Shown here: in pieces, positions 1 through 64,000 of the stretch
Layout: every line of letters begins with the position of its first letter
How positions within the stretch are numbered: position 1 is the stretch's first letter
Origin: Mycobacterium dioxanotrophicus
GTDB taxonomy: Bacteria > Actinomycetota > Actinomycetes > Mycobacteriales > Mycobacteriaceae
Direction: 5' to 3'
Assembly (NCBI RefSeq): GCF_002157835.1
Contig: NZ_CP020809.1
Location: forward strand, 7,006,001-7,070,000
Length of the DNA stretch: 64,000 nt
Position numbers and translations under genes: made by a program
The notes under the pieces: generated by a model
Databases searched by the model: none
Told to the model about the DNA's origin: nothing
What the model saw: the letters and a program-made list of their open reading frames with translations, nothing else

Positions 1-28
1 CTGGCACTTCGAGAGAGGACATGCCGAA

Positions 29-1009
29 TTGTCGTCGCCGTTGACCGACTGGCTCGAACGCCACCAGATTCCGATCTACCTCGCAGGGCTCGCTGCCGGC
101 GCTGCCGTCGGAGCGGTCTGGCCGGCAGGCGGGCATGCGTGGGAGGCCGCTATCTACCCGGTACTCGGCGCCTTGCTGTATGCCACGTTTCTGCAGGTTC
201 CGTTCACCAAACTGACTGCGGCGTTTCGTGATGTCCGGTTTTTGTCTGCAGTCCTGGCGGTGAACTTCATCGTGGTGCCGCTGGTCGTCGCCGCCCTGGT
301 CACCGTCGTGTCGCTGCCTCAAGCCGTGCTGCTCGGGGTGCTGCTGACGCTGCTCGCGCCGTGCATCGATTACGTCATCGTGTTCTGCGGGCTGGCAGGC
401 GGCGACAACCAACGCCTGCTGGCCGCCGCGCCGCTGCTCATGCTGGTTCAGATGCTGGCCCTGCCGCTGCTGCTGTGGTTGTTCGTCGGCCCCGAACTCG
501 CCGACATCGTCGACGTCGGCCCCTTCCTGGAGGCGTTCCTCATCCTCATCGTGGTACCTCTGCTGTTGGCATGGGCCACAGAAACACTCGCTGACCGCCA
601 CCGCAGCGGAGAAGTAATCACCTCGGCGATGACAGCGGCCATGGTGCCCCTCATGACCGCAACCCTGTTCGTGGTGGTCGCCAGCCAGTTCCCCAAGATC
701 AGCCATCAACTCGATCAGGTTCTCCAAGTGGTCCCGATCTATGCTGCGTTCCTGGTCATCATGGCGGCGGTTGGGCTGGGCGTGGTGCGCGTGCTCGGGT
801 TCGACAGTGGGCGGGGCCGGGCATTGATCTTCACCGGGGCCACCCGCAACTCCCTCGTCGTACTACCGCTGGCGCTCGCACTACCCGCCGCCTACGCGAT
901 CACGCCGGCCATCGTGGTCAGCCAGACCCTCGTGGAACTGCTCGGCATGATCATCTATGTCCGCGCCATCCCCAGACTGGTACCCGTGAGAACGCCTGCC
1001 GCGCAGTAG
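29..1009 (+). CDS. ACR3-like arsenite efflux permease (bile acid:Na+ symporter superfamily)
   Basis: This is a polytopic membrane protein of 326 aa with about ten hydrophobic segments along its whole length. The segment near residue 111 (APCIDYVIVFC) carries the conserved Pro-Cys of ACR3-type arsenite carriers, and DNQRLLAAAP follows as in that family. The family exports arsenite across the inner membrane using the proton gradient. The chosen start is TTG at 29, because a purine-rich GAGAGAGGA sits about 9 bases upstream. The frame stays open to the window edge, so an upstream start cannot be excluded. No arsR or arsC is visible downstream, so the rest of any ars operon would lie to the left. 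The superfamily is clear; the substrate is inferred. Confidence 0.75.
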   Translation: MSSPLTDWLERHQIPIYLAGLAAGAAVGAVWPAGGHAWEAAIYPVLGALLYATFLQVPFTKLTAAFRDVRFLSAVLAVNFIVVPLVVAALVTVVSLPQAVLLGVLLTLLAPCIDYVIVFCGLAGGDNQRLLAAAPLLMLVQMLALPLLLWLFVGPELADIVDVGPFLEAFLILIVVPLLLAWATETLADRHRSGEVITSAMTAAMVPLMTATLFVVVASQFPKISHQLDQVLQVVPIYAAFLVIMAAVGLGVVRVLGFDSGRGRALIFTGATRNSLVVLPLALALPAAYAITPAIVVSQTLVELLGMIIYVRAIPRLVPVRTPAAQ

Positions 1010-1096
1010 CCGCGGGCCTGGTCCAGCGGGAGTACCGCGCGCCGGCACTGTGGGAACGGCCGGGCCTGCGCCACCGGTGTGGGTTCCAGCCGAAAT

Positions 1097-1116
1097 TCGA
1101 GTAGTCGACTACTCGA
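1097..1116. promoter_or_regulatory. Perfect 20-bp palindrome, candidate operator
   Basis: The two 10-base halves (TCGAGTAGTC and its exact complement) abut with no spacer. The site lies 113 bp upstream of the first CHAT gene in the 219-bp gap after the arsenite-permease gene. A second hairpin, CCGCCG-AATC-CGGCGG, follows at 1121-1136. A long perfect palindrome in a promoter gap is typical of a dimeric repressor site. No regulator gene adjoins it, so the partner is unknown. The downstream hairpin has no T run and is a weak terminator candidate. Confidence 0.45.
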
Positions 1117-1228
1117 TATTCCGCCGAATCCGGCGGCGACAATCGGAATGCTCAGCCGAAGTCGCACACGCGAGGAAGTGGTCGGTATGCCCCCTAGTCC
1201 GCTTGACAAGTCCCCGCTGAGCTGACCA

Positions 1229-3739
1229 GTGAGCTGCTCACCCGACCCGCGCCTCGACGACCTCCTCACCGTCGCGGAACGCTCCTACGAGGCACTGAGA
1301 GCGCACATCGAGTCATTGCCACCGGCGGTTGGCCGTGAGTTGGCCGAGCTGGCCGCCGATTACGGCCAAGAGGTGGCGCACAACGCCGACCGGATGGCCG
1401 AGGCGCCGCTGATCCTGCGAGTTGCAGGACTGCTGTGCCTCCACAGTGGTGAGATGGCTGCAGCCATCAACTGCAACCTGATCGCGTGCGAGGTCGACAA
1501 GGTCTTGGCGGAAGAGCCGGAGGCCTACGAAGCCGTGCGGCTGTCGTGTGAGAGTCTGGGCGAACTCGCCCGCAGCATCGCCCAACCGAAACTCGTCTTC
1601 GATGCGCTGGCGACCGCAGCCGACGCGGCGTACTTCCAGGCCGGTGCGTACCAGCAACGCGGCGAGCGGGACAGTTACCACACCGTCTTGAGGCAAGCTC
1701 TCGCCGCCTGCGTGCGTGCGGTCGAATTCGTCGAGGCCGCGACCGCCTTTCGGTTACGCGTCTTCGTCAGCTTGATCACCCAGACCGTTGTCGAGGCGAT
1801 GGGCGCGCTGGGCTGGTTCGAGGGCCATGACGAGGTCGAGGTCCGAGAGCAGCTGCGGACGCTGGCCCTGGCCATCGAAACCTATGTGCCGAACGACTTC
1901 TCGATCAGCGGTGACCCGGCGATCAGCGCGGAGTCCGCCGCTAGGCTGGCCCGATTGTCGTACGAATACGGCAGCCCAGACCACGGCCGTGGCCGACTAC
2001 TGGCGAGCCGAACGGATGACGACACCGACTCGATGGCTCCCCTCGAGAGGCTGTGCGCGCAGTACGCCCTGGAGCGGACGGCACAGCGCTCCGCTGACCA
2101 GCTTCACGCACTGCGCCGCGACGCGTGGTTCGCCATAGACTGCGCGCGCGACGCCGCATTGTCTCGCGCCGCGCGCGTGCACACCGCGCAACGGCTGGAC
2201 GCCCTGCTCAGCGAGATGATTCTCGACGAATTCCGGCTGCTGGTGGGCCGCGACGTCGATGACTGCTTCACGGCGCTGGAGGCCAACAAGTCCCGCATCC
2301 TACTCGACGAGCTGGACGGTAACACCGTCACCGTGGATGATGCCGCGACGGCAAAAGGCCTGCTGGCCAAGGAGAGTCAGCTGTTACACCTGGCCGCACA
2401 GGGGGCCGGTAAAGGCTGGGGCGAGCAGAGTCTGGTCAGCCGCCTGCCCATCGGTGGTCTCGACAGCTCGCCGGACAAGATCGACGTGCAGGGCATCAAC
2501 GAGCTCGACGAGGTTTATCGACGACACCGCGCAGGCTTCGTCGGGTCTGCGGGTATCAGCACCCTGCCGGAGATCATGGACAGTCTCCAGCCCGGCGAGG
2601 GACTGCTGCATCTGCACATTCCCTACGACCCACTCGACCCGGCCGGCGACTTGGTGATCTTGCTGATCACATGCGAGGGCGCCTTACCCATCCATCGGGC
2701 ACTGCCCGACCGGCTCACGCCCGACGACGACCTCCGGGCCATGCGGATGCAGGTGGACGGCAAACAACCCGTCGATGTGAGCCCGGTGGGACAAGCCATC
2801 ACGTTGGCGCGCTTGGCAATCCGCGAAGGTCACGATGACGAAGCCGCCAGTTACCTGCGTCCGTTGTACGACATACTGCTCGGCCCACTCGCCGACTACG
2901 GTCGCACTCCGGACACGTTCAGCCGACTGATCATCGTTCCGCACGGGCCGCTGCACGCGGTACCGTTCGCAGCCCTGCAAGCCGAGGACGGCCGGTTCGT
3001 CGCGCAAATGGTCGCCCACACCGTGGCACCCAGCGCCTCGGTCTGGCACCGGCTCCGCAAGCGGCCGGCAGCCACAGTGAGCAGTTTCGCCGGATTCGCC
3101 GACCCGCGGTTGGGCAGCCGGTGGGCCGCACTGCCCGATGCACGACGCGAGGTCACCGAAATTGCCGGACTGCTAAGTGCGTTGGCGGTGCAGACACACA
3201 CCGGTGCCGAGGCGACCGAAACCCGTTTCCGCGAGCTGGCGCCGGCCCAGTCAATCCTGCATCTGGCCACCCACGGCGAATTCCCTCAGGAAGATGCCAT
3301 CGATCTGCACCGCGCGTTGTTGACACCGGCCGACGGTCACGACGGACGTCTCCATGCAGAAGAGGTGCGCGGCATGGACCTGTCGGGCACCGCGCTGGCC
3401 ACACTGAGCATTTGCGACGGTGGGCTGGCCCGCTTCGGCCCCGGCGATGAGCAGTTCGGGCTGATCTCGGCGTTTTTGGCCGCCGGCGCGCGAAACGTCC
3501 TCGGGCCGCTGTGGGAGGTCGACGACGTGCGCACGGCACGCCTGATGGTGGAGTTCTACCGTCATCTGCTCGATCTGGGGCCCGCCGGGGCGCTGCAGAA
3601 AGCGAGCACGGCGTTCATGATGGCCGGCGAGCAGATCCGCGATTGGGCCGGCTTCGCGGTCTTCGGTGACGGACAACCGTTTTCGGCGGTCGGCTCCGGG
3701 TCGGACCATCGGCGACTCGCTGCGGAAATGCGGGTTTGA
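1229..3739 (+). CDS. Helical-repeat protein with C-terminal CHAT protease domain
   Basis: This is an 836-aa cytosolic protein without signal peptide or membrane segment. Residues 1 to about 400 are alpha-helical and Ala/Leu-rich, resembling the degenerate TPR scaffolds that precede CHAT domains. The CHAT domain occupies roughly residues 530-825. The caspase-like dyad appears intact: His682 in HLATHGE and Cys729 in LSICDGG, followed by the family's GPLWEVDD segment. CHAT proteins are cysteine peptidases of the caspase/separase clan, and some act in bacterial immunity, for example Csx29 and gasdermin-activating proteases. The start is GTG at 1229; no strong ribosome site is seen and the next in-frame Met is near residue 56. 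The next CHAT gene follows after 100 bp on the same strand, suggesting an operon. The natural substrate is unknown. Confidence 0.85.
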   Translation: MSCSPDPRLDDLLTVAERSYEALRAHIESLPPAVGRELAELAADYGQEVAHNADRMAEAPLILRVAGLLCLHSGEMAAAINCNLIACEVDKVLAEEPEAYEAVRLSCESLGELARSIAQPKLVFDALATAADAAYFQAGAYQQRGERDSYHTVLRQALAACVRAVEFVEAATAFRLRVFVSLITQTVVEAMGALGWFEGHDEVEVREQLRTLALAIETYVPNDFSISGDPAISAESAARLARLSYEYGSPDHGRGRLLASRTDDDTDSMAPLERLCAQYALERTAQRSADQLHALRRDAWFAIDCARDAALSRAARVHTAQRLDALLSEMILDEFRLLVGRDVDDCFTALEANKSRILLDELDGNTVTVDDAATAKGLLAKESQLLHLAAQGAGKGWGEQSLVSRLPIGGLDSSPDKIDVQGINELDEVYRRHRAGFVGSAGISTLPEIMDSLQPGEGLLHLHIPYDPLDPAGDLVILLITCEGALPIHRALPDRLTPDDDLRAMRMQVDGKQPVDVSPVGQAITLARLAIREGHDDEAASYLRPLYDILLGPLADYGRTPDTFSRLIIVPHGPLHAVPFAALQAEDGRFVAQMVAHTVAPSASVWHRLRKRPAATVSSFAGFADPRLGSRWAALPDARREVTEIAGLLSALAVQTHTGAEATETRFRELAPAQSILHLATHGEFPQEDAIDLHRALLTPADGHDGRLHAEEVRGMDLSGTALATLSICDGGLARFGPGDEQFGLISAFLAAGARNVLGPLWEVDDVRTARLMVEFYRHLLDLGPAGALQKASTAFMMAGEQIRDWAGFAVFGDGQPFSAVGSGSDHRRLAAEMRV

Positions 3740-3839
3740 TTTGATGCTGAGCCCACTTCCGTTCTCCCCCGGCATCTTCGGCTTCACCAGGACCAGCGAA
3801 CCGCCCCGTCACGTCTTGCGATAGGAATAGGAGGACACG

Positions 3840-6800
3840 ATGGCGACCATCCGCCGTGGCGCACTGGAGCTCGACCTTCCCGACAACGTGTCGATCGCGG
3901 AGGAACGACCCGACGTGGGTCGCCGTCGCCGTGGCGGCGCCGGCGCCGTTGCTCCAACCGATGTCGTTCCACCCGACGTGGTCGCCCAAGCCCTGGCGGA
4001 CCAACTCACCGTGGTCGACACCGTGCCACTCGAGGTCTCCGCCGGTGCACCAGCGCCTCGCCGCCGCGGCCCGGCGCCGTCGGCGCTGATGCGAGTCGAC
4101 GTCGCACCTGACGAACACGCGGTGGTACTCGTCGAGCAGGACGGCTACTACTCCTGGATCACCGGCGCGAAAGAGGCGCCGTCGCCGGCGACGCGCCGCG
4201 GCCCGTCAACGGCCATCGTCACGTTCGAGATCCCGCTCGACACCAAAGCGCCTGGGGGAGCTTCGCCCAAGCGGGGTCCGATCTCCGACGCGTTGATCAA
4301 GCCGGTCACCACCATCGTCTTTCGGTTTGCCGCCAGGCTGGTCATCGGCCAACTCGTCAAACGGCTGGAGCGTGCGATCGAGCCCGGTGTGGTCACGATC
4401 GACCAGGTCGATCCCGTCACGTGGACCAAGCTCGCCGACCCGAAGACAGTCCCGTTGCCCACCGATCGACGCGCGCGGGTGCTGCTTCTCGTCCACGGCA
4501 CTTTCAGCTCCACGCGCGGCGGCTTCGGCTCGTTCATCGGCACCGACGCCGGCAAGCACCTCCTCGAGCGGGCCGTGGCGGACTACGACGCGGTGTTGGG
4601 CTTCGACCACCGCACACTCAGCGAAGACCCGCTCGAGAACGCCGAACAGCTGCTGACTGCCTTGCGCGCACTGCCCGCTGATGCCGGCGTCGACATCGAT
4701 GTCGTCACCCACAGCCGCGGCGCACTGGTTGTCCGCAGTCTGGTGGAACATGCCCTGGAGGCAGACGACCGGCTGAGCATCGGCAAGGTCGTCATGGTCG
4801 CAGGCCCGAACGCCGGCACACTGCTGGCCAGCCCGAAAAACTGGAAGACATTGGTCGACCTCTACACGAATCTCGCGGTCGGCATCTGCCGGGTGATCGG
4901 CATTGCCGCGCCGCCGGCAGCGACAGTGACGACCATTTTGCGGGAATCGCTTCAGGCTCTTGCCATCCTGGTCAAGGCCATCGTCGCCGAAGCGGCCGAC
5001 GAGCAACGAGTGCCGGGGCTGGGGGCCATGGTCCCCGGCGGCAGGTTCATCACCGACATCAACCGCAGCGCCGCACCCGGACATCCGATCGCCGCGGCGT
5101 ATTACACGGTGTCATCCGACTTCGAGGTCACCGGGCTGTCCGGACCCCAGGAGCTACCCGACAAACTGAAACGGCTCGTCGCCGACGGCTTCGTCGACCA
5201 ATTGATGGGTGAGGCAAACGATCTGGTGGTCGACGTCAAGTCCATGACGGCGGTCGACCCCGGCACGCCGGGGCTCATCCACCAATCCTTCGCCCTGGGC
5301 GACAACCCCACCACCTACCACTGCTCCTATTTCGTCGATCAATCGGTGCTCGAGGCGATCGAAGGCTGGCTGCTCGGGCGGCCCGACACCGACGCCTCGC
5401 CCGGTGCCGACGCTTTTCCTGTCGGCCAAATGGTCAACGCCCTGCCCGATTTCGTCGACACCAATTTCGCGATGATCGACGCGTACTCGCCGGTGAACAT
5501 CGTGACCCGACAGCTGCGCGACTCGACTCACGACTTCGCGGTGGTGCGGGACCTGGACGCCGACGGCCAGGTGGTCCACTACGCCTTCACCACCGACGAG
5601 TTCCTCGGTATCACCGGAGCCATCGCGCCCGAGCTGAGTCAGTTGAGCCTCACTCAGACCGGCGCGCTGACCGACACCGTGCCCTCCCCGGCGACCAGTT
5701 CGATCAGGATCATCGCGCCGCGACCGCCTGCCGCGGCGTCGCCGTGGGCATCGAGAACCGTTGTGCTGTTGGATGGTTCACCTGTGGGCGTGGTACCGCC
5801 GACCGATGTTCTCGACGCAAACGCGGGCCGGCGACGGCGCGGCGGCCAGGAAGAAGCCCTTGCCCTCGACGACCAGCTCGAGGAGGCGGCACAGCCCACC
5901 ATTCAGGCTTACTTCCGCGCCGAGACTGACGCAGTGATCAGCACTACGGAGGAATCACTTGTCCTCGTTGATATTGCGCTGGAGGTGCTGGAGGGCCTCA
6001 TCGGGCCGAACGCAAAGGGTGGCTCGGCCGACATCGACAGCACCAAGCCCATCACCGTGCACGTGGTGCCGCGGATCAACCTGAGCATCAACGGCGACAA
6101 GCACGCCACCGTCAAGCCGCCGGTGGCCGGCGAGCCGCGCAGCCTTCGGTTCTCTGTGACAGGCACTCGTCCCGGCCCGGGCCAGCTCTTGGTCATCGCC
6201 GGACAGGGGCCGGTCGACCTGGTGAAACTCGTCCTCGACGTGACCGTCGTCAACGGCCAGCCGGCCGACGGCGGGCGCGCCGCGGTCTGCGCCGCGCTCC
6301 CGACAGTGACCGACGCGCCGAACTCTGATCAGCTGATCATTGACGAAAACACCACCGTCGCGATGTCGCCGGACGGTCAGCGCGAGGTTGTGGTCGACAC
6401 CAAGTTCGATGTGCGCTTCAGATCCGAAACGCTCGACCTCGAGCTGCGCGATACCACCGACACGATCAAGGGCGATCGCCTCGACTATGTGACCAAGCTG
6501 TACAAGCAGATCGAGGCGGACTGGGGCACGAGTGCCAAAGACGCCACGGCCTTCAACCGCGCACTGCGCGCCTACGGGGGACAGCTGTTCGACGAACTGC
6601 TACCCGAGTCCATCCAACGGCAGCTCTGGGATAACCGGGACAAGATCAAGCAGATTCAGGTCAACAGTGTCGACCCGTTCATTCCCTGGGAGATCGTCCA
6701 TCTCAAAGGCCCTGACGGCAAACTGCCCACCGAGGAACTGTTCCTGGCCAATATGGGCCTGGTTCGCTGGATCGACAACGCACGCATCGCACCACAAAAG

Positions 6801-7442
6801 GTCGAGGTGCGCTCCGGACATGCGAACGCGATCACTCCGTCCTATCCGGAAGGATCGGGCTGGAGCCTCGCGGAACCGGCCAACGAGTTCGACTACCTGG
6901 AATCGGCGTTCGGTGCCACGCGGGTGGAAGCCGATGTAGAGACGATCATGACTCTGCTCGAACAGCCCGGCCAATTCGACCTCCTGCATTTCGCCGGGCA
7001 TGGAATGGCCGACGCCGGCGACATCGCCAACGCCGGACTGATCATCCAGGTGCGCAACATGAATGGTCGCTGGGAGCCGGTGTCACTCAGCCCGACGCTG
7101 GTCGAACAGTACGCGAGGCTACGCATCGAGAAGGGCAATCGCCCACTGGTGTTTCTCAACGCCTGCCAGGTGGGGCGTGCCGGTTACCAGTTGACGCGGG
7201 TCGGCGGATTTGCCCAGGCGTTCCTGAAAGCCGGGGCGGGCATCTTCGTCAGCACACTGTGGTCGGTTGTCGACGAACCGGCCCGCATCTTCACCGAAGA
7301 GTTCTACGGAGAGCTGATCGCCGGCAAAACCGTGGCACAAGCGACAGTGGCCGCCCGGCAGAAGTGCCGCGCCGCGGGTGACCCCACCTGGCTGGCCTAC
7401 GTCGTGTACGGACGACCCGATGGGCGCCTGATCAAGCGATAG
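3840..7442 (+). CDS. Alpha/beta-hydrolase-CHAT fusion protein
   Basis: This is a 1200-aa protein. Residues 1-150 form a Pro/Arg-rich linker with GRRRRGG at 27-33 and short RRGP or KRGP motifs near 75, 119 and 144. Residues about 190-480 form an alpha/beta-hydrolase domain with oxyanion-loop HGTFSS (219-224) and nucleophile elbow THSRG (Ser292), where Thr replaces the first Gly of GxSxG. A second GRRRRGG stands at 663-669. A beta-rich region follows, then a CHAT domain at about 930-1200 with His1054 (FAGHG) and Cys1109 (LNACQVG). A strong ribosome site (AGGAGG) precedes the ATG at 3840. The fusion joins a possible lipase or esterase to a caspase-like module, and the preceding gene encodes a second CHAT protein. 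Proteolytic control of the hydrolase is an attractive inference but is not shown by the sequence. Confidence 0.85.
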   Translation: MATIRRGALELDLPDNVSIAEERPDVGRRRRGGAGAVAPTDVVPPDVVAQALADQLTVVDTVPLEVSAGAPAPRRRGPAPSALMRVDVAPDEHAVVLVEQDGYYSWITGAKEAPSPATRRGPSTAIVTFEIPLDTKAPGGASPKRGPISDALIKPVTTIVFRFAARLVIGQLVKRLERAIEPGVVTIDQVDPVTWTKLADPKTVPLPTDRRARVLLLVHGTFSSTRGGFGSFIGTDAGKHLLERAVADYDAVLGFDHRTLSEDPLENAEQLLTALRALPADAGVDIDVVTHSRGALVVRSLVEHALEADDRLSIGKVVMVAGPNAGTLLASPKNWKTLVDLYTNLAVGICRVIGIAAPPAATVTTILRESLQALAILVKAIVAEAADEQRVPGLGAMVPGGRFITDINRSAAPGHPIAAAYYTVSSDFEVTGLSGPQELPDKLKRLVADGFVDQLMGEANDLVVDVKSMTAVDPGTPGLIHQSFALGDNPTTYHCSYFVDQSVLEAIEGWLLGRPDTDASPGADAFPVGQMVNALPDFVDTNFAMIDAYSPVNIVTRQLRDSTHDFAVVRDLDADGQVVHYAFTTDEFLGITGAIAPELSQLSLTQTGALTDTVPSPATSSIRIIAPRPPAAASPWASRTVVLLDGSPVGVVPPTDVLDANAGRRRRGGQEEALALDDQLEEAAQPTIQAYFRAETDAVISTTEESLVLVDIALEVLEGLIGPNAKGGSADIDSTKPITVHVVPRINLSINGDKHATVKPPVAGEPRSLRFSVTGTRPGPGQLLVIAGQGPVDLVKLVLDVTVVNGQPADGGRAAVCAALPTVTDAPNSDQLIIDENTTVAMSPDGQREVVVDTKFDVRFRSETLDLELRDTTDTIKGDRLDYVTKLYKQIEADWGTSAKDATAFNRALRAYGGQLFDELLPESIQRQLWDNRDKIKQIQVNSVDPFIPWEIVHLKGPDGKLPTEELFLANMGLVRWIDNARIAPQKVEVRSGHANAITPSYPEGSGWSLAEPANEFDYLESAFGATRVEADVETIMTLLEQPGQFDLLHFAGHGMADAGDIANAGLIIQVRNMNGRWEPVSLSPTLVEQYARLRIEKGNRPLVFLNACQVGRAGYQLTRVGGFAQAFLKAGAGIFVSTLWSVVDEPARIFTEEFYGELIAGKTVAQATVAARQKCRAAGDPTWLAYVVYGRPDGRLIKR

Positions 7443-7495
7443 CGAGCCCGAATTGGTGCGAGCCGTCGCCCAGATGAGCGTCGAGAATGAATTGT

Positions 7496-8020
7496 ATGAA
7501 GCGGATCGTGCAGGCGTTCGTCGGAGGTTTGATCATGCTTGCCGCGGCGCCTGCGGTTCCCGCGCAAGCGGCACCGGACGTTCCCGACTTCTCGTCGTAT
7601 CCGAAGGTGTCCGAGGACGATTACACGGTGCGGCCCGGACTGGCGTATTCAGTGCGTGGGTTCCGCACACCCAGCGGGTTGTACTGCACGTCGTCGAATC
7701 ACCGTGCGATGTATGCGGTGAACTGCACGGGGCCACTGGTTGGCACGCCCGACGGGGCGAACTGGGTGAACCTCTTCGAGTCGGGCGACGTGGTCACCCC
7801 GGTGAAATTCACCCACGGCGACGCACCACAGTCCACCGGTGTTCCCCAGTTCGAGGGCCAACCGATCAATCTGCTACCCAAGGACACCGCGTACGCGTTC
7901 GACGATGCGGTCTGCGTGTGGACCGCCACCATCGCGCTGGCCTGCCGGATGGGTTCAGGAGCCGAGTACAACGGCTTTATCGCGACCGCTGACGCCGTCA
8001 CCACGTTCGGCAACGTCTGA
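7496..8020 (+). CDS. Small secreted protein of unknown function
   Basis: The product has about 174 aa. An N-terminal signal peptide is clear: the basic start MKRIVQAF, a hydrophobic core, and an AQA-AP type cleavage site near residue 25. The mature part has four cysteines, likely forming disulfides outside the membrane (TPSGLYC, VNCTG, VCVWT, LACRM). This pattern is common in small exported mycobacterial proteins. ATG at 7496 is preferred over the in-frame ATG at 7487 because it directly precedes the signal peptide. The gene begins 53 bp after the hydrolase-CHAT gene on the same strand, so co-transcription is possible. I do not recognise a functional family. Confidence 0.7.
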   Translation: MKRIVQAFVGGLIMLAAAPAVPAQAAPDVPDFSSYPKVSEDDYTVRPGLAYSVRGFRTPSGLYCTSSNHRAMYAVNCTGPLVGTPDGANWVNLFESGDVVTPVKFTHGDAPQSTGVPQFEGQPINLLPKDTAYAFDDAVCVWTATIALACRMGSGAEYNGFIATADAVTTFGNV

Positions 8021-8036
8021 GCACTACGGCTGGCGG

Positions 8037-8110
8037 TGTCCTTGGAGGGAGTCGAACCCACAACCACTGGAATCTGAATCCAGCGCCTCTACCAGTTGGG
8101 CTACAAGGAC
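8037..8110 (-). tRNA. tRNA with CAG anticodon in a short-variable-loop body
   Basis: Read on the minus strand this folds as a cloverleaf: acceptor GTCCTTG paired perfectly with CAAGGAC, a D-stem of three pairs, anticodon stem CTGGA/TCCAG around the loop TTCAGAT, a 5-nt variable loop, and a T-arm with loop TTCGACT. The discriminator is A and CCA is not encoded. Anticodon CAG would read the leucine codon CUG, yet leucine tRNAs are class II with a long variable arm, which is absent here. One T-stem pair is mismatched. The body looks more like a glutamine tRNA, whose CTG anticodon differs by one base. It may be a non-canonical or decayed tRNA. Confidence 0.75.
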
Positions 8111-8123
8111 GTGTTGACGGAAG

Positions 8124-8195
8124 TACCCCTGAGAAGATTCGAACTCCCATCCTCAGCGTCGTAGGCTGTCGCTCTTTCCGTTGAGCTACAGGGGC
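8124..8195 (-). tRNA. tRNA-Arg (ACG)-like, divergent
   Basis: Read on the minus strand: acceptor GCCCCTG with CAGGGGT (a G-T pair at position 1-72), D-arm GCTC/GAGC, anticodon stem ACAGC/GCTGA with a mismatch at its outer pair, loop CTACGAC giving anticodon ACG, a 4-nt variable loop, and a T-arm with TTCGAAT and two G-T pairs. The weak acceptor end and mispaired anticodon stem differ from a housekeeping tRNA. The gene lies between the HNH nuclease gene (68 bp upstream) and the CAG tRNA (13 bp downstream), all on the minus strand, so the three could form one transcript. Confidence 0.75.
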
Positions 8196-8263
8196 ATTCG
8201 GACGTCTGCGCCGCGCACGTGGTGAACGGGCGGAGGTTGAGCCAGGCTCTTCCAACGCGCCCG

Positions 8264-8749
8264 TCACACCAGTGCAGGCATCCGCGCGAACCTGTCGCGC
8301 TGACGAGGTTCGAACGGTTCGCGAATCATGCGCATCCCGGCTTCGTATGGAGTGCGGTCGCCTTTGCGGCCATTGCAGGCCTGGCAGGCCGCCACCAAAT
8401 TGAGCCAGGAGTCAGATCCGCCGCGACTCCTGGGCAGCACGTGATCGATAGTCTGAGCACGTCCACAGCAATACACACAGGTGCTGCGGTCGCGGCGCAG
8501 AATTCCTTCGCGCGTTGCACGTTCGTTGTGCCGGTACGGAATGTGCACGTATTCGCGCAACTCCACCGACATGGGCAGCTCGATCACCAGCGAGGGGCCA
8601 TGGATGTGCACGGCCGGGCTGTGGCGATCGATGACGTACACGGCGTCACGCAGCATCAGCTGGATCGCGTCCTGCCACGGTATTCGGGACAGCACGCGGT
8701 AGTCGGCGTTGTAGACCTCGACTGTCAGATCGGGTATCTGAATCGGCAT
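8264..8749 (-). CDS. HNH endonuclease
   Basis: The product has 161 aa. The C-terminal half carries the HNH fold: a CVYC zinc-knuckle pair, the catalytic IDHVLPRSRGG segment with DH, the asparagine in SWLNLVAAC, and a second CQAC knuckle followed by NGRKGDR. This arrangement is common in short actinobacterial HNH nucleases, which cut DNA with a divalent metal. The N-terminal 75 residues are beta-rich and unassigned. A near-ideal ribosome site (AAAGGAGG, 8759-8766) stands 9 bases before the ATG. Two atypical tRNA genes follow directly downstream. Whether it is a homing, phage-derived or defence nuclease cannot be told from sequence. Confidence 0.88.
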   Translation of the reverse strand: MPIQIPDLTVEVYNADYRVLSRIPWQDAIQLMLRDAVYVIDRHSPAVHIHGPSLVIELPMSVELREYVHIPYRHNERATREGILRRDRSTCVYCCGRAQTIDHVLPRSRGGSDSWLNLVAACQACNGRKGDRTPYEAGMRMIREPFEPRQRDRFARMPALV

Positions 8750-9333
8750 GGCCGCGTGCCTCCTTTCTGATGATGGTCACGGACACAAGTTGATGGCTGG
8801 GATTGGGACCTTGCACGACAGGGAGATTCGTGGTTCCACCTGCGATTGACATCACGCTGTTCACCGTGCGGTGCGGTTCTGATGATGCTACGGAGCGCGG
8901 TGGTTGTAAACCGGTATTTTTACCGAGTAACGCTGCACTACAACGTAATTGAATACAACGAAACCTAGGAATGTCGAGCGACGTTCCTAGCGGGGCAAAC
9001 AGCCATCGTGAGAGATGTATGAGATTTTTCTTTCAGGCCCTGCTTCCGGTTGATGCGCACACCGAGAGCCGAGACAGAAAGGGGATGGAACAACCGGAAG
9101 CGCCTGGACCAGCTTTCGCTGTTGCGCAGAATTTCGCTGATCCAAAAGTCGGCAGCAACGCCGACCGCGCCCGCGCATGACAAAGCGGCCGTAGATGCGC
9201 GATGCATCCCGGCCAGCAAATTGTCGTTGCACGTCATAGACATGCGATCAACGGTAGCAGCGACGCCCGCCAGCACAACTACCTTTTTCTCCCCACCGGC
9301 CCACGATGATGAATGCCTGCAGCGATCCGCGAT
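8750..9333. other. Non-coding stretch upstream of the HNH gene
   Basis: I see no convincing gene in this 584-bp stretch. Open frames exist on both strands but lack ribosome sites and recognisable motifs. The part at 8880-8965 is A/T-richer than its surroundings and probably holds the HNH promoter. A strong hairpin at 8965-8990 is listed separately. The stretch ends where the large inverted repeat begins. Confidence 0.5.
8965..8990. other. Strong hairpin, 12-bp stem with 2-nt loop
   Basis: CTAGGAATGTCG and CGACGTTCCTAG pair along 12 positions with one G-T pair, separated by only AG. There is no T run, so it is not a standard intrinsic terminator. It could be an operator for the HNH-tRNA unit or an attachment-type site. 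Confidence 0.4.
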
Positions 9334-9424
9334 GGACGTTGTTGTGGCGGTGGGTTTTTGCGTGGGCAAGCAGTGCTGATCTGGGGGTGTCGGGGGCGGT
9401 CCGGGGCGTACAGGTTTTTCACAA

Positions 9425-9443
9425 CAAGAAATTCTGTTTCTTG
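9425..9443. promoter_or_regulatory. Inverted repeat upstream of permease, copy A (candidate operator)
   Basis: CAAGAAA and TTTCTTG pair perfectly around a 5-nt spacer, about 87 bp upstream of the permease start codon. The same site is at 16271-16289 in the other repeat arm. Its size and place fit a dimeric repressor site; the regulator is not identifiable here. Confidence 0.4.
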
Positions 9444-9529
9444 CCGCGAAACAGGCGTACTGTGCTCCGAATCACACCGCTGAGGTGCGTTCGTCCGCTG
9501 CACGCCGCAGCCCCGCGAAGGGACGCGAC

Positions 9530-11023
9530 ATGACGTCGAACCCCGTTGGCCAAGAACGGAAGTTGCACAAAGGCACCAACTGGTGGGGTGCCTTTGTCAT
9601 CGGTCTGGCCGGCCCATCCTGGTCACCGGGATCGACCCCCGGCCGTGCAAGCCCTCGGCGCGGCCGCGATACCCCTGCTCGCCGTCACGACAGCGATCGG
9701 TGTGTTGCTGTGCCTGTTCGCCGCCGAACTGGCCGCCGTGATGCCGCACCGCACCGGCGGCCTGCCCTCCTACACCACCGAATCCTTCGAACTCGTCCAC
9801 CCCGCCACCGCCACCCACCTCGGCGGCCTGTCGGCCTGGGCCTACTGGCTGGGCTGGTTTCCCGTCGCCCCATCAACATGATCCTGGCCTCGGCCTACAT
9901 CACCCAACTGTTCTCCATACCGCAAGGACCATCGTTCCTGCCGTTCGGCGGACTGGGCAGCCCCATCACGCTCTCGGTGCTGATCATCTCCGTCGTCGCC
10001 ATCGCCATCATGTACGTCCCGGCCTACTTCGGCATCAAACTGGGCGCCGAATTCGCCACCATCCTGGGCATCGTGTCCATGGCACCCCTGACCATCCTGA
10101 TCCTGCTGCCCCTGTTTCACCCCAGCTCGATCCACCTGAGCAACCTCGCCGGCTTCCACTTCGCCCCCGGCGTCCTGGGCAGCCCCACCCTCATCCTGGC
10201 CTGGATGTTCGTCATGACCTGGTCGGTGCTGGCCATGGAAGCCGCCGCCTGCTACCTCGGCGAATGCCGCAACCCCGCCCGCGACGCCAAAATCGCCATG
10301 ACCATGGAAGGCGTCTACGGCTTCTTCATCTTCGTCTTCATGGCCGTCGCCCTGGTCGCAGTCCTGGGCGTGGCCAAAGACGCCGACCCCCTGACCATCT
10401 TCACCTCACTGATCACCGCCGTCACCGGATCCTCGGCGGCTGGGTGCAATGGGCCCTGGGCCTACCGCTGATCGTGGCGCTGCTGCTCTCCGTACTCAAC
10501 GCCATCATGGGCTGCGCCCGCTCCCTCTACCAAGCCTCCGAAGACGGCATGCTGCCCCGCTGGTTCGGCCACCTCAACACCCACGGCGTGCCCGCCCGCG
10601 CGATGGCCTTCAACGTGGTCTGCTCATTCCTGGTCCTGCTCTTCGGCAGCCCCTGCGCATCTACATCTTCTCCAACATGGGCTACCTCTTCTCCGCCGGA
10701 CTGGTGTTCTTCGCCTACTTCGCCCACCGCCAAACACGACCCACCATCCACCGCCCGTACGACTGCCCGGCTTCATGCGCTGGCTGTCCCTGGCCATCGG
10801 ACTATTCGTCCTGGTGCTATGGCTCTTCGGCGGCTGGAACAGCCCCGCCATCGTCATCGGCACCCCCAGCCACACCCTCTTCTTCGTCGGCGTCCTCATC
10901 CTCGCCGCCTACATCCCACTACACATGTGGCGCCGCATCACCGACCGCCGCCGCCCACACACCACACCCACACCCATCACCACCCACACCCCCGAACCCG
11001 AACCGGAACCGGAACCCGTATGA
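9530..11023 (+). pseudogene. APC-family amino-acid permease, copy A, multiply frameshifted
   Basis: This is the counterpart of the intact permease at 14685-16184. Compared with that copy it has one base missing at six places, each inside a C or G run: near 9613, 9636, 9868, 10435, 10650 and 10754. The first two losses come within 40 codons of the start, so no full-length protein can be read. Nothing else in the regions compared differs. The stop codon overlaps the start of the next gene (ATGA), so the original order was permease followed by USP with translational coupling. Losses restricted to homopolymers are what uncorrected sequencing error produces, so the gene may be intact in the organism. 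Confidence 0.8.
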
Positions 11024-11493
11024 ACACCAAATTCAAACGCCGCCGCGGCGATCAGCAACCCGCAACGCCCCGCGACGTCGTCATCGTCATACGCCCCAAC
11101 GCCCCCGCATCCGACGCACTGTTCAAGGCCGCACGTGCCGCGGGCGGCACAGCGACAGTTGTTGTGCCACTGAAGATCCACGGTTATTCCCTCGGAATGC
11201 CCAACCCCGGTCTTATGCCAACGGCGCGAGAATCCGCGGCAGCCAACACCGGGGTCACCAAGACCGTCGACAGGCTGCGCCGCGCGGGTGTCGATGTGGA
11301 CGGCCAGATCGTGGTCACCCGCCACGCCGACCGTGCGATCACCCGGATCGTTCGCCTTCGCGGCGCAACGCGGGTCCTGATGGAAACATCGACCGCCAGC
11401 CCACTTCGGCGGTTCCTGGAAGGCGATTTACATCGCCGGCTCGCGCGCCGATTAGAACCTAGCGTGACCGTCGAATCGATACCTCAGCCCTGA
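11020..11493 (+). CDS. USP-like protein coupled to the permease
   Basis: The product has 157 aa. Its ATG overlaps the stop of the upstream permease (ATGA), so translation is probably coupled. After a basic, disordered N-terminus (residues 1-18), residues 19-150 read as a universal-stress-protein-like alpha/beta fold: the first strand DVVIVIRP, a helix, a second strand TVVVPL, and a later strand QIVVTR followed by the helix HADRAITRIV. The nucleotide-binding G-2x-G-9x-G motif of canonical UspA is not evident, so this may be a non-ATP-binding regulatory version. The partner copy of the permease at 14685-16184 lacks such a downstream gene. A role in regulating transport is inferred from the pairing. 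Confidence 0.65.
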   Translation: MNTKFKRRRGDQQPATPRDVVIVIRPNAPASDALFKAARAAGGTATVVVPLKIHGYSLGMPNPGLMPTARESAAANTGVTKTVDRLRRAGVDVDGQIVVTRHADRAITRIVRLRGATRVLMETSTASPLRRFLEGDLHRRLARRLEPSVTVESIPQP

Positions 11494-11724
11494 TGCGATA
11501 ACCCGCCCATCGCCAATCAAGCGACTCGGGCTTCGATGCGTCGAGGTGGTAGCCGGGTCAGGTTGTCGCCGATGCGCCCGGAGTGGGCGTTAGTGAATTC
11601 AGCGACAACCAACCCGGCGACCACGGCCGATGCCCCCGGCGTTGGGCAGCTGGCCTGAACATCCCTTATCCGGTGCCCACAGGGCTCGGTCGGCGAACGG
11701 TCAAACACGACGGGAAGGTATGTC

Positions 11725-12180
11725 GTGAGCGGGTTTGAAGGCCAGCACACACCAAGCTCCCACTCGGACACGTCAGGGATCGGGCGATCCGGCGGTCCGC
11801 CCGCGCGTCGTTCAAAAAGTTCCACGAAACCGGGCTCAAGACACCAAATCCGCGCCGGATCAGAGGTCAAGCTGGCGTGGTCGCTTGCCGACACGGTCGC
11901 GGCCTGCTTCACCGACGCCGAGCATGCCTGGACCTACGCTGCGTTGGGTGCGGGCGAAGCATCCGCCACCATCCGGCGAGTGCTCGATATTGTTGTGCGC
12001 CAAAGATTTCCTCTGCCGACCAAGCTCATCAGAGCTGTGGAATCATGGCTGGAGTGCTATGCCGGCACCGACAACGAATCGCAGCTGCGCGATCTCATCC
12101 GTCGGCTGGTGCCACAGGCCGTTACCCAGCCGCAAAACGTCGGACCCGCGGTCTCCTGGCCACGTCGTCGCCTGTCATAA
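11725..12180 (+). CDS. Hypothetical helical protein, paralogous to 34282-34629
   Basis: The product has 151 aa. Residues 1-45 are Ser/Gly/Pro-rich and probably disordered. Residues 47-130 form a helical region matching the product of 34282-34629: both show an Ala-Trp start, an Ile-Arg or Ile-Asp helix, a LP.K/D.L turn, a conserved Trp followed by Tyr-x-Gly (WLECYAG against WVSAYEG), and a final LR.L segment. The start is GTG at 11725 with GGGAAGG upstream. No enzyme motif is visible and the function is unknown. The flanking stretches 11494-11724 and 12181-12422 show no gene. Confidence 0.55.
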   Translation: MSGFEGQHTPSSHSDTSGIGRSGGPPARRSKSSTKPGSRHQIRAGSEVKLAWSLADTVAACFTDAEHAWTYAALGAGEASATIRRVLDIVVRQRFPLPTKLIRAVESWLECYAGTDNESQLRDLIRRLVPQAVTQPQNVGPAVSWPRRRLS

Positions 12181-12422
12181 ACGCGAGGGCGAACACGGCG
12201 GCATCAACGGCGGATGGATGCCCGACGCGGCGAAGCTACCCATCCCGAGACGTACTCGCAGGGACGGCGTTTGACTGTTTTCGTGTGACACGGGAGGACC
12301 TCCGGGATTGGTGGACATGTCTCCCCGATCAACCAACTGTCACCAACGTGGCTGCCGAGTACACCTACGATGCGGCCAACCAAGCCTGACCGCAGACACC
12401 GGAGAGAGCCTGCGGCAGCGGG

Positions 12423-14405
12423 TTATCCTCCGACGTGCACGATCGGTCGGCGTTTCACATTGGGTTCGGCCTGGCGGAGCACTTCGCGGGTGACCGGCGC
12501 GGTCTCGCCTTGGCCGAGTAGGACGAATCGGGCCAGGTGGGCGAGGGGATTGCCTTCGGTCCATTGGAAATGCAGGTGTGGCAGTAGGCCGGTGTGGTCG
12601 CGCACGCGCAGCATCAACGCGGCGAGGGCGTTCGGGGCGGCTGCGCTCTCCAGTCTCAGCAGATGGTGGCCGGCGGTTTCGATCCCGTGAACGATCAGAG
12701 TGGAGGAGAACTCCGAGGGGTCTGTCACTTCGACCTCGACGACGATGACGTGCGCCTCGGGTGGGATCGGGTTGAGCAGACGCTGCTGGTGTTCTTTTTC
12801 TTTCAGCTCTTCTGCGGTCTCGTCACAGTGATAGCGGTGCGCGATGAAATGCAGCGATCCCGCGGTGATGCCGTCGGCGATGAAAGCCAGTGCCAGGTCG
12901 TCGAATTCGATGCGCTCGTGCCGCAGTTCGGTGCTGCGACTGATCCGAGAAGCCAGCGAGACCACGGCCATCGCGACGATGAACAGCACTGAGATGACGA
13001 TGCCGTCCGGCTTGTCGATGATGTTCACAGCCACGGCGTACGCCAGTAGCGCGGTCACGAGGCCGAATCCGATGGCGGCGCCGGTGCGGTGGTAGCGGCG
13101 CATGGCCAGGGTCACCGCGAATGCCCCGGACATCATCATGACCAGGATGCCGGTGGCGTAGGCGCCGGCCTGGGAGTCGACATCCGCCCCGAACCAGATG
13201 GTGATCGCGATCGCGATCGCGGTGTTGAGCAGCACGACGGGGCGTAGCGCGCGGCCCCATTCGGGGGCCATGCCGTATGAAGGAAGGTAGCGCGGCACGA
13301 TGTTGATCAGCCCGGCCATGGCCGAGGCGCCGGCGAACCACAGGATCAGGATTGTGCTGATGTCGTAAGCGGTACCGAACCCATTGCCGAGTAGACCGTG
13401 GGCCAGGTATGCCAGTGCACGCCCGTTGGCCTGCCCGCCGGCGGCAAACTCCGGGGCCGGGATGAGCACAGTGGTGATGAAGCTGGTCGCGAGCAGATAG
13501 GCACTCATGATGATTGCCGCGGAGGCGAGAAGCTTTCGGGTGCGGGCGATTCGGCTCTTCAATCGCTCCTTGTCGGTCTTTCCGTCAGCCTTGATCAGCG
13601 GCATCATGCTCACCCCGGTCTCGAACCCGGACAGGCCCAGGACCAACAGCGGAAACGCAATGAAAGCCGTGACCAGGGCATTCCCCGCGCCGCCGGTGGC
13701 CAGCATCGTTGTGAACCAGTCGTGCACGCGGACAGGTTGGCCGATACAGGACACCACCCCGGCGATCACCACAACCAGGTTGAGGCCGAGGTAAGCCACC
13801 ACCAGCGGCACCGCAACGATGACCGCTTCACTGAAGCCGGCCAGGAACACCCCGCCCAGGATGAGCAGCAGGATCACCGTGATCACGACAGCGTGGCCGT
13901 CGAAAGCTTTTGGTGTGAAAGGATTCTCGATCAGATGCGCAGTGGCATCAGCCGCGGACAGGGTGATGGTGATGATCCATGAGGTGACCACGAACCCCAA
14001 CAGCACGAGCACGAGCAGTTTGCCCCGCCAGAACGGCAACAGTCGTTCCAGCATCGCCACCGATCCCTGCCCGTGGGGGCTCTCCTGGGCCACCCTCCGG
14101 TACATCGGCAGCATGCCCAGCAGGGTCAGGAACACGATAAGCAGCGTGGCGAGCGGCGAGATGGCGCCGGCGGCCAATGCGGCGATCCCCGGCGTATAAC
14201 CAAGACTGGAAAAGTAATCCACACCGGTCAGGCACATCACTTTCCACCAGGCGTTTTCCTCGTGGTGCTCCTCGGATACCTCCGGCCCGGTGATTGACGT
14301 GATCCGCTCGCGCATCAGCCAACGAACGAACGGACTCGCTGAACGCTGACGTCTGTCCGGTATCGGATCGGCGACTGTGATATCTGGAAGCCCGGTCTGG
14401 GTCAT
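12423..14405 (-). CDS. APC-superfamily permease with C-terminal cytoplasmic domain
   Basis: The product has 660 aa. Residues about 60-510 contain twelve or more hydrophobic segments, including TGVDYFSSLGYTPGIAAL and FETGVSMMPLI, which resemble the substrate-binding breaks of large amino-acid/polyamine permeases. Residues about 530-660 form a soluble tail with a beta strand (AHVIVVEVEVTD) and helices. The family imports amino acids or related cations across the plasma membrane. ATG at 14405 is chosen because GGAGGA lies 5 bases upstream; the open frame runs further but without a ribosome site. The gene lies wholly inside the segment bounded by the inverted repeat, so inversion would reverse it. 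The exact substrate cannot be told. Confidence 0.8.
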   Translation of the reverse strand: MTQTGLPDITVADPIPDRRQRSASPFVRWLMRERITSITGPEVSEEHHEENAWWKVMCLTGVDYFSSLGYTPGIAALAAGAISPLATLLIVFLTLLGMLPMYRRVAQESPHGQGSVAMLERLLPFWRGKLLVLVLLGFVVTSWIITITLSAADATAHLIENPFTPKAFDGHAVVITVILLLILGGVFLAGFSEAVIVAVPLVVAYLGLNLVVVIAGVVSCIGQPVRVHDWFTTMLATGGAGNALVTAFIAFPLLVLGLSGFETGVSMMPLIKADGKTDKERLKSRIARTRKLLASAAIIMSAYLLATSFITTVLIPAPEFAAGGQANGRALAYLAHGLLGNGFGTAYDISTILILWFAGASAMAGLINIVPRYLPSYGMAPEWGRALRPVVLLNTAIAIAITIWFGADVDSQAGAYATGILVMMMSGAFAVTLAMRRYHRTGAAIGFGLVTALLAYAVAVNIIDKPDGIVISVLFIVAMAVVSLASRISRSTELRHERIEFDDLALAFIADGITAGSLHFIAHRYHCDETAEELKEKEHQQRLLNPIPPEAHVIVVEVEVTDPSEFSSTLIVHGIETAGHHLLRLESAAAPNALAALMLRVRDHTGLLPHLHFQWTEGNPLAHLARFVLLGQGETAPVTREVLRQAEPNVKRRPIVHVGG

Positions 14406-14611
14406 CGTGTTCCTCCACGAAGGGCATTGGCTGGTAAGGCAATTGGGCACGGCCGGGTCCGAACGACAGCGGAACCCCAGGTGAGATGGTGTCGTGCAGG
14501 ACAATCCATCGGTACTGGGAGTTCCGCTGTCTTTTCTGGGCCCCCCACCTGGCGTGTCATGGTCGCCAGAGGCCCGGTCAGGGTGATCGGTCGTCAGCTG
14601 GCGACCGAGGG

Positions 14612-14681
14612 GTGGGTGTCGTTTTCGGTTATGCCCGGATTTCGCTGGGTCTCCACACCAGAGGATGCGGATTTATCGGCC
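14612..14681 (+). pseudogene. Possible N-terminal remnant of a serine recombinase (resolvase)
   Basis: From GTG at 14612 the frame reads GVVFGYAR, and after a 10-base offset (14639-14648) a second frame reads VSTPEDADLSA up to the repeat boundary at 14682. Joined, these match the hallmark start of serine recombinases, GYARVST followed by an acidic or polar helix, with the catalytic serine in VST. The remnant stops exactly where the permease repeat arm begins. This suggests that the arm replaced or interrupted a recombinase gene. The match is short, needs a frameshift and could be chance. The adjoining 14406-14611 shows no gene. Confidence 0.4.
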
Positions 14682-14684
14682 TGT

Positions 14685-16184
14685 TCATACGGGTTCCGGT
14701 TCCGGTTCGGGTTCGGGGGTGTGGGTGGTGATGGGTGTGGGTGTGGTGTGTGGGCGGCGGCGGTCGGTGATGCGGCGCCACATGTGTAGTGGGATGTAGG
14801 CGGCGAGGATGAGGACGCCGACGAAGAAGAGGGTGTGGCTGGGGGTGCCGATGACGATGGCGGGGCTGTTCCAGCCGCCGAAGAGCCATAGCACCAGGAC
14901 GAATAGTCCGATGGCCAGGGACAGCCAGCGCATGAAGCCGGGCAGTCGTACGGGGCGGTGGATGGTGGGTCGTGTTTGGCGGTGGGCGAAGTAGGCGAAG
15001 AACACCAGTCCGGCGGAGAAGAGGTAGCCCATGTTGGAGAAGATGTAGATGCGCAGGGGGCTGCCGAAGAGCAGGACCAGGAATGAGCAGACCACGTTGA
15101 AGGCCATCGCGCGGGCGGGCACGCCGTGGGTGTTGAGGTGGCCGAACCAGCGGGGCAGCATGCCGTCTTCGGAGGCTTGGTAGAGGGAGCGGGCGCAGCC
15201 CATGATGGCGTTGAGTACGGAGAGCAGCAGCGCCACGATCAGCGGTAGGCCCAGGGCCCATTGCACCCAGCCGCCCGAGGATCCGGTGACGGCGGTGATC
15301 AGTGAGGTGAAGATGGTCAGGGGGTCGGCGTCTTTGGCCACGCCCAGGACTGCGACCAGGGCGACGGCCATGAAGACGAAGATGAAGAAGCCGTAGACGC
15401 CTTCCATGGTCATGGCGATTTTGGCGTCGCGGGCGGGGTTGCGGCATTCGCCGAGGTAGCAGGCGGCGGCTTCCATGGCCAGCACCGACCAGGTCATGAC
15501 GAACATCCAGGCCAGGATGAGGGTGGGGCTGCCCAGGACGCCGGGGGCGAAGTGGAAGCCGGCGAGGTTGCTCAGGTGGATCGAGCTGGGGTGAAACAGG
15601 GGCAGCAGGATCAGGATGGTCAGGGGTGCCATGGACACGATGCCCAGGATGGTGGCGAATTCGGCGCCCAGTTTGATGCCGAAGTAGGCCGGGACGTACA
15701 TGATGGCGATGGCGACGACGGAGATGATCAGCACCGAGAGCGTGATGGGGCTGCCCAGTCCGCCGAACGGCAGGAACGATGGTCCTTGCGGTATGGAGAA
15801 CAGTTGGGTGATGTAGGCCGAGGCCAGGATCATGTTGATGGGGGCGACGGGAAACCAGCCCAGCCAGTAGGCCCAGGCCGACAGGCCGCCGAGGTGGGTG
15901 GCGGTGGCGGGGTGGACGAGTTCGAAGGATTCGGTGGTGTAGGAGGGCAGGCCGCCGGTGCGGTGCGGCATCACGGCGGCCAGTTCGGCGGCGAACAGGC
16001 ACAGCAACACACCGATCGCTGTCGTGACGGCGAGCAGGGGTATCGCGGCCGCGCCGAGGGCTTGCACGGCCGGGGGGTCGATCCCGGTGACCAGGATGGG
16101 GCCGGCCAGACCGATGACAAAGGCACCCCACCAGTTGGTGCCTTTGTGCAACTTCCGTTCTTGGCCAACGGGGTTCGACGTCAT
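14685..16184 (-). CDS. APC-family amino-acid permease, intact copy B
   Basis: The product has 499 aa and twelve predicted membrane segments. Near the N-terminus, after a hydrophilic 15-residue leader, WWGAFVIGLAGPI forms the first helix with the glycine-rich break typical of APC carriers. The C-terminal tail is short, with a Thr-Pro stretch and a PEPEPEPEPV end. ATG at 16184 has AAGGGA 6 bases upstream and starts the hydrophilic leader; an earlier GTG-type start is possible. The substrate is probably an amino acid or amine. Unlike copy A, this copy is not followed by the USP-like gene: the sequence after the stop runs into the recombinase-like remnant. Codon use matches the neighbours. Confidence 0.85.
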   Translation of the reverse strand: MTSNPVGQERKLHKGTNWWGAFVIGLAGPILVTGIDPPAVQALGAAAIPLLAVTTAIGVLLCLFAAELAAVMPHRTGGLPSYTTESFELVHPATATHLGGLSAWAYWLGWFPVAPINMILASAYITQLFSIPQGPSFLPFGGLGSPITLSVLIISVVAIAIMYVPAYFGIKLGAEFATILGIVSMAPLTILILLPLFHPSSIHLSNLAGFHFAPGVLGSPTLILAWMFVMTWSVLAMEAAACYLGECRNPARDAKIAMTMEGVYGFFIFVFMAVALVAVLGVAKDADPLTIFTSLITAVTGSSGGWVQWALGLPLIVALLLSVLNAIMGCARSLYQASEDGMLPRWFGHLNTHGVPARAMAFNVVCSFLVLLFGSPLRIYIFSNMGYLFSAGLVFFAYFAHRQTRPTIHRPVRLPGFMRWLSLAIGLFVLVLWLFGGWNSPAIVIGTPSHTLFFVGVLILAAYIPLHMWRRITDRRRPHTTPTPITTHTPEPEPEPEPV

Positions 16185-16270
16185 GTCGCGTCCCTTCGCG
16201 GGGCTGCGGCGTGCAGCGGACGAACGCACCTCAGCGGTGTGATTCGGAGCACAGTACGCCTGTTTCGCGG

Positions 16271-16289
16271 CAAGAAACAGAATTTCTTG
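16271..16289. promoter_or_regulatory. Inverted repeat upstream of permease, copy B (candidate operator)
   Basis: This is the second copy of the CAAGAAA/TTTCTTG site, about 87 bp upstream of the copy B permease start. It would place both permease copies under the same regulator. Confidence 0.4.
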
Positions 16290-16380
16290 TTGTGAAAAAC
16301 CTGTACGCCCCGGACCGCCCCCGACACCCCCAGATCAGCACTGCTTGCCCACGCAAAAACCCACCGCCACAACAACGTCC

Positions 16381-17016
16381 GAGATCCCGCTCCACAGCCC
16401 AGTCAGTCGAGCAGCGATTGCCTAGACCTTCTAATTGACTGACTTCGATCCGCACCGACCGTTCTTCTACGCAGCAGAACTTCTCACCCGTCGCCGGAAT
16501 GTTCATAAAAGGTGGCCACCGGTCTTCCAAATCACTTCGGCAACAACGTAGTACGCGTCGCCGACCGCGACAGTCGCGCCACGGGCCGGTAACAGAAGCA
16601 GCGAATTACCCGCCCTTCGAGGTCTAATGCCAGGCGGTGAGACTCGGCGACGATGCCGACCGCGTATTCGCACACCTTCGAGTCTCCGGCTCACCTCAGG
16701 CACCAACACTGATACGACCATCAAACCCCTTGCCTACCATGCAAACTCGTCGTACGCGTCTGTCCGACAATGGATCTGACCTCGACGTTCGCCGACGCGA
16801 GTTGAAGGTCAAGATCGTTGTACCGCCCACCCGGGCCGGCATCCAACCGCGCCAACCGCTCAAAAGCCTTGTCCTGCTGATCCGCCGGGATATGTGGTCA
16901 GCCATCAGATACTCACAGCAACGTGATGGTGGGCTCCTCGGCAGCATCGCTGGCTTGCATTACCGGCGAGGTTTCGCACCACCGGGACCCGTCTGCAAGG
17001 CAGACAAAACCATGAA
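16381..17016. other. Intergenic debris between the repeat arm and an MFS fragment
   Basis: No intact gene is supported. On the minus strand at about 16741-16895 one frame reads like genuine protein (IPADQQDKAFERLARLD, then a Gly-rich turn and a Leu/Ala/Val segment) with GC-rich third positions. It has no start: a stop sits immediately upstream and a nearby ATG is in a neighbouring frame. This suggests a decayed gene. The rest, including 16381-16740, shows only short unconvincing frames. Confidence 0.4.
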
Positions 17017-17177
17017 ATGCCGCGCGCGACCCCCACTGTTGCCTTCGCCCAGATGCTGATGTCGTTCAACGTCGCCGCGCTGCCGGTATCGATCGGCGGC
17101 ATGGTCGCAGACTTCAGCGTGTCACCAACCGCGGTCAGCACCGCGATCGTCACCTACGGACTGGTGGTCGCCGCGGT
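17017..17177 (+). pseudogene. Truncated N-terminus of an MFS transporter
   Basis: ATG at 17017 opens a frame whose first 53 or so residues read as the first membrane helix, loop and second helix of a major-facilitator transporter (AQMLMSFNVAALPVSIGG, then SPTAVSTAIVTYGLVVAA). The homology stops near 17177, after which the frame reads antisense to the flavin monooxygenase encoded on the minus strand. The fragment ends inside the last codons of that gene, so the breakpoint of a deletion or rearrangement lies here. A product from this fragment would not be functional as a carrier. Confidence 0.6.
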
Positions 17178-18545
17178 GGTGAATGCACCGCGGTACTGCG
17201 CCGCAGGATGCCGATCGTTGATCAGGTCGGTGCCGAACAGTTTGGCACGCACTGTTCCCGGCGCATACTCGCGCTGCGCCAGACCGCGGCGTTGCAGCTC
17301 CGGAATGACGTGATCGACGAACTCCTCGTAGCTGCCCGGAATCGTGGCATTGACGACGTTGATCCCGTCCACCCCAGCATCACGCCAGCGCTGCAGTTGA
17401 TCGGCGATACTCTCCGGGGTTCCGACGACACGAGAGTTGCGTCCCTGCAACAGTCCGAGGTCGCGCACGGTGGCCTCCCGACCGCGCACCGATTCCTGTA
17501 CCCATTGCACGATGCTGCGGGTGCCGTCGGTCTCGGCGATGTCACCAAGCGGGGTGTCCAGGTCGTGGCCGCCGAAGTCGACGCCCACGGCCCCTGACAG
17601 GTGGGCGACCATGCCGTCGAGGTCGATCGCTTCATCGAGGTCGAGCTCCTTGCGGCGGGCCTCCTGCTCGGTGCTGCCTATCACGAAATGCAAACCTTGG
17701 AAGAACTTCAGATCACCGGGTTTGCGCCCCGCGGCGACCACCCGGCGTCGGGTGTCATCGATCAGGTCACGCGCCGCATCAGGACCGGGACTGATGATGA
17801 ACTGCGCTTCGGCGTTGCGGGCAGCGAAATCACGCCCGGCCAAGGATGATCCGGCCTGGAACAGCACCGGTGTTCGTTGCGGCGAGGGTGCCACCAGGTG
17901 CGGGCCTTCTACCCGGTACCGCTTGCCGGCGTGATGGATCTTGTGGATCTTGTTGAAGTCGCCGTGCAGACCACGGGTGCGGTCCTGCAACAGCGCACCG
18001 TCGTCCCAGGACCCCTCCCACAGCTTGTAGGTGACGTCGACGTATTCGTCGGCCCACCGGTAGCGTTCATCGTGTTCCTCGAGTCCGTCGTAGCCGAAGT
18101 TGCGGGCGGCATTGGCCAAGGCGCTGGTGACGATGTTCCAGGCGATGCGCCCGTGGGATGCGTGATCGAGCGTCGAGATTTTTCGCGCGAAGTTGAACGG
18201 GTGTTCTTGGATCACCGAGCTGGTGACGGCGATTCCGAGATCGGTGGTGTTGAAGGCGATGGCCGACGCGATAACGCTGGGATCGTTACTGGGTATCTGC
18301 AGGCCGCTCTGCACGTACTTCTCATAGGACCCGCCGTAGTCACCGTAGAGTCCCACGACGTCGGCGAAGAATATGAAGTCGAATCGGCCCCGTTCGAGGA
18401 CCTTGGCCAGATGTACCCAGTGATCCAACGAATTGAAGTCGGTCTGGCCCGCATCGGGCTGTCGCCACAGTCCCTGCAGGATATGCGAGGTGGTGTTCAT
18501 GACGAAGGCGGAAAAACGCAGAGGCGGTGCGGGCGAGGTCGACAT
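17154..18545 (-). CDS. NtaA/SnaA/DszA-type FMNH2-dependent monooxygenase (1)
   Basis: The product is a 463-aa luciferase-like TIM barrel. Family hallmarks are GLWRQPD near residue 26, the FDFIFFADV strand, the STLDHASHGRIAWNIVTS segment that lines the flavin site, the YRWADEYVDVTYKLWEGSW helix, and PVLFQAGSS. Such enzymes oxidise sulfonates, sulfones, nitrilotriacetate and similar compounds using reduced FMN from a separate reductase. The gene is divergent from the sugar-type ABC importer at 18685, sharing a 139-bp promoter gap. Its final codons overlap a truncated MFS fragment on the other strand, so its natural C-terminus may have been replaced. The substrate is unknown. Confidence 0.85.
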   Translation of the reverse strand: MSTSPAPPLRFSAFVMNTTSHILQGLWRQPDAGQTDFNSLDHWVHLAKVLERGRFDFIFFADVVGLYGDYGGSYEKYVQSGLQIPSNDPSVIASAIAFNTTDLGIAVTSSVIQEHPFNFARKISTLDHASHGRIAWNIVTSALANAARNFGYDGLEEHDERYRWADEYVDVTYKLWEGSWDDGALLQDRTRGLHGDFNKIHKIHHAGKRYRVEGPHLVAPSPQRTPVLFQAGSSLAGRDFAARNAEAQFIISPGPDAARDLIDDTRRRVVAAGRKPGDLKFFQGLHFVIGSTEQEARRKELDLDEAIDLDGMVAHLSGAVGVDFGGHDLDTPLGDIAETDGTRSIVQWVQESVRGREATVRDLGLLQGRNSRVVGTPESIADQLQRWRDAGVDGINVVNATIPGSYEEFVDHVIPELQRRGLAQREYAPGTVRAKLFGTDLINDRHPAAQYRGAFTTAATTSP

Positions 18546-18684
18546 TCACCGAATCTGGCGATGAAACACGGCATGGTGCAATCGTTTCGATCACGATGCG
18601 TCGCATTCCCGAAGATCCTCACCGTGGCGTTCACGATGAGCAAGACCATCGTTCGGCCCCAAGGCGTCGGCTAGCTTCTGCCCG

Positions 18685-20025
18685 ATGACCTCCGATGAGC
18701 GACGCGCCATCGACTCTGTCCTGGACCGCCTGGACACCTACGGACTGGGCCGGCGGCAGTTCGTCAAACTGCTGGCCGGCAGCGCGGCCGCACTGACCGC
18801 GGCAGGGGCGTTGACCGCGGTCGGCCGTCGTGACGCCGCACGAGGAGACGCGGTCGCCTACACCGACGGCCAGTTCGCCTTGCTGAACTGGTCGGCCACC
18901 GGGGATTATCAGGTGCAGTGGGCCAAGGCCTTTCAAGACGCGGCGAGTCAGCTCGGCTACAAGAGCGTGGTTCTCGACGGAAAAAGTGACGCAGCCGTGC
19001 AGTCGAATCAGTTCAACCAACTGCTCACGCAGAAGACCACCGCCATTTTCGTCGGGCTCAACGACCCTGGCGCCTTACCCACGCTGGCCCATGACGCCAA
19101 TGACGGGGGCGTGCTGTTCCAAGCGGCGTGGAACTCGCCCGCCTGGTACACGCCATGGCACAGCGACGCAGACGGGGACAAATACAACACGTTCCTGATG
19201 CCCGATGAGTACATCGCGGTCGGTAAGGCGGTTGACGTGCTCGCCCGCAAGATCGGCGAAGAGGGCACCATCGTGCGCGTCGGCGGTTACTATCCGTCGA
19301 TCGACGGCTGCGAAGTCCAGCGTCGCCTCGCGGTCCACGACACTCTCAAGAAATACCCGAAGATTCGCTTCGCCGGCGAACTGCATGCCAAGTACGACGC
19401 CGATCTCTCGCAGCGGGCGGCCGCAACGCTGTTGGCGCGCTACCCCGACACCGTCGGCATCGTGGCCGTCAACGACGACGCGGCCACGGGCGTCGTCGCC
19501 GGTATCGAGGCCGCCGGCAAGGTGCCGGGCAAGGATGTATTCGTGGTGGGCGCCAACGGTTCCACCGCAGGGATAGACCGAATCGTCGCGGGCAAACAAC
19601 TGGTCACGACGGGTAACGTGCCTGCGTATCCGTCGTTCTTCACCCTCGCCCAGTTTCATGACCGGTTGCGTGGCTGGAAACCTGAACCCGCCGAACGCTT
19701 TTACGGCTGGCACGCCGAAATCATCACCGCCGAGAACGTGCAGGCCTTCAAGTCCCGCTACGTCGACGGGCCCATCGCGCAGTCGTTCGACGTGAAGCTG
19801 TTGTCACGCACCGAGCACCCCGCAGACTTCGACCTACAGTTCGACGGCTATCCCGTTGAGGACCTCGAGTCCATCTGGCCAGGAGTGCCCAAGCCCAAGG
19901 GATTCCAGTATCCGGAGTCCTACCTGCAAGCCAGACGCAACGGCGATTTCGACCGGGTCCGGGCGCTCTACAACGCGCATTACCGCACTCCCGTACTGGG
20001 ACCGTCGCCTTATCAGAAGGTCTGA
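18685..20025 (+). CDS. ABC importer substrate-binding protein, sugar-type, Tat-exported
   Basis: The product has 446 aa. A twin-arginine signal is visible: GRRQFVK at 22-28 followed by a hydrophobic Ala/Leu stretch to about residue 45. The mature part is a type I periplasmic-binding fold (LacI/RbsB-like): TAIFVGLNDPGALP, GIVAVNDDAATGVVAGIEA, DVFVVGANG. In this group the protein captures ligand outside the membrane and delivers it to a RbsC-like permease. Tat export implies folding before secretion. It is followed after 10 bp by the ATPase gene and then the permease gene, forming a complete importer. Its position between two flavin monooxygenases suggests a ligand other than a plain sugar. Confidence 0.82.
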   Translation: MTSDERRAIDSVLDRLDTYGLGRRQFVKLLAGSAAALTAAGALTAVGRRDAARGDAVAYTDGQFALLNWSATGDYQVQWAKAFQDAASQLGYKSVVLDGKSDAAVQSNQFNQLLTQKTTAIFVGLNDPGALPTLAHDANDGGVLFQAAWNSPAWYTPWHSDADGDKYNTFLMPDEYIAVGKAVDVLARKIGEEGTIVRVGGYYPSIDGCEVQRRLAVHDTLKKYPKIRFAGELHAKYDADLSQRAAATLLARYPDTVGIVAVNDDAATGVVAGIEAAGKVPGKDVFVVGANGSTAGIDRIVAGKQLVTTGNVPAYPSFFTLAQFHDRLRGWKPEPAERFYGWHAEIITAENVQAFKSRYVDGPIAQSFDVKLLSRTEHPADFDLQFDGYPVEDLESIWPGVPKPKGFQYPESYLQARRNGDFDRVRALYNAHYRTPVLGPSPYQKV

Positions 20026-20035
20026 AAGATACGCC

Positions 20036-21607
20036 ATGACAACGCAAATACGGCTCGAGGCGCGCGGAATCGTCAAGACGTTCGGTGCCCACCGAGCTCT
20101 CAAAGGTGTCGACCTCACGGTCGGGGACGGCGAGGTGGTGGGCCTGATCGGCGAGAACGGCGCCGGGAAGAGCACCATCCTCAACATCGTGTCCGGAGTG
20201 TTGGCCCATGACGCGGGGTCGCTGTGGCTCGACGGCAAGGAGATTGCCCCCAAGACCTACCAGGAAGCCAACCGGCTCGGGATCTTCCGGGTGTTTCAGG
20301 ATCCGAACCTGATCGATTCGCTGGCCGTCTACGAGAATGTGTTCTTCGGCTGGGAGCACCTGTTCCGCACCCGCAGCAGCGGATTGGACCGGCGTGCGCT
20401 GCGAAAGGCGGCTTCCGACGCATTGTTGCGGGCGGAGGTCGACGGGGTCGATGTATCCGCACCGACCGGCCGGCTGAGCCCGGGCCAGAAGCAGAGTCTC
20501 GACATCGCCAGGGTCACCGCGCTCGCAGAGCTGCTTGACGTGCAGCGGCCGGTGGTGCTCTTCGATGAGCCGACCACCGCGCTGGATTCCGAACATGAGG
20601 ACAACTTCCTGCGACTGCTCGAGCGGTTGCGCGGGGTCGCGGCCGTGGTCTTCGTCTCCCACCGGTTACCGGAGATCATCGAATCAACCGATCGGGTCAC
20701 GGTATTCAAGGACGGCCAGTCGGTGGCCGACCGCCCCACCGCAGGCGTCGACGAGAACGAGCTGCACCGGCTGATGGTCGGCAGGGTCCGCGCCGAGAAC
20801 TACTACCGCGAACACACCCAGCGGTCGATCGAACCGCAGCAGCCGGCGCGGCTGGTCGTCGAATCGGTATCCGGAGCCGGCGTCCTGCGGGATGCAACGC
20901 TTGAGGTGGCGCCCGGCGAGATCGTCGGCCTGGCCGGCACTGAAGGTTCCGGCAAGCGGGTGTTGGGCGAGATCATTGCCGGCGTGGTGCCAGCCGCCAC
21001 GGGACGAGTTCTCCTCAACGGCAAGGAAGTCCGCGGCAGCATCGCGGGTCACGTACAGGCCGGGATCGCCTATGTGCCACCGGACCGATCTGTGAAGGGC
21101 CTGATCACCTCGTCGTCGATCGTCGAGAACATCCAGTTGGCCTCCTTGCACGACCGGCTGGCCACTCGCCGAGTGGGACTATGGGCGGTGGGGCGGGCCA
21201 GAAGGCTGGCCCAGCGTTATGTCGACGAACTGGGCATCGTTGCCGACAGTCTCGACGCCCCGGTGTCGTCGTTGTCGGGAGGGAACGCACAGAAGGTGCT
21301 CATCGCCAAATGGCTGTTGCGCGAGCCGGATGTGCTGGTTCTCGACGAACCGACTCAAGGTGTGGATACCGGTGCGCGCGAAGGGATCTACGACCTGCTG
21401 CGCAGAGTCGCCGCCACCGGCACGTCGATCATCCTGGTCAGCGACGACCTACCGGAACTGATCGGCCTGTCCAATCGGGTCGCCGTGGTCACCGACGGGC
21501 GCCTGGTGACCACTGTGCAGGCACCCGCGGACAACAAGCCTGACGAACACGACCTGGTCGCGCTGATGCTGCCAGGCACGAACGCCGTCCCTACCACCAT
21601 TGGATGA
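20036..21607 (+). CDS. ABC importer tandem ATPase (RbsA/XylG-like)
   Basis: The 523-aa product contains two nucleotide-binding domains. The first has Walker A GENGAGKST (39-47), a variant signature LSPGQKQ, and Walker B VVLFDEPTTALD. The second has the degenerate Walker A usual for this family (GTEGSGKRV), a normal signature LSGGNAQK, and Walker B VLVLDEPTQGVD. It powers import through the membrane protein encoded next. ATG at 20036 begins 10 bp after the binding-protein stop and gives the standard family N-terminus; the frame is open further upstream inside the previous gene but without support. The C-terminus overlaps upstream potential starts of the permease. Confidence 0.88.
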   Translation: MTTQIRLEARGIVKTFGAHRALKGVDLTVGDGEVVGLIGENGAGKSTILNIVSGVLAHDAGSLWLDGKEIAPKTYQEANRLGIFRVFQDPNLIDSLAVYENVFFGWEHLFRTRSSGLDRRALRKAASDALLRAEVDGVDVSAPTGRLSPGQKQSLDIARVTALAELLDVQRPVVLFDEPTTALDSEHEDNFLRLLERLRGVAAVVFVSHRLPEIIESTDRVTVFKDGQSVADRPTAGVDENELHRLMVGRVRAENYYREHTQRSIEPQQPARLVVESVSGAGVLRDATLEVAPGEIVGLAGTEGSGKRVLGEIIAGVVPAATGRVLLNGKEVRGSIAGHVQAGIAYVPPDRSVKGLITSSSIVENIQLASLHDRLATRRVGLWAVGRARRLAQRYVDELGIVADSLDAPVSSLSGGNAQKVLIAKWLLREPDVLVLDEPTQGVDTGAREGIYDLLRRVAATGTSIILVSDDLPELIGLSNRVAVVTDGRLVTTVQAPADNKPDEHDLVALMLPGTNAVPTTIG

Positions 21608-21611
21608 CCAC

Positions 21612-22640
21612 ATGACCGCCGAATTAGCCACTTCCGCGCCAGTTTCCGAGTCCACGCCGGATGTTGCGGGAACCACGCCACGACGACGCCTGTCGGGCGG
21701 CATCAATCTGGTACGCGACGTGTTACCGCTGGCCGCACTCTTGGCGCTCGTACTCTTCTTCTCGGTACGCGCGGAGGCGTTCCTGACGGCGGCCAACCTG
21801 ACCTTGATCAGCGGTCAGGCCGGAATCCTGTTGCTCGCCTCGCTGGGCGCCACCCTGGTGATCGTGGCAGGCAGTGTCGACCTGTCCGTCGGCTCAATCG
21901 CTCTGCTCACCGGCGCCATCGTGGCCTGGTTGATCAACAACGGGACCGGCAATCCGATCGTGGTGCTGTTCATCGCGATTGCAGTGGGAGCGGCGATCGG
22001 TGTACTCAACGGAGTGGTCTTCGCCTACGGTCGGGTTCCCTCGTTCATCGCCACTTTGGGCACCTTGTCACTGTTCGCCGGTATCGGCCTGACCGTTCTG
22101 CAGGGCAGCACGATCAACTTCACCGATCAGGCGATCCGGAATCTGGCGATCGGACAGCTGATCCCGAACATCCAGAACGCGGCGCTGATCGCATTGGTGG
22201 CCCTCGGTGTCATCTGGTTCTTCGCCCGCCGCACCCGTTTCGGGCTGTACGTCTACGCGATCGGCGGTAACGAGCGCGTGGTGGAGTTGGCCGGAGTGCG
22301 CACCCGGAGAGTCAAGGTTCTCGTTCTGCTGGTCTCCGGTATCACTGCGGGATTGGCCGGTCTGCTGCTCACCGCCCAACTGGGAGCGGCCGGGCCGACA
22401 TTGGGGTCGACGATCTTGCTCGACTCGGTGGCCGCGATCGTCATCGGCGGAACCGCGCTCTCGGGCGGGGTCGGCGGAGTCGGCCGCACCGTGCTCGGTG
22501 TGCTGATCCTCACCGTGCTGTCCAACGGCCTCAACCAGATCGGGGCGGCCGACTACACACAGACCATCATCAAAGGCTTGGTCATCATCGTCGCCGCGGT
22601 GTTCACCATGGCTTCACAACGCAAACTCATCGTGAAGTAA
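21612..22640 (+). CDS. ABC importer permease (RbsC-like)
   Basis: The 342-aa integral membrane protein has eight to ten hydrophobic segments. Family markers are GAATLVIV-like LGATLVIVAGSVDLSVGS (residues about 80-97), the conserved SVDLSVG turn of ribose-type permeases, and GGTALSGGVGGVGRT near residue 285, which contacts the ATPase. ATG at 21612 is chosen; an in-frame TTG at 21600 would overlap the ATPase stop and would add four residues. It completes the binding protein-ATPase-permease operon. Confidence 0.85.
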   Translation: MTAELATSAPVSESTPDVAGTTPRRRLSGGINLVRDVLPLAALLALVLFFSVRAEAFLTAANLTLISGQAGILLLASLGATLVIVAGSVDLSVGSIALLTGAIVAWLINNGTGNPIVVLFIAIAVGAAIGVLNGVVFAYGRVPSFIATLGTLSLFAGIGLTVLQGSTINFTDQAIRNLAIGQLIPNIQNAALIALVALGVIWFFARRTRFGLYVYAIGGNERVVELAGVRTRRVKVLVLLVSGITAGLAGLLLTAQLGAAGPTLGSTILLDSVAAIVIGGTALSGGVGGVGRTVLGVLILTVLSNGLNQIGAADYTQTIIKGLVIIVAAVFTMASQRKLIVK

Positions 22641-22653
22641 CGCCCTCGGTCCC

Positions 22654-22677
22654 GGTCACCCGGCTTGTGCGGTGACC
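22654..22677. terminator. Possible bidirectional terminator between convergent genes
   Basis: GGTCACC and GGTGACC form a perfect 7-bp stem around a 10-nt loop, sitting at the junction of the convergent permease and monooxygenase genes and overlapping the last codons of the latter. There is no T run, so termination is plausible but not assured. Confidence 0.35.
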
Positions 22678-24011
22678 CGCGATCGGCGATCCGGCACCCG
22701 CTGCAGGCCGAGATGGCCGCGCAGGGTGCTGTGCCGGTATTCGTGCCGGAACAGTCCGCGTGCCCGCAGGATCGGGATCACGTGGTCCACGAAGAGCTCC
22801 AGACCGGACGGGAACACATCGGGCATCAGGTTGAAACCGTCGACCGCGCCCGCCCGGAACCACTCCTCGATCGCGTCGGCGATCTGCTCCGGTGAACCGA
22901 TCACCAAACGATGCCACGTGATCACGCGATCCAACAGCTGCCGAACGGTCAGCTGCTCCCGGCGCGCGAGGTTGACGACGATGTCCCGGGCGCCCTGGGA
23001 GCCACCGATCGTCTCGGCACCGTCGAGCAGCCACTTCGGCAACGGGCTGTCCCAATCGAGCTCGGCCGGGTCGACGCTGAGCTGCGCGGCTAGATGCGCC
23101 AGCCTGCGCTCCCCCGCGAGTTCGTTGAGCTCGGCATTGCGCCGCCAGGCCTCTTCTTCGGTGCTGCCCAGTACGAAGGACAACCCCGGCATGATCCGAA
23201 TCGCGTCCCTGGGCCGACCGTAAGCGACTGTGCGGGACCGTAGTTCGTCAGCATTGCGCAGAGCGTCGGCCAACGATGCCTGCGCGGCGAAGACGCCGTC
23301 GGCGTACTTGCCTGCGAGGTTGAGACCGCCGGATGACCCTCCTGCCTGGAACAGGACGGGGTGGCCCTGCGGGGATCGCGGGAGTGTCAGCGGACCGGTG
23401 ACGTTGAAGAACTCGCCGCGGTGGTCGATCGTGTTGATCGATCCGACTCTGCTGAAGGCGCCTTTCGCCTTGTCGGCGAGGACGGCGTCGTCGTCCCAGG
23501 AATCCCAGAGCGCGCGCACCACGTCGATGAATTCGGCTGCGCGCCGGTATCTTTGTGCCCGGTTGGGCTGCTCCGCCGTCTCGTCACCATGCCCGAAGTT
23601 TCCCCACGCGTAGGGATCGCTGCTGGTCACCACGTTCCAAGCGGCGCGCCCGCGGCTGAGGTGGTCCAGCGACGCGAACCGCCGCGCGATGTTGTAGGGC
23701 TCTTCGAACGACGTCGAGACCGTTCCGATGAGCCCGAGGTGGGTCGTCGCCGATGCCAACGTCGACAACAGCACGATCGGATCAAGAGCGAGCGGCGGAG
23801 CCACCAACGGTTCTCCCGGCGGCTGGAACAGCGAGGGGCTGTCGGCCAGGAACAGCGCATCGAGGGTGCCGCGCTCTGCCGTCCGGGCGACATCGACCCA
23901 GAATGCGGGATCGCTGAACCAGTTCGGATCTGAGCCGGGGTATTGCCAGGCGGCGGGGTGCATCCCGTCGGAGAGGACGTTGACGCCCAAGTGCAGTTCG
24001 CGTGTGCTCAT
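22656..24011 (-). CDS. NtaA/SnaA/DszA-type FMNH2-dependent monooxygenase (2)
   Basis: The product is a 451-aa luciferase-like TIM barrel. Family hallmarks are LDALFLADSPS, ARRFASLDHLSRGRAAWNVVTS, the AAEFIDVVRALWDSW helix and PVLFQAGGSSGG. It differs clearly from the monooxygenase encoded at 17154-18545, so it is not a recent duplicate and probably has its own substrate. It uses FMNH2 from a separate reductase; none is seen nearby. The ATG at 24011 gives the usual start just before the first strand (LHLGVNVLSDG). The gene is convergent with the ABC operon and divergent from the monooxygenase-met operon. Confidence 0.85.
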   Translation of the reverse strand: MSTRELHLGVNVLSDGMHPAAWQYPGSDPNWFSDPAFWVDVARTAERGTLDALFLADSPSLFQPPGEPLVAPPLALDPIVLLSTLASATTHLGLIGTVSTSFEEPYNIARRFASLDHLSRGRAAWNVVTSSDPYAWGNFGHGDETAEQPNRAQRYRRAAEFIDVVRALWDSWDDDAVLADKAKGAFSRVGSINTIDHRGEFFNVTGPLTLPRSPQGHPVLFQAGGSSGGLNLAGKYADGVFAAQASLADALRNADELRSRTVAYGRPRDAIRIMPGLSFVLGSTEEEAWRRNAELNELAGERRLAHLAAQLSVDPAELDWDSPLPKWLLDGAETIGGSQGARDIVVNLARREQLTVRQLLDRVITWHRLVIGSPEQIADAIEEWFRAGAVDGFNLMPDVFPSGLELFVDHVIPILRARGLFRHEYRHSTLRGHLGLQRVPDRRSRVTAQAG

Positions 24012-24588
24012 CTAGATCGGTTCTCCTGGCAGGGCAAAGATCGGTTTGTCCTCCGAGACCTGGTCGATCCGATCCGGGACCACCGTTTGGACGTCCGAAT
24101 AACCCGGACGTCAGCAAGATTGGCAGATGCCGCCCTGCGCTGGCCAGCGTTGCGATCAACGTGACGGGATCACGTCTCGACCGATATCTGCGCAAACGCA
24201 CTGCAGCGCAGTCGGTATACGTCCGCCAAGGAGCGTTCTGTCGTCAATACGCGCGTAGACCATAAGAATCTCTCGGATTCGATCACTGACGCAGCGGATT
24301 CAGTTGAGGCACAGTACAGACGAAACTGGTCCCCTCTGCCGCCGTCGCATCATCATGACGGGTGAGCAGGGCCACAGGTGAACCGACGGCTCGGAAAGGC
24401 GGAGTAATGCCAGCGGCGCCAATACGTTGCTGCCGTGCATTTACCGTCCGGCCGGCATCACCGACGAGCGGTGGTCCGCGGCTGCGCCTGACGCGGCCGC
24501 CGACCTACTTTTGAGCACCGGCCCGGTGCCGTCAGGCGACCGCACCGATGGACTGAGCCGACTCCCTATCGAACCGAAACGAGATGAC
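24012..24588. promoter_or_regulatory. Divergent promoter region between monooxygenase genes
   Basis: This 577-bp gap holds no supported gene. It must carry the promoters of the minus-strand monooxygenase and of the plus-strand monooxygenase-metNIQ operon. An open frame from 24427 extends the plus gene upstream, but its first 54 residues do not resemble the family. I found no convincing long palindrome or riboswitch. Confidence 0.4.
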
Positions 24589-25971
24589 ATGCCTTCCGCG
24601 CGTCCAAAACGACTGATTCTCAATGGTTTCACGATGTCAGCGGTCGGGCATATTTCGCCCGGCCTGTGGCGGCACCCTGACGACCACGCATACCGTTACC
24701 CTTCGCTGAAGTACTGGACCGATCTGGCGAAATTGCTGGAATCGGGTGGATTCGACACGCTGTTCATCGCCGACGTCCTCGGGCCCATCGAGGTGTATCA
24801 GGGCAAGGCTGATGCTGCATTGCGCAATGCCACGCAGCTGCCGGTCAGCGATCCTCTACTGGCGGTTTCAGCGATGGCGGCGGCAACGCGTCATCTGGGT
24901 TTCGGTGTGACGGTATCGACGTCCTACGCGCAGCCCTACTTGCTCGCGCGAACGTTCTCGACCCTCGACCAGCTGACCGATGGCAGGATCGCCTGGAACG
25001 TCGTCACATCGATGATCGACAGCGCGGCACGCAATCTGGGGCTCTCGGAGCAGTTCGACCACGACGAGCGTTATGACCGTGCCCAGGAGTTCCTCGACGT
25101 GACATACAAGCTCTGGGAGGGGTCGTGGGAAGACGGAGCCGTACTGCGCGATCGTGTCGCCGGCGTCTACACCGACCCCGCGAAAGTGCACCGCATCGAC
25201 CACCACGGAAAGTACTACGCCGTAGCGGGCCCTCATCTGTGCGAACCGACACCACAGCGGACCCCGGTGATCTTCCAGGCCGGCGCGTCGACTCGCGGCC
25301 AAGAGTTCGCAGCACGAAACGCCGAACTGGTCTTCCTCGGAGGACGCGACGCCCGGGAGATCGGACGCAACGTCGCCCAGATCAAACGACGCGCCGCCGC
25401 AGCGGGCCGCGACCCTGACGCCATCAAGTTCGTCACATCGGTGACTGTCATCACCGGTCCCGACGACGCGACGGCGCAGTCCAAGCATGCTGATTACCTT
25501 GGCCATTCGAGTGCAGAAGGTGCCTTGGCACTGTTTTCGGCGTTTACCGGACACGACTGGTCCGGTCACGATCTCGATGAAGTCGTCGAACGCACCGAGA
25601 CGAACGCGTCGCAGTCGACGCTGGCTTCCGGACGAGGCCGGACCCTGCGCGACATCGTGGACACCATGGCGCTCGGAGGCTTGCACCCGACGATCGTCGG
25701 TGGCCCTCACCGCGTGGCCGATTACCTCGAAGCGCTGGCAGAGGAAGCCGACCTCGATGGTTTCAATCTGGCGCACGTGGTGAGCCCAGGTTCATTCGAA
25801 GACTTCATCGAATTCGTGGTACCCGAGCTACGCCGCCGCGGTCGGTTGCTCAACGAGTACTTTCCGGGCACATTGCGGGAGAAGCTCGGCGAAACCGCCT
25901 CTGCTGCAATCGGTGATGATCATCCTGCATCGACCTACCGGATCGGTGCCCGACCGGCGGCCCGAGCATGA
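24589..25971 (+). CDS. NtaA/SnaA/DszA-type FMNH2-dependent monooxygenase (3)
   Basis: The product is a 460-aa luciferase-like TIM barrel. Hallmarks are GLWRHPDDHA, FDTLFIADVLG, ARTFSTLDQLTDGRIAWNVVTS, the AQEFLDVTYKLWEGSW helix and PVIFQAGAST. It resembles the enzyme at 17154-18545 more than that at 22656-24011. ATG at 24589 is preferred because the N-terminus then matches the family; an earlier in-frame start at 24427 would add 54 unrelated residues. The stop overlaps the start of metN (ATGA), so the enzyme and the MetNIQ-type importer are translationally coupled. This indicates that the importer brings in the enzyme's substrate or a related sulfur compound. Confidence 0.87.
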   Translation: MPSARPKRLILNGFTMSAVGHISPGLWRHPDDHAYRYPSLKYWTDLAKLLESGGFDTLFIADVLGPIEVYQGKADAALRNATQLPVSDPLLAVSAMAAATRHLGFGVTVSTSYAQPYLLARTFSTLDQLTDGRIAWNVVTSMIDSAARNLGLSEQFDHDERYDRAQEFLDVTYKLWEGSWEDGAVLRDRVAGVYTDPAKVHRIDHHGKYYAVAGPHLCEPTPQRTPVIFQAGASTRGQEFAARNAELVFLGGRDAREIGRNVAQIKRRAAAAGRDPDAIKFVTSVTVITGPDDATAQSKHADYLGHSSAEGALALFSAFTGHDWSGHDLDEVVERTETNASQSTLASGRGRTLRDIVDTMALGGLHPTIVGGPHRVADYLEALAEEADLDGFNLAHVVSPGSFEDFIEFVVPELRRRGRLLNEYFPGTLREKLGETASAAIGDDHPASTYRIGARPAARA

Positions 25972-26795
25972 CATCCGAGACTCAGTCGCCTTCCAGCTCG
26001 CATCTACCGGACGTCCCCGAGCCGCTTGTGCGTTTGGCCGGGGTGACCAAGACGTACCGCAACCATGACGGCGGCCGGTTCACTGCCCTCGACAACGTGG
26101 ATCTCGACATCACTCGTGGCTGCGTGCACGGCATCGCAGGGTTCAGCGGCGCCGGCAAATCCACCCTGCTGCGGACCGTCAACATGCTCGAAAGACCCGA
26201 GTCGGGTGCCGTCGTCGTCAATGGTGAGGACCTGACGACGCTCTCCGAGCGATCTTTGCGCGCCCGGCGCCGCGCCATCGGGATGATCTTCCAGGAATTC
26301 AACCTCCTGGCGAACAAGACCGTGGTGGAAAACGTCGAACTGCCGTTGAGGCTGGCGAAGGTCAGCCGCACGGCCAGGCGTGAGAAGGCGTTGGCATCCC
26401 TGGCAGCGGTCGGACTAGAGGACAAGGCCTTCGGGTACCCGGAGCGACTGAGCGGCGGGCAGAAACAACGCGTTGGCATCGCGCGGGCACTGGTCACCGA
26501 ACCCGAGGTACTGCTGTGTGATGAGGCAACCTCTGCACTGGACCCGCGCACCACCGACGAAATCCTCCAGCTGTTACGTGGCATCAACTCCGATCGTGGT
26601 ATCACCATCGTCGTCGTCACACACGAGGTACACGTCATCAACGCTGTGTGCGACCGGATCTCGGTGATGGAGCGCGGGGTGATCGTCGAGAACTTCAGCT
26701 TGGGCGCCCCGATCAGACCGGAGACCTCCATTTCGCGGTACCTGTTCGGTCAGGCTGACCGGCCGTCGCGGGGGTGGGAGGTCGCCGATGCTTGA
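25968..26795 (+). CDS. metN: MetN-like ABC ATPase
   Basis: The 275-aa ATPase has Walker A GFSGAGKST (58-66), the Q-loop FQEFNLL, signature LSGGQKQRV and Walker B LLCDEATSALDP, all intact. The sequence is closest to methionine-importer ATPases. It ends near residue 275, whereas canonical MetN has about 340 residues with a C-terminal NIL (methionine-sensing) domain. That domain is absent, so feedback inhibition by substrate is probably missing. Start overlaps the monooxygenase stop; end overlaps the permease start by 8 bases. The gene symbol names the family; the ligand may be another sulfur compound. Confidence 0.82.
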   Translation: MTSETQSPSSSHLPDVPEPLVRLAGVTKTYRNHDGGRFTALDNVDLDITRGCVHGIAGFSGAGKSTLLRTVNMLERPESGAVVVNGEDLTTLSERSLRARRRAIGMIFQEFNLLANKTVVENVELPLRLAKVSRTARREKALASLAAVGLEDKAFGYPERLSGGQKQRVGIARALVTEPEVLLCDEATSALDPRTTDEILQLLRGINSDRGITIVVVTHEVHVINAVCDRISVMERGVIVENFSLGAPIRPETSISRYLFGQADRPSRGWEVADA

Positions 26796-27456
26796 GAAGG
26801 TGCACGGCGTGTTGCCCGAGATCGGCATCGCGACCGCCCAAACCGCGTACATGCTGGTGCTGACGCTGGTCGTGGCGTTCATCTTCGGTGGGGCTCTCGG
26901 TATCTGGTTATACATAGTGCGTCCGGACTCCTTGGCGCCCAATCGATCTCTTTATCTCGTGCTCGACGCCGTGGTGAACTTCGTCCGCTCCTTCCCCTTT
27001 CTGATTCTGCTCATCTCGGTGATCCCTTTGACGCGCTTTGTGGTCGGCACCGCGATCGGGACCACCGCGGTCGTGGTGCCCCTGTCGATCAGCGCGATTC
27101 CCGAGTTCGCTCGGCTGGTCGAGCAGGCGCTGCTGGATGTTCGCCGAGGAGTGGTCGAGGCGGGACAAGCTTTCGGCGCCAGCCGGTTACAGCTGATCCG
27201 TCACATCCTGTTGGTCGAGGCACGGCCAGGCCTGATCAATGCGTTCACCATTCTCAGTGTCATCTACCTGTCGGCCACGACGGTTGCCGGGCTGGTGGGC
27301 GGTGGCGGCTTGGGCAATTTCGCCATCACGTTCGGCTACTACCGCTACGAGCCCGCCGTCATGGCCGCGACCGTGCTGGTGATCGTCCTGTGGGTGCAGG
27401 TGATCCAGATGGCCGGGAACTACTTCGTCCGCCGTACGGACAAACGCAGACGTTGA
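26788..27456 (+). CDS. metI: MetI-like ABC permease
   Basis: The product is a 222-aa membrane protein of five hydrophobic segments, the usual length for MetI. The ATPase-coupling EAA loop is recognisable as VEAGQAFGASRLQLI near residue 120, and the family sequence ETVYMLVLTLVVAFIFGG-like region opens the protein. Conserved GGGGLGNFAITFGY stands near residue 170. It would form a homodimeric channel with two copies of the MetN-like ATPase. GGGAGG upstream of ATG 26788 serves as ribosome site. Confidence 0.85.
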   Translation: MLEKVHGVLPEIGIATAQTAYMLVLTLVVAFIFGGALGIWLYIVRPDSLAPNRSLYLVLDAVVNFVRSFPFLILLISVIPLTRFVVGTAIGTTAVVVPLSISAIPEFARLVEQALLDVRRGVVEAGQAFGASRLQLIRHILLVEARPGLINAFTILSVIYLSATTVAGLVGGGGLGNFAITFGYYRYEPAVMAATVLVIVLWVQVIQMAGNYFVRRTDKRRR

Positions 27457-27492
27457 ACCACCCCGTTCCCATTCCCTCAAGAAGGAGTCAAT

Positions 27493-28317
27493 ATGAGATT
27501 CAAGGCATTCGCCGCCGCTGCACTGCTCATCATGACCGGTGCCACTGCGGCGTGCTCGTCGGTCACCGGACTCGGCGACAGCAGCGACGACAAGACGATC
27601 AAGTTCGTCTCGACCAATATCGCGGTCTACGAGGACACCACCAAGGCACTGGCGGACGAGGTCGCCAAGCACGGCTACAAGCTTGACTACAAGTTCATCA
27701 CCGATGGGCCCGAACTCAATTCAGCGGTGGAAAGCGGTGAAGCCGACGCCACGTACCACCAGCATCAGGCTTATCTGGACTACTACAACCGACAGTTCCA
27801 CGGGAATCTCGTTGCGGCATTTCCCGCCTTCACCGACCCGAGTGGATTGTTCTCGAAGAAGTGGAAGTCGATCCAGGATCTGCCGAACGGCGCCGTAGTC
27901 ACAGCTCACATCGACCCGTCGAACTTCTTCCGCACGTTCTTGATGCTGCAGGACGCGGGCCTGATCAAACTGCGGCCAGGCGTCGACCCACTCGCGATCA
28001 CCGACAAGGACATCGTCGAGAACCCGCGCAACATCAAGATCCAGGGCCTCGACTACGCCTTGCTGCCCAAGGCACTCGACGATGCCGACGCCGGCTTTCT
28101 CTACGGGTCGCAGGCCGCTGACATCGGAATTGACTACAACACCGCGCTTGTCAAGGAAGCCAAGTCGAGCCAGTCCCCCGACGTCATCGCGGTCAAGAAC
28201 GGCCAGCAGGAGACCGAGAAGATCAAGGTGCTCAAGGATTCGTACCAGAGTGACTCCGTGAAGAAGCAACTGCTGGATTCGTTCGGAGGCAAGGAAGTCC
28301 TCGTCCCCGCCTGGTAA
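27493..28317 (+). CDS. metQ: MetQ/NlpA-family substrate-binding lipoprotein
   Basis: The product has 274 aa. The lipobox TAAC with Cys21 follows a hydrophobic signal, so the mature protein is lipid-anchored outside the membrane. The NlpA fold is shown by ATYHQHQAYLDYYNRQ, SNFFRTFLMLQDAGLI and the ligand-site stretch near GFLYGSQA. GAAGGAG lies 5 bases before ATG 27493. It completes the LLM-metN-metI-metQ operon. NlpA proteins bind methionine or related small compounds; the adjoining monooxygenase argues for an organosulfur ligand. Confidence 0.87.
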   Translation: MRFKAFAAAALLIMTGATAACSSVTGLGDSSDDKTIKFVSTNIAVYEDTTKALADEVAKHGYKLDYKFITDGPELNSAVESGEADATYHQHQAYLDYYNRQFHGNLVAAFPAFTDPSGLFSKKWKSIQDLPNGAVVTAHIDPSNFFRTFLMLQDAGLIKLRPGVDPLAITDKDIVENPRNIKIQGLDYALLPKALDDADAGFLYGSQAADIGIDYNTALVKEAKSSQSPDVIAVKNGQQETEKIKVLKDSYQSDSVKKQLLDSFGGKEVLVPAW

Positions 28318-28380
28318 CCGCACCGCCGCGCGCCTGCACAAGCGCTCGAAGCTCGTGGTCAGACGGTTTTCCAGGCGGTC

Positions 28381-28402
28381 GCCGCCCGGAATCTCGGGCG
28401 GC
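28381..28402. terminator. Terminator-like hairpin after metQ
   Basis: GCCGCCCG and CGGGCGGC form a perfect 8-bp GC stem around GAATCT, followed by a pyrimidine-rich CTCCTTCT. It stands 64 bp after metQ and probably ends that operon. The rest of 28318-28627 shows nothing else. Confidence 0.55.
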
Positions 28403-28627
28403 CTCCTTCTGCGGTGTTTGCGTCAGCAGCTCGGTGGGCACATTACTCGACGGTGAGGGCTGCGACGGGCTGCATCGAGGTCCGCACAAGGCGATGCTTT
28501 GGACGGCAGCCGCGGCGTTGAGCACCCAGCGCCGATCCCGTATCGCCGACTCCATCGCGGAATGTTGCCTACGGCCACCGCCAGAACCATGGCGGCTGAC
28601 GTGTGACAACATTCCCGGTGTGAGAGC

Positions 28628-29467
28628 TCAGACGGCCTCGCCATCGGTTTCCGTGCCGGGCGGCGAAGTGAGCTGCCGCACGAGACGAGTGGCCACAATG
28701 CGGAGTGGCACATTTGTGTTCTGGCTTTCGCGACGCAACCGGGCGAAGGCCTCATCGGCATCGATGGCATGCATGGCCATCAACATTCCCTTGGCCTGTT
28801 CGATGGGCGCGCGTGTCTCCAGGGCTCGCTGCAGTCCGGTCGCCACATCATGGGCCGAGCGGAAGCGCGCGAAATCACCGATCGCACGAGACACCGCTTC
28901 GGTCAACAGATCCAGAATTTCGACGTCGAAGCTGTCGAACGCCGAAGGAGACCGGCCGTACAGGTTCAGTGATCCGAGGGTCTGGTCCTCAGTTGTCAGT
29001 GGCGCAGCGAGAAAACTGAGAATGCCTTCGGCTTGCGCGGCGGCCGCGAACCGCGGCCATGTCGCTGCGGCTTGACCGAAGTCCACGAGCACGATCTGGC
29101 GGGTGCGGGCGGCCTGCAGGCAGGGGCCCTCGCCGCAGTCGTACTGTTCGGTGTCGACCCGCAGAGTGCGCTGGTCTGTGTGCACAGCCGTATAGGTTCG
29201 CCTGGCCAGATCGATGGTCACGCCGGTGCTGTCGGCGCCGGGAATCGTCTGCTGGGCAATTTGGGCGAGGTTCTGCAGCAGGCTGAGCAGTTCGTCCTCG
29301 TCGGCGACGGTGCGACTTACTGCGAGTAGTCTCCGCCCGAGCTCGGTGGCGCTGATCTGCCGCTCCCCTGCGGCAGCCGCGACGACCAGGTCGGCCGCTT
29401 CGCTGACATCCTGATTCGCCGTCTTCGCGGGAAGCGAGTCGTCGGTGCGCGGATCCGAGTGCGTCAT
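28628..29467 (-). CDS. GAF-ANTAR domain regulator
   Basis: The product has 279 aa. Residues about 30-185 form a GAF domain (LLSLLQNLAQIAQQTIPGAD, CGEGPCLQAARTRQIV, LAAPLTTEDQTLGSLNLYG). The C-terminal helices about 215-265 form an ANTAR domain (IEQAKGMLMAMHAIDADEAFARLRR), with the alanine/aromatic pattern for RNA binding. ANTAR proteins bind paired hairpins in nascent mRNA and prevent termination, and GAF domains sense ligand or light. The family is abundant in mycobacteria. ATG at 29467 gives the normal start; the frame runs 9 codons further upstream. No dual-hairpin target was recognised nearby. Confidence 0.88.
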   Translation of the reverse strand: MTHSDPRTDDSLPAKTANQDVSEAADLVVAAAAGERQISATELGRRLLAVSRTVADEDELLSLLQNLAQIAQQTIPGADSTGVTIDLARRTYTAVHTDQRTLRVDTEQYDCGEGPCLQAARTRQIVLVDFGQAAATWPRFAAAAQAEGILSFLAAPLTTEDQTLGSLNLYGRSPSAFDSFDVEILDLLTEAVSRAIGDFARFRSAHDVATGLQRALETRAPIEQAKGMLMAMHAIDADEAFARLRRESQNTNVPLRIVATRLVRQLTSPPGTETDGEAV

Positions 29468-29552
29468 TCGACGAGTGTGGCATAACTGACGCACCGGTAA
29501 CTACGAGTCCAGCGTTGGCCCTGCTTGCCCATCTTCCGGTAGTCCGCCTCCA

Positions 29553-30347
29553 CTAAGCCGGTGCGGTCGAGAGCACCTGAATGACCTCGTGCAGCGGTTC
29601 CGGGGACGTCGCCAGTTCACCGATGTACGGATGCGAGAACTCCAAGACCATGAACAGTGCCGCGGCAATCAGCACACCCAAACTCCCGACCATCGCGTAG
29701 TGCATGCCGGGTTTCTCGACGCCGTAGATGATGGCGCAGCCGAGAACCAACCCGCTGGTCAGCAGAATGACCACCCACAACGACCAAGGTGGTCCTACGT
29801 CAACCCGGGCCTGCAGTATCCGTTCTGTGCGTGACAGGCGGATGCTGTCGAGATTCGCCATGGAAGTGTCAAGCGACTTGGTTTGAGCATCGTTTCGCGG
29901 TTGGACTTGTCGATACGCGGTGTAGACGCCGGCCAGGGCGTTGTTCGCTTCGGAAGAGAAGTTGCCCCCCGCCGCTTCTGGCCACTCCGCTATTGCCGCG
30001 CGTTGGTACTGGAGCAGGCTCTTGCGGATCCGGTCGCTGTCAGCCTTGTCAAACGCACTGAGGTCCCCGGCCAGCTGCACCCCGGTCGCCGACTCGGCCC
30101 GCACCGCGGAGTCGGCGTCATTGATCTGACCCCAAAAGGTGTTGGTGAAGAATGTGACCAGGATCGCGAACATGAATCCGATGAAGCTGAAGGCGAACAA
30201 CGTGACATGGTTGTGCGCGCCCTCCTCCAGCCGCGGGAACCGGCGCCGGACATAGAACAAGAGCAGCAGCGCACCGCCTGCGACGAGGGCAATGAGGCCC
30301 AGGAGAAGCAGCCACGACGGGACGTTGACCAGCAACCAGCGACTCAC
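29553..30347 (-). CDS. DUF4239-family membrane protein
   Basis: The product has 264 aa with four membrane segments, two near residues 10-32 and 48-70 and two near 190-237, flanking a soluble helical loop of about 110 residues (QINDADSAVRAESATG onward). This bestrophin-like layout is that of DUF4239 proteins, whose role is not established. The GTG start at 30347 has GGACCGGAG upstream. The gene lies 25 bp downstream of the flavin oxidoreductase on the same strand, so the two are probably co-transcribed. Confidence 0.75.
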   Translation of the reverse strand: MSRWLLVNVPSWLLLLGLIALVAGGALLLLFYVRRRFPRLEEGAHNHVTLFAFSFIGFMFAILVTFFTNTFWGQINDADSAVRAESATGVQLAGDLSAFDKADSDRIRKSLLQYQRAAIAEWPEAAGGNFSSEANNALAGVYTAYRQVQPRNDAQTKSLDTSMANLDSIRLSRTERILQARVDVGPPWSLWVVILLTSGLVLGCAIIYGVEKPGMHYAMVGSLGVLIAAALFMVLEFSHPYIGELATSPEPLHEVIQVLSTAPA

Positions 30348-30372
30348 CGGCTCCGGTCCTCACGCACCGCGC

Positions 30373-31734
30373 TCACCCGCTGACAACGGAGAGGCTTTGC
30401 TCGTAGCTGAATACCTCGTCAGGGTCGTACTTGGCCTTGATGATGCGTAGCCGGTCGACGTTGGACCCCCAATAGGCGGCTTCCCACCCCGCCATATCGG
30501 CATTCGGAACATTGACATAGGCGCCATTCACGAAAGGACTCAACGCCTCACCGAAGTCCGCGATCCAAGCCAGGCACTCTGCGGTCAACTGATCGTCTGC
30601 GGCGGCTACGGCACCGCGAGTGCCCCACCCGGCGCCGGGTTCGGCATAAAAGAGGGCGTCGCGGTGCGCGAATGCAGAACCGCCGGCGGGTTCGGTGCTG
30701 GTGACGGCTCCACCGAACGCATTGGTGAAGTAGTCGCAAGTCGAAGTCGGCGCCTTGGCCATGAGCGATGCGACCAGACCGATCGCTTCCGGCGGGAAGG
30801 GCTGAGAAATGAACTGCGAGTGGTACTTCCAGTTCGCGGGTTCTTCTTCGACCGGTATCTGGAAACCCGCATAGATGTCAGCCCAGCCTGCATCCTTGAC
30901 CGCGACCTCGGGGTCACCCACCGACAGAATCGGCGCCAGCATCTGCACGGCCTCATTTTCCGAACCACCGGCCAGCACACCGACCAACTTGACCTCATCA
31001 CGGTGAATCTCAAGCTGGGACGTGAGGCGGTTGTCGGTGTGAGGTGCGACGGTCTGCCAGGCTGCGAACACCTCCTGGAGGTCGAGCAACCCCGGCCATT
31101 TCACAGTTACGTAGATGACCTGCGTCAAGGGATGAACCTTGTACGTCAGTGCCGTAACGATTCCGAAGTTACCGTTGCCCGCACCTCGCAGCGCCCAGAG
31201 CAGATCTGTGTTGTTCTCCTCGTCGGCGATGATCGTTGTGGCCCCGCCGTCCGCCGTCGCGACGACCACCTCCGCGGCAAGCAGATTGTCGGATGCCATC
31301 CCGAACCTGCGGGTCAGCAGACCGAAACCGCCTCCGAGGGTCGCCCCGACCAGCCCGACCGTTCCCTCGGTCCCGGTCGGCGCCGCGACACCGGCCTTAC
31401 CGAGTGCTCTGACCGCTTCCAACTGATTGAGTCCGGCGCCGACGGTGGCGGTACTCGAAGCCCCGTCGATCTGGGTCGACTTCATGCGGCTCACGTCGAT
31501 GACGAGGCCGCCGTCGACAGCCGACCAACCCTCCAAGCTGTGTCCACCGCTGCGCGCTCGGACAGGAACGTCGTTCTGCCGCGCCCACGCCAGGGCGTTG
31601 ACCACATCCGCCGTCTCGGTGCAGAACACGATGGCCTCAGGATGGGAGGAATACAGCAGGTTGTAGCCGACCCGCGCCGCCTCATAGCCCGAATCACCGG
31701 GCCGCACAACCTCACCGGTCAATATTGTGGCCAC
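30373..31734 (-). CDS. FAD-linked oxidoreductase of the berberine-bridge/VAO type
   Basis: The product has 453 aa. The FAD-binding domain (PCMH type) occupies residues about 30-205 with RSGGHS and flavin-linking His65, and GATLGGGFG further on. The C-terminal BBE motif is present as FVNGAYVNVPNAD and AYWGSNVDRLRIIKAKYDPDEVF. The second covalent-link site, a Cys in GxCPTV of bicovalent enzymes, reads GVAAPTG here, so flavin attachment is probably through His only. Such enzymes oxidise sugars, alkaloids or secondary alcohols with O2. GTG at 31734 with AAGGAG 8 bases upstream is chosen over an ATG 24 codons upstream. No signal peptide is seen. Confidence 0.82.
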   Translation of the reverse strand: MATILTGEVVRPGDSGYEAARVGYNLLYSSHPEAIVFCTETADVVNALAWARQNDVPVRARSGGHSLEGWSAVDGGLVIDVSRMKSTQIDGASSTATVGAGLNQLEAVRALGKAGVAAPTGTEGTVGLVGATLGGGFGLLTRRFGMASDNLLAAEVVVATADGGATTIIADEENNTDLLWALRGAGNGNFGIVTALTYKVHPLTQVIYVTVKWPGLLDLQEVFAAWQTVAPHTDNRLTSQLEIHRDEVKLVGVLAGGSENEAVQMLAPILSVGDPEVAVKDAGWADIYAGFQIPVEEEPANWKYHSQFISQPFPPEAIGLVASLMAKAPTSTCDYFTNAFGGAVTSTEPAGGSAFAHRDALFYAEPGAGWGTRGAVAAADDQLTAECLAWIADFGEALSPFVNGAYVNVPNADMAGWEAAYWGSNVDRLRIIKAKYDPDEVFSYEQSLSVVSG

Positions 31735-31763
31735 AGCGTCACTCCTTGCTCGCTTGAGGGCAG

Positions 31764-32378
31764 ATGACAGCGGACAACTCGTCGGCAACGCGAACTTGCG
31801 GCACAACTTCCGTCATCGCGGCCCTACCATCGCAGGAATCAACACGCCAAATCTACTCAGCAAGGCGGGTGTTGTTCGGGGAATTTGACAGCTCCGCAGA
31901 TTATTTGCTGAGAGTTCACTGGATCCTCGCTGGGGACTCGGGTGCACTGGTGAAGAACGGGCACACGACAGACCCCGACGCCCTCTACAGCGCCATGCCA
32001 GAGGCATACGCTCTCGTCATGATCCACACTGCGGTGATCGGCGTTTGCGAATATCGGATCAGTACTGAAGAAGACGTCATCGAGGCGCGCTGGATCACAG
32101 CTGACCAGGTCGAGGAAGGCTGCAAGATCTGCCGGGGCCGAGCAACGGGCGACACCTCCAACGGCTTTCCCGGTGATTACCACGTCAAGTACTTCGGCGC
32201 CGAGGACGAATTGGTCGGCGATTTGGATTTGCATATCGAGCAGCTCGGGGACGCTTGTCGCCTGACGTGGCGTAACCGACCCGACGCCGATTCCGCGCCA
32301 GGCGAAATCGCCTTCGAGGGAATCGGTTTCCAGACTGACGGCCAGTCGATGGTGCTGACGTACTGGATGACGGAATAG
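31764..32378 (+). CDS. Hypothetical protein, 204 aa
   Basis: This gene is divergent from the flavin oxidoreductase with only 29 bp between starts. The sequence is acidic and soluble, with alternating strands (DYLLRVHWIL, LVMIHTAVIGVCEYRI, RLTWRNRP, QSMVLTYWM) and no membrane segment. I do not recognise the family. Codon use is GC-rich and coding-like. Several cysteines cluster at GCKICRG, which might bind metal, but no full motif is seen. The first 30 residues are low-complexity, so the true start may lie further in. Confidence 0.5.
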   Translation: MTADNSSATRTCGTTSVIAALPSQESTRQIYSARRVLFGEFDSSADYLLRVHWILAGDSGALVKNGHTTDPDALYSAMPEAYALVMIHTAVIGVCEYRISTEEDVIEARWITADQVEEGCKICRGRATGDTSNGFPGDYHVKYFGAEDELVGDLDLHIEQLGDACRLTWRNRPDADSAPGEIAFEGIGFQTDGQSMVLTYWMTE

Positions 32379-33169
32379 GGATCCTTGGTTCTTCTCACCG
32401 TCTTTGGCGCAGGGGGCGTCGCAACCTGCTACTGAGCGAGCTTTGATCACTCGCGTACAGCACGGACGCGGGCACAAGTGGCGCGAGCGTCTCCAAGAGC
32501 CCGACGGCTTGCGGGCCGGGCGCGCCGGAGTGCGACGGTGACATGGCCGCATGGGAGTCCGACCAGGTTGCGACACCGAGAACCGCCGACTTTGGGCGGC
32601 CATCGTATCGACTCATCCGGACTCGCATCATCGGAGGCCAATTTCCGGACACAAACAAGTCCAACATCGCGCCGGGAAGAATCAACACGGTTGCCACCAA
32701 ACGGGCACCAAAGCCACGGATGAATAAACACAAATGATCGGCTTCAGAAACAATCCAAACCGTCCCAATAAGACCATAAAAGAACACGTTTCAATTCGGG
32801 CTTTCAACGGCACCATGCAAAGCGGTCACCCAGCCGCCGATCTCTTGCCCAACGCGTACACGTCAGCACTCATAGTGACGCAAACCCCCAGTACAGAGCG
32901 TTTTCAGTCGGGACGCGCAGCCGGAACGGCACAGGTGAGGCCAGCCCCGTTCCGAACGACCAGTCAACGAATATGTTGACCGTCTGTGTCCGATTGGTAC
33001 CTTCGACAAGTGGTACTGGTCAAAGCCGATTTCACGACTTGCTAAAACCTCTGACCTGAGTTTGGATATGGTCCAGCTCGCACACGGAAAAAGCATTCAC
33101 GCTGAGGCTCAATTCGCAAGGCTCGCTCGGCGCGTGCACTGCCCACCCCGCGATACGGAAGGCTTTTCA
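32379..33169. other. Intergenic stretch without a supported gene
   Basis: Open frames in this 791-bp stretch lack ribosome sites and recognisable motifs. The section 32730-33070 is distinctly A/T-richer than the neighbouring genes and probably includes the promoter of the small gene at 33170. No repeat or RNA gene was recognised. Confidence 0.45.
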
Positions 33170-33316
33170 ATGAGCGAACAGGAGTCGATCGGTGACCCGC
33201 CACCCGGTAGCTCGACGGCACCCGGCCGCGGCACCAGTTCCGCTACCCATCCGACCCGACTGCGGGGAATTCGCACCAGCTGCGGCGCTGACATCGCTCG
33301 TGGGTGGGACCGGTGA
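33170..33316 (+). CDS. Small 48-aa protein coupled to the next gene
   Basis: ATG at 33170 is preceded by GGAAGG, and the stop overlaps the next start codon by one base (TGATG), which is typical of translational coupling. The peptide is Ser/Pro/Gly-rich at first and basic at the end, with one Cys. It has no recognisable fold; it may be a leader peptide that mainly supports translation of the downstream gene. Confidence 0.4.
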   Translation: MSEQESIGDPPPGSSTAPGRGTSSATHPTRLRGIRTSCGADIARGWDR

Positions 33317-33945
33317 TGAGTCTGACCGACCGTGACGCCGCACCGCCGGAGAACGTCATCTACGTCTGCGACCCCGAGTACAGTCCGGCGGTCCAGTACT
33401 ACTCGCTTCCAAGCCGTTTGACAGGCGGAGCCGACACCTTGAGTGAGGCACGCAGCAGTTTTCGGTCCGCGATGGCCGGCCGGACGGGCATCGCCAGCCA
33501 TGAGCTTCCCTCCGTCGTCGAACATCAGGAGGCGGCGATCGCGAACATTTGGGTGCGCACCCGACTCGGCGGTGCCCACCGGTCTGGCACTTGCGGCGAC
33601 ACCCTGCGTCGCCTACTCCGGGCAGAGTCGGATCCAGGTCTACACCAACTGAATTCACAACTTGGCTCGATGACAGCCCGAGGACTGCGACCCGTCGTCG
33701 TGGTCGTCGAACCCGATGAACCGGTCGCCGCAGTCGCCACTCAGATGGCCTCCGACGACGCACTCTGGCTGGCATTCACCGACTGCCGGCTCGATCTGAC
33801 ATGGCTTGCGATCTACGGACCCGACGCCGACATCGGGGATGGCGCCATTCAGCAGATCGAAGACATCGACCTGCCCACCGTGGCGATCGGCACACTCTGT
33901 CACCGCTACGCATTGACCAACGGCACCGCTGTACAGCTTCGTTAG
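33316..33945 (+). CDS. Hypothetical protein, 209 aa
   Basis: The start ATG overlaps the stop of the preceding 48-aa frame. Residues 14-50 read as strands and a helix, with a TLSEARSSFRSAM segment recalling the HicB-type DTLEEA-helix pattern. The middle (RPVVVVVEPDEP, DALWLAFTDCRLDLTWLAIYG) and the C-terminal part (TVAIGTLCHRYAL) form a second alpha/beta unit. The HicB resemblance is short, and no HicA-like toxin is next to it, so it should not be called an antitoxin. The function is unknown. Confidence 0.5.
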   Translation: MSLTDRDAAPPENVIYVCDPEYSPAVQYYSLPSRLTGGADTLSEARSSFRSAMAGRTGIASHELPSVVEHQEAAIANIWVRTRLGGAHRSGTCGDTLRRLLRAESDPGLHQLNSQLGSMTARGLRPVVVVVEPDEPVAAVATQMASDDALWLAFTDCRLDLTWLAIYGPDADIGDGAIQQIEDIDLPTVAIGTLCHRYALTNGTAVQLR

Positions 33946-34281
33946 CAGCCGACCGTGATGAGTCAGTTCACTCCCTCGCCGCATGCACTCGTCGGCCAAC
34001 GCGGGTCTCGGCGCACCGCTGGGCACCCGATCAAGCCAGGTCCTGTGACGTCGATGTGTGATTCCCGTTATAGACCGGCGACTCTCGCACATCTGACTGT
34101 TCGATTTGGTTGGCTTGTAGCCGGGCCGTTGGCCGACGTGGAGCCCTGCTTCCGCCCGGACGCGGTCAATCGGGTCTACCGACCCGTCCACCTATTCGCA
34201 CAACGTCGTGCCCCCGGATATCTGTCGAACAGACGACTCGATACAGCGAAGCTCGCTCTGTGGGAGCAAAGGACGTCAAGC

Positions 34282-34629
34282 ATGGACCCGCATCGACCCA
34301 TCATCGCCCCTCAAGCCGACGAGAGCTGCACTCATCATGACGGCGGCGGCAGCCACGAGGCAGGACCACATGGTGAGCGCGAACTGGCCTGGGACATCGT
34401 GGAATTCACTCGTTCTCGACTGTCGATCGCTGAACTCAACGCGGTTTTCGTCAGGATCACCTGCGATGATTGCATTGATGCCATCGATGTCGCGCTCACA
34501 GCGCTGGAACGGGAAAAGGCGGCACTTCCAGACGATCTCGCACGGCGCCTCAGTCGGTGGGTGAGTGCGTACGAAGGCCACCCCAGCTACCGACGGCTCC
34601 GCAGGCTTGGCGGCGGACATCCGACGTGA
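34282..34629 (+). CDS. Hypothetical helical protein, paralogous to 11725-12180
   Basis: The product has about 115 aa. After a His/Asp-rich N-terminus, residues about 35-110 form helices matching the product of 11725-12180, including the LP.DLARRLSRWVSAYEG pattern. ATG at 34282 has AAAGGA 10 bases upstream. The frame is open back to 33955, but that part has no resemblance to the paralogue and is probably not translated. Two paralogues 22 kb apart suggest a small mycobacterial family; nothing indicates its function. The 33946-34281 gap otherwise shows nothing. Confidence 0.5.
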   Translation: MDPHRPIIAPQADESCTHHDGGGSHEAGPHGERELAWDIVEFTRSRLSIAELNAVFVRITCDDCIDAIDVALTALEREKAALPDDLARRLSRWVSAYEGHPSYRRLRRLGGGHPT

Positions 34630-34756
34630 CGAGCATCGACCGCCCCCGGTCAGGTCGCTGCGGCGCCGGTGACGTTGCCCGGTGCCGCAGCGGCCCTCCA
34701 CAATATGAGCGGCCAGGCAGGGGCATCAGTGCCGGGTGCCGCGGTGTAGGGGCGGC

Positions 34757-35842
34757 TTACAGCACGACCACGGACCGCAGCACCTTGCCCTCGTGCATGG
34801 TGTGGAAGGAGTCTTCGACATCAGCAAGCTCGACCCGTTCGGAAACGAAACGTTCCAGTGGCAGTCGTCCTTGCTGGTAGAGATCCACCAGCGTCGGGAA
34901 GTCACGTTCGGGCAGGCAGTCGCCGTACCACGAGGACTTCAACGCTCCACCGCGCGAGAAAAAGTCGATCAGCGGCATCTGTAGGGTCATGTCCGGCGTG
35001 GGCACGCCGACCAGCACGACGGTTCCGGCCAGGTCGCGCGCGTAGAACGCCTGCTGCCAGGTTTCGGGGCGGCCGACTGCGTCGATCACCACGTCGGCAC
35101 CGAACCCTCCAGTGATGGCCTGCACGGCCTCGACACAGTCGACCTCCGCGGCGTTCACTACGTGTGTGGCGCCAATGTCCTTGGCCCACTGTAATTTTTG
35201 GAGGTCACGGTCAACAGCGATGATGATCCCGGCACCGGCGAGGCGAGCCCCCAGAATGGCGGCGTCGCCGACTCCGCCACAGCCGATGACGGCGACCGAG
35301 TCGCCGCGGGAGACGTTGCCGGTGTTGACTGCCGCTCCGATCCCGGCCATCACGCCGCAGCCCAGCAGTCCGACCACGGCGGGATCGGCGGTGGCGTCGA
35401 CCTTGGTGCACTGGCCGGCATGAACAAGGGTCTTGTCGGTGAAGGCACCGATACCCAGCGCCGGGGTCAGCTCGGTACCGTCTTCAAGCGTCATCTCCTG
35501 GGTGGCGTTGAAGGTGTCGAAGCAGTACTGCGGGCGACCCCGCTTGCAGGCCCGGCACTGCCCGCACACCGCGCGCCAGTTGAGGATCACAAAGTCGCCG
35601 ACCGCAACTGATTCGACGCCGCTGCCGACCTCTTCGACCACACCCGCAGCCTCGTGGCCCAGTAGGAATGGGAATGAGTCGCTGATTCCCCCGTCGCGGT
35701 AGGTCAGGTCGGTATGGCACACCCCGCAGGCCTGCACTCGCACGACGACTTCGCCTGGACCAGGGTCGGGGATGATGATGGTGGTGAGCTCGACCGGCGC
35801 CCCCTTTTCTCGGGCTATCACGCCCCGAACACGTTGCGGCAT
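34757..35842 (-). CDS. mscR: S-(hydroxymethyl)mycothiol dehydrogenase (NAD/mycothiol-dependent formaldehyde dehydrogenase)
   Basis: This 361-aa zinc alcohol dehydrogenase carries catalytic-zinc ligands Cys42 and His63-Glu64, a structural-zinc cluster [15 protein letters not shown], and the NAD-binding GCGGVGDAA fold. The sequence is that of the actinobacterial class III-type enzyme, which oxidises the mycothiol adduct of formaldehyde to the formyl thioester. It is the last gene of a five-gene minus-strand operon whose oxygenase and flavoprotein release formaldehyde, so it detoxifies their product. Ribosome site AAAAGAGAGTG precedes ATG 35842. Confidence 0.88.
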
Positions 35843-35877
35843 GGGATCACTCTCTTTTCAGGGTTTTGTTCGGACGG

Positions 35878-37926
35878 TTACAGGACAATGCACAGACGGA
35901 AGGCGTCGTAGATCGCGGCATGGATATTGCGGCTGGCGACCGCATCACCGATACGAAACAGTTGGTATCTGCCACCGGCGTTCCGAACGACGTTCTGCTG
36001 CTTCAGGTTCAGCAGCGCCCGCTGATCGACCTCGCCGAGGTTCGACGAGCCGGCGACCAGCGCGAAGTAGAGTTCATCGGAGGGCAGGGTGCCGTGTTCG
36101 ACGACCACTTGGTCGACGATGCGTTGGCGGGTGGCGTGCGCGTACTCGTTGTACAGATCCACCTCCAGGCGACCGTCCTTGCGTCGCACCGCGGTCAGCC
36201 GTTCGTTGAGGGTCACACGGACGTCGTGCTCGGCGAACACCTTGAAGTAGCCGGGGTAGTTCACACCGCCGACGTCTGGAGCCAACGTTCGCTCCGGGGT
36301 GACGATCTCGAGCGGAGCGCCGCTACGGGCCAGCATTTCGGCTGCGTCCATGCCTGGGTGGCCACCGTTGTCGTCATAGAACAGCACCTGCCCGCGCGGG
36401 CGCACCGCACCGCATAGTACGTCCCAGCCGTCAGTGACCAGATGCGCTCCGTCCTCGAGGAATTCGGTGTTCGGCACACCGCCGGTCGCAATGACAACCA
36501 CGTCGGGATCCTCGGCCAGCACCTCGCCGACCTCGGCGTAGCTGTTTGTCCGGACTTCGACACCGTGCAGTTTGCACTCATCGAGACGCCACTCGATGAT
36601 GCTGATGAGGTCGCGCCGCCGCGGCGCCGCGGACGCGAGGCGGATCTGGCCGCCCGGCTCGTCCGCAGCTTCGAAGACGATCACACGGTGACCCCGCTCT
36701 CCGAGCACCCGCGCCGCTTCCAGCCCGGCCGGTCCCGCCCCGACCACCACCGCGGTGCGCGCAGGCCCCATAGCGGGCGGCACCGTGTGCGGCATCCTGT
36801 CTTCGCGCCCGGTGGATGCATTGTGCACGCACTTGGCGTCGCGGTTCTGATAGATCTCATCCAGGCAGTAACTGGCACCAACACACGGCCGGATCCGGTC
36901 TTCCTCGCCCGCAAGGATTTTCGCGACGATATGCGGGTCGGCGATATGTGCACGCGTCATCCCGACAAGGTCGATGATGCCGTCACGAATCGCGTGCCGC
37001 GCTGTGGCGACATCGTTGATCCGCGCGGCGTGCATGACCGGGATCTGCAGCGCCTGTTTCACCTGCCCGGCGAATTCGAGATGCGGTGCGACGGGCGTGC
37101 CCATCGGGGGAATGACCCGCGACAGCGCCTCGTCGCTGGCCATGTAACCCTTGATCACACTGATGAAATCGATACCCTCGGCCGCCACGCGTCTGGCGAT
37201 CTCCACTCCTTCGTCGTAGCCCAACCCACCTGGCTCATCCTCATCGAGCGACATCCGGATGCCCACCGCGAAATCGGGCCCCACGGCCTCGCGTACCGCA
37301 CGAATTACCCTCAGCGGAAAGCGAAGCCGGTCCTCCATGCTGGAGATGCCGTAGTCGTCGTCACGGTGGTTCGTCAGAGGAGACCAGAACGCGTCCAGCA
37401 GGTGGGTGTATGCCTCAAGTTCGATCCCGTCGAGCCCGGCTTCGCGGCACCTTTGCGCGGCGTCGGCATAGGCGCGCACGATGCGCTCGAGGTCCCATTC
37501 CTCGGCAACCTTGGGGAACGACCGGTGCGCGGGCTCCCGGATCGATGACGGGAAGACCACGGGCAGCCAGTCCCCGTCGTAGTTGCTTGTACGACGGCCC
37601 AGATGGGTGACCTGGCACATCACTGCCGCGCCGTTCTCGTGCACGCCGTAGGCCAGTTCTCGCAGCCAGGGCACGATCTCGTCCTTGTAGAGGTGCAGAT
37701 TGCCGAAGGCCGCCGGGCTGTCCGGAGCCACCACCGCCGAGCCGCCCATCATGGTGAGCGACACCCCACCTTTGGCCTTCTCTTCGTGGTAGAGGCGATA
37801 GCGCCGTTTCGGCATGCCGTCCTCAGTGTAGGAGGGTTCATGCGAGGTACTGACCACCCTGTTCCGCAAGGCGATGTTCTTCAACTGAAAGGGTTGCAGG
37901 AGCGGGTCGAGGAGTTGCGATGTCAT
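35878..37926 (-). CDS. DgcA/StcD-like N-demethylating flavoprotein (TMADH family)
   Basis: The product has 682 aa. Residues 1 to about 365 form an Old-Yellow-Enzyme TIM barrel (LKNIALRNRVVSTSH, CQVTHLGRRTSNYDG, GIELEAYTHLLDAFWSP), with a cysteine cluster near residue 345 (CVGASYCLDEIYQNRDAKCVHN) for a 4Fe-4S centre. Residues 385-680 form a FAD/NAD-binding half (VVVGAGPAGLEAARVL, VVVIATGG). The family includes trimethylamine dehydrogenase, dimethylglycine demethylase DgcA and N-methylproline demethylase StcD; the barrel is closest in style to DgcA/StcD. It removes a methyl group from a secondary or tertiary amine as formaldehyde. The gene follows the Rieske oxygenase gene and precedes mscR. 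ATG 37926 is chosen by family start. Confidence 0.85.
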   Translation of the reverse strand: MTSQLLDPLLQPFQLKNIALRNRVVSTSHEPSYTEDGMPKRRYRLYHEEKAKGGVSLTMMGGSAVVAPDSPAAFGNLHLYKDEIVPWLRELAYGVHENGAAVMCQVTHLGRRTSNYDGDWLPVVFPSSIREPAHRSFPKVAEEWDLERIVRAYADAAQRCREAGLDGIELEAYTHLLDAFWSPLTNHRDDDYGISSMEDRLRFPLRVIRAVREAVGPDFAVGIRMSLDEDEPGGLGYDEGVEIARRVAAEGIDFISVIKGYMASDEALSRVIPPMGTPVAPHLEFAGQVKQALQIPVMHAARINDVATARHAIRDGIIDLVGMTRAHIADPHIVAKILAGEEDRIRPCVGASYCLDEIYQNRDAKCVHNASTGREDRMPHTVPPAMGPARTAVVVGAGPAGLEAARVLGERGHRVIVFEAADEPGGQIRLASAAPRRRDLISIIEWRLDECKLHGVEVRTNSYAEVGEVLAEDPDVVVIATGGVPNTEFLEDGAHLVTDGWDVLCGAVRPRGQVLFYDDNGGHPGMDAAEMLARSGAPLEIVTPERTLAPDVGGVNYPGYFKVFAEHDVRVTLNERLTAVRRKDGRLEVDLYNEYAHATRQRIVDQVVVEHGTLPSDELYFALVAGSSNLGEVDQRALLNLKQQNVVRNAGGRYQLFRIGDAVASRNIHAAIYDAFRLCIVL

Positions 37927-38099
37927 ACGGATCCGGCCTTCTGAAGTGTTGGACGCATATGGAAGAACGCCGAGATTCCGCTGCGGGCGTTTCCGTGCTG
38001 CTGTCGTGAATGTGTCCGACCGCACCGTCGGCGTACGTGTCTGAAACGATGGAATGTGGCGAATTGCGGATGCTGGGCCGCGGATTCACTCCCGCAACG

Positions 38100-39239
38100 T
38101 CATTCGGCGATCTTGCCGCGCAACCAATCATGGAAGGCGCCGATGTGGTGCTCGCTGGGCACCAGTACACCACCGTCGCGGTACATACGCGAGTCCATCG
38201 CAGGTTGGCAGCGCTCGCAGGCCTCGAAGTCCTGCTGGTTGACCCGGTGGAACAGCTCGACAGACCGGTCGAGGTCACGACCGGATTCGACCACGCCAGG
38301 CAGGTAAAGCCAATCGCATTCCACCACCGTGTGGTCGGCGGCCAGCGGGAACATCCGGTGCACGATCACATGATCAGGCACCAAGTTGACGAACACCTGC
38401 GGGCGGACGGTAATGGCGTAATAGCGACGATCCTGGTCCTCGGTCACGCCGGGAATCTGGTCGAGGCCCTCTGACCCGTCAATCGTGAAACCCTGTACTT
38501 CCGGCCCGAATTCGGCGCCATGCCCCACGTAATACTGCGCGGCATAACCATCGGCAAACTCCGGCAACACTTCGGTCAGTTCCGGGTGGATCGTGGCGCA
38601 GTGGTAGCACTCCATGAAGTTCTCAATGATCAGCTTCCAGTTCGCCTTGACGTCGTAGACAATCCGACGCCCGACGCTTAGCTCTGCGACGGTGTAGTGG
38701 TCGATCGCTTCGATGTCACCGAGCCGGTCCACGACCTCCTGCATGACGGTGTCCTCGAACGATGGGGGCGCCTCGGCCAGGCACACCCACACGTAGCCGA
38801 GCCACTGTTTGACCGCAATCTTGCGCAGCCCGTACTCGACCCGGTCGACATCGGGCATTCTGGTCAGGTTCGGCGCGGCGATCAGCTTACCGTCAAGATC
38901 GTAAGTCCAAGCGTGGTAAGGACATTGGAACGCACGCTTGACCTCGCCGGCAGCCTCGGTGCACAACTGCGCGCCGCGGTGGCGGCACACGTTGAAGAAG
39001 GCATTGATGTCGCCTGAGCGCGACCTGGCCACCAGCACGCTCTCGCGACCAACCTGGACCGTCTTGAAGGCGCCGGGCTTGTCGAGATCCGTCGCGCGCA
39101 CAACGCAAAACCACATCCGCTCGAAGATCTTTTCCTGCTCAAGCGCGAAGATCTCGGGGTGGGTGTAGTAGTTTCCGGGCAGGGTGGGAATCAGGCTTTC
39201 AGGCAGGCTCGTGGCGGATCCGGGTGCTGCTGTGGTCAC
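38100..39239 (-). CDS. Rieske non-heme iron oxygenase, alpha subunit (betaine demethylase type)
   Basis: The product has 379 aa. The Rieske domain near residues 35-150 has CRHRG and CPYHAW for the 2Fe-2S centre. The catalytic domain has the mononuclear-iron motif ENFMECYHCATIHPE with both histidines. This type includes glycine-betaine monooxygenase GbcA and stachydrine demethylase Stc2, which oxidise an N-methyl group of a quaternary amine. GTG at 39239 is chosen because TAAGGAAA lies just upstream; an ATG 17 codons earlier lacks a ribosome site. The genes around it encode its ferredoxin, reductase and the next demethylase. Exact substrate is inferred only as a methylated quaternary amine. 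Confidence 0.85.
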   Translation of the reverse strand: MTTAAPGSATSLPESLIPTLPGNYYTHPEIFALEQEKIFERMWFCVVRATDLDKPGAFKTVQVGRESVLVARSRSGDINAFFNVCRHRGAQLCTEAAGEVKRAFQCPYHAWTYDLDGKLIAAPNLTRMPDVDRVEYGLRKIAVKQWLGYVWVCLAEAPPSFEDTVMQEVVDRLGDIEAIDHYTVAELSVGRRIVYDVKANWKLIIENFMECYHCATIHPELTEVLPEFADGYAAQYYVGHGAEFGPEVQGFTIDGSEGLDQIPGVTEDQDRRYYAITVRPQVFVNLVPDHVIVHRMFPLAADHTVVECDWLYLPGVVESGRDLDRSVELFHRVNQQDFEACERCQPAMDSRMYRDGGVLVPSEHHIGAFHDWLRGKIAE

Positions 39240-39286
39240 GGGTTTCCTTAGGTCTGTCGGTGATTGGCGAGTTGAGGGACGGGGTA

Positions 39287-40480
39287 TCAAGCGGTGGCCG
39301 CGATCTGCCGCCGCCAGCGAGTGAACAGCCGTGGCTGGTCGATCGCCAAGACCGCAACGATGCGGTTGTCACGGCGGTAGGTGGCCAGGAAGCAATGGTC
39401 TTCGTAACTGCCGTCTTCGATGACGATCTCGTCGTCGGGGGCAGCGATACCGGCGAATTGGATTCTGGAGCCGTACTGGTCTGACCAGAAGTACGGAGGC
39501 TTGACGGGCGAGCTGGGATCGAACCCACCGGATAGCAAGGCGGAGACTGCGATAGCCGGTCGCTCCAGAGCACCGGTCCAGTGTTCGACGCGGTGTGCCA
39601 CACCGGTTGAGGCGTCGAGCCACGCCGCGCAATCCCCCACCGCGACGACATTCGGGATGCCGGTCTGCCCGTTCGCCCCGCAGAGCACACCGTTGCCGAG
39701 ACGCAAGCCGCTACCTGTCAGCCACTCGATATTGGGCACGCCGCCGATACCGACCACGACGACCTCGGCCGGCAGGTGTCGGCCGTCGGCGAGGTCGACC
39801 CCGGTGACGCGGCGCGCGCCGTCGCCATTGTGCAGGCCCCGATGCTCTGAGGTCAGGCCGGCGACACCGACGCCACAGATCAGCGTAGTTCCGTTGACGA
39901 CGTGGCGGGCTGCGACGACAGCGCCCAGCCGCCGGCCGAGTTGGTTCTGCAATGGAGCCGACGCAGCCTCGACGATTGTCACATCGAGTCCGAGTTTTCT
40001 TGCGGTCGAGGCGACTTCGCCGCCGATGAAGCCGGCGCCGATGACAACCAATCGGGCGCCCGCCCGCAGGTCAGCACGCAAAGCGATGGCGTCGTCCACG
40101 GTGCGAATCACGTGCACACCAGCCAGCGCGTCGCTGCCCGGCCACCGTCGCGCCCGTGAACCCGTCGCAACCACTACACCCTCTGCGCGGATACGCCTGC
40201 CGTCGGCAAGTTCTATTGCGCCGCAGTTGCTATCAAGTTGCGTCGCAGCGCTACCCAGGAGCCACTCTGCGCGGAGGTCGTCATCGGTGGCAGACTCGAG
40301 GGCAAGATCAGCTTCGGCCATATCGCCGGACAGGAATTCCTTGGACAGCGGGGGCCGATCGTACGGCCGTCGTGTCTCATCTCCAATGATGGTCAATCTG
40401 CCGTCAAACCCCTTGCTCCGCAAGGCCCGTGCCGCCGACAGCCCGGCCAGCGATGCCCCGACGATCGCGATGTGTTTCAC
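39287..40480 (-). CDS. FAD-dependent ferredoxin reductase of the oxygenase system
   Basis: The product has 397 aa. FAD-binding GASLAGLSAARALR opens the protein, followed by YDRPPLSKEFL of the ferredoxin-reductase family, ATGSRARRWPG, and a NAD-binding GAGFIGGEVASTARKLG near residue 147. C-terminal EHWTGALERP and the typical reductase domain close it. It passes electrons from NADH to the Rieske ferredoxin encoded just upstream, whose stop overlaps this start (4 bases). The gene is followed after 47 bp by the oxygenase alpha gene. Confidence 0.87.
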   Translation of the reverse strand: MKHIAIVGASLAGLSAARALRSKGFDGRLTIIGDETRRPYDRPPLSKEFLSGDMAEADLALESATDDDLRAEWLLGSAATQLDSNCGAIELADGRRIRAEGVVVATGSRARRWPGSDALAGVHVIRTVDDAIALRADLRAGARLVVIGAGFIGGEVASTARKLGLDVTIVEAASAPLQNQLGRRLGAVVAARHVVNGTTLICGVGVAGLTSEHRGLHNGDGARRVTGVDLADGRHLPAEVVVVGIGGVPNIEWLTGSGLRLGNGVLCGANGQTGIPNVVAVGDCAAWLDASTGVAHRVEHWTGALERPAIAVSALLSGGFDPSSPVKPPYFWSDQYGSRIQFAGIAAPDDEIVIEDGSYEDHCFLATYRRDNRIVAVLAIDQPRLFTRWRRQIAATA

Positions 40481-40839
40481 GGCCTCGGGCCCTCACCGAG
40501 GCGCGCACGGACATCAGGCGGCAAGTTCGGCTTGTCGGTACTCAGTTCGACGTGGATGACACCATCGGTGATGACCACAGTGTGTGTGCGAATCGGAAGC
40601 TTCGCCGGCGGTGCGTCCACGCCACCCGTGCGGAGGTTGAATCGTGAAGCGTGCAGCGGACATTCAATCTCGCAACCTTCCAGCCATCCGTCTGCCAACG
40701 AAGCGTCCTGGTGCGAACACGTGTCATCGATGGCGAATACCTCGCCATCTTCGGTATGGAAGACCGCGATGGGAGGGTCGGCTTCCACGCGGCGCGATTC
40801 CCCGGGAGGTAGATCGGCGAGCAAACAAATCTCAAGCAT
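40477..40839 (-). CDS. Rieske-type ferredoxin of the oxygenase system
   Basis: The 120-aa protein has the 2Fe-2S Rieske motifs CSHQDAS and CPLHASRF with 16 residues between them. It resembles ferredoxins of biphenyl/phenylpropionate dioxygenase systems. It is the first gene of the minus-strand demethylation operon and overlaps the reductase start by 4 bases. ATG at 40839 gives the family N-terminus; the frame extends 29 codons upstream without a ribosome site. Confidence 0.87.
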   Translation of the reverse strand: MLEICLLADLPPGESRRVEADPPIAVFHTEDGEVFAIDDTCSHQDASLADGWLEGCEIECPLHASRFNLRTGGVDAPPAKLPIRTHTVVITDGVIHVELSTDKPNLPPDVRARLGEGPRP

Positions 40840-41429
40840 GGACGGCCTCTCAAACCCGAAGTGGTGCGAATAGCGCAACGCGCTCGTTGTACGCAACAGT
40901 GTGAGAGCTGCCGTAACCCTTGTCAAGCGGAGGGAGAAACGATGCGTCCTTCACCGCCGGCGGCAGCGCCACTGTTCCAAAGACCCTGAGAAAACCTGTG
41001 TTTCAAGTTGTTTAACTGACGGACGCATGGGTGCCCACGCTGGGCTTCGGGTCGATCTGGCGCAATACTGCTCGGTGCCGAAACCGTATGGCGCGCCTCC
41101 GAATCCCCAGAAGCCAAGTGAAGCGGCGCGCGGGTCAACAGTCTCGGCGCGGTAACTCGCCCGCCTCGTCCAGACAGTCGAAAACAGCTGTCAAGCAAGG
41201 AATGTGAACGATATGTTACTGATTTCAGCCGTTTAGCGGCGCCTCGGTTACAGGGCGGTCACTTTGGTTTACAGCAACTTTGCACGCGGCGGGGGTGAGT
41301 CGGGCGGATCCCAAATATACTTCTGATGTATCAGGTGCACTTCAGCACCATTCCCCGTTCTGCGCAGCGACCCAACGGCATTGAAGCAGTTTTGGCTGCA
41401 CGCAGCTCACATCACGAAGGAGATATGCC
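40840..41429. promoter_or_regulatory. Divergent promoter region of the demethylation operon and permease
   Basis: This 590-bp gap separates the ferredoxin gene from the permease gene and must hold both promoters. A small dyad, ATAC-TTCTGAT-GTAT at 41317-41331, could be a GntR-type site, but the match is short. No regulator gene is present on either side. No other gene is supported. Confidence 0.4.
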
Positions 41430-43259
41430 ATGGGCACTTCGCCCGGGTTGCACAAGGGCCTCAGCGATCGACAACTCCGCATGATCGCCATTGGCGGCGT
41501 CATCGGGGCGGGACTGTTCGTCGGATCGGGTGTGGTCATCCACGCCACCGGTCCGGCTGCGTTCATCCCCTACGCCTTGTGCGGATTTCTGGTCATCATG
41601 GTGATGCGGATGCTTGCCGAAATGGCGGTGGCCAACCCGTCCACCGGTTCGTTCGCCGACTACGCCCGCAACGCGCTCGGACCGTGGGCCGGCTTCTCTG
41701 TTGGCTGGCTCTACTGGTACTTCTGGGTCATCATCGTGGGATTCGAGGCGATCGCAGGAGCCAAGATCGTCCAATACTGGCTCCCCGAAATTCCGCTCTG
41801 GCTATGTTCACTGATCCTGCTGACGGCCATGACCCTCACCAACCTGTTCTCGGTATCGTCCTTCGGAGAGTTCGAATTCTGGTTCGCCGGAATCAAAGTC
41901 GCTGCGATCGTGCTGTTCCTCGCCATCGGCGGTGCGTACGTGCTGGGAATATGGCCGCACAAATCGATGGACTTCTCCAACCTGACCGCCCACGGCGGCT
42001 TCCTGCCCAACGGTGGCTGGGCGATCACCGCAGCCATTGTCACGGTCATCTTCTCGATGACGGGCGCCGAGGTGGCCACCATCGCCGCCGCCGAATCACA
42101 CAATCCCGAACGAGCAGTGGCCAAGGCGGCGAACTCCGTCATCGCGCGGATCGCCATCTTCTATGTCGGCTCAATGTTCCTACTGGTGACGATCGTGCCC
42201 TGGAACGACAAGTCCATCGCGGCTTCACCCTACGTCGCAGCGTTCAGTGACATGGGCTTGCCCTACGCGGACCACATCATGAACGCCGTGGTGCTCACCG
42301 CCGTGCTGAGCTGCCTGAACTCGGGGATGTACACCGCATCGCGGATGTTGTTCGTGCTCGCCGCACGTCGCGAAGCACCGCAGCAACTCGTCAGGGTCAC
42401 ACGCCGCGGCGTGCCCGCGGTGGCGATCATGGCATCGTCGATTGTCGGCTTCCTGTGCGTCATCGCCGCCGCGATCTCCCCCGACACCGTGTTCGAATTC
42501 CTACTCAACTCCAGCGGTGCGGTCATCCTCTTCGTGTACTGCCTGATCGGGATCTCGCAGGTCATCCTGCGTTATCGCGACGGTTCTGCGCACCTGAAGG
42601 TCAAGATGTGGCTGTTCCCAGTGTTGTCCATCGGCACTGTACTCGCCATCATGGCGATCCTCGCCCAGATGGGGATCCGCGCGGATTCCCGGTCCCAACT
42701 GGTGCTGAGCCTGCTGTCCTGGGCTGTCGTGATCGTGCTGTATTTCATCAACCGGTGGGCGATCAACCGCCGCCCGCACGTCGAGAGCGCCATCCCCGAG
42801 ACACCGGCAACCCGAGTTCTTGTGCTGGCCAACGAAACTGCGGCATCCGACGAACTGATTGCCGAACTGCGCGACATCAAGGCAGCACGCACTGCCAAGT
42901 ACCTCGTCGTCGTCCCCGACAGCCCTATCGAGACCGGCGCCGCGGCCACCCACGGTCCACTCGACGTGTGGGAGGCGACCCAGCAGGCCGCACAGGACAG
43001 GCTCGACCACACCGTCGGAGTGCTGCGCTCGGCCGATCTCGACGCCGACGGTATCCACGGCGACTTTCGCCCGCTGCGTGCCCTGGCCAACGCCGTGGAC
43101 ACCTTTCGCCCCGATCAGATCGTCATCGCGACGCTGCCGCCCGAGCAGTCGGTCTGGCACCGGTTCGACGTGGTCGATCGCGCGCGCAGCGACTATCCAG
43201 CCATCCCGGTCACACACGTCGTCGCGACGCCGGCCTCGTCCGAGGAATTCCAGCAGTGA
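41430..43259 (+). CDS. APC-family permease (GabP-like) with C-terminal USP-like domain
   Basis: The product has 609 aa. Residues 10-450 contain twelve membrane segments. IGGVIGAGLFVGSG at 18-31 is the hallmark first helix of the amino-acid permease/GABA permease family, and FSMTGAEVATIAAAE near residue 205 lies at the substrate site. Residues about 465-600 form a soluble alpha/beta domain (TRVLVLANETAASDELI, DQIVIATLPP) resembling a universal stress protein, likely cytoplasmic. GAAGGAG stands just before the ATG at 41430. Divergence from the demethylation operon suggests import of its methylated amine substrate. The last codon overlaps the next gene by four bases. Confidence 0.88.
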   Translation: MGTSPGLHKGLSDRQLRMIAIGGVIGAGLFVGSGVVIHATGPAAFIPYALCGFLVIMVMRMLAEMAVANPSTGSFADYARNALGPWAGFSVGWLYWYFWVIIVGFEAIAGAKIVQYWLPEIPLWLCSLILLTAMTLTNLFSVSSFGEFEFWFAGIKVAAIVLFLAIGGAYVLGIWPHKSMDFSNLTAHGGFLPNGGWAITAAIVTVIFSMTGAEVATIAAAESHNPERAVAKAANSVIARIAIFYVGSMFLLVTIVPWNDKSIAASPYVAAFSDMGLPYADHIMNAVVLTAVLSCLNSGMYTASRMLFVLAARREAPQQLVRVTRRGVPAVAIMASSIVGFLCVIAAAISPDTVFEFLLNSSGAVILFVYCLIGISQVILRYRDGSAHLKVKMWLFPVLSIGTVLAIMAILAQMGIRADSRSQLVLSLLSWAVVIVLYFINRWAINRRPHVESAIPETPATRVLVLANETAASDELIAELRDIKAARTAKYLVVVPDSPIETGAAATHGPLDVWEATQQAAQDRLDHTVGVLRSADLDADGIHGDFRPLRALANAVDTFRPDQIVIATLPPEQSVWHRFDVVDRARSDYPAIPVTHVVATPASSEEFQQ

Positions 43260-44140
43260 CGATCGTCGCCGGGTTCAGCGCCACCCACAACGGCAGTGCG
43301 CCACTGCATCTAGCGGCGCAGATCGCCCGCACCACCGGTGAACAAGTCATCGCCGCTGCCATACTCGCCGGGCCCTCAGTGATAGGCATCGACCAACTCG
43401 ACCGCGAATACCACCATCAACTGTCCATCCAAGTGCTGCGATCGCTGAACCAAGCGATCGCACAGATGCGGACCGATGTCGACATCACACCAGTCGTTCA
43501 CCGATCCACATCGATACCGCGCGGCCTGACGGAACTGACCGCACAGCACAACGCCGATCTCATCGTGGTCGGGTCATCGTCATCGGGACTGCTGGGCCGA
43601 ATCGCACTGGGCAGCGTAACCGAACGCCTGGCACACACGGCCCGCGTACCGGTGGCGATCTCACCGCGCGGATACCCGCGCAGCCCACTTACCCTAGAAC
43701 GGCTCACGGTCGGTTACGGCGGCATGTCCGGTACCACTCCGATCGTCGGCACCGCCGCCGAACTTGCGGTGCAATGGGATGTGCAGATGCGAATCGCATC
43801 CTTCGCCGTCCGTCCCCCACTCATGCTGAGCGGATCAATCGAACCCTCCGCCGAGGATCTCGTCACCGACCAATGGACCAGCAATGCCGTGCGCGCGCTG
43901 CGGCGACAACTCGATCGTGCCCGCGAAACAATTCCACTTCCCGATGTGGATCTCGTCATCGGCATGGGCATCGATTGGTCCACCGCTGTCAACGACATCG
44001 CCTGGGAATCCGGCGACCTCCTCGTCCTCGGCTCAGCGGCAGCAGGGCCGTTGGCTCAGGTGTTCCTCGGCTCGGCCGCGTCGAAGATCCTGCGACACGT
44101 CCCCGTTCCGGTCATGATCCTGCCGCAGATGCAGGGCTAG
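43256..44140 (+). CDS. Tandem universal stress protein
   Basis: The product has 294 aa with two USP domains. The first (residues 1-140) has VAGFSATHNG and the ATP-motif-like VVGSSSSGLLGRIALGSVTERLA. The second (145-294) ends with VLGSAAAGPLAQVFLGSAASKILRHVPVPVMI. Both fit the G-2x-G-9x-G-S/T pattern of nucleotide-binding UspA proteins. GTG at 43256 overlaps the permease stop, so it is coupled to the permease, whose own tail is USP-like; the pair may form a regulatory complex. Confidence 0.87.
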   Translation: MTIVAGFSATHNGSAPLHLAAQIARTTGEQVIAAAILAGPSVIGIDQLDREYHHQLSIQVLRSLNQAIAQMRTDVDITPVVHRSTSIPRGLTELTAQHNADLIVVGSSSSGLLGRIALGSVTERLAHTARVPVAISPRGYPRSPLTLERLTVGYGGMSGTTPIVGTAAELAVQWDVQMRIASFAVRPPLMLSGSIEPSAEDLVTDQWTSNAVRALRRQLDRARETIPLPDVDLVIGMGIDWSTAVNDIAWESGDLLVLGSAAAGPLAQVFLGSAASKILRHVPVPVMILPQMQG

Positions 44141-44166
44141 CGGCGGCCGGTAGCGACCGGACATCC

Positions 44167-45081
44167 TCAGGGGCATAGGAATTCGTTTCGATGCTGACTG
44201 ACGAACTCGGCGAATGACATCGGCTCATGACCGATCAGCGCGGCCAGCCGGCGAGGGTCCGGGTGTACCGGCAGCGCCGCCGAAGGGTTGGACAGCATGG
44301 CTCCGATCGCCGATATGTGCTGGGCCATACCAGGATTGATCACAGATCCCGCAGTGCCCGCAAGTTCGGCTTCCCATTGCTGTTGAGGTATGTGGGTGTA
44401 ATGGACGGGACTGCCGATCTCAGCGCTGATCGTCGCGGCGATGTCACTGTGGCTGAGCAGTTCGGCACCCGGTGGGTACGCGATGCGGCTATCGGCGAAC
44501 CGATCCGGGTTCACCAACGCCGCGACCGCGAGGTCGGCCGCATCGCGTCCGCTGATCCACGGCACCCGGGCCGCCCCGAAGCTGTTGGCGAAGCAGCCAC
44601 CCGCCCGGATGGACGAACCGTGCAGGAGCAGAATGTTCTCGTAGAACAGGGCCGCCACCCGCAGGACCGTCGGCTTGAGCCCGGCCCAGGCGAACACTTC
44701 TTCGGCCACGTAGTGAGCTCGTCCGAGCCCACTGGGATTCTCCGTGGCCGCTGCAGCCATCGACATCACCACCAGATTCGGTGACAGTGCGGCCTCGCGC
44801 AGAACCGACGCCAGGTTGGCGGCGGCGGACACGACTCCCGGCGCAACCGGATAGGCGAAGTAGGCCCCATCGATGCCGTCGACAGCCGCACGCAGCGTCC
44901 GCCGATCCAGCAGGTCGCCGATCACCACACTGGCACCGTGGTCGCGCAGTTCCTCGACCACAGGCCCGGCGGTGCGGACCATCACCCGCACCTGATGCCC
45001 CTGGCCCAGTAGCCGCTCGACCATCCGTGCACCGGTTCGGCCATGGCGGCCGGTGGCGCCGAGTACCAGCGTCTGTTGCAT
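44167..45081 (-). CDS. NmrA-type NAD(P)-binding reductase (1)
   Basis: The product has 304 aa. The Rossmann motif GATGRHGRTGARMVERLL opens at residue 8, and GASVVIGDLLDRRTLRAA follows as in NmrA/SDR-a proteins. The usual Tyr-x3-Lys is not present, as in NmrA proteins. It probably acts as an NAD(P)H-dependent reductase or redox sensor. The gene is divergent from the HxlR regulator with 128 bp between them, and a 13-bp palindrome lies in the gap, so that regulator probably controls it. Confidence 0.8.
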   Translation of the reverse strand: MQQTLVLGATGRHGRTGARMVERLLGQGHQVRVMVRTAGPVVEELRDHGASVVIGDLLDRRTLRAAVDGIDGAYFAYPVAPGVVSAAANLASVLREAALSPNLVVMSMAAAATENPSGLGRAHYVAEEVFAWAGLKPTVLRVAALFYENILLLHGSSIRAGGCFANSFGAARVPWISGRDAADLAVAALVNPDRFADSRIAYPPGAELLSHSDIAATISAEIGSPVHYTHIPQQQWEAELAGTAGSVINPGMAQHISAIGAMLSNPSAALPVHPDPRRLAALIGHEPMSFAEFVSQHRNEFLCP

Positions 45082-45147
45082 AGAGCACCTCGTTGTCGTC
45101 GTTGGCGGGGTGGGACAGACAGAAGCTATGAGGGTTACTACTATTAT

Positions 45148-45160
45148 GCAAGTTACTTGC
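45148..45160. promoter_or_regulatory. Palindrome GCAAGT-T-ACTTGC, candidate HxlR operator
   Basis: A perfect 6-1-6 palindrome sits in the 128-bp gap between the NmrA-type gene and hxlR-like gene, about 50 bp upstream of the latter. HxlR regulators bind short dyads of this size next to their own and divergent target genes. Confidence 0.4.
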
Positions 45161-45209
45161 CGGGTAATGTTCGATCGCCCGTCGATAGGACGAGGAGAGA
45201 GGAGACCCT

Positions 45210-45734
45210 TTGCAGCACACCAGTTTCGAGTCGATGGGCTGCCCGATCGCCGGAGCGCTGGACATGGTCGGCGACTGGTGGACGCTGGTCATCATGCGCG
45301 ACGTGCTGGACGGGTTCACCCGATTCGACGAGTTGCAGCGCAATCTGGGCATCGCACCGACCATGCTGACCCGCCGGCTCAAAGCCCTCGTCGGGGCCGG
45401 ACTGCTGCAGCGACAGCAATACACGGCCACACCAAGACGCTTCGAGTACCTGCCCACGCCCCGCGGTAAGGATCTGGCGGTAGTGATTGTCGCCCTGTAC
45501 GCGTGGGGCACAAAGCACTCAGCTGTGGGAAACAGCCAGGTTGTGCTGGTCGATCAGGACAGCGGCGAGGAGATCATTCCGGTCCTGACCGATCAAGCCA
45601 GCGGTCGACAGCTCTCAGCGATCAACACCGCATTCCTGCCAGGACCGGACGCCGATGCCTTCATGGAGGAAAGGCTCGACCCCACACTGCGCCAAGCACG
45701 TCGACAACGGGCGCAGCCAGACACCCAACCCTGA
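45210..45734 (+). CDS. HxlR-family winged-helix transcriptional regulator
   Basis: The product has 174 aa. Residues 8-100 form the HxlR winged helix: CPIAGALDMVGDWWTLVIMRDVLDG, FDELQRNLGIAPTMLTRRLKALV, then the wing TPRRFEYLPTPRGKDL. A Cys near residue 11 is conserved in redox- or electrophile-sensing members. The C-terminal tail (residues 110-174) has no known domain. TTG at 45210 is chosen with GAGGAGAGAGGAG 6 bases upstream. It probably represses the divergent NmrA-type gene and may sense an electrophile. Confidence 0.87.
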   Translation: MQHTSFESMGCPIAGALDMVGDWWTLVIMRDVLDGFTRFDELQRNLGIAPTMLTRRLKALVGAGLLQRQQYTATPRRFEYLPTPRGKDLAVVIVALYAWGTKHSAVGNSQVVLVDQDSGEEIIPVLTDQASGRQLSAINTAFLPGPDADAFMEERLDPTLRQARRQRAQPDTQP

Positions 45735-45764
45735 ACCCGCTGCTCCACCGGTGCTCCTCCAAGA

Positions 45765-46724
45765 TCAACCGCGTTCGGGTGACGGGTTTCCGGCTTCGGA
45801 AGGCTCGGCGGCCAGGACTTCCCGGAGGATGCTGCGGAGGGCCGCAGTCCCCGCGTCGTTGTCGACGCGCTCGTGCCAGAACAGTCGGACGTCATAGGGC
45901 GGCAGTGCAAGCGGTAGCTCGAAGAGAGAGATTGCTGAGTTGCGTGCGTGGTATCGGGCCAGGCGGCGGGGCGCAACAGCGATGCAATGACCGTTTTCGA
46001 CGACAGGGAACAACGAGCTGTAGTGCGGCACGGTGAGGGAGATGCGTCGGGTGCGCCCGAGGCGGGCCAAAGCGTCGTCGACTTCCCGACCTCGACCCGG
46101 GCTGATTCGAACGTGGACGTGGGGAAGCTCGATGAAACGCTCGAGTGTCATGACGCTGCGGGCGTCAGGATGGTGGGCTGCGATGACACCGACAGTGTCG
46201 TCAGCGAATGCGGGTTCCGAGTGCCATGCCGACGGGACTGTTGTGGGGATGCCCAGGTACAAATCGATCTCTCCCGTGGCCAGTGCGTCGACAACGCTGA
46301 TGCGATCCAGCGGTGTAACCCGGACGCTGGACCGGGGTGCTTTCTGCTGTAGTTGACGGTCAAGCCCGGGTAACACCAGTGGGCCATATAGGTCGGCAAA
46401 GGCTATGACCCACTCGCGGGTCGTCGTCGCTATATCGAAGTCGTCGAGGTCGTGCACTATGCCGTCAACGAGCCGCAGTGCGGTGTCGAGCCGAGGCTGA
46501 ATGGCCAGCGCGGCAGGCGTGGGGCTGAGGCCTCGACCGCTGCGCACCACGAGCGGATCACCCAACAACACACGTAAGCGCGCCAACGCATTCGAGACCG
46601 CCGGCTGTGTCAGATGCAACCGTGCTGCGGCCTTCGTGGCGCTGCGTTCTTCAAGAACCGCCTGCAGCACGACGAGGAGATTGAGGTCGACACCGGAAAG
46701 ATTCACCTCGTGAATTTGACACAT
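45765..46724 (-). CDS. LysR-family transcriptional regulator
   Basis: The product has 319 aa. The N-terminal helix-turn-helix reads DLNLLVVLQAVLEERSATKAAARLHLTQPAVSNALARLR, followed by a type-2 periplasmic-binding-like sensor domain (residues 90-300). It is divergent from the NmrA-type gene at 46797 with a 72-bp gap, the usual place for a LysR target. The C-terminal end lies close to the hxlR-like gene, which is convergent with it. Confidence 0.87.
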   Translation of the reverse strand: MCQIHEVNLSGVDLNLLVVLQAVLEERSATKAAARLHLTQPAVSNALARLRVLLGDPLVVRSGRGLSPTPAALAIQPRLDTALRLVDGIVHDLDDFDIATTTREWVIAFADLYGPLVLPGLDRQLQQKAPRSSVRVTPLDRISVVDALATGEIDLYLGIPTTVPSAWHSEPAFADDTVGVIAAHHPDARSVMTLERFIELPHVHVRISPGRGREVDDALARLGRTRRISLTVPHYSSLFPVVENGHCIAVAPRRLARYHARNSAISLFELPLALPPYDVRLFWHERVDNDAGTAALRSILREVLAAEPSEAGNPSPERG

Positions 46725-46796
46725 GCGAGATCATGATTGGTGCTGATATGACCGGAAACCTACAGTCGAGTCCGACCGCATAGGAAGGACACGGCG

Positions 46797-47639
46797 ATGC
46801 GCGTACTGATAACCGGAGCCGCTGGCGGTGTCGGATCCAGCATCATCAGCCAGCTGCGTGACACCGGGCTCGAGGTCCGCGCGACATGTCGCCGACCCGA
46901 TCCACAACGGTGGCCGTGGCTGCAGACATTTCCGAGCGATCTCAATCAGCCACACACGATGCGACAGGCCCTCGAAGGTGTCGAGACCGTCTTCCTCTAC
47001 AGCTTCGCCCAACGAGACAGCCTGCCACGACTGGTCGAAGAGATGAAGGCTGCCGGCGTCGAAAAGGTGATCGTGCTGTCCACGATCGACACCACTCGCC
47101 ATGAACCGTTCGTCGAATACAACAAACAACGTCACCTCGAGGTCGAAAATGCGATCGCCCACAGCGGTTTCAACGCTGTATGCTTGCGGCCCGGCGCCTT
47201 CGCCCGCAATGCAATTCGCTTTTGGGCCAATCAAATTCGGGAACATCGCACTGTTGGCCTGCCCTTCCCAGAATCCCAGCAGGCCCCGATAGCCGACGAG
47301 GATATCGCTGCTGTCGCCGTACGTGCGATCACCACTTCACAACTGGACGGAGAGAAGATCGTCCTCACGGGACCGAGCTCCTTGACCATGCGAGACCAAG
47401 TCGGTCTCATCAGCCAGGCCATCGCCGAGCCCATCGGCATCACTGAGCTCTCGGAGATTGAAGCACGCGCACTGTACGGACAAGTGCTGCCACCGGAATA
47501 TCTCGACCTCCTCATGGGCCAATGGGCCTTCGAAACGACCGAGAAGGCCGTCGTCGCGCCAGCAGTTCACGACATCACTGGCCATCGACCCATCAGCTAC
47601 CTCGACTGGGCAATCGACCACCGCGACGCGTTCCTCTAA
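46797..47639 (+). CDS. NmrA-type NAD(P)-binding reductase (2)
   Basis: The product has 280 aa. It starts with the Rossmann motif MRVLITGAAGGVGSS and ends with TGHRPISYLDWAIDHRDAF, typical of NmrA-like quinone-oxidoreductase-type proteins. It differs enough from the 44167-45081 product to be a separate lineage. GGAAGG lies upstream of ATG 46797. Control by the divergent LysR regulator is likely. Confidence 0.82.
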   Translation: MRVLITGAAGGVGSSIISQLRDTGLEVRATCRRPDPQRWPWLQTFPSDLNQPHTMRQALEGVETVFLYSFAQRDSLPRLVEEMKAAGVEKVIVLSTIDTTRHEPFVEYNKQRHLEVENAIAHSGFNAVCLRPGAFARNAIRFWANQIREHRTVGLPFPESQQAPIADEDIAAVAVRAITTSQLDGEKIVLTGPSSLTMRDQVGLISQAIAEPIGITELSEIEARALYGQVLPPEYLDLLMGQWAFETTEKAVVAPAVHDITGHRPISYLDWAIDHRDAFL

Positions 47640-47684
47640 CTGTCGCACCTCCCACGCACCGGGTATTGCCATGCGGATACGGGT

Positions 47685-48107
47685 TCAGTTAATGATCTCG
47701 CCACCTTCACTGGAAAGCAGTGCAGACAGTCGTTCCCGCCACGTCTGCAGTTGCTCGGGCGTGAGTCGCGTCCACTCGGTGATCTCCCCGACGATCCGCA
47801 GTGGAGCCGTACTCCGGTACGACCGAGTGGGGTTGCCGGGGAACTTCTTGTCGGTCACGTTCGGGTCGTTCTCGAACTCTCCGGTTGGCTCTACCTGGTA
47901 CACCCTCGGGCGGGGGTGGCCCTCGGCGAGTTCTGCGGCGATTTCCGCCGCCAGGCCGGCCCCATCAACCAGCGCGGTGAAGTAGATGTGGTTCATCACG
48001 ATCTCGGGACGGTAGTTCGACCGACGACCTGCGGTGAAGAACTCACCCACATTCAGTTCCGCGGTTGTGCCGTGGAAGAACGGACCTTCATCGAGCGAAT
48101 TGGACAC
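47685..48107 (-). CDS. arr: NAD(+)-rifampin ADP-ribosyltransferase
   Basis: The product has 140 aa, the normal Arr length. Conserved segments are FFHGT near residue 12, AGRRSNY, IYFTALVDGAGLAAEIA, VEPTGEFENDPN and TDKKFPGNPTRSYR. Arr uses NAD to attach ADP-ribose to a hydroxyl of rifamycins, inactivating them. GTG at 48107 with AAAGGA 7 bases upstream is preferred; the frame is open 13 codons further. Chromosomal arr is typical of rapidly growing mycobacteria. No mobile element or integron site adjoins it. Confidence 0.92.
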   Translation of the reverse strand: MSNSLDEGPFFHGTTAELNVGEFFTAGRRSNYRPEIVMNHIYFTALVDGAGLAAEIAAELAEGHPRPRVYQVEPTGEFENDPNVTDKKFPGNPTRSYRSTAPLRIVGEITEWTRLTPEQLQTWRERLSALLSSEGGEIIN

Positions 48108-48248
48108 ACAAAATCCTTTGGACAGACTGCTGAGACCCGCAAGCATGCAACACCACCCGGGCCTTGCCGCAAGCCCCCCATCACGCCTTATCCTGAAGGT
48201 AGAAAGGGCGGAGTTCGTGCATGGCTCCCGGACCGGACTCCGGGAGTC

Positions 48249-48998
48249 TTAGTACAGCGCAGACAGTGTCATCGCGACGCACACTGTGCCGATCAGTCCA
48301 ACATAGGCACGGGCGTGGACGATGTCGGGGATCGTTATCCCATAGCGCCGCAACACAACCACCACCGGTGTAGCACCCAGCAGCAGCGCGGCGGCAGAGG
48401 TAACGTCCACCGATGCGATCAGCGGTACAACAGCGGGTGCTGTGATGGCGATCGTCATCGGATTTGCAAGAGCTGTAGCCGATTCCATGGAGTGGCCGGC
48501 TCGACGCAACAACGGGACCGTGAGCACGCTGCCACCCACTCCGAGGAACGCTGCCACCGCGCCGACCGGGAGCCCGAATCCGGCTCGAATGGACTGACGT
48601 TCGGCGGCCACACCGACTGGGCGTACGAAACCTGGCCGGGCGACGGCGTCGATCAGGCTTATACCGAGGTACGCCACGAATGACCACCGCCCCAGCTCGG
48701 CGGGGGCGACTCGCGCAGCCAGGCCGCCCACCACACCGCCCACGGCCAGCAGTGCCAGAAGAACACGTTTCCCGCGCAAGCTCGCGAGGATCTCACTGCG
48801 GGTCGACGCGGTGGCAATAGCCGAAGCAGCGAAGACTACGACGGCCGATGTGGCCACTGCGGTTCGCATCGCCTCAGAGCCGAGTCCCGCGTCGGCCCAC
48901 ACGATGACCGGAACAGTCACGAACCCGCCGCCAAACCCAAACAACACCGTAGTGACGCCCGAAAGCGCGCCAATTACGACCAGGATCTCGAAGGTCAC
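48249..48998 (-). CDS. TauE/SafE-family anion exporter
   Basis: The product has about 249 aa with seven or eight membrane segments. The family pattern includes GFGGGFVTVPVIV near the N-terminus and a repeated GVGGSVLTVPLL in the second half, typical of TauE/SafE proteins that export sulfite or sulfonates. The start is uncertain: GTG 48998 fits the family, while the frame is open to 49091, which would overlap the divergent AraC gene. With sulfur-related monooxygenases elsewhere in the window it may export sulfite, but the gene is not next to them. Confidence 0.72.
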   Translation of the reverse strand: MTFEILVVIGALSGVTTVLFGFGGGFVTVPVIVWADAGLGSEAMRTAVATSAVVVFAASAIATASTRSEILASLRGKRVLLALLAVGGVVGGLAARVAPAELGRWSFVAYLGISLIDAVARPGFVRPVGVAAERQSIRAGFGLPVGAVAAFLGVGGSVLTVPLLRRAGHSMESATALANPMTIAITAPAVVPLIASVDVTSAAALLLGATPVVVVLRRYGITIPDIVHARAYVGLIGTVCVAMTLSALY

Positions 48999-49083
48999 GC
49001 CCTCATCGAACCGTCCTGGGATGTCTACCGACAATCGAAAGTCAGACGAATACCTTCGCGATTCGGACATATAGGGTGGACAG

Positions 49084-49857
49084 GTGCGCAATGTCGCCGC
49101 AGATGACTTCGACGAGGCACCGAGAGTCGTATTACCCGTAGGAACCGACTATCCCGACGGCTTCGTACTGGACTGGCATTCGCACCGGCGTGCACAGTTC
49201 CTCCACAGCGTGACCGGAGTGATGGTGGTCGAGACGCGCGATGGCACCTGGACAGTTCCCACCGACCTCGCTGTGCTGATCCCGGCGGGCGTTCAACACC
49301 TGATGCGGACCCGGCAGGTGAGCACTCGCAGCCTCTACATAGAACCCCACGCCGTCCCCTGGTGGCCTGACCACTGCATCGTGGTGAAAGTCACGCCACT
49401 TCTGCGTGAACTCCTGCTCGTTGCAGCGGATTTCGATGCCGACTACGATCCAGCTGGCCGCGAGGGCGCAGTTACTACGTTGCTGTTGCATGAGATCGCC
49501 GCATTGACTCCCGTTGCACTTCATGTCGCACTGCCCAGCGCCGCGGATCTAGGCGCCCTATGTCGCGACTACCTCACCGAACCGGACGTTCGAATCGACA
49601 ACGCGCAGTGGGCCGCCCGGCTGAATCTCAGCGAGAGAGCGTTCAGCCGCCGGTTCCGCGCCGAAACCGGCGTGAGCCCTGCCGCGTGGCGTCGCCGCGC
49701 ACGACTGCTCGCCGCAGTTCCACTATTACGCGACGCCACTGTTGCGGAGGTGGCGGGCCGCCTCGGGTACGCGACACCGGCGGCGTTTACCGCCGCCTTC
49801 TCTGCCGAGTTCGGAATCGCACCGTCGCGCATGACACGGACGCCGCGGGCGGGCTGA
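49084..49857 (+). CDS. AraC-family regulator with N-terminal cupin
   Basis: The product has 257 aa. Residues about 15-110 form a cupin sensor (FVLDWHSHRRAQFLHSVTG, LIPAGVQHLM), with metal-type histidines. Residues 155-255 form the two helix-turn-helices (WAARLNLSERAFSRRFRAETG, VAGRLGYATPAAFTAAFSAEFG). GTG at 49084 starts 86 bp from the divergent TauE-like gene, which may be its target. Confidence 0.85.
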   Translation: MRNVAADDFDEAPRVVLPVGTDYPDGFVLDWHSHRRAQFLHSVTGVMVVETRDGTWTVPTDLAVLIPAGVQHLMRTRQVSTRSLYIEPHAVPWWPDHCIVVKVTPLLRELLLVAADFDADYDPAGREGAVTTLLLHEIAALTPVALHVALPSAADLGALCRDYLTEPDVRIDNAQWAARLNLSERAFSRRFRAETGVSPAAWRRRARLLAAVPLLRDATVAEVAGRLGYATPAAFTAAFSAEFGIAPSRMTRTPRAG

Positions 49858-50745
49858 CAACTGGCGCACAGCCGAGGTGGGTCCGTTGCTCGGTTCGCGG
49901 CGTGTTCGTCTTCAAGGGCAACAGCGCGTGAATGTTGTCACTCGTCGCGGGTGGTTGGCGGCGTCGCCGTGGAGCGGGCCAGGTTCGCCATGCCAGCAAG
50001 TCACGGAGGTGGCCGGCACGTGATACATCCGGACATCATGTCAGGGCGGGTCGGCCACACGGCGAGCTAATCAGATTGCGCCATAACAATATCTGGCCGC
50101 ACATGTTATTCGGACCGTCGGCCGATGCGGGTCACATCTGCTTCGTGGATGTAGGCCGACTCGGCCCGCATGCGCCAGATCGACCACCAACGCATTCACC
50201 GGCGTCGGCACCCCGACGGCGGCCGGTAGCCACGACGGAACCGCTACACGCGGACCGTCGTCAGGGGCAGTCTGTACGGGTTCGGGTGTTCGGTTACGAC
50301 ATGTTCGTGGTCGAATGCGTCGTAGGAATCAGCAATGAGATCAGCATTGACATCGGGATGCATGTCGGCCACCAGCAATACCGCCAGTCGGGGCACCGTC
50401 CAAATATGCTCGTGCACGATGGTTTTCATCCTTGGGCGGTGGCATCGTTGAGCGCGTCCCGGAAACGCTCGCCTAGCTCAGCCGACGACCGCGGGTGGGG
50501 AGCACAATAAACGCCGCAGCAGCCAGTGCGTGTTCGACGAGCGGATGGTGATGTCATAGCCGTTGCTGCCCTTTCGATTCCAACATCCATCAAGTTGTCA
50601 CACCAAACCTCCACCCCTGCGCGGAAGTCGCAGCAAGATGTCACCGAGGTCGCTGAGATCACATCGCCAGAAATTGGCAGCAACCTAGCGGATACCGGCA
50701 ATTCTGCCTCTGGCTGGACCCAGGGGGTGACCGCAGACTCGTCGT
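49858..50745. other. Gap without a supported gene
   Basis: On the minus strand, frames 50426-50767 and 50244-50429 overlap as ATGA, but neither has a known motif and the first overlaps the HD gene. A plus-strand frame at 49932-50510 is equally unconvincing. The gap may hold decayed genes; I see no RNA gene, repeat or clear promoter. Confidence 0.4.
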
Positions 50746-51456
50746 ATGACATTGCCGCACGCTTCACCCACTGAGAAGGACCAGCCCTCCACTGACACCG
50801 ATCTGGTCACCTTGCCGAGCACACCACTAGCGCTAGCCGCGCTCGAATTGGTCCGAGGCGCTGAGTCGCCGGCGATCGCCAATCACAGCGTGCGGAGTTA
50901 TTTGTTCGCTCGGCTGCTCGCCCCACACGTTGGGCTGACACCTGGCCGAGATTTTGACGACGAGCTGCTCTACCTCGCGTGTGTCCTGCATGACGTTGGA
51001 CTGTCACCGCTCGCCAAGAGAAACACTCGCTTCGAGGTTGATGGTGCGGACCGCGCGGCCGAGTTTCTCAGCGGCCATGGCCTGGAGGCGCAGAAGGTCG
51101 ATGCCGTCTGGGAAGCCATCGCCCTCCACAACACGGCGGTCATACCTGAGCGGATGGGCGCCCTGACTTCGCTGACATACCAAGGCGTCGCCATCGACTT
51201 CGGCGGTGTCCTTGGTCTGCCGGAGGTACACCTGAACGCGGTAACCGCACAAATCGGAGCCGTAATCCACTCTGCCTACCCTCGTTTCAATATGGCTACA
51301 TCGGTCATCGATGCGGTCGCCGATCACGCTGCAAGCCATCCGAACAACGCCCCGCGCTATAGCCCCCCAGGCGAAGTTCTGCGCGAGCGACGCGAATTCG
51401 GTGCCACCTACAGTGAGCAACTCATCGCTGCGGGCGGTTCCCGGTGGGGCAACTGA
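50746..51456 (+). CDS. HD-domain hydrolase, cyanamide-hydratase-like
   Basis: The product has 236 aa. Metal-binding residues of an HD domain are visible: His47 (ANHSVRSYLFARLL), His82-Asp83 (ACVLHDVGLS) and His128 (IALHNT). The pattern, including RFEVDGADRAAEFL and an aliphatic GVAIDFGGV stretch, resembles the fungal and bacterial cyanamide-hydratase-like HD family. These hydrolyse small nitrile- or amide-like molecules with a metal. ATG at 50746 has no clear ribosome site. It heads a run of plus-strand genes including RidA proteins; the substrate is unknown. Confidence 0.72.
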   Translation: MTLPHASPTEKDQPSTDTDLVTLPSTPLALAALELVRGAESPAIANHSVRSYLFARLLAPHVGLTPGRDFDDELLYLACVLHDVGLSPLAKRNTRFEVDGADRAAEFLSGHGLEAQKVDAVWEAIALHNTAVIPERMGALTSLTYQGVAIDFGGVLGLPEVHLNAVTAQIGAVIHSAYPRFNMATSVIDAVADHAASHPNNAPRYSPPGEVLRERREFGATYSEQLIAAGGSRWGN

Positions 51457-51543
51457 GTGCCGAAGCACACCCATCGAACAGAGACTCCGTGACGGCGGGC
51501 TTGCCGAAGTGGATACGAAATGACAACGAAAGGATGTACCTGA

Positions 51544-51972
51544 ATGTCTACCCCTGAGTTCTTCGACACCCCCGGATATGGGGATATTTTTCGCACACAG
51601 TACAGCTACGGTCAGGCCGTTCGGATCGGCGATCGCGTGGAAATCTCCGGCCAGGGCGGATGGAACGATGACCTGACCTTCCCGGTCGATTCCCTGGAAG
51701 CAGAGATCGAAAAGGCCTTTGACAACGTCGAAAAGACCCTATTAGCGGCGGGTGCCACGTGGCATGACGTCGTGAAGGTCAGTACGTATCACAAGCCCAC
51801 CAGTGAAAGTTCTATCGGTGCCGATCACCTGACAGCAGTCGTTGATCAGTTCCGCAAGCGGGCGGGAGAACACCTGCCACTGTGGACTGCGCTGGGAGTG
51901 AAAGCGCTGGGTCTGCCCGAGATGCATATCGAGGTCGAGGCTGTCGCTCTGATCCGGGCTGGCGGCGAATAG
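51544..51972 (+). CDS. RidA-family protein (1)
   Basis: The product has 142 aa with the YjgF/RidA chorismate-mutase-like fold: ISGQGGWNDDLTF, a helix (LEAEIEKAFDNVEKTLLAAG), DVVKVSTYHKP and ALGLPEMHIEVEAVALI with the Glu of RidA. The arginine that binds carboxylates in RidA (usually in the sequence PR-x-E) is not evident, so it may act on another imine-type or neutral substrate. AAAGGA precedes the ATG by about 10 bases. Confidence 0.82.
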   Translation: MSTPEFFDTPGYGDIFRTQYSYGQAVRIGDRVEISGQGGWNDDLTFPVDSLEAEIEKAFDNVEKTLLAAGATWHDVVKVSTYHKPTSESSIGADHLTAVVDQFRKRAGEHLPLWTALGVKALGLPEMHIEVEAVALIRAGGE

Positions 51973-51981
51973 CTCGCGTTA

Positions 51982-52027
51982 CGACAGGGCTGTCTCGGTG
52001 CGAGGCGGCGTTGGGACAGCCCTGTCG
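51982..52027. terminator. 13-bp inverted repeat, probable terminator
   Basis: CGACAGGGCTGTC and its perfect complement flank a 20-nt loop, 10 bp after the first RidA gene. There is no T run. Its size suggests a strong RNA hairpin, ending or attenuating transcription before the epimerase-like gene. The rest of 51973-52294 shows no gene. Confidence 0.45.
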
Positions 52028-52294
52028 CAATCGCCAAGGCATCGTAGCCCTGCTTCGAGCGGAACAGATGAATGATTCGGCGACTGCCCGCGCTTTGCTG
52101 TTCGAACGAGATTGCAGTACATGGCTCGCCGTGCGGTCGGCACCGTAACGCGGAGCATGTTCTGCCTCAGCAGGTCTCGTTCGCAACAAGCGACCGAAGG
52201 CCACACTGACGGGCTTGCGACCCCAAACTGCGCACGGTCCGTGCCGGTCGGCTGCGCAGTGCCTGCAATCGTCCGAAACGAGAGGACCGCAATC

Positions 52295-53290
52295 ATGAAA
52301 ATTCTCGTCACCGGGGGCTCCGGATTCGTAGGCGAACACCTCCTCCGGAGGTTGGCTGCGGACGGGCACACCGTACTCGCTCTTGCTCGGTCTTCCACGT
52401 CAGGCAAGAAGGTCCGTGCGCTGGGGGCAACGCCGCTACCCGGCGATCTCGATCGTCCCGACGAGTTCGCCCTACCCGCGCTCGATGCAGTTGTGCACGC
52501 CGCGGCATACTTCCGCTTCGCGGGGTCGCGCGCGGCGTACTTCCGCTCCAACGTCGCAGGCACTCGGGCGCTGCTCAACGCTGCGAAGCACGCCGGCGCC
52601 ACCACATTCGTGTACATGAGTGCGGCTGGAGTCGTCATGGATGGCCGTGGCTCCCCCATGCACGCTGTCAACGAGTCGGCGAAGACCTATCCGAAAAGCT
52701 CCTCAGGCTATATCGCAACCAAGTCGATCAGTGAGGCTGAAGTGCTGGCGGCGAACACGATGAGGTTTCGCACCATCGCACTGCGCCCCTCGGCGATCTG
52801 GGGCCCAGGCGACTCGTTCAGCCGCGAGATTCCCGGCCGCATCGAAACCGGGAGGTTCGCATTCATCAACCGCGGCGACTATCCGTTCAGTACCTGTCAC
52901 GTCGACAATGTTGCCGAGGCGGTGCAACTTGCACTCGGCGGCGGTCCGGGTGGACACGCCTACTTCGTGAACGACCGGGAACCCATCACCTTCCGCCAAT
53001 TTATCGCGTCGCTGGCTGATGTCCAGGGCTTCTCCATCGACAAACTTCGATCAGTTCCCTACCCCGCGGCGGTTTCCCTGGGATGGTTCATGGAGACCAT
53101 TGCTTCCCTCCGCTCGGATCAGACCGATCCACCTTTGACCCGAACGATGGTCCGCATGATCGGACGAGAATTCACTACCGACGATCGTGCCGCCCGTGCC
53201 GAGCTCGGCTACGTCGGACAAACCTCGCGCGCCGACGGGCTCAAGCAATTGAGAGCCGCACGCTGGCGCGGAAACAGTGCACCGCAATAG
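52295..53290 (+). CDS. NAD-dependent epimerase/dehydratase-type reductase
   Basis: The product has 331 aa. Motifs are TGGSGFVGEHLLRRL at residues 7-21, a YIATKS-type active site (SGYIATKSISEAEVL), and ALRPSAIWGPGD. This is an extended SDR like 3-beta-hydroxysteroid dehydrogenase or dihydroflavonol reductase. GAGAGGA lies upstream of ATG 52295. Position in the cluster suggests it reduces or oxidises an alcohol or ketone in the pathway. Confidence 0.8.
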   Translation: MKILVTGGSGFVGEHLLRRLAADGHTVLALARSSTSGKKVRALGATPLPGDLDRPDEFALPALDAVVHAAAYFRFAGSRAAYFRSNVAGTRALLNAAKHAGATTFVYMSAAGVVMDGRGSPMHAVNESAKTYPKSSSGYIATKSISEAEVLAANTMRFRTIALRPSAIWGPGDSFSREIPGRIETGRFAFINRGDYPFSTCHVDNVAEAVQLALGGGPGGHAYFVNDREPITFRQFIASLADVQGFSIDKLRSVPYPAAVSLGWFMETIASLRSDQTDPPLTRTMVRMIGREFTTDDRAARAELGYVGQTSRADGLKQLRAARWRGNSAPQ

Positions 53291-53315
53291 ATGCGGTCTA
53301 TTTGAAAGGAACATC

Positions 53316-53729
53316 ATGATTCGCAGGTCTTCCCCGCAGGTGAACAACTTCATAACCCCTGACGTTTTCAAGGGCTTCGGCTTCAATCAGATCGTGAGTG
53401 CAGGCGACACCGTCCATCTCGCAGGCGTTGTCGCGAACGTCGGCAGCTTGGAGGATCTGCAGATCGTTCATCCCGATGACACTGCCAGGCAGTTGGAGTT
53501 CATCCTGCGAGTTATCGACGACCTCTTGAAAACTGAACACTTGGACCGCACGAATCTTGTGTCCTTGACGATCTACGCATCTGACCTGCCCGCATTGGCG
53601 GAAGCCATCCCCCGAGTTTACGTTCCGTGGGTCGGGGATCACGCGCCCAACATGTCCATTGTCCAGGTCGCCGGCTTCTTGTTGCCGGGTCAAGTCCTGG
53701 AGATCCCCGCCGTCGCATATCGCGACTGA
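53316..53729 (+). CDS. RidA-family protein (2)
   Basis: The product has 137 aa with the YjgF/RidA fold: VHLAGVVANVG, LEFILRVIDDLLKTEHLDRTNLVSLTIYASD, and GFLLPGQVLEIPAVAYR with the Glu of RidA. It is only distantly like the RidA protein at 51544-51972. AAAGGA is 5 bases before the ATG at 53316, 25 bp after the epimerase-like gene, so the two are co-transcribed. Usual RidA substrates are reactive imines, but variants with other roles are common. Confidence 0.82.
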   Translation: MIRRSSPQVNNFITPDVFKGFGFNQIVSAGDTVHLAGVVANVGSLEDLQIVHPDDTARQLEFILRVIDDLLKTEHLDRTNLVSLTIYASDLPALAEAIPRVYVPWVGDHAPNMSIVQVAGFLLPGQVLEIPAVAYRD

Positions 53730-53803
53730 GCCCTTCCAGCAGCCGAATTCGGCGATCCGACGGTGAGCCTACTACTGAAAACGACGACCGTAAGCGAAGG
53801 CCA

Positions 53804-54814
53804 ATGATTGAAGACTTGCCACTGCAACAGATTCAGATAGATGAGCAGGTGATCGCGTACCGCGAATCTGGGCCTGTCGATGGACAGCCTGTCGTGTTGG
53901 TACACGGTTGGCCGCAGACATCATGGGCTTGGCGCCACCAACTCGCGGAGCTTGGAGCCCGTGGCTACCGAGTAATCGCACCGGACCTGCGTGGGACTGG
54001 TGGATCAACGGTTTTCAAACACCACGATGATTACGCGCTGCGGCATCAGGTCGATGACCTGATCGCGTTAGTGGACGCGCTCGAAATCGATCGAGCAACG
54101 TGGGTTGGCCACGATTGGGGTGCTCCCGCAGTGTGGAGCGCCGCCCGGCACCATCCCGAGAGGTTCGCGGCAGGTGGATCCCTGAGTACGCCATACGACA
54201 CCCTAGAGAAGGGGTTCGAGCGGGTAGCTTCGTTCGTCCGTCGGGATGTCTACCCCGAAACTGAGTACCCCGCCGGGCAAATGGACTACTACCAGTTCTA
54301 CGCAGAGGAGTTTGATTCTGCACTAGAGCAATTCGAGGCCGACATCGCAGCGTTCTTCGCGAACCTCCTCCGCGGCGATGAGCCGGGGCAACAGAACGTT
54401 GTGTGGCCGACGGCCACGGTACGCAGACGGGGTGGCTGGTTCGATGGTGGTCCGGCGCCGGCAAGGGAACACGATCCCACGGTGATCAGCACCGGCGACC
54501 TGAAACGGTTCGTCGACGATTATTCGCGGACTGGGTTTTTCGGTGTGAACTCGTTGTACATGAACGATGATGACAACCGAGCATTTGTCGAACAGGCCGG
54601 TCGAGATCGAGTGAGCTTCCCGGCTCTGCTGGTGGTCGGCCGACATGACTACGTCAACGACGCCGCCTACTCGGAACTTGCATCCCCGATGCGCGAGTTG
54701 TGCGACGATCTCGATATCCGTGGAGTGGACGCCGGACACTGGGTCCACCAGGAGCGCTCGGCGGAAATCACCGATGCGATCGACGACCTCGCTCGCAGGG
54801 GTGCCCCACGGTGA
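53804..54814 (+). CDS. Alpha/beta hydrolase, epoxide-hydrolase-like
   Basis: The product has 336 aa. The oxyanion loop HGWPQT is at 34-39, the nucleophile elbow VGHDWG places Asp104 as nucleophile, and GHWVHQE near the C-terminus gives the catalytic His. Asp as nucleophile is typical of epoxide hydrolases and haloalkane dehalogenases; HGWPQ favours epoxide hydrolase. GAAGG stands upstream of ATG 53804. Confidence 0.83.
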   Translation: MIEDLPLQQIQIDEQVIAYRESGPVDGQPVVLVHGWPQTSWAWRHQLAELGARGYRVIAPDLRGTGGSTVFKHHDDYALRHQVDDLIALVDALEIDRATWVGHDWGAPAVWSAARHHPERFAAGGSLSTPYDTLEKGFERVASFVRRDVYPETEYPAGQMDYYQFYAEEFDSALEQFEADIAAFFANLLRGDEPGQQNVVWPTATVRRRGGWFDGGPAPAREHDPTVISTGDLKRFVDDYSRTGFFGVNSLYMNDDDNRAFVEQAGRDRVSFPALLVVGRHDYVNDAAYSELASPMRELCDDLDIRGVDAGHWVHQERSAEITDAIDDLARRGAPR

Positions 54815-54938
54815 TTGACTCCGAGACACTGAGCTACCCGACTACAGTGGTCGGACAGTGGCGTTTGTCGGTGTGCCCGCGTACGCAGACGGCTGAAGGC
54901 TCGGCGATATGGCTGCAGTCATGCGGAAGGTGGCAGCA

Positions 54939-55691
54939 ATGACTGGCGCAACGGACCTTTCCCCCAACCAGAATGACGGCATGGACGATCGCGGTGAGGC
55001 CAAACAGCATCGGCAGAATCTGAAGATTGGATCCATCATCTTCGAGGACATGGATCAGATCGACTTCACTGGCCCCTACGAGGTTCTCGCCTCTTTGAGC
55101 AACGTCACGTACACCACATACGGCATGTCGCCACAGCCCGTCCGTGATTGTCGTGGACTGACACTTCTACCCGATGCGGTGCTCGAGGAAGCGCCGCAGC
55201 TGGATGTGCTGCACGTACCCGGTGGTCCCGGGCAGCAGGCCCATATGGAAGACCGGCGTCTTTTGGATTGGTTGCAAAGGCAGGCGTCTGGAGCTCGATG
55301 TGTCTTATCGGTGTGTACCGGCGCACTGCTGCTGGGAGCCGCAGGGTTGCTGCATGGACGGCGTGCAACCACACACTGGGGTTCGCTCGAAGTTCTTTCG
55401 GTCTTCGGCGCTACCGTCGTCCCTGAGCGCGTAGTCACCGACGGTAGCTTCGTGTTCGCAGCCGGAGTCACCGCTGGTATCGACGCGGCCCTGATGGTCG
55501 CGGCCGAACTGCGCGGACTCGACGAAGCGCAAGCGATCCAACTCTTCATGCAGTACGCACCCCAGCCGCCGTTCTCCAGCGGCACACCCGAAACGGCGCC
55601 GCCACACGTCTTGCAATCCGTCACCGCCCGAGGCAAACCACTTCTTGAGCGTCGAATTCAAACCGCCCGGCGTATCGTCACCAATAGCTGA
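54939..55691 (+). CDS. DJ-1/PfpI-family protein, isonitrile-hydratase-like
   Basis: The product has about 250 aa with a class I glutamine-amidotransferase-like fold: DQIDFTGPYEVLA, the nucleophile elbow SVCTGALLLGAAGLL with the active Cys, and RRATTHW with the His. This layout is that of isonitrile (isocyanide) hydratase InhA and related DJ-1 proteins, which turn isonitriles into N-substituted formamides. ATG at 54939 with GAAGG 9 bases upstream is chosen; ATGs at 54909 and 54921 are alternatives. The gene follows the epoxide-hydrolase-like gene by 124 bp. Confidence 0.75.
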   Translation: MTGATDLSPNQNDGMDDRGEAKQHRQNLKIGSIIFEDMDQIDFTGPYEVLASLSNVTYTTYGMSPQPVRDCRGLTLLPDAVLEEAPQLDVLHVPGGPGQQAHMEDRRLLDWLQRQASGARCVLSVCTGALLLGAAGLLHGRRATTHWGSLEVLSVFGATVVPERVVTDGSFVFAAGVTAGIDAALMVAAELRGLDEAQAIQLFMQYAPQPPFSSGTPETAPPHVLQSVTARGKPLLERRIQTARRIVTNS

Positions 55692-55781
55692 GGCACGGCA
55701 ATGCGTCGGACTCTTCCGAACGAGTGGCCCAGCATATGCGAGACCTGTTCTGCCTCACGGTGAACGTCATTGCTCACGTAT

Positions 55782-56798
55782 CTACACGGGCAGAGTCTCG
55801 ACTACTAACTTGCCTGGAGTTCCAGATTCAAACGATCGGATGAAAGCAAGCGGCAGCTCATGGAAACCGTGTACCACGGTGTCGAGTTCTTTGAGAGTTC
55901 CTTGTCGGAGTAACTGTGAGAGTTCCCGGTGGGCCTTGGCCGCGCGGTTGAAGTAGTCAAGGACGATGAATCCCTGTAGCTGGGTACGTTTGCTGAGCAG
56001 CAGTCCGAAGTTTCGTGGCCCTACGGGCCTTTGATCCATGTTGTATCCATCGATCAAGCCGCATAGGGCTATGCGGGCGTGGTTGTTGAGTCGATCGATG
56101 GTCGCTTCGAACATTGGGCCTCCGGAGTTCTCAAAGACGAGGTCGATCCCCTCGGGGGTCGCCTCGACCAGTTGTTCTGCCCAGTTCTTCGCCTTACGGT
56201 CGACGACGTCATCCGCGCCGAGATCTTCGACGAGCATGCGGCACTTTTCTGGACCGCCGGCGATGCCGACAACGCGGGCGCCGGCATGCTTGGCGAGCTG
56301 CACTGCGATGCTGCCGACAGCACCTGAGGCTCCGGACACCAGGACAGTCTGTCCGGCTTGAGGTTTAAGTATGTCGCGGATGCCTGCCCAGGCGGTGAGC
56401 CCTGTCATGCCGAGTATTCCGAGCCAGCGCTGCAGCGGTACATCCGAATTCTCAGGGATACGTTCCCACTCAGGTCCTGGAGCGGTGACCACGAAACGCT
56501 CTTGCCAGCCGACGAACCCACGCACTAGATCTCCTGGCGAGAATCCTTTGTGGCGTGTTGAGATCACACGGGCGATTCCCAGCGCTCGTACCGGAGCGCC
56601 GATCTGCACAGGCGGCAGGTAGCTTGGACGGTCGTCTAGCCAACCACGAATCGCTGGATCTATTGAGACGAAAAGGGTTTCGAACTCTACATCGCCGTCG
56701 TCGAGATCTGGAAGTACGGTCTCCACGAGGCGAAAATCATCCTCGGCGACTGGCCCTTTGGGGCGGCGGGCAAGCACATACTGCAGGGTCTTCGTCAC
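55782..56798 (-). CDS. MDR-superfamily NADP-dependent reductase (CurA-like)
   Basis: The product has 338 aa with no zinc-ligand pattern. It has the Rossmann motif GASGAVGSIAVQLAKHAGARVVGIAGG and the leukotriene-B4-dehydrogenase-family pattern DPAIRGWLDD and ILKPQAGQTVLVSG. Such enzymes reduce alpha,beta-unsaturated ketones with NADPH. GTG at 56798 with GGAAGGAAG upstream is chosen over an ATG 13 codons earlier. It is convergent with the DJ-1-like gene and divergent from the deacetylase-like gene. Confidence 0.82.
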   Translation of the reverse strand: MTKTLQYVLARRPKGPVAEDDFRLVETVLPDLDDGDVEFETLFVSIDPAIRGWLDDRPSYLPPVQIGAPVRALGIARVISTRHKGFSPGDLVRGFVGWQERFVVTAPGPEWERIPENSDVPLQRWLGILGMTGLTAWAGIRDILKPQAGQTVLVSGASGAVGSIAVQLAKHAGARVVGIAGGPEKCRMLVEDLGADDVVDRKAKNWAEQLVEATPEGIDLVFENSGGPMFEATIDRLNNHARIALCGLIDGYNMDQRPVGPRNFGLLLSKRTQLQGFIVLDYFNRAAKAHRELSQLLRQGTLKELDTVVHGFHELPLAFIRSFESGTPGKLVVETLPV

Positions 56799-57058
56799 GT
56801 GGATCTTCCTTCCGTTTCCGGCTCGCGCGGCCGTCATGCCACGGTAGAAACGGACGAAGCGGCGCGGCTTGGCTACATGCGCACGGAGTTCGATTCCAGC
56901 GCTGCATCAAACATCGAGGTGGATGACGTCCATCGCCGTGCGCGCGGTGAAAGTGGGCGTGCGCCTGAGCCCAAGACGTGCTCCCCATCACATTCATAGG
57001 TTCAATGTCGCGTGGCGTTCAACCGGACCGCCACATCATTTGCAGAAGGAACTTCGCC

Positions 57059-58027
57059 ATGACTGGCCAGGCTTCGCTCAGTAACGTCCAAGTGGCCATC
57101 ACGGTCGATGATTTCGTGTTGTGGGACGGTACGCCGCTTCCCGAAGGACATAGCTCGCTCGACGTGACCCGCGCGCTCGCGGAGGCGCTGACCGGTGCCG
57201 GGCAGCACGGTATCTACGGGTTCGCACACACCTACAGCATCGCTAAGGACCCGGCCAGCTTGGCGTGCTGGAACGCGTGGCTGGAAGCCGGCCATCACCT
57301 GGGCAACCACACCCATCAACACGCTCCACTGCGTTGGATGAGCGCTGACGACTTCTGCCGTGACGTTGACCAGGCCGAGAAGCTTATCGGCCCGCTTGTC
57401 GATCAAGCCCCCGAGCGCTACTTCCGCTACCCGATGGATATGTGTTCCGGATCGGAGAGTAAACGTGGACAAGTCGAGGACTTCTTGCGCGACAACGGAT
57501 ATCGAAACGCACCCATCACCTGCTGGTTCGGTGACTTCGTCTACATCGTGCCGTATCAGCGGTCCCTCATCACCGGAGATGTTGACGCGCAAGCCCGGTT
57601 AGAAGACCTCCACGTCCAGGGCGCTATCGAAGGACTGGAGACGCATGCCGCATCTGCCCGCGCCATGTTCGGCACCGACGTACCGCACATCTGGATGGTG
57701 CATGGCACGCCCCTGGCCGCACGCACTATCGGACGCATCATCGAGGCGTACAAGCAGCGAGGTGTGCAATTCGTCAGCCTTGAGAAGGCTATGCAGCACC
57801 CGGTGAACTTCAGCATGCCGCCCGTGCAGGACTCCTTCAGCAACCACCTTCAGCGTTACGCGATGGCGGCCGGCATCGCGAAACCCGACCTTTCTGACGA
57901 GCTTTTCGGCGAAATCCTGGTCAAGTGCCCGATCAACGGTATGGACACCCTTCAGTTCTACGACGAGAAGGTCCTCAAGCCGATCGCTGATCAGGTGGGC
58001 TCGCCCTATCTATGGGACTGGTCATAA
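57059..58027 (+). CDS. Polysaccharide-deacetylase (NodB)-family hydrolase
   Basis: The product has 322 aa. The NodB motifs are visible: ITVDDF with Asp17-Asp18 and GNHTHQH with metal ligands His84 and His88. There is no signal peptide, so it is cytosolic. Cytosolic NodB members often hydrolyse cyclic or linear amides of small molecules rather than sugar polymers. AGAAGGAA lies upstream of ATG 57059. The companion genes suggest an amide-cleaving step of a catabolic route. Confidence 0.78.
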   Translation: MTGQASLSNVQVAITVDDFVLWDGTPLPEGHSSLDVTRALAEALTGAGQHGIYGFAHTYSIAKDPASLACWNAWLEAGHHLGNHTHQHAPLRWMSADDFCRDVDQAEKLIGPLVDQAPERYFRYPMDMCSGSESKRGQVEDFLRDNGYRNAPITCWFGDFVYIVPYQRSLITGDVDAQARLEDLHVQGAIEGLETHAASARAMFGTDVPHIWMVHGTPLAARTIGRIIEAYKQRGVQFVSLEKAMQHPVNFSMPPVQDSFSNHLQRYAMAAGIAKPDLSDELFGEILVKCPINGMDTLQFYDEKVLKPIADQVGSPYLWDWS

Positions 58028-58077
58028 CCAAGGGGCAGTGTCGAGGCCATCACATCATAAGAAAGAGAAAGTAACTC

Positions 58078-59592
58078 GTGCTCAATCTCTCTGTCATGCT
58101 GACTGATACCGCCCGGGAACGACCCACTACGGCAGCAGTGCTCGAAGGGGACCGCCGGATGACCTACCGTGAGGTCAACGCTGCGGCCAATCAGATCGCA
58201 GCGCTGTTGATTCGCCGTGGCGTCAACGCCGGTGATCGAGTCGCGATGAGTGTCCCGAATGTTCTCGAGTTCCCCGTCATCTATTACGGGATCCTGAAGG
58301 CGGGCGCGGTCGTCGTACCGATGAACACCATGCTGAAGCGCGCCGAAGTCGCCTACCATCTTCGCGATTCGGGCGCGCGTGCTTACTTTTTTGCTGATGC
58401 CTACCTGCCCGACGATGCGTGGCGCGGCTTCGACGACGTCGCCACATGCGAATTCTCCATTGCCATCAACGACCTGGCCGAACTCCTCGGCGAGCACTCT
58501 GGCGAGGATGTGTTGGTCCCGACCGACGCGACTGACACTGCCGTCATCCTGTACACCAGCGGCACCACAGGTAAGCCCAAGGGCGCCGAGCTCACACACG
58601 CTAACCTTGTCCTGAACGCTCTGACGTGTCACCGTCTTTTCGACATACACGGTGAGTCGCAGTTGGTGACACTGCCGCTGTTTCACTCGTTCGCCCAAAC
58701 TGTCCAGCTAAACGCCGGTTTCAGCCAGGGTGGAACGCTCGTGCTGTTGACCCGATTCGATGCCGGTACCGCATTGAACCTGATCCGCGATCATCAGATC
58801 ACGGTGTTCGCCGGCGTACCCACCATGTACTGGGCGCTGCTGGGCGCAGCTGCGAACCGCGATGACATCACCGCACTGGGCAGGCAGCTCAAAGTGGCCA
58901 TGTCCGGTGGCGCCGCGCTGCCCGTCGAGCTTCTCAAGCGATTCGAGACCGTCTTCGGGGTGGGCATCCGCGAAGGATACGGCTTGTCCGAAACAAGCCC
59001 GGTGGTGGCTTTCAATCGACTCGACCGACCCAGCCGCCCCGGTTCCATCGGGATGCCGGTGTGGGGAGTCGAACTCGCGCTGCTCGGTGCCGACGGCCAG
59101 CACTGCGGTCCTGGCGATCGCGGTGAACTCGTCGTCCGCGGGCACAACGTCATGAAAGGATACATAGGTCGCCCTGACGCGACCGATGAGGCCATCGATT
59201 CTGCCGGCTGGTTTCACACTGGTGATATCGCCACTCGCGACGAAGACAACTTTTTCTACATCGTCGATCGCGCCAAAGATCTCATCGTGCGCGGCGGGTT
59301 CAATGTCTACCCCCGCGAGGTCGAGGAGACCCTGATGACTCATTCCGACATCACTCTCGCCGCGGTGGTGGGGATTGCCGATGAACGCGTCGGCGAAGAG
59401 ATCAAAGCCTTCGTGATCACGCGGCCGGGCACGACGCTTGCCGAATCTGAAGTTATCGCATGGTGCCGTGACCGCCTGGCCGTATACAAATGCCCACGCA
59501 CAGTTCAGTTTTGCCACGAGCTTCCACTCAACGCCACGGGCAAGGTCCTCAAACATCAGCTCAAAAACGCGAACAGCGCGGCCATCGCATAG
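58078..59592 (+). CDS. Acyl-CoA synthetase (AMP-forming)
   Basis: The product has 504 aa. The ATP-grasp-like P-loop YTSGTTGKPKG is at about 159-169, EGYGLSETSPV near 305, the hinge GWFHTGD near 380, and the C-terminal lysine motif LPLNATGKVLKHQLK, so all catalytic motifs are intact. It activates a carboxylic acid to its CoA thioester via an acyl-adenylate. GTG at 58078 has AAAGAGAAAG upstream. It lies 50 bp after the deacetylase-like gene. With the SDR and thiolase further on, it suggests beta-oxidation-type breakdown of the product. Confidence 0.87.
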   Translation: MLNLSVMLTDTARERPTTAAVLEGDRRMTYREVNAAANQIAALLIRRGVNAGDRVAMSVPNVLEFPVIYYGILKAGAVVVPMNTMLKRAEVAYHLRDSGARAYFFADAYLPDDAWRGFDDVATCEFSIAINDLAELLGEHSGEDVLVPTDATDTAVILYTSGTTGKPKGAELTHANLVLNALTCHRLFDIHGESQLVTLPLFHSFAQTVQLNAGFSQGGTLVLLTRFDAGTALNLIRDHQITVFAGVPTMYWALLGAAANRDDITALGRQLKVAMSGGAALPVELLKRFETVFGVGIREGYGLSETSPVVAFNRLDRPSRPGSIGMPVWGVELALLGADGQHCGPGDRGELVVRGHNVMKGYIGRPDATDEAIDSAGWFHTGDIATRDEDNFFYIVDRAKDLIVRGGFNVYPREVEETLMTHSDITLAAVVGIADERVGEEIKAFVITRPGTTLAESEVIAWCRDRLAVYKCPRTVQFCHELPLNATGKVLKHQLKNANSAAIA

Positions 59593-59847
59593 TCGGGGGG
59601 CGGATTAACAACACTGCGCCACAGCGCTTTTACTAAATGTCACCAGGGCTCGGAGGGCTGACAGACCCGCCTGTCCGGGGTTTCACGATCGGCGCCCGAA
59701 CCACAGCACCACGGCGATGAGCGCCGTTCACTCGTTCCGGCCCGCCATCGCAGCAGACGCCTCAACCGCAGACCGAGCGATCCGACTGCAGGCTGTGCCT
59801 CTTCCCGAATTTCCCGACCCCAGACCTCAATCCCCGGAGCAGCCAAC

Positions 59848-61251
59848 ATGACTCATCTCACGCCCGAACGCACTGCCACACCACGATCCTGGTCCCAAAC
59901 CGCTGTGGTGCCAGGTTCGGTGCGTACTCACGTGACGCGTTGGTTGGTACGCATGCTCGGGTTGGCCGTCGCGGTTATCGTACTCGCGGTCTGCGGATCG
60001 GCAATGCTGCCGGTCGTGCGTGCAGACGAAACTGCGTATCTCCCGTTCTACACGCCACCTAGTCCGCTCCCGCCCGGCCGGCCGGGCGACCTCATCCGCA
60101 CCGAACCGTCGCGGCTGGTACTCGAACCGTCCGGGCAACTCGGAGCGTTTGTCGGCACAGGAACGCGGATCATGTACCGCAGCACCGATGCCCAAGGACA
60201 GCCAGTGGCGGTGACTGGCACCTACATAGAACCCGACGTACCTTGGCCGGGCATCGGCCCCCGTCCCCTTCTCGCGTATGCGGTCATGGGCTTTGGCATG
60301 GGCGAACAGTGTGCACCGTCGCGCATGTTCAATCAGGGCATCCACGCCTCCTTGCAGACCGGTTTTGATGTCATGTTCAACCTGGAGGAGGGGTGGGTCG
60401 CGACCCTGCTCGCGCGTGGCTTCGCCATCGTCATCACTGACGGCGTCGGGATGGGTATCCATGACTCTAGGTCTCCGCAATTCCTCAACCGCAACGCTGG
60501 CGGAGCTGCACTCATAGACGCTGCCCGCGCTGCAATGAAGTTGCCCGGCACGTCCCTGGACCCGCACGGCCCTGTCGCTTTTTGGGGGTGGCTCGCGGGC
60601 GCGCACGCGGCGCTGTCAGCGGCCGAATTGGCCGCGAGCTACGGTACCGAGCTGCACGTTGTTGGCACGTACGCTGCTGCGGCACCAACGGATATCGCGG
60701 CAGTCCTGCCCGCCATGGACGGCAACTTCTTGGCCGGTGTTCTCGGCTATGTCCTGCGAGGGATCATGGCGTCCTATCCTGCGACCGAGCAGCCCATCTG
60801 GGATGCCCTCACCCCGCGCGGAGTGGAAATGCTGGCCAATACCGGCAGTCAATGCCTGCTGCAGACCGGTGTCGACTACATGTTTCGTCATATCCAGTTT
60901 TGGTTCAAACAGGACATCTTCGCCACCGCCGCCGCGGAACCCTTCAAGTCCCTGCTGTGGGCCCAGCGGATCGGCAACGTCAAACCCACCGGCCCTGTCT
61001 ATCTGACTCACAATCGGTGGGATCCCTTTGATCCGTACTCCGCCGTAGAACAAACCGCGGCCGACTGGTGCGCGATGGGCGCCGACGTAACGCTGTGGAC
61101 CAATGAACAGCCACCGCTGTTCAACAAGTTGGACATCAATTCCATGCTGCCCGTCTTTGTCGATGGAGAGCGAAGTATGAGCTGGATCGCCGACCGGTTC
61201 AATGGGATACCCAGTGCGCCCAACTGCGGTCAGATTCCGGCCCCGGCCTGA
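59848..61251 (+). CDS. LIP-family secreted lipase-like protein, probably catalytically inactive
   Basis: The product has 467 aa. An N-terminal membrane or signal segment occupies about residues 31-58 (VRMLGLAVAVIVLAVCG). The body matches the secretory-lipase (LIP) family: EGWVATLLARGFAIVITDGVG, GAALIDAARAAMKLPG, DWCAMGADVTLWT, SWIADRFNGIPSAPNCG. In the family the nucleophile elbow is GYSQGG; here it reads GWLAGA, so the serine is missing. The C-terminal His normally preceding the final helix (as in INHALP) reads INSMLP. The Asp region WDPFDPY remains. The protein is therefore a likely pseudoenzyme or has changed chemistry. It ends at a normal length, so it is not decayed. Confidence 0.72.
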   Translation: MTHLTPERTATPRSWSQTAVVPGSVRTHVTRWLVRMLGLAVAVIVLAVCGSAMLPVVRADETAYLPFYTPPSPLPPGRPGDLIRTEPSRLVLEPSGQLGAFVGTGTRIMYRSTDAQGQPVAVTGTYIEPDVPWPGIGPRPLLAYAVMGFGMGEQCAPSRMFNQGIHASLQTGFDVMFNLEEGWVATLLARGFAIVITDGVGMGIHDSRSPQFLNRNAGGAALIDAARAAMKLPGTSLDPHGPVAFWGWLAGAHAALSAAELAASYGTELHVVGTYAAAAPTDIAAVLPAMDGNFLAGVLGYVLRGIMASYPATEQPIWDALTPRGVEMLANTGSQCLLQTGVDYMFRHIQFWFKQDIFATAAAEPFKSLLWAQRIGNVKPTGPVYLTHNRWDPFDPYSAVEQTAADWCAMGADVTLWTNEQPPLFNKLDINSMLPVFVDGERSMSWIADRFNGIPSAPNCGQIPAPA

Positions 61252-61493
61252 CATGTGACGTTTGCCGCGGTCCGGTTGCGAAGTCGCCTCAAACCGTGAT
61301 GGCCGCACCGCAATCGGGCGAATACAGTTCGCTACGAAGTTGGCCATGCGCACAGCAAAAGGTACGCTGCGCATATAGCCAAGACGTGTTCTAGGTCACA
61401 TTTCAACAGTGAGTGCGCTGCCACCAAACCTGCCCAGCGCAACCAGCTTGGCGACAAGCAGAGGCGCCCACCACGAGAAAGCGACGTTCCGAC

Positions 61494-62435
61494 ATGAGCT
61501 ACATCGTGCAGACCCTTAGTACCCAGGATCTGGGCGCCAAGGATCGCAGCGACTGGTGGCGAGACCGTGTGTCAGAGATTCACTGTCCGATGTCCTTCGC
61601 GCTGGCCGATGACTACTCCGGGCGGATCGAATATCAGCAGTCGGGTCGCTATCGACTGGTCCGTTGGTGGGGTGACGCTGAAGCACTGACTCGAGATTCC
61701 ACCCAGATCCGGCGATCTCCGCACGGTTCTTACGAGTTGCTCATCCCAGTCCATGGTCATCTGCAGCTTGCACAAGGGGACAGCGACATCGTCGCGGTGC
61801 CACACACGATGACGCTCACCTCGCTGGATGCTGCGATGGATATGCGACATGGCGACAACGTCTCGGCGGTAGCCCTTGTCATTCCACGAGATCACCTCGA
61901 CTCTCGACTGGCGCGGCCGACCAATGATCGTCCGATATCCCTTGATGCGCGGCGCGGGCTCGGCCGGATCGTCGTCGATCAGCTACGCACGATCCGTGGC
62001 GAGCGCGATCAACTGGACGGCTTCCAGTTCGACGCAGTGATGGACCGGATCGTCGACCTCATCGCCATCGCCTACAACGATCTCAGCGCACCGCTGGACA
62101 ATGTTCCCGCCGACGCACTAGTCGATTCCATCCGCCGCTATGTGCGCAGCAACGCACACGATCCGGCGCTGACCGGCGCAGGCATCGCCGCAGGCTTGGG
62201 CTGGTCACTGCGCCATATTCAGAACCAACTGCAACGCGTGGGCACCACACCCTCGGACCTGATCCGCGAGGAGCGGCTCGCACTGGCGCGACTTCGCCTT
62301 CAGGATCCCGGTTGGCGGGCGCAGAGCATCACCCAGATCGCTTTCTCATCAGGATTCGGCGACCTGAGCACCTTCAGCAACGCCTACCACCGCAGCTTCG
62401 GCGAACGACCATCAGACACCCGCACATCTCACTGA
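61494..62435 (+). CDS. AraC-family transcriptional regulator
   Basis: The product has 313 aa. The N-terminal 190 residues form an AraC-ligand-binding-like (cupin) domain (LVRWWGDAEAL, YELLIPVHGHLQLAQGD). The C-terminal part has two helix-turn-helices (GAGIAAGLGWSLRHIQNQLQRVGTTP, ITQIAFSSGFGDLSTFSNAYHRSFGERP). It may control the adjacent SDR-thiolase genes 98 bp downstream. ATG 61494 is preferred over the frame's earlier start at 61413, which lacks a ribosome site. The 242-bp gap upstream shows no gene. Confidence 0.85.
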   Translation: MSYIVQTLSTQDLGAKDRSDWWRDRVSEIHCPMSFALADDYSGRIEYQQSGRYRLVRWWGDAEALTRDSTQIRRSPHGSYELLIPVHGHLQLAQGDSDIVAVPHTMTLTSLDAAMDMRHGDNVSAVALVIPRDHLDSRLARPTNDRPISLDARRGLGRIVVDQLRTIRGERDQLDGFQFDAVMDRIVDLIAIAYNDLSAPLDNVPADALVDSIRRYVRSNAHDPALTGAGIAAGLGWSLRHIQNQLQRVGTTPSDLIREERLALARLRLQDPGWRAQSITQIAFSSGFGDLSTFSNAYHRSFGERPSDTRTSH

Positions 62436-62532
62436 AAATCTGCTGCCAACATCCGTTAAATACGTCGCGCACAACAACATACGTGCGCAAGGCTCCAAGC
62501 TAGTACGCCGCACCATCTCTTAGCGTCGAAGC

Positions 62533-63363
62533 ATGGAACATGCAACTCATCCTCTCGCCGATAACGACACCCTGTTCTCTGTCAGCGGCCGCATAGCCGT
62601 GGTGACCGGAGGATCCCGCGGAATCGGCGCCATGATCGCCCGCGGGCTGGTCACCGATGGTGCCGATGTGATCATCACCAGCCGCAAAGTCGAACAGTGC
62701 CGCGCCACTGCCCACCAGATCAATAGCGAGGCAGAGACTCTCGGAGGTTCAGGCCGCTGTAGCTACATCAGCGCCGATCTCTCGACGCCGGCCGGCATCG
62801 AACATCTGGTCAACTCGGTCAACGATCGCCACGAGCACATCGACATCCTGATCAACAACGCCGGCACCACGTGGGGAGCACCCCTGGAGGATTACCCAAT
62901 CGCCGGCTGGAGCAAGGTCCTGAACACCAACCTTGTCTCCCCCTTCAGCATCATCGTCGGACTGCTCCCGTTGCTGCGCAAAGGCGCCAACGCGCAGCGT
63001 CCCGCCAGCATCATCAACATCGGCAGCGTCGACGGGCTGGTCGCACCGCGGTGGGAGAACTACTCCTACAGCGCCAGCAAGGCGGGCCTGCATATGCTCA
63101 CCCGCCATCTAGCCGGCCGCCTGGCACCAGACAGCATCACGGTCAACGCCATCGCCCCCGGGCCGTTCCTCACCGACATGCTCAGCCACGTCGCGGCCGA
63201 CCCCGCGCAGGAAGGCGAGCTGCTCAACACCGTCCCCCTCGGCCGCTACGGCCAAGCCGACGACATCGTCGGCGCCGTCAGATTCCTCTCCTCAACAGCC
63301 GGGGCGTTCGTCACCGCAGCCGTGCTTCCGGTCGACGGCGGATTCAGCGGCGCCACGAACTGA
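62533..63363 (+). CDS. Short-chain dehydrogenase/reductase
   Basis: The product has 276 aa. The classic SDR motifs are TGGSRGIG at 25-32 (cofactor), NNAG, and Tyr179-x3-Lys183 (YSASK). PGPFLTDM and VDGGFSG near the end complete the fold. It is a ketoacyl or alcohol dehydrogenase with NAD(P). The thiolase begins 47 bp later, suggesting a 3-hydroxyacyl-type step. No clear ribosome site is seen before ATG 62533. Confidence 0.85.
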   Translation: MEHATHPLADNDTLFSVSGRIAVVTGGSRGIGAMIARGLVTDGADVIITSRKVEQCRATAHQINSEAETLGGSGRCSYISADLSTPAGIEHLVNSVNDRHEHIDILINNAGTTWGAPLEDYPIAGWSKVLNTNLVSPFSIIVGLLPLLRKGANAQRPASIINIGSVDGLVAPRWENYSYSASKAGLHMLTRHLAGRLAPDSITVNAIAPGPFLTDMLSHVAADPAQEGELLNTVPLGRYGQADDIVGAVRFLSSTAGAFVTAAVLPVDGGFSGATN

Positions 63364-63410
63364 ACCCTCATCCCGACAGCACACATCACCAACACCACAG
63401 GAGTACCCGC

Positions 63411-64000
63411 ATGCCCGAAGCCGTCATCGTCTCCACTGCGCGAACCCCGATCGGCCGCGCCGTCAAGGGATCCCTCAAAGACCTTCGCGCCGACGACCTC
63501 GCCGCACACGCCGTGCTCGCCGCACTGGCCAAAGTCCCCGAACTCGATCCCACCCAGATCGACGACCTCATGCTCGGTGTCGGCCAACCGGCAGGCGAAT
63601 CCGGAAACAACCTGGGCCGAGCCGTAGCCGTCTTGGCCGGCCTCGATCAACTCCCCGGTGTCACGGTCAATCGCTACTGTTCAAGCAGTTTGCAGACAAC
63701 TCGTATGGCACTGCACGCCATACGCTCTGGCGAAGGGGACGTATTCATCTCTGCCGGTGTAGAGACTGTCAGTCGATACTTCAACGGCGCCTCGGACAAC
63801 CCCGAAGGACGGAACCCCCTCTTTGCCGATGCTCAGTCCCGCACCGCCGCCCGAGCAAAGGACAACCTCAGCTGGGCTGATCCCCGAGCCGGGGATCAGC
63901 TACCAGATCTCTACATCGCGATGGGGCAGACCGCGGAGAACGTGGCCAACTTAAAGGGAGTCAGCCGCGCCGATCAGGACGCCTTCGCGGTGCGCAGCCA
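63411..64000 (+). CDS. Thiolase (acetyl-CoA acetyltransferase-like), 3' end beyond the window
   Basis: The first 196 codons of a thiolase are visible: VIVSTARTPIGRAVKGSLKD at the N-terminus, VNRYCSSSLQT with the nucleophilic Cys90, and SAGVETVSR. The typical family length is about 390-400 residues, so roughly half is present; it is cut by the window edge, not broken. ACAGGAG precedes the ATG. It would cleave a 3-ketoacyl-CoA, the end of a beta-oxidation-like route with the SDR and acyl-CoA synthetase upstream. Confidence 0.9.
   Translation, partial: MPEAVIVSTARTPIGRAVKGSLKDLRADDLAAHAVLAALAKVPELDPTQIDDLMLGVGQPAGESGNNLGRAVAVLAGLDQLPGVTVNRYCSSSLQTTRMALHAIRSGEGDVFISAGVETVSRYFNGASDNPEGRNPLFADAQSRTAARAKDNLSWADPRAGDQLPDLYIAMGQTAENVANLKGVSRADQDAFAVRS

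Follow-up and report, generated by a model that had tools for sequence, protein, structure and literature searches.

A tandem CHAT protein pair with an alpha/beta hydrolase fusion as a possible protease-controlled enzyme switch in Mycobacterium dioxanotrophicus

The stretch of DNA analysed here (64,000 nucleotides; the window) carries two genes on the same strand (+), 100 nt apart, which code for an 836-residue TPR-CHAT protein and for a 1200-residue protein that unites an alpha/beta hydrolase and a second CHAT domain on one chain. Our analysis suggests that the pair is a small protease-controlled enzyme switch whose parts co-occur in some other bacteria. Three parts, a serine-hydrolase domain, a DUF7363-CHAT segment and a TPR-CHAT protein, come fused, split or side by side depending on the bacterium, and their catalytic residues are kept. 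We tentatively regard the pair, at slightly under even chances, as a hydrolase module under protease control, probably the VMAP-type "alpha/beta hydrolase-caspase" unit in a ternary-free variant. Protease and hydrolase are likely to work jointly as a unit, and it is nearly an even question whether hydrolase activation is CHAT-dependent. The uncharacterised DUF7362, DUF7379 and DUF7363 and two CHAT proteases are thereby joined into one testable unit.

The two proteins and their catalytic residues

1229..3739, + strand: TPR-CHAT gene, 836 aa, GTG start (ORF list, Pfam, structure model); helical repeats at about residues 1-450, CHAT at 542-814
3272..3415, + strand: catalytic His682 (3272-3274) to Cys729 (3413-3415) of the TPR-CHAT protein (alignment)
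3829..3834, + strand: AGGAGG, ribosome-binding-site-like, 5 nt upstream of the ATG at 3840 (sequence)
3840..7442, + strand: hydrolase-CHAT gene, 1200 aa (ORF list, Pfam)
3975..4250, + strand: DUF7362, residues 46-137 (Pfam 6e-9, over cut-off)
4452..5375, + strand: alpha/beta hydrolase region, about residues 205-512 (Pfam DUF7379 at 215-408)
4713, 5220 and 5319, + strand: candidate hydrolase triad Ser292, Asp461 and His494 (alignment)
5454..5792, + strand: TCAD7-like domain, residues 539-651 (Pfam, below cut-off)
5919..6236, + strand: DUF7363, residues 694-799 (Pfam 4.3e-25, over cut-off; all-beta in the model)
6573..7376, + strand: CHAT, residues 912-1179 (Pfam 2.7e-21, over cut-off)
6687-6692 and 7272, + strand: putative S1-type residues Trp950-Glu951 and Asp1145 of this CHAT
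6999 and 7164, + strand: CHAT dyad His1054 and Cys1109 of the 1200-aa protein (alignment)

The first-pass annotation had described a tandem CHAT pair 100 bp apart, made of a helical-repeat-CHAT and an alpha/beta-hydrolase-CHAT protein with a THSRG serine elbow and with both His/Cys dyads retained, and each of these points is borne out. Both ORFs lie on the + strand at the positions listed, have coding-like GC by codon position (0.72/0.48/0.80 for the 836-aa ORF and 0.69/0.47/0.81 for the 1200-aa ORF) and match Pfam CHAT (PF12770), the former with an E-value of 2.3e-53 (over cut-off). In the window's genome (G000; 8.08 Mb), two of the three CHAT matches are this pair. The N-terminus of the 836-aa protein, for which the Pfam search returned no family, is all-helical in the structure model and aligns with the TPR-CHAT protein Csx29. 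The longer protein has the domain order DUF7362, alpha/beta hydrolase DUF7379, TCAD7-like, DUF7363 and CHAT, with DUF7379 (PF24096) far over its cut-off (230.5 bits vs 33; 2e-68) and TCAD7 slightly under it (22.9 bits vs 24; E 9.9e-5).

The dyads are identical in all aligned rows, 59/59 for H682/C729 and 121/121 for H1054/C1109, where the 121 rows comprise the window protein plus 120 from the database, its own copy among them. Ser292 of the THSRG motif is kept in 118 of these 121 rows (the other three are two gaps and one Gly). The hydrolase Ser, Asp and His are conserved in the alignment, and Asp461 and His494 would complete a putative triad, judging by their invariance and position, as Trp950-Glu951 and Asp1145 would form an S1 site judging by the topology of the model. 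The fold modelling that had been proposed for both proteins supports the predicted folds; the pTM of 0.49 for the whole 1200-aa chain counts against our preferred explanation. A PDB sequence search with the 1200-aa protein gave no match at E 1, and a profile search retrieved DdvA, SAVED-CHAT and, weakly, a lipase.

In the region 950-8300 no promoter-like site was found, and the search for a terminator between the genes yielded a weak candidate at 3720-3733 (4 found vs 3.2 expected). An RNA family search returned two tRNAs only. A viral origin was considered and rejected, with no relative in viral_contigs and none of 37 pattern matches confirmed; the plasmid search gave 20 records with partial matches, none covering >80% of the query.

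Occurrence of the parts in other bacteria

The five-domain protein of the 1200-aa type is widespread, and in other bacteria it also occurs in a split form, in which the gene for the CHAT part adjoins the hydrolase gene. In one genome (G908) this split pair is directly followed by a gene whose product is related to the 836-aa protein over nearly its full length, the sole such relative found among 394 genomes of the class and 149 of the family. Three close relatives, P0002, P0122 and P0123, are 90, 86 and 83% identical. A Variovorax JS1663 locus (L030) encodes a fused protein and then directly another CHAT protein, and in a further genome (G345) hydrolase and TPR-CHAT genes are convergent. The fused, split and G908 arrangements thus indicate a recurrent association of the three parts, but the exact pair is uncommon. 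If the genes form a module, as the first-pass annotation had it, they should be kept together in relatives, and here the outcome is divided: the G908 cluster and the Variovorax locus keep them together, whereas in 200 other genomes of the window's family neither gene has a full-length relative, and at 59 of 79 genome loci the fetched flank contains no second CHAT.

That last count also favours the view that the genes are simply adjacent, with a self-sufficient fused protein and a TPR-CHAT protein that works with another partner. The genes on both sides of the pair are unrelated, and the two CHAT domains are so distant (26% over 164 aa; hhalign 96%) that no recent duplication links them. Nevertheless, the three arrangements in G908, L030 and G345 argue against mere proximity, which we consider improbable.

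Defence context and relation to known systems

The first-pass annotation had proposed a defence or stress module and a comparison with defence islands. We compared PADLOC matches in 121 adjacent genes with those in 100 genes five positions away, after dropping 20 of the 79 loci as near-duplicates and adding 8 other loci. At 1e-10, 11 families were matched among the adjacent genes and 83 five genes away, the latter driven by few proteins; counted by family, this gives no sign of enrichment of known defence genes next to these genes. Neighbour genes in the fetched loci were called by a simple ORF picker, whose lists may include wrong ORFs, and the neighbour-gene Pfam tallies consider the first 25 of 138 and of 80 families. 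An immune role and membrane damage are candidate functions of the pair; an anti-phage or other conflict role seems possible, at somewhat less than even chances.

That no sign of enrichment was seen also speaks for an accessory or housekeeping stress module, in which the hydrolase would remodel lipids or detoxify esters and the CHAT proteins would regulate its level. Several Terrabacter and Intrasporangium loci share a gene of about 300 aa, divergent just upstream, and 12 Bradyrhizobium loci share the order CHAT (about 415), X (about 530) and fused protein, repeated arrangements that look like vertical inheritance. However, the distribution is patchy within the window's own family and the surroundings in the window are accessory. 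One relative lies in a VMAP/MoxR operon (L033), another (L056) beside AAA and trypsin-NACHT genes, a third on a megaplasmid next to an AAA/SIR2_2 gene and a fourth close to Hen1/Pnkp RNA-repair genes and an IS110 transposase. We regard a stress module as rather unlikely.

The operon of the first of these relatives, on a Phycisphaerae contig, opens with the fused protein, followed by a protease, VMAP-C and a MoxR-like protein, and ties the fused protein to the published "alpha/beta hydrolase-caspase" pairing. A motif in the 1339-aa protein of L033 hints at a vWA domain, but a PDB search with this protein gave no match. VMAP-C (PF20028) was matched in 3 of 34 genomes and lacked a match in 31, and only in L033 is it linked to the fused-protein family, lying on another contig in the other two (G1094 and G048).

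According to the survey of VMAP ternary systems, their caspase-superfamily domain always occurs with an alpha/beta hydrolase in a neighbouring gene (Kaur et al., 2020; PMC7159879). The statement that no described system has this layout was thus too strong, since that pairing is published and L033 is a relative in such an operon. The words CHAT and TCAD are absent from that main text, and equating the window's domains with those of the survey is our own proposal. Like these systems, the window has a caspase-superfamily protease coupled to an alpha/beta hydrolase and a putative TCAD-type domain (the TCAD7 match just under cut-off); unlike them, it has hydrolase and CHAT on one chain with a TPR-CHAT gene adjoining, and its genome yielded no VMAP-C match. 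Neither MoxR nor vWA was found among the part of the window's ORFs scanned with Pfam. The locus offers a concrete partner arrangement for a pairing that the 2020 survey noted, apparently without a mechanism.

Other CHAT systems differ more. The TPR-CHAT fold is that of Csx29 (type III-E CRISPR, Craspase), but the NCBIfam model NF041237 scores 24.7 bits vs a cut-off of 300 and the neighbour is a hydrolase-CHAT protein. SAVED-CHAT shares the CHAT domain (PADLOC match 2.7e-4, 18 bits), whereas the Pfam matches of both proteins, taken up to E 0.1, include no SAVED. In Canu caspase-nuclease systems, a gated pro-enzyme is reported to be switched on by a caspase-like protease whose gene lies next to its own (PMC12799240). 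We propose the same logic here, with the difference that our effector is an alpha/beta hydrolase on the protease's chain while that of Canu is an MBL-fold nuclease, of which none was found in the two proteins or in the flanking genes scanned with Pfam. To the reported pro-nuclease the pair would add a candidate case in which a caspase-like protease controls an enzyme of the lipase type. In the literature on anti-phage CHAT, CHAT with lipase and VMAP within our reach (most subscription journals lie outside it), no paper had this layout, judging by titles and abstract openings, and a search under the same limit found no paper on DUF7379, DUF7363 or DUF7362.

Proposed activation and the RRG motifs

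By analogy with Csx29, the TPR-CHAT protein would be the initiator, its helical arch restraining the protease until a presumed trigger binds. It would then activate the second CHAT, putatively a separase-like protease preferring Arg in P1; unlike separase, the window protein is bacterial, hydrolase-fused and has no cohesin-type substrate. This CHAT, if proteolytic as we suppose for both, may cut its own chain at RR|G in disordered linkers, which would remove the N-terminal stretch with DUF7362 and part CHAT from hydrolase. The freed, lipase-like hydrolase would act on a membrane lipid or another ester and cause growth stop or cell death. The fullest version, a "polyprotein executioner" with P1-Arg CHAT, lipase-like zymogen and RR|G sites on one chain and a separate TPR-CHAT initiator, would amount to a caspase-like cascade in two steps that frees a membrane-attacking hydrolase and works without a VMAP-MoxR-vWA core, the unit having been recruited either from that core or into it; we give this version a low probability.

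3921..3935, + strand: RRRRG, residues 28-32, candidate cleavage motif (pLDDT<50)
4059..4070, + strand: RRRG, residues 74-77, candidate cleavage motif (pLDDT<50)
4194..4202, + strand: RRG, residues 119-121, candidate cleavage motif (pLDDT<50)
4269..4277, + strand: KRG, residues 144-146 (pLDDT<50); R145 and G146 conserved in at least 90% of 27 rows
5829..5843, + strand: RRRRG, residues 664-668, candidate cleavage motif between TCAD7-like domain and DUF7363

RRG is enriched in the disordered linkers in a within-linker shuffle of 65 non-redundant rows, a better test than the linker figure of 252/300, which is partly circular since linker borders were set after seeing the model and the first motif positions. 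No RRG cluster lies between the hydrolase and TCAD7 (site f525). The idea that RRG marks fused proteases was not borne out: the motif is about as frequent per N-terminus in hydrolases without CHAT (0.74, n=19, some incomplete) as in fused proteins (0.98, n=45), and so does not track the fused protease; in split forms it is rare (0.20, n=5).

That RR|G is a cut site is doubtful. The RRG-rich linkers may instead serve as flexible, charged tethers to membranes or nucleic acid, an explanation we find close to evenly balanced: the motif's presence in hydrolases without a fused CHAT and the roughly twofold enrichment of RR itself in linkers speak for it, while Gly, which makes up 9% of linkers, follows RR in 116 of 318 cases and neither RRP nor RRV is enriched, a pattern that resembles recognition of specific residues more than an effect of charge by itself.

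Gene pair and recurrence of its parts

The tandem CHAT genes proposed in the first-pass annotation were confirmed on the + strand, 100 nt apart:

1229-3739, + strand, TPR-CHAT protein, 836 aa
3840-7442, + strand, fused hydrolase-CHAT protein, 1200 aa

The codon-position GC of both reading frames is consistent with coding DNA, and AGGAGG is present 5 bases 5' of the ATG of the hydrolase-CHAT gene. Pfam assigns CHAT to both proteins and, additionally, DUF7362, DUF7379 (the alpha/beta hydrolase) and DUF7363 to the hydrolase-CHAT protein, with TCAD7 below threshold. The pair accounts for two of the three CHAT matches in the Mycobacterium dioxanotrophicus genome (8.08 Mb).

No full-length relative of either protein was found in 200 other Mycobacteriaceae genomes, and any match to the two proteins was obtained in 13/201 and 9/201 genomes of the family (own genome counted). 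Three of those family genomes and three other Actinomycetota genomes contain a split form, in which a gene that we call CHAT' (~740-840 aa) is located directly 5' of the hydrolase gene (~490-520 aa); CHAT' corresponds to the C-terminal half of the fused protein (residues 686-1200; profile comparison, 100%, 5e-41). The 836-aa protein has matches in 107 of 394 Actinomycetes genomes, nearly all confined to CHAT. The single long match (residues 58-815, 31%) is in genome G908; among 149 genomes of the family of G908 searched by profile, 35 have a match and none has a further long relative. In G908, CHAT', the hydrolase and the 836-aa relative follow each other on one strand, so that three genes there equal the two of the window.

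Hydrolase, CHAT' and TPR-CHAT constitute a recurring three-part set whose catalytic residues are conserved, and quite a number of loci show that they belong together. In Variovorax (L030), the fused gene overlaps by 58 bases with the next gene, which encodes a CHAT protein of 1152 aa; in G345, a TPR-CHAT gene faces, across one small ORF, a hydrolase gene truncated at the contig start; G525 has the order CHAT, CHAT', hydrolase; and in Bradyrhizobium the order CHAT (~415 aa), X (~530 aa), fused hydrolase-CHAT is repeated across loci L068-L092, and the protein X scanned, that of L068, has no Pfam family. On a Hymenobacter plasmid (L152), CHAT, X and CHAT follow one another in a comparable order that lacks the hydrolase, and one relative of the fused protein (P0090) has an extra C14 caspase domain at its C-terminus. 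Of 79 loci, 20 (including 12 from Bradyrhizobium) have a second CHAT at most five genes from the hydrolase. In an even sample of 396 Actinomycetota genomes, CHAT is fused, adjacent or at most two genes away in 6 of the 7 with a strong DUF7379 hit. CHAT is absent within 20 kb of the second G908 hydrolase copy (L229) and of the G090 hydrolase (L136). The expectation that the genes are kept together in relatives is thus partly borne out: the parts are often associated, in a loose arrangement, and the exact pair is rare.

Relation to VMAP ternary systems and defence contexts

Kaur et al. (2020, PMC7159879) describe that every caspase-superfamily domain of VMAP ternary systems has an alpha/beta-hydrolase gene as neighbour; an association of TCAD9 with vWA-MoxR-VMAP is also described (PMC10910872). 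VMAP-C is present in 3 of 34 genomes that carry the hydrolase-CHAT family. One of the loci, in a Phycisphaerae MAG (L033; identity of the stretch checked), directly links the three-part set to a ternary conflict operon, with VMAP-C two genes 3' of the fused protein:

9857-21248 of L033, five-gene operon: hydrolase-CHAT, serine-protease-like, VMAP-C, MoxR-like AAA, 1339-aa protein

These genes overlap or almost abut. The serine-protease-like gene matches chymotrypsin-fold proteases (E 1e-5), the MoxR-like AAA has a Walker A motif, and the 1339-aa protein has weak DUF7363- and CHAT-like stretches and, judged by a motif alone, a putative vWA-like start, with no PDB hit for vWA. Considering this operon order, and since VMAP-C has no match in the M. 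dioxanotrophicus genome, the window unit is kin to one part of that conflict system, without its core.

Single contexts also point to defence. In Pseudomonas sp. R5(2019) (L056:405-9217), the genes after hydrolase-CHAT encode an AAA ATPase and a NACHT protein with a sub-threshold trypsin domain; on a Ruegeria pomeroyi megaplasmid (L150:7218-14082), those after it are a gene for an AAA_21 + SIR2_2 protein and then a hypothetical gene; in G278 (L133), an IS110 transposase and Hen1/Pnkp RNA-repair genes flank a split CHAT'/hydrolase pair; and EAD1 and TCAD9 are among the neighbour families listed (two members each of 72). Counting PADLOC matches, we saw no sign that defence genes are enriched among adjacent relative to distant genes. 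The earlier interpretation as a compact defence or stress module is partly supported: the recurring parts, their conserved catalytic residues and the conflict-operon tie are observed, and a protease cascade, hydrolase release, a lipid target and a defence role are what we infer.

Putative cleavage specificity

Separases, gingipain-R and MALT1 are described as cutting after Arg, and separases as also self-cleaving; in the separase model presented, two residues hold P1-Arg, namely Glu917, which neighbours Trp916 in the segment following strand beta1, and Asp1082, where helix alpha4 starts (PMC4626109). In the fused-protein CHAT, the corresponding positions, paired by topology and not by residue-level structural alignment, are Trp950-Glu951, after strand 939-943 and identical in 121/121 aligned sequences, and Asp1145, which begins helix 1145-1160 and is kept in 117/121. 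The TPR-CHAT protein has Phe580-Ala581 at the same place and keeps only Asp766 (58/59 sequences), so its cleavage preference may differ from that of the fused-protein CHAT.

RRG occurs 2.47 times per fused protein (0.59, sd 0.07, after shuffling), and 252 of 300 occurrences are in linkers, whose borders were chosen by us. Among 65 non-redundant sequences, RRG is present at each of five linker sites in 25-45% of the sequences, versus 3-7% after within-linker shuffling, and Gly directly follows RR in 116/318 cases. In the window protein, five of six [RK]RG sites are in stretches with pLDDT <50 (135 of 1200 residues in total). Since RRG is almost as frequent in hydrolases without a fused CHAT, we regard cleavage between RR and G in the linkers as a rather unlikely hypothesis.

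Surroundings of the pair

The surroundings of the pair are accessory, since the upstream transporter has a close relative (78%) in only one other of 60 Mycobacterium genomes and relatives of the downstream HNH gene (66-68%) are found within tRNA-rich stretches in three genomes, the closest being inside tRNA arrays of other genomes of the genus (28 tRNAs in L238, 5 in L239 and 27 in L240). Such locations of the HNH relatives indicate mobile DNA close to the pair, and the first of the following regions may be a remnant of a tRNA array:

8035-8749, - strand, tRNA-Leu(cag), tRNA-Arg(acg) and HNH gene
17154-27456, three genes for luciferase-like monooxygenases, close to genes for an ABC-transporter ATPase and an NlpA lipoprotein
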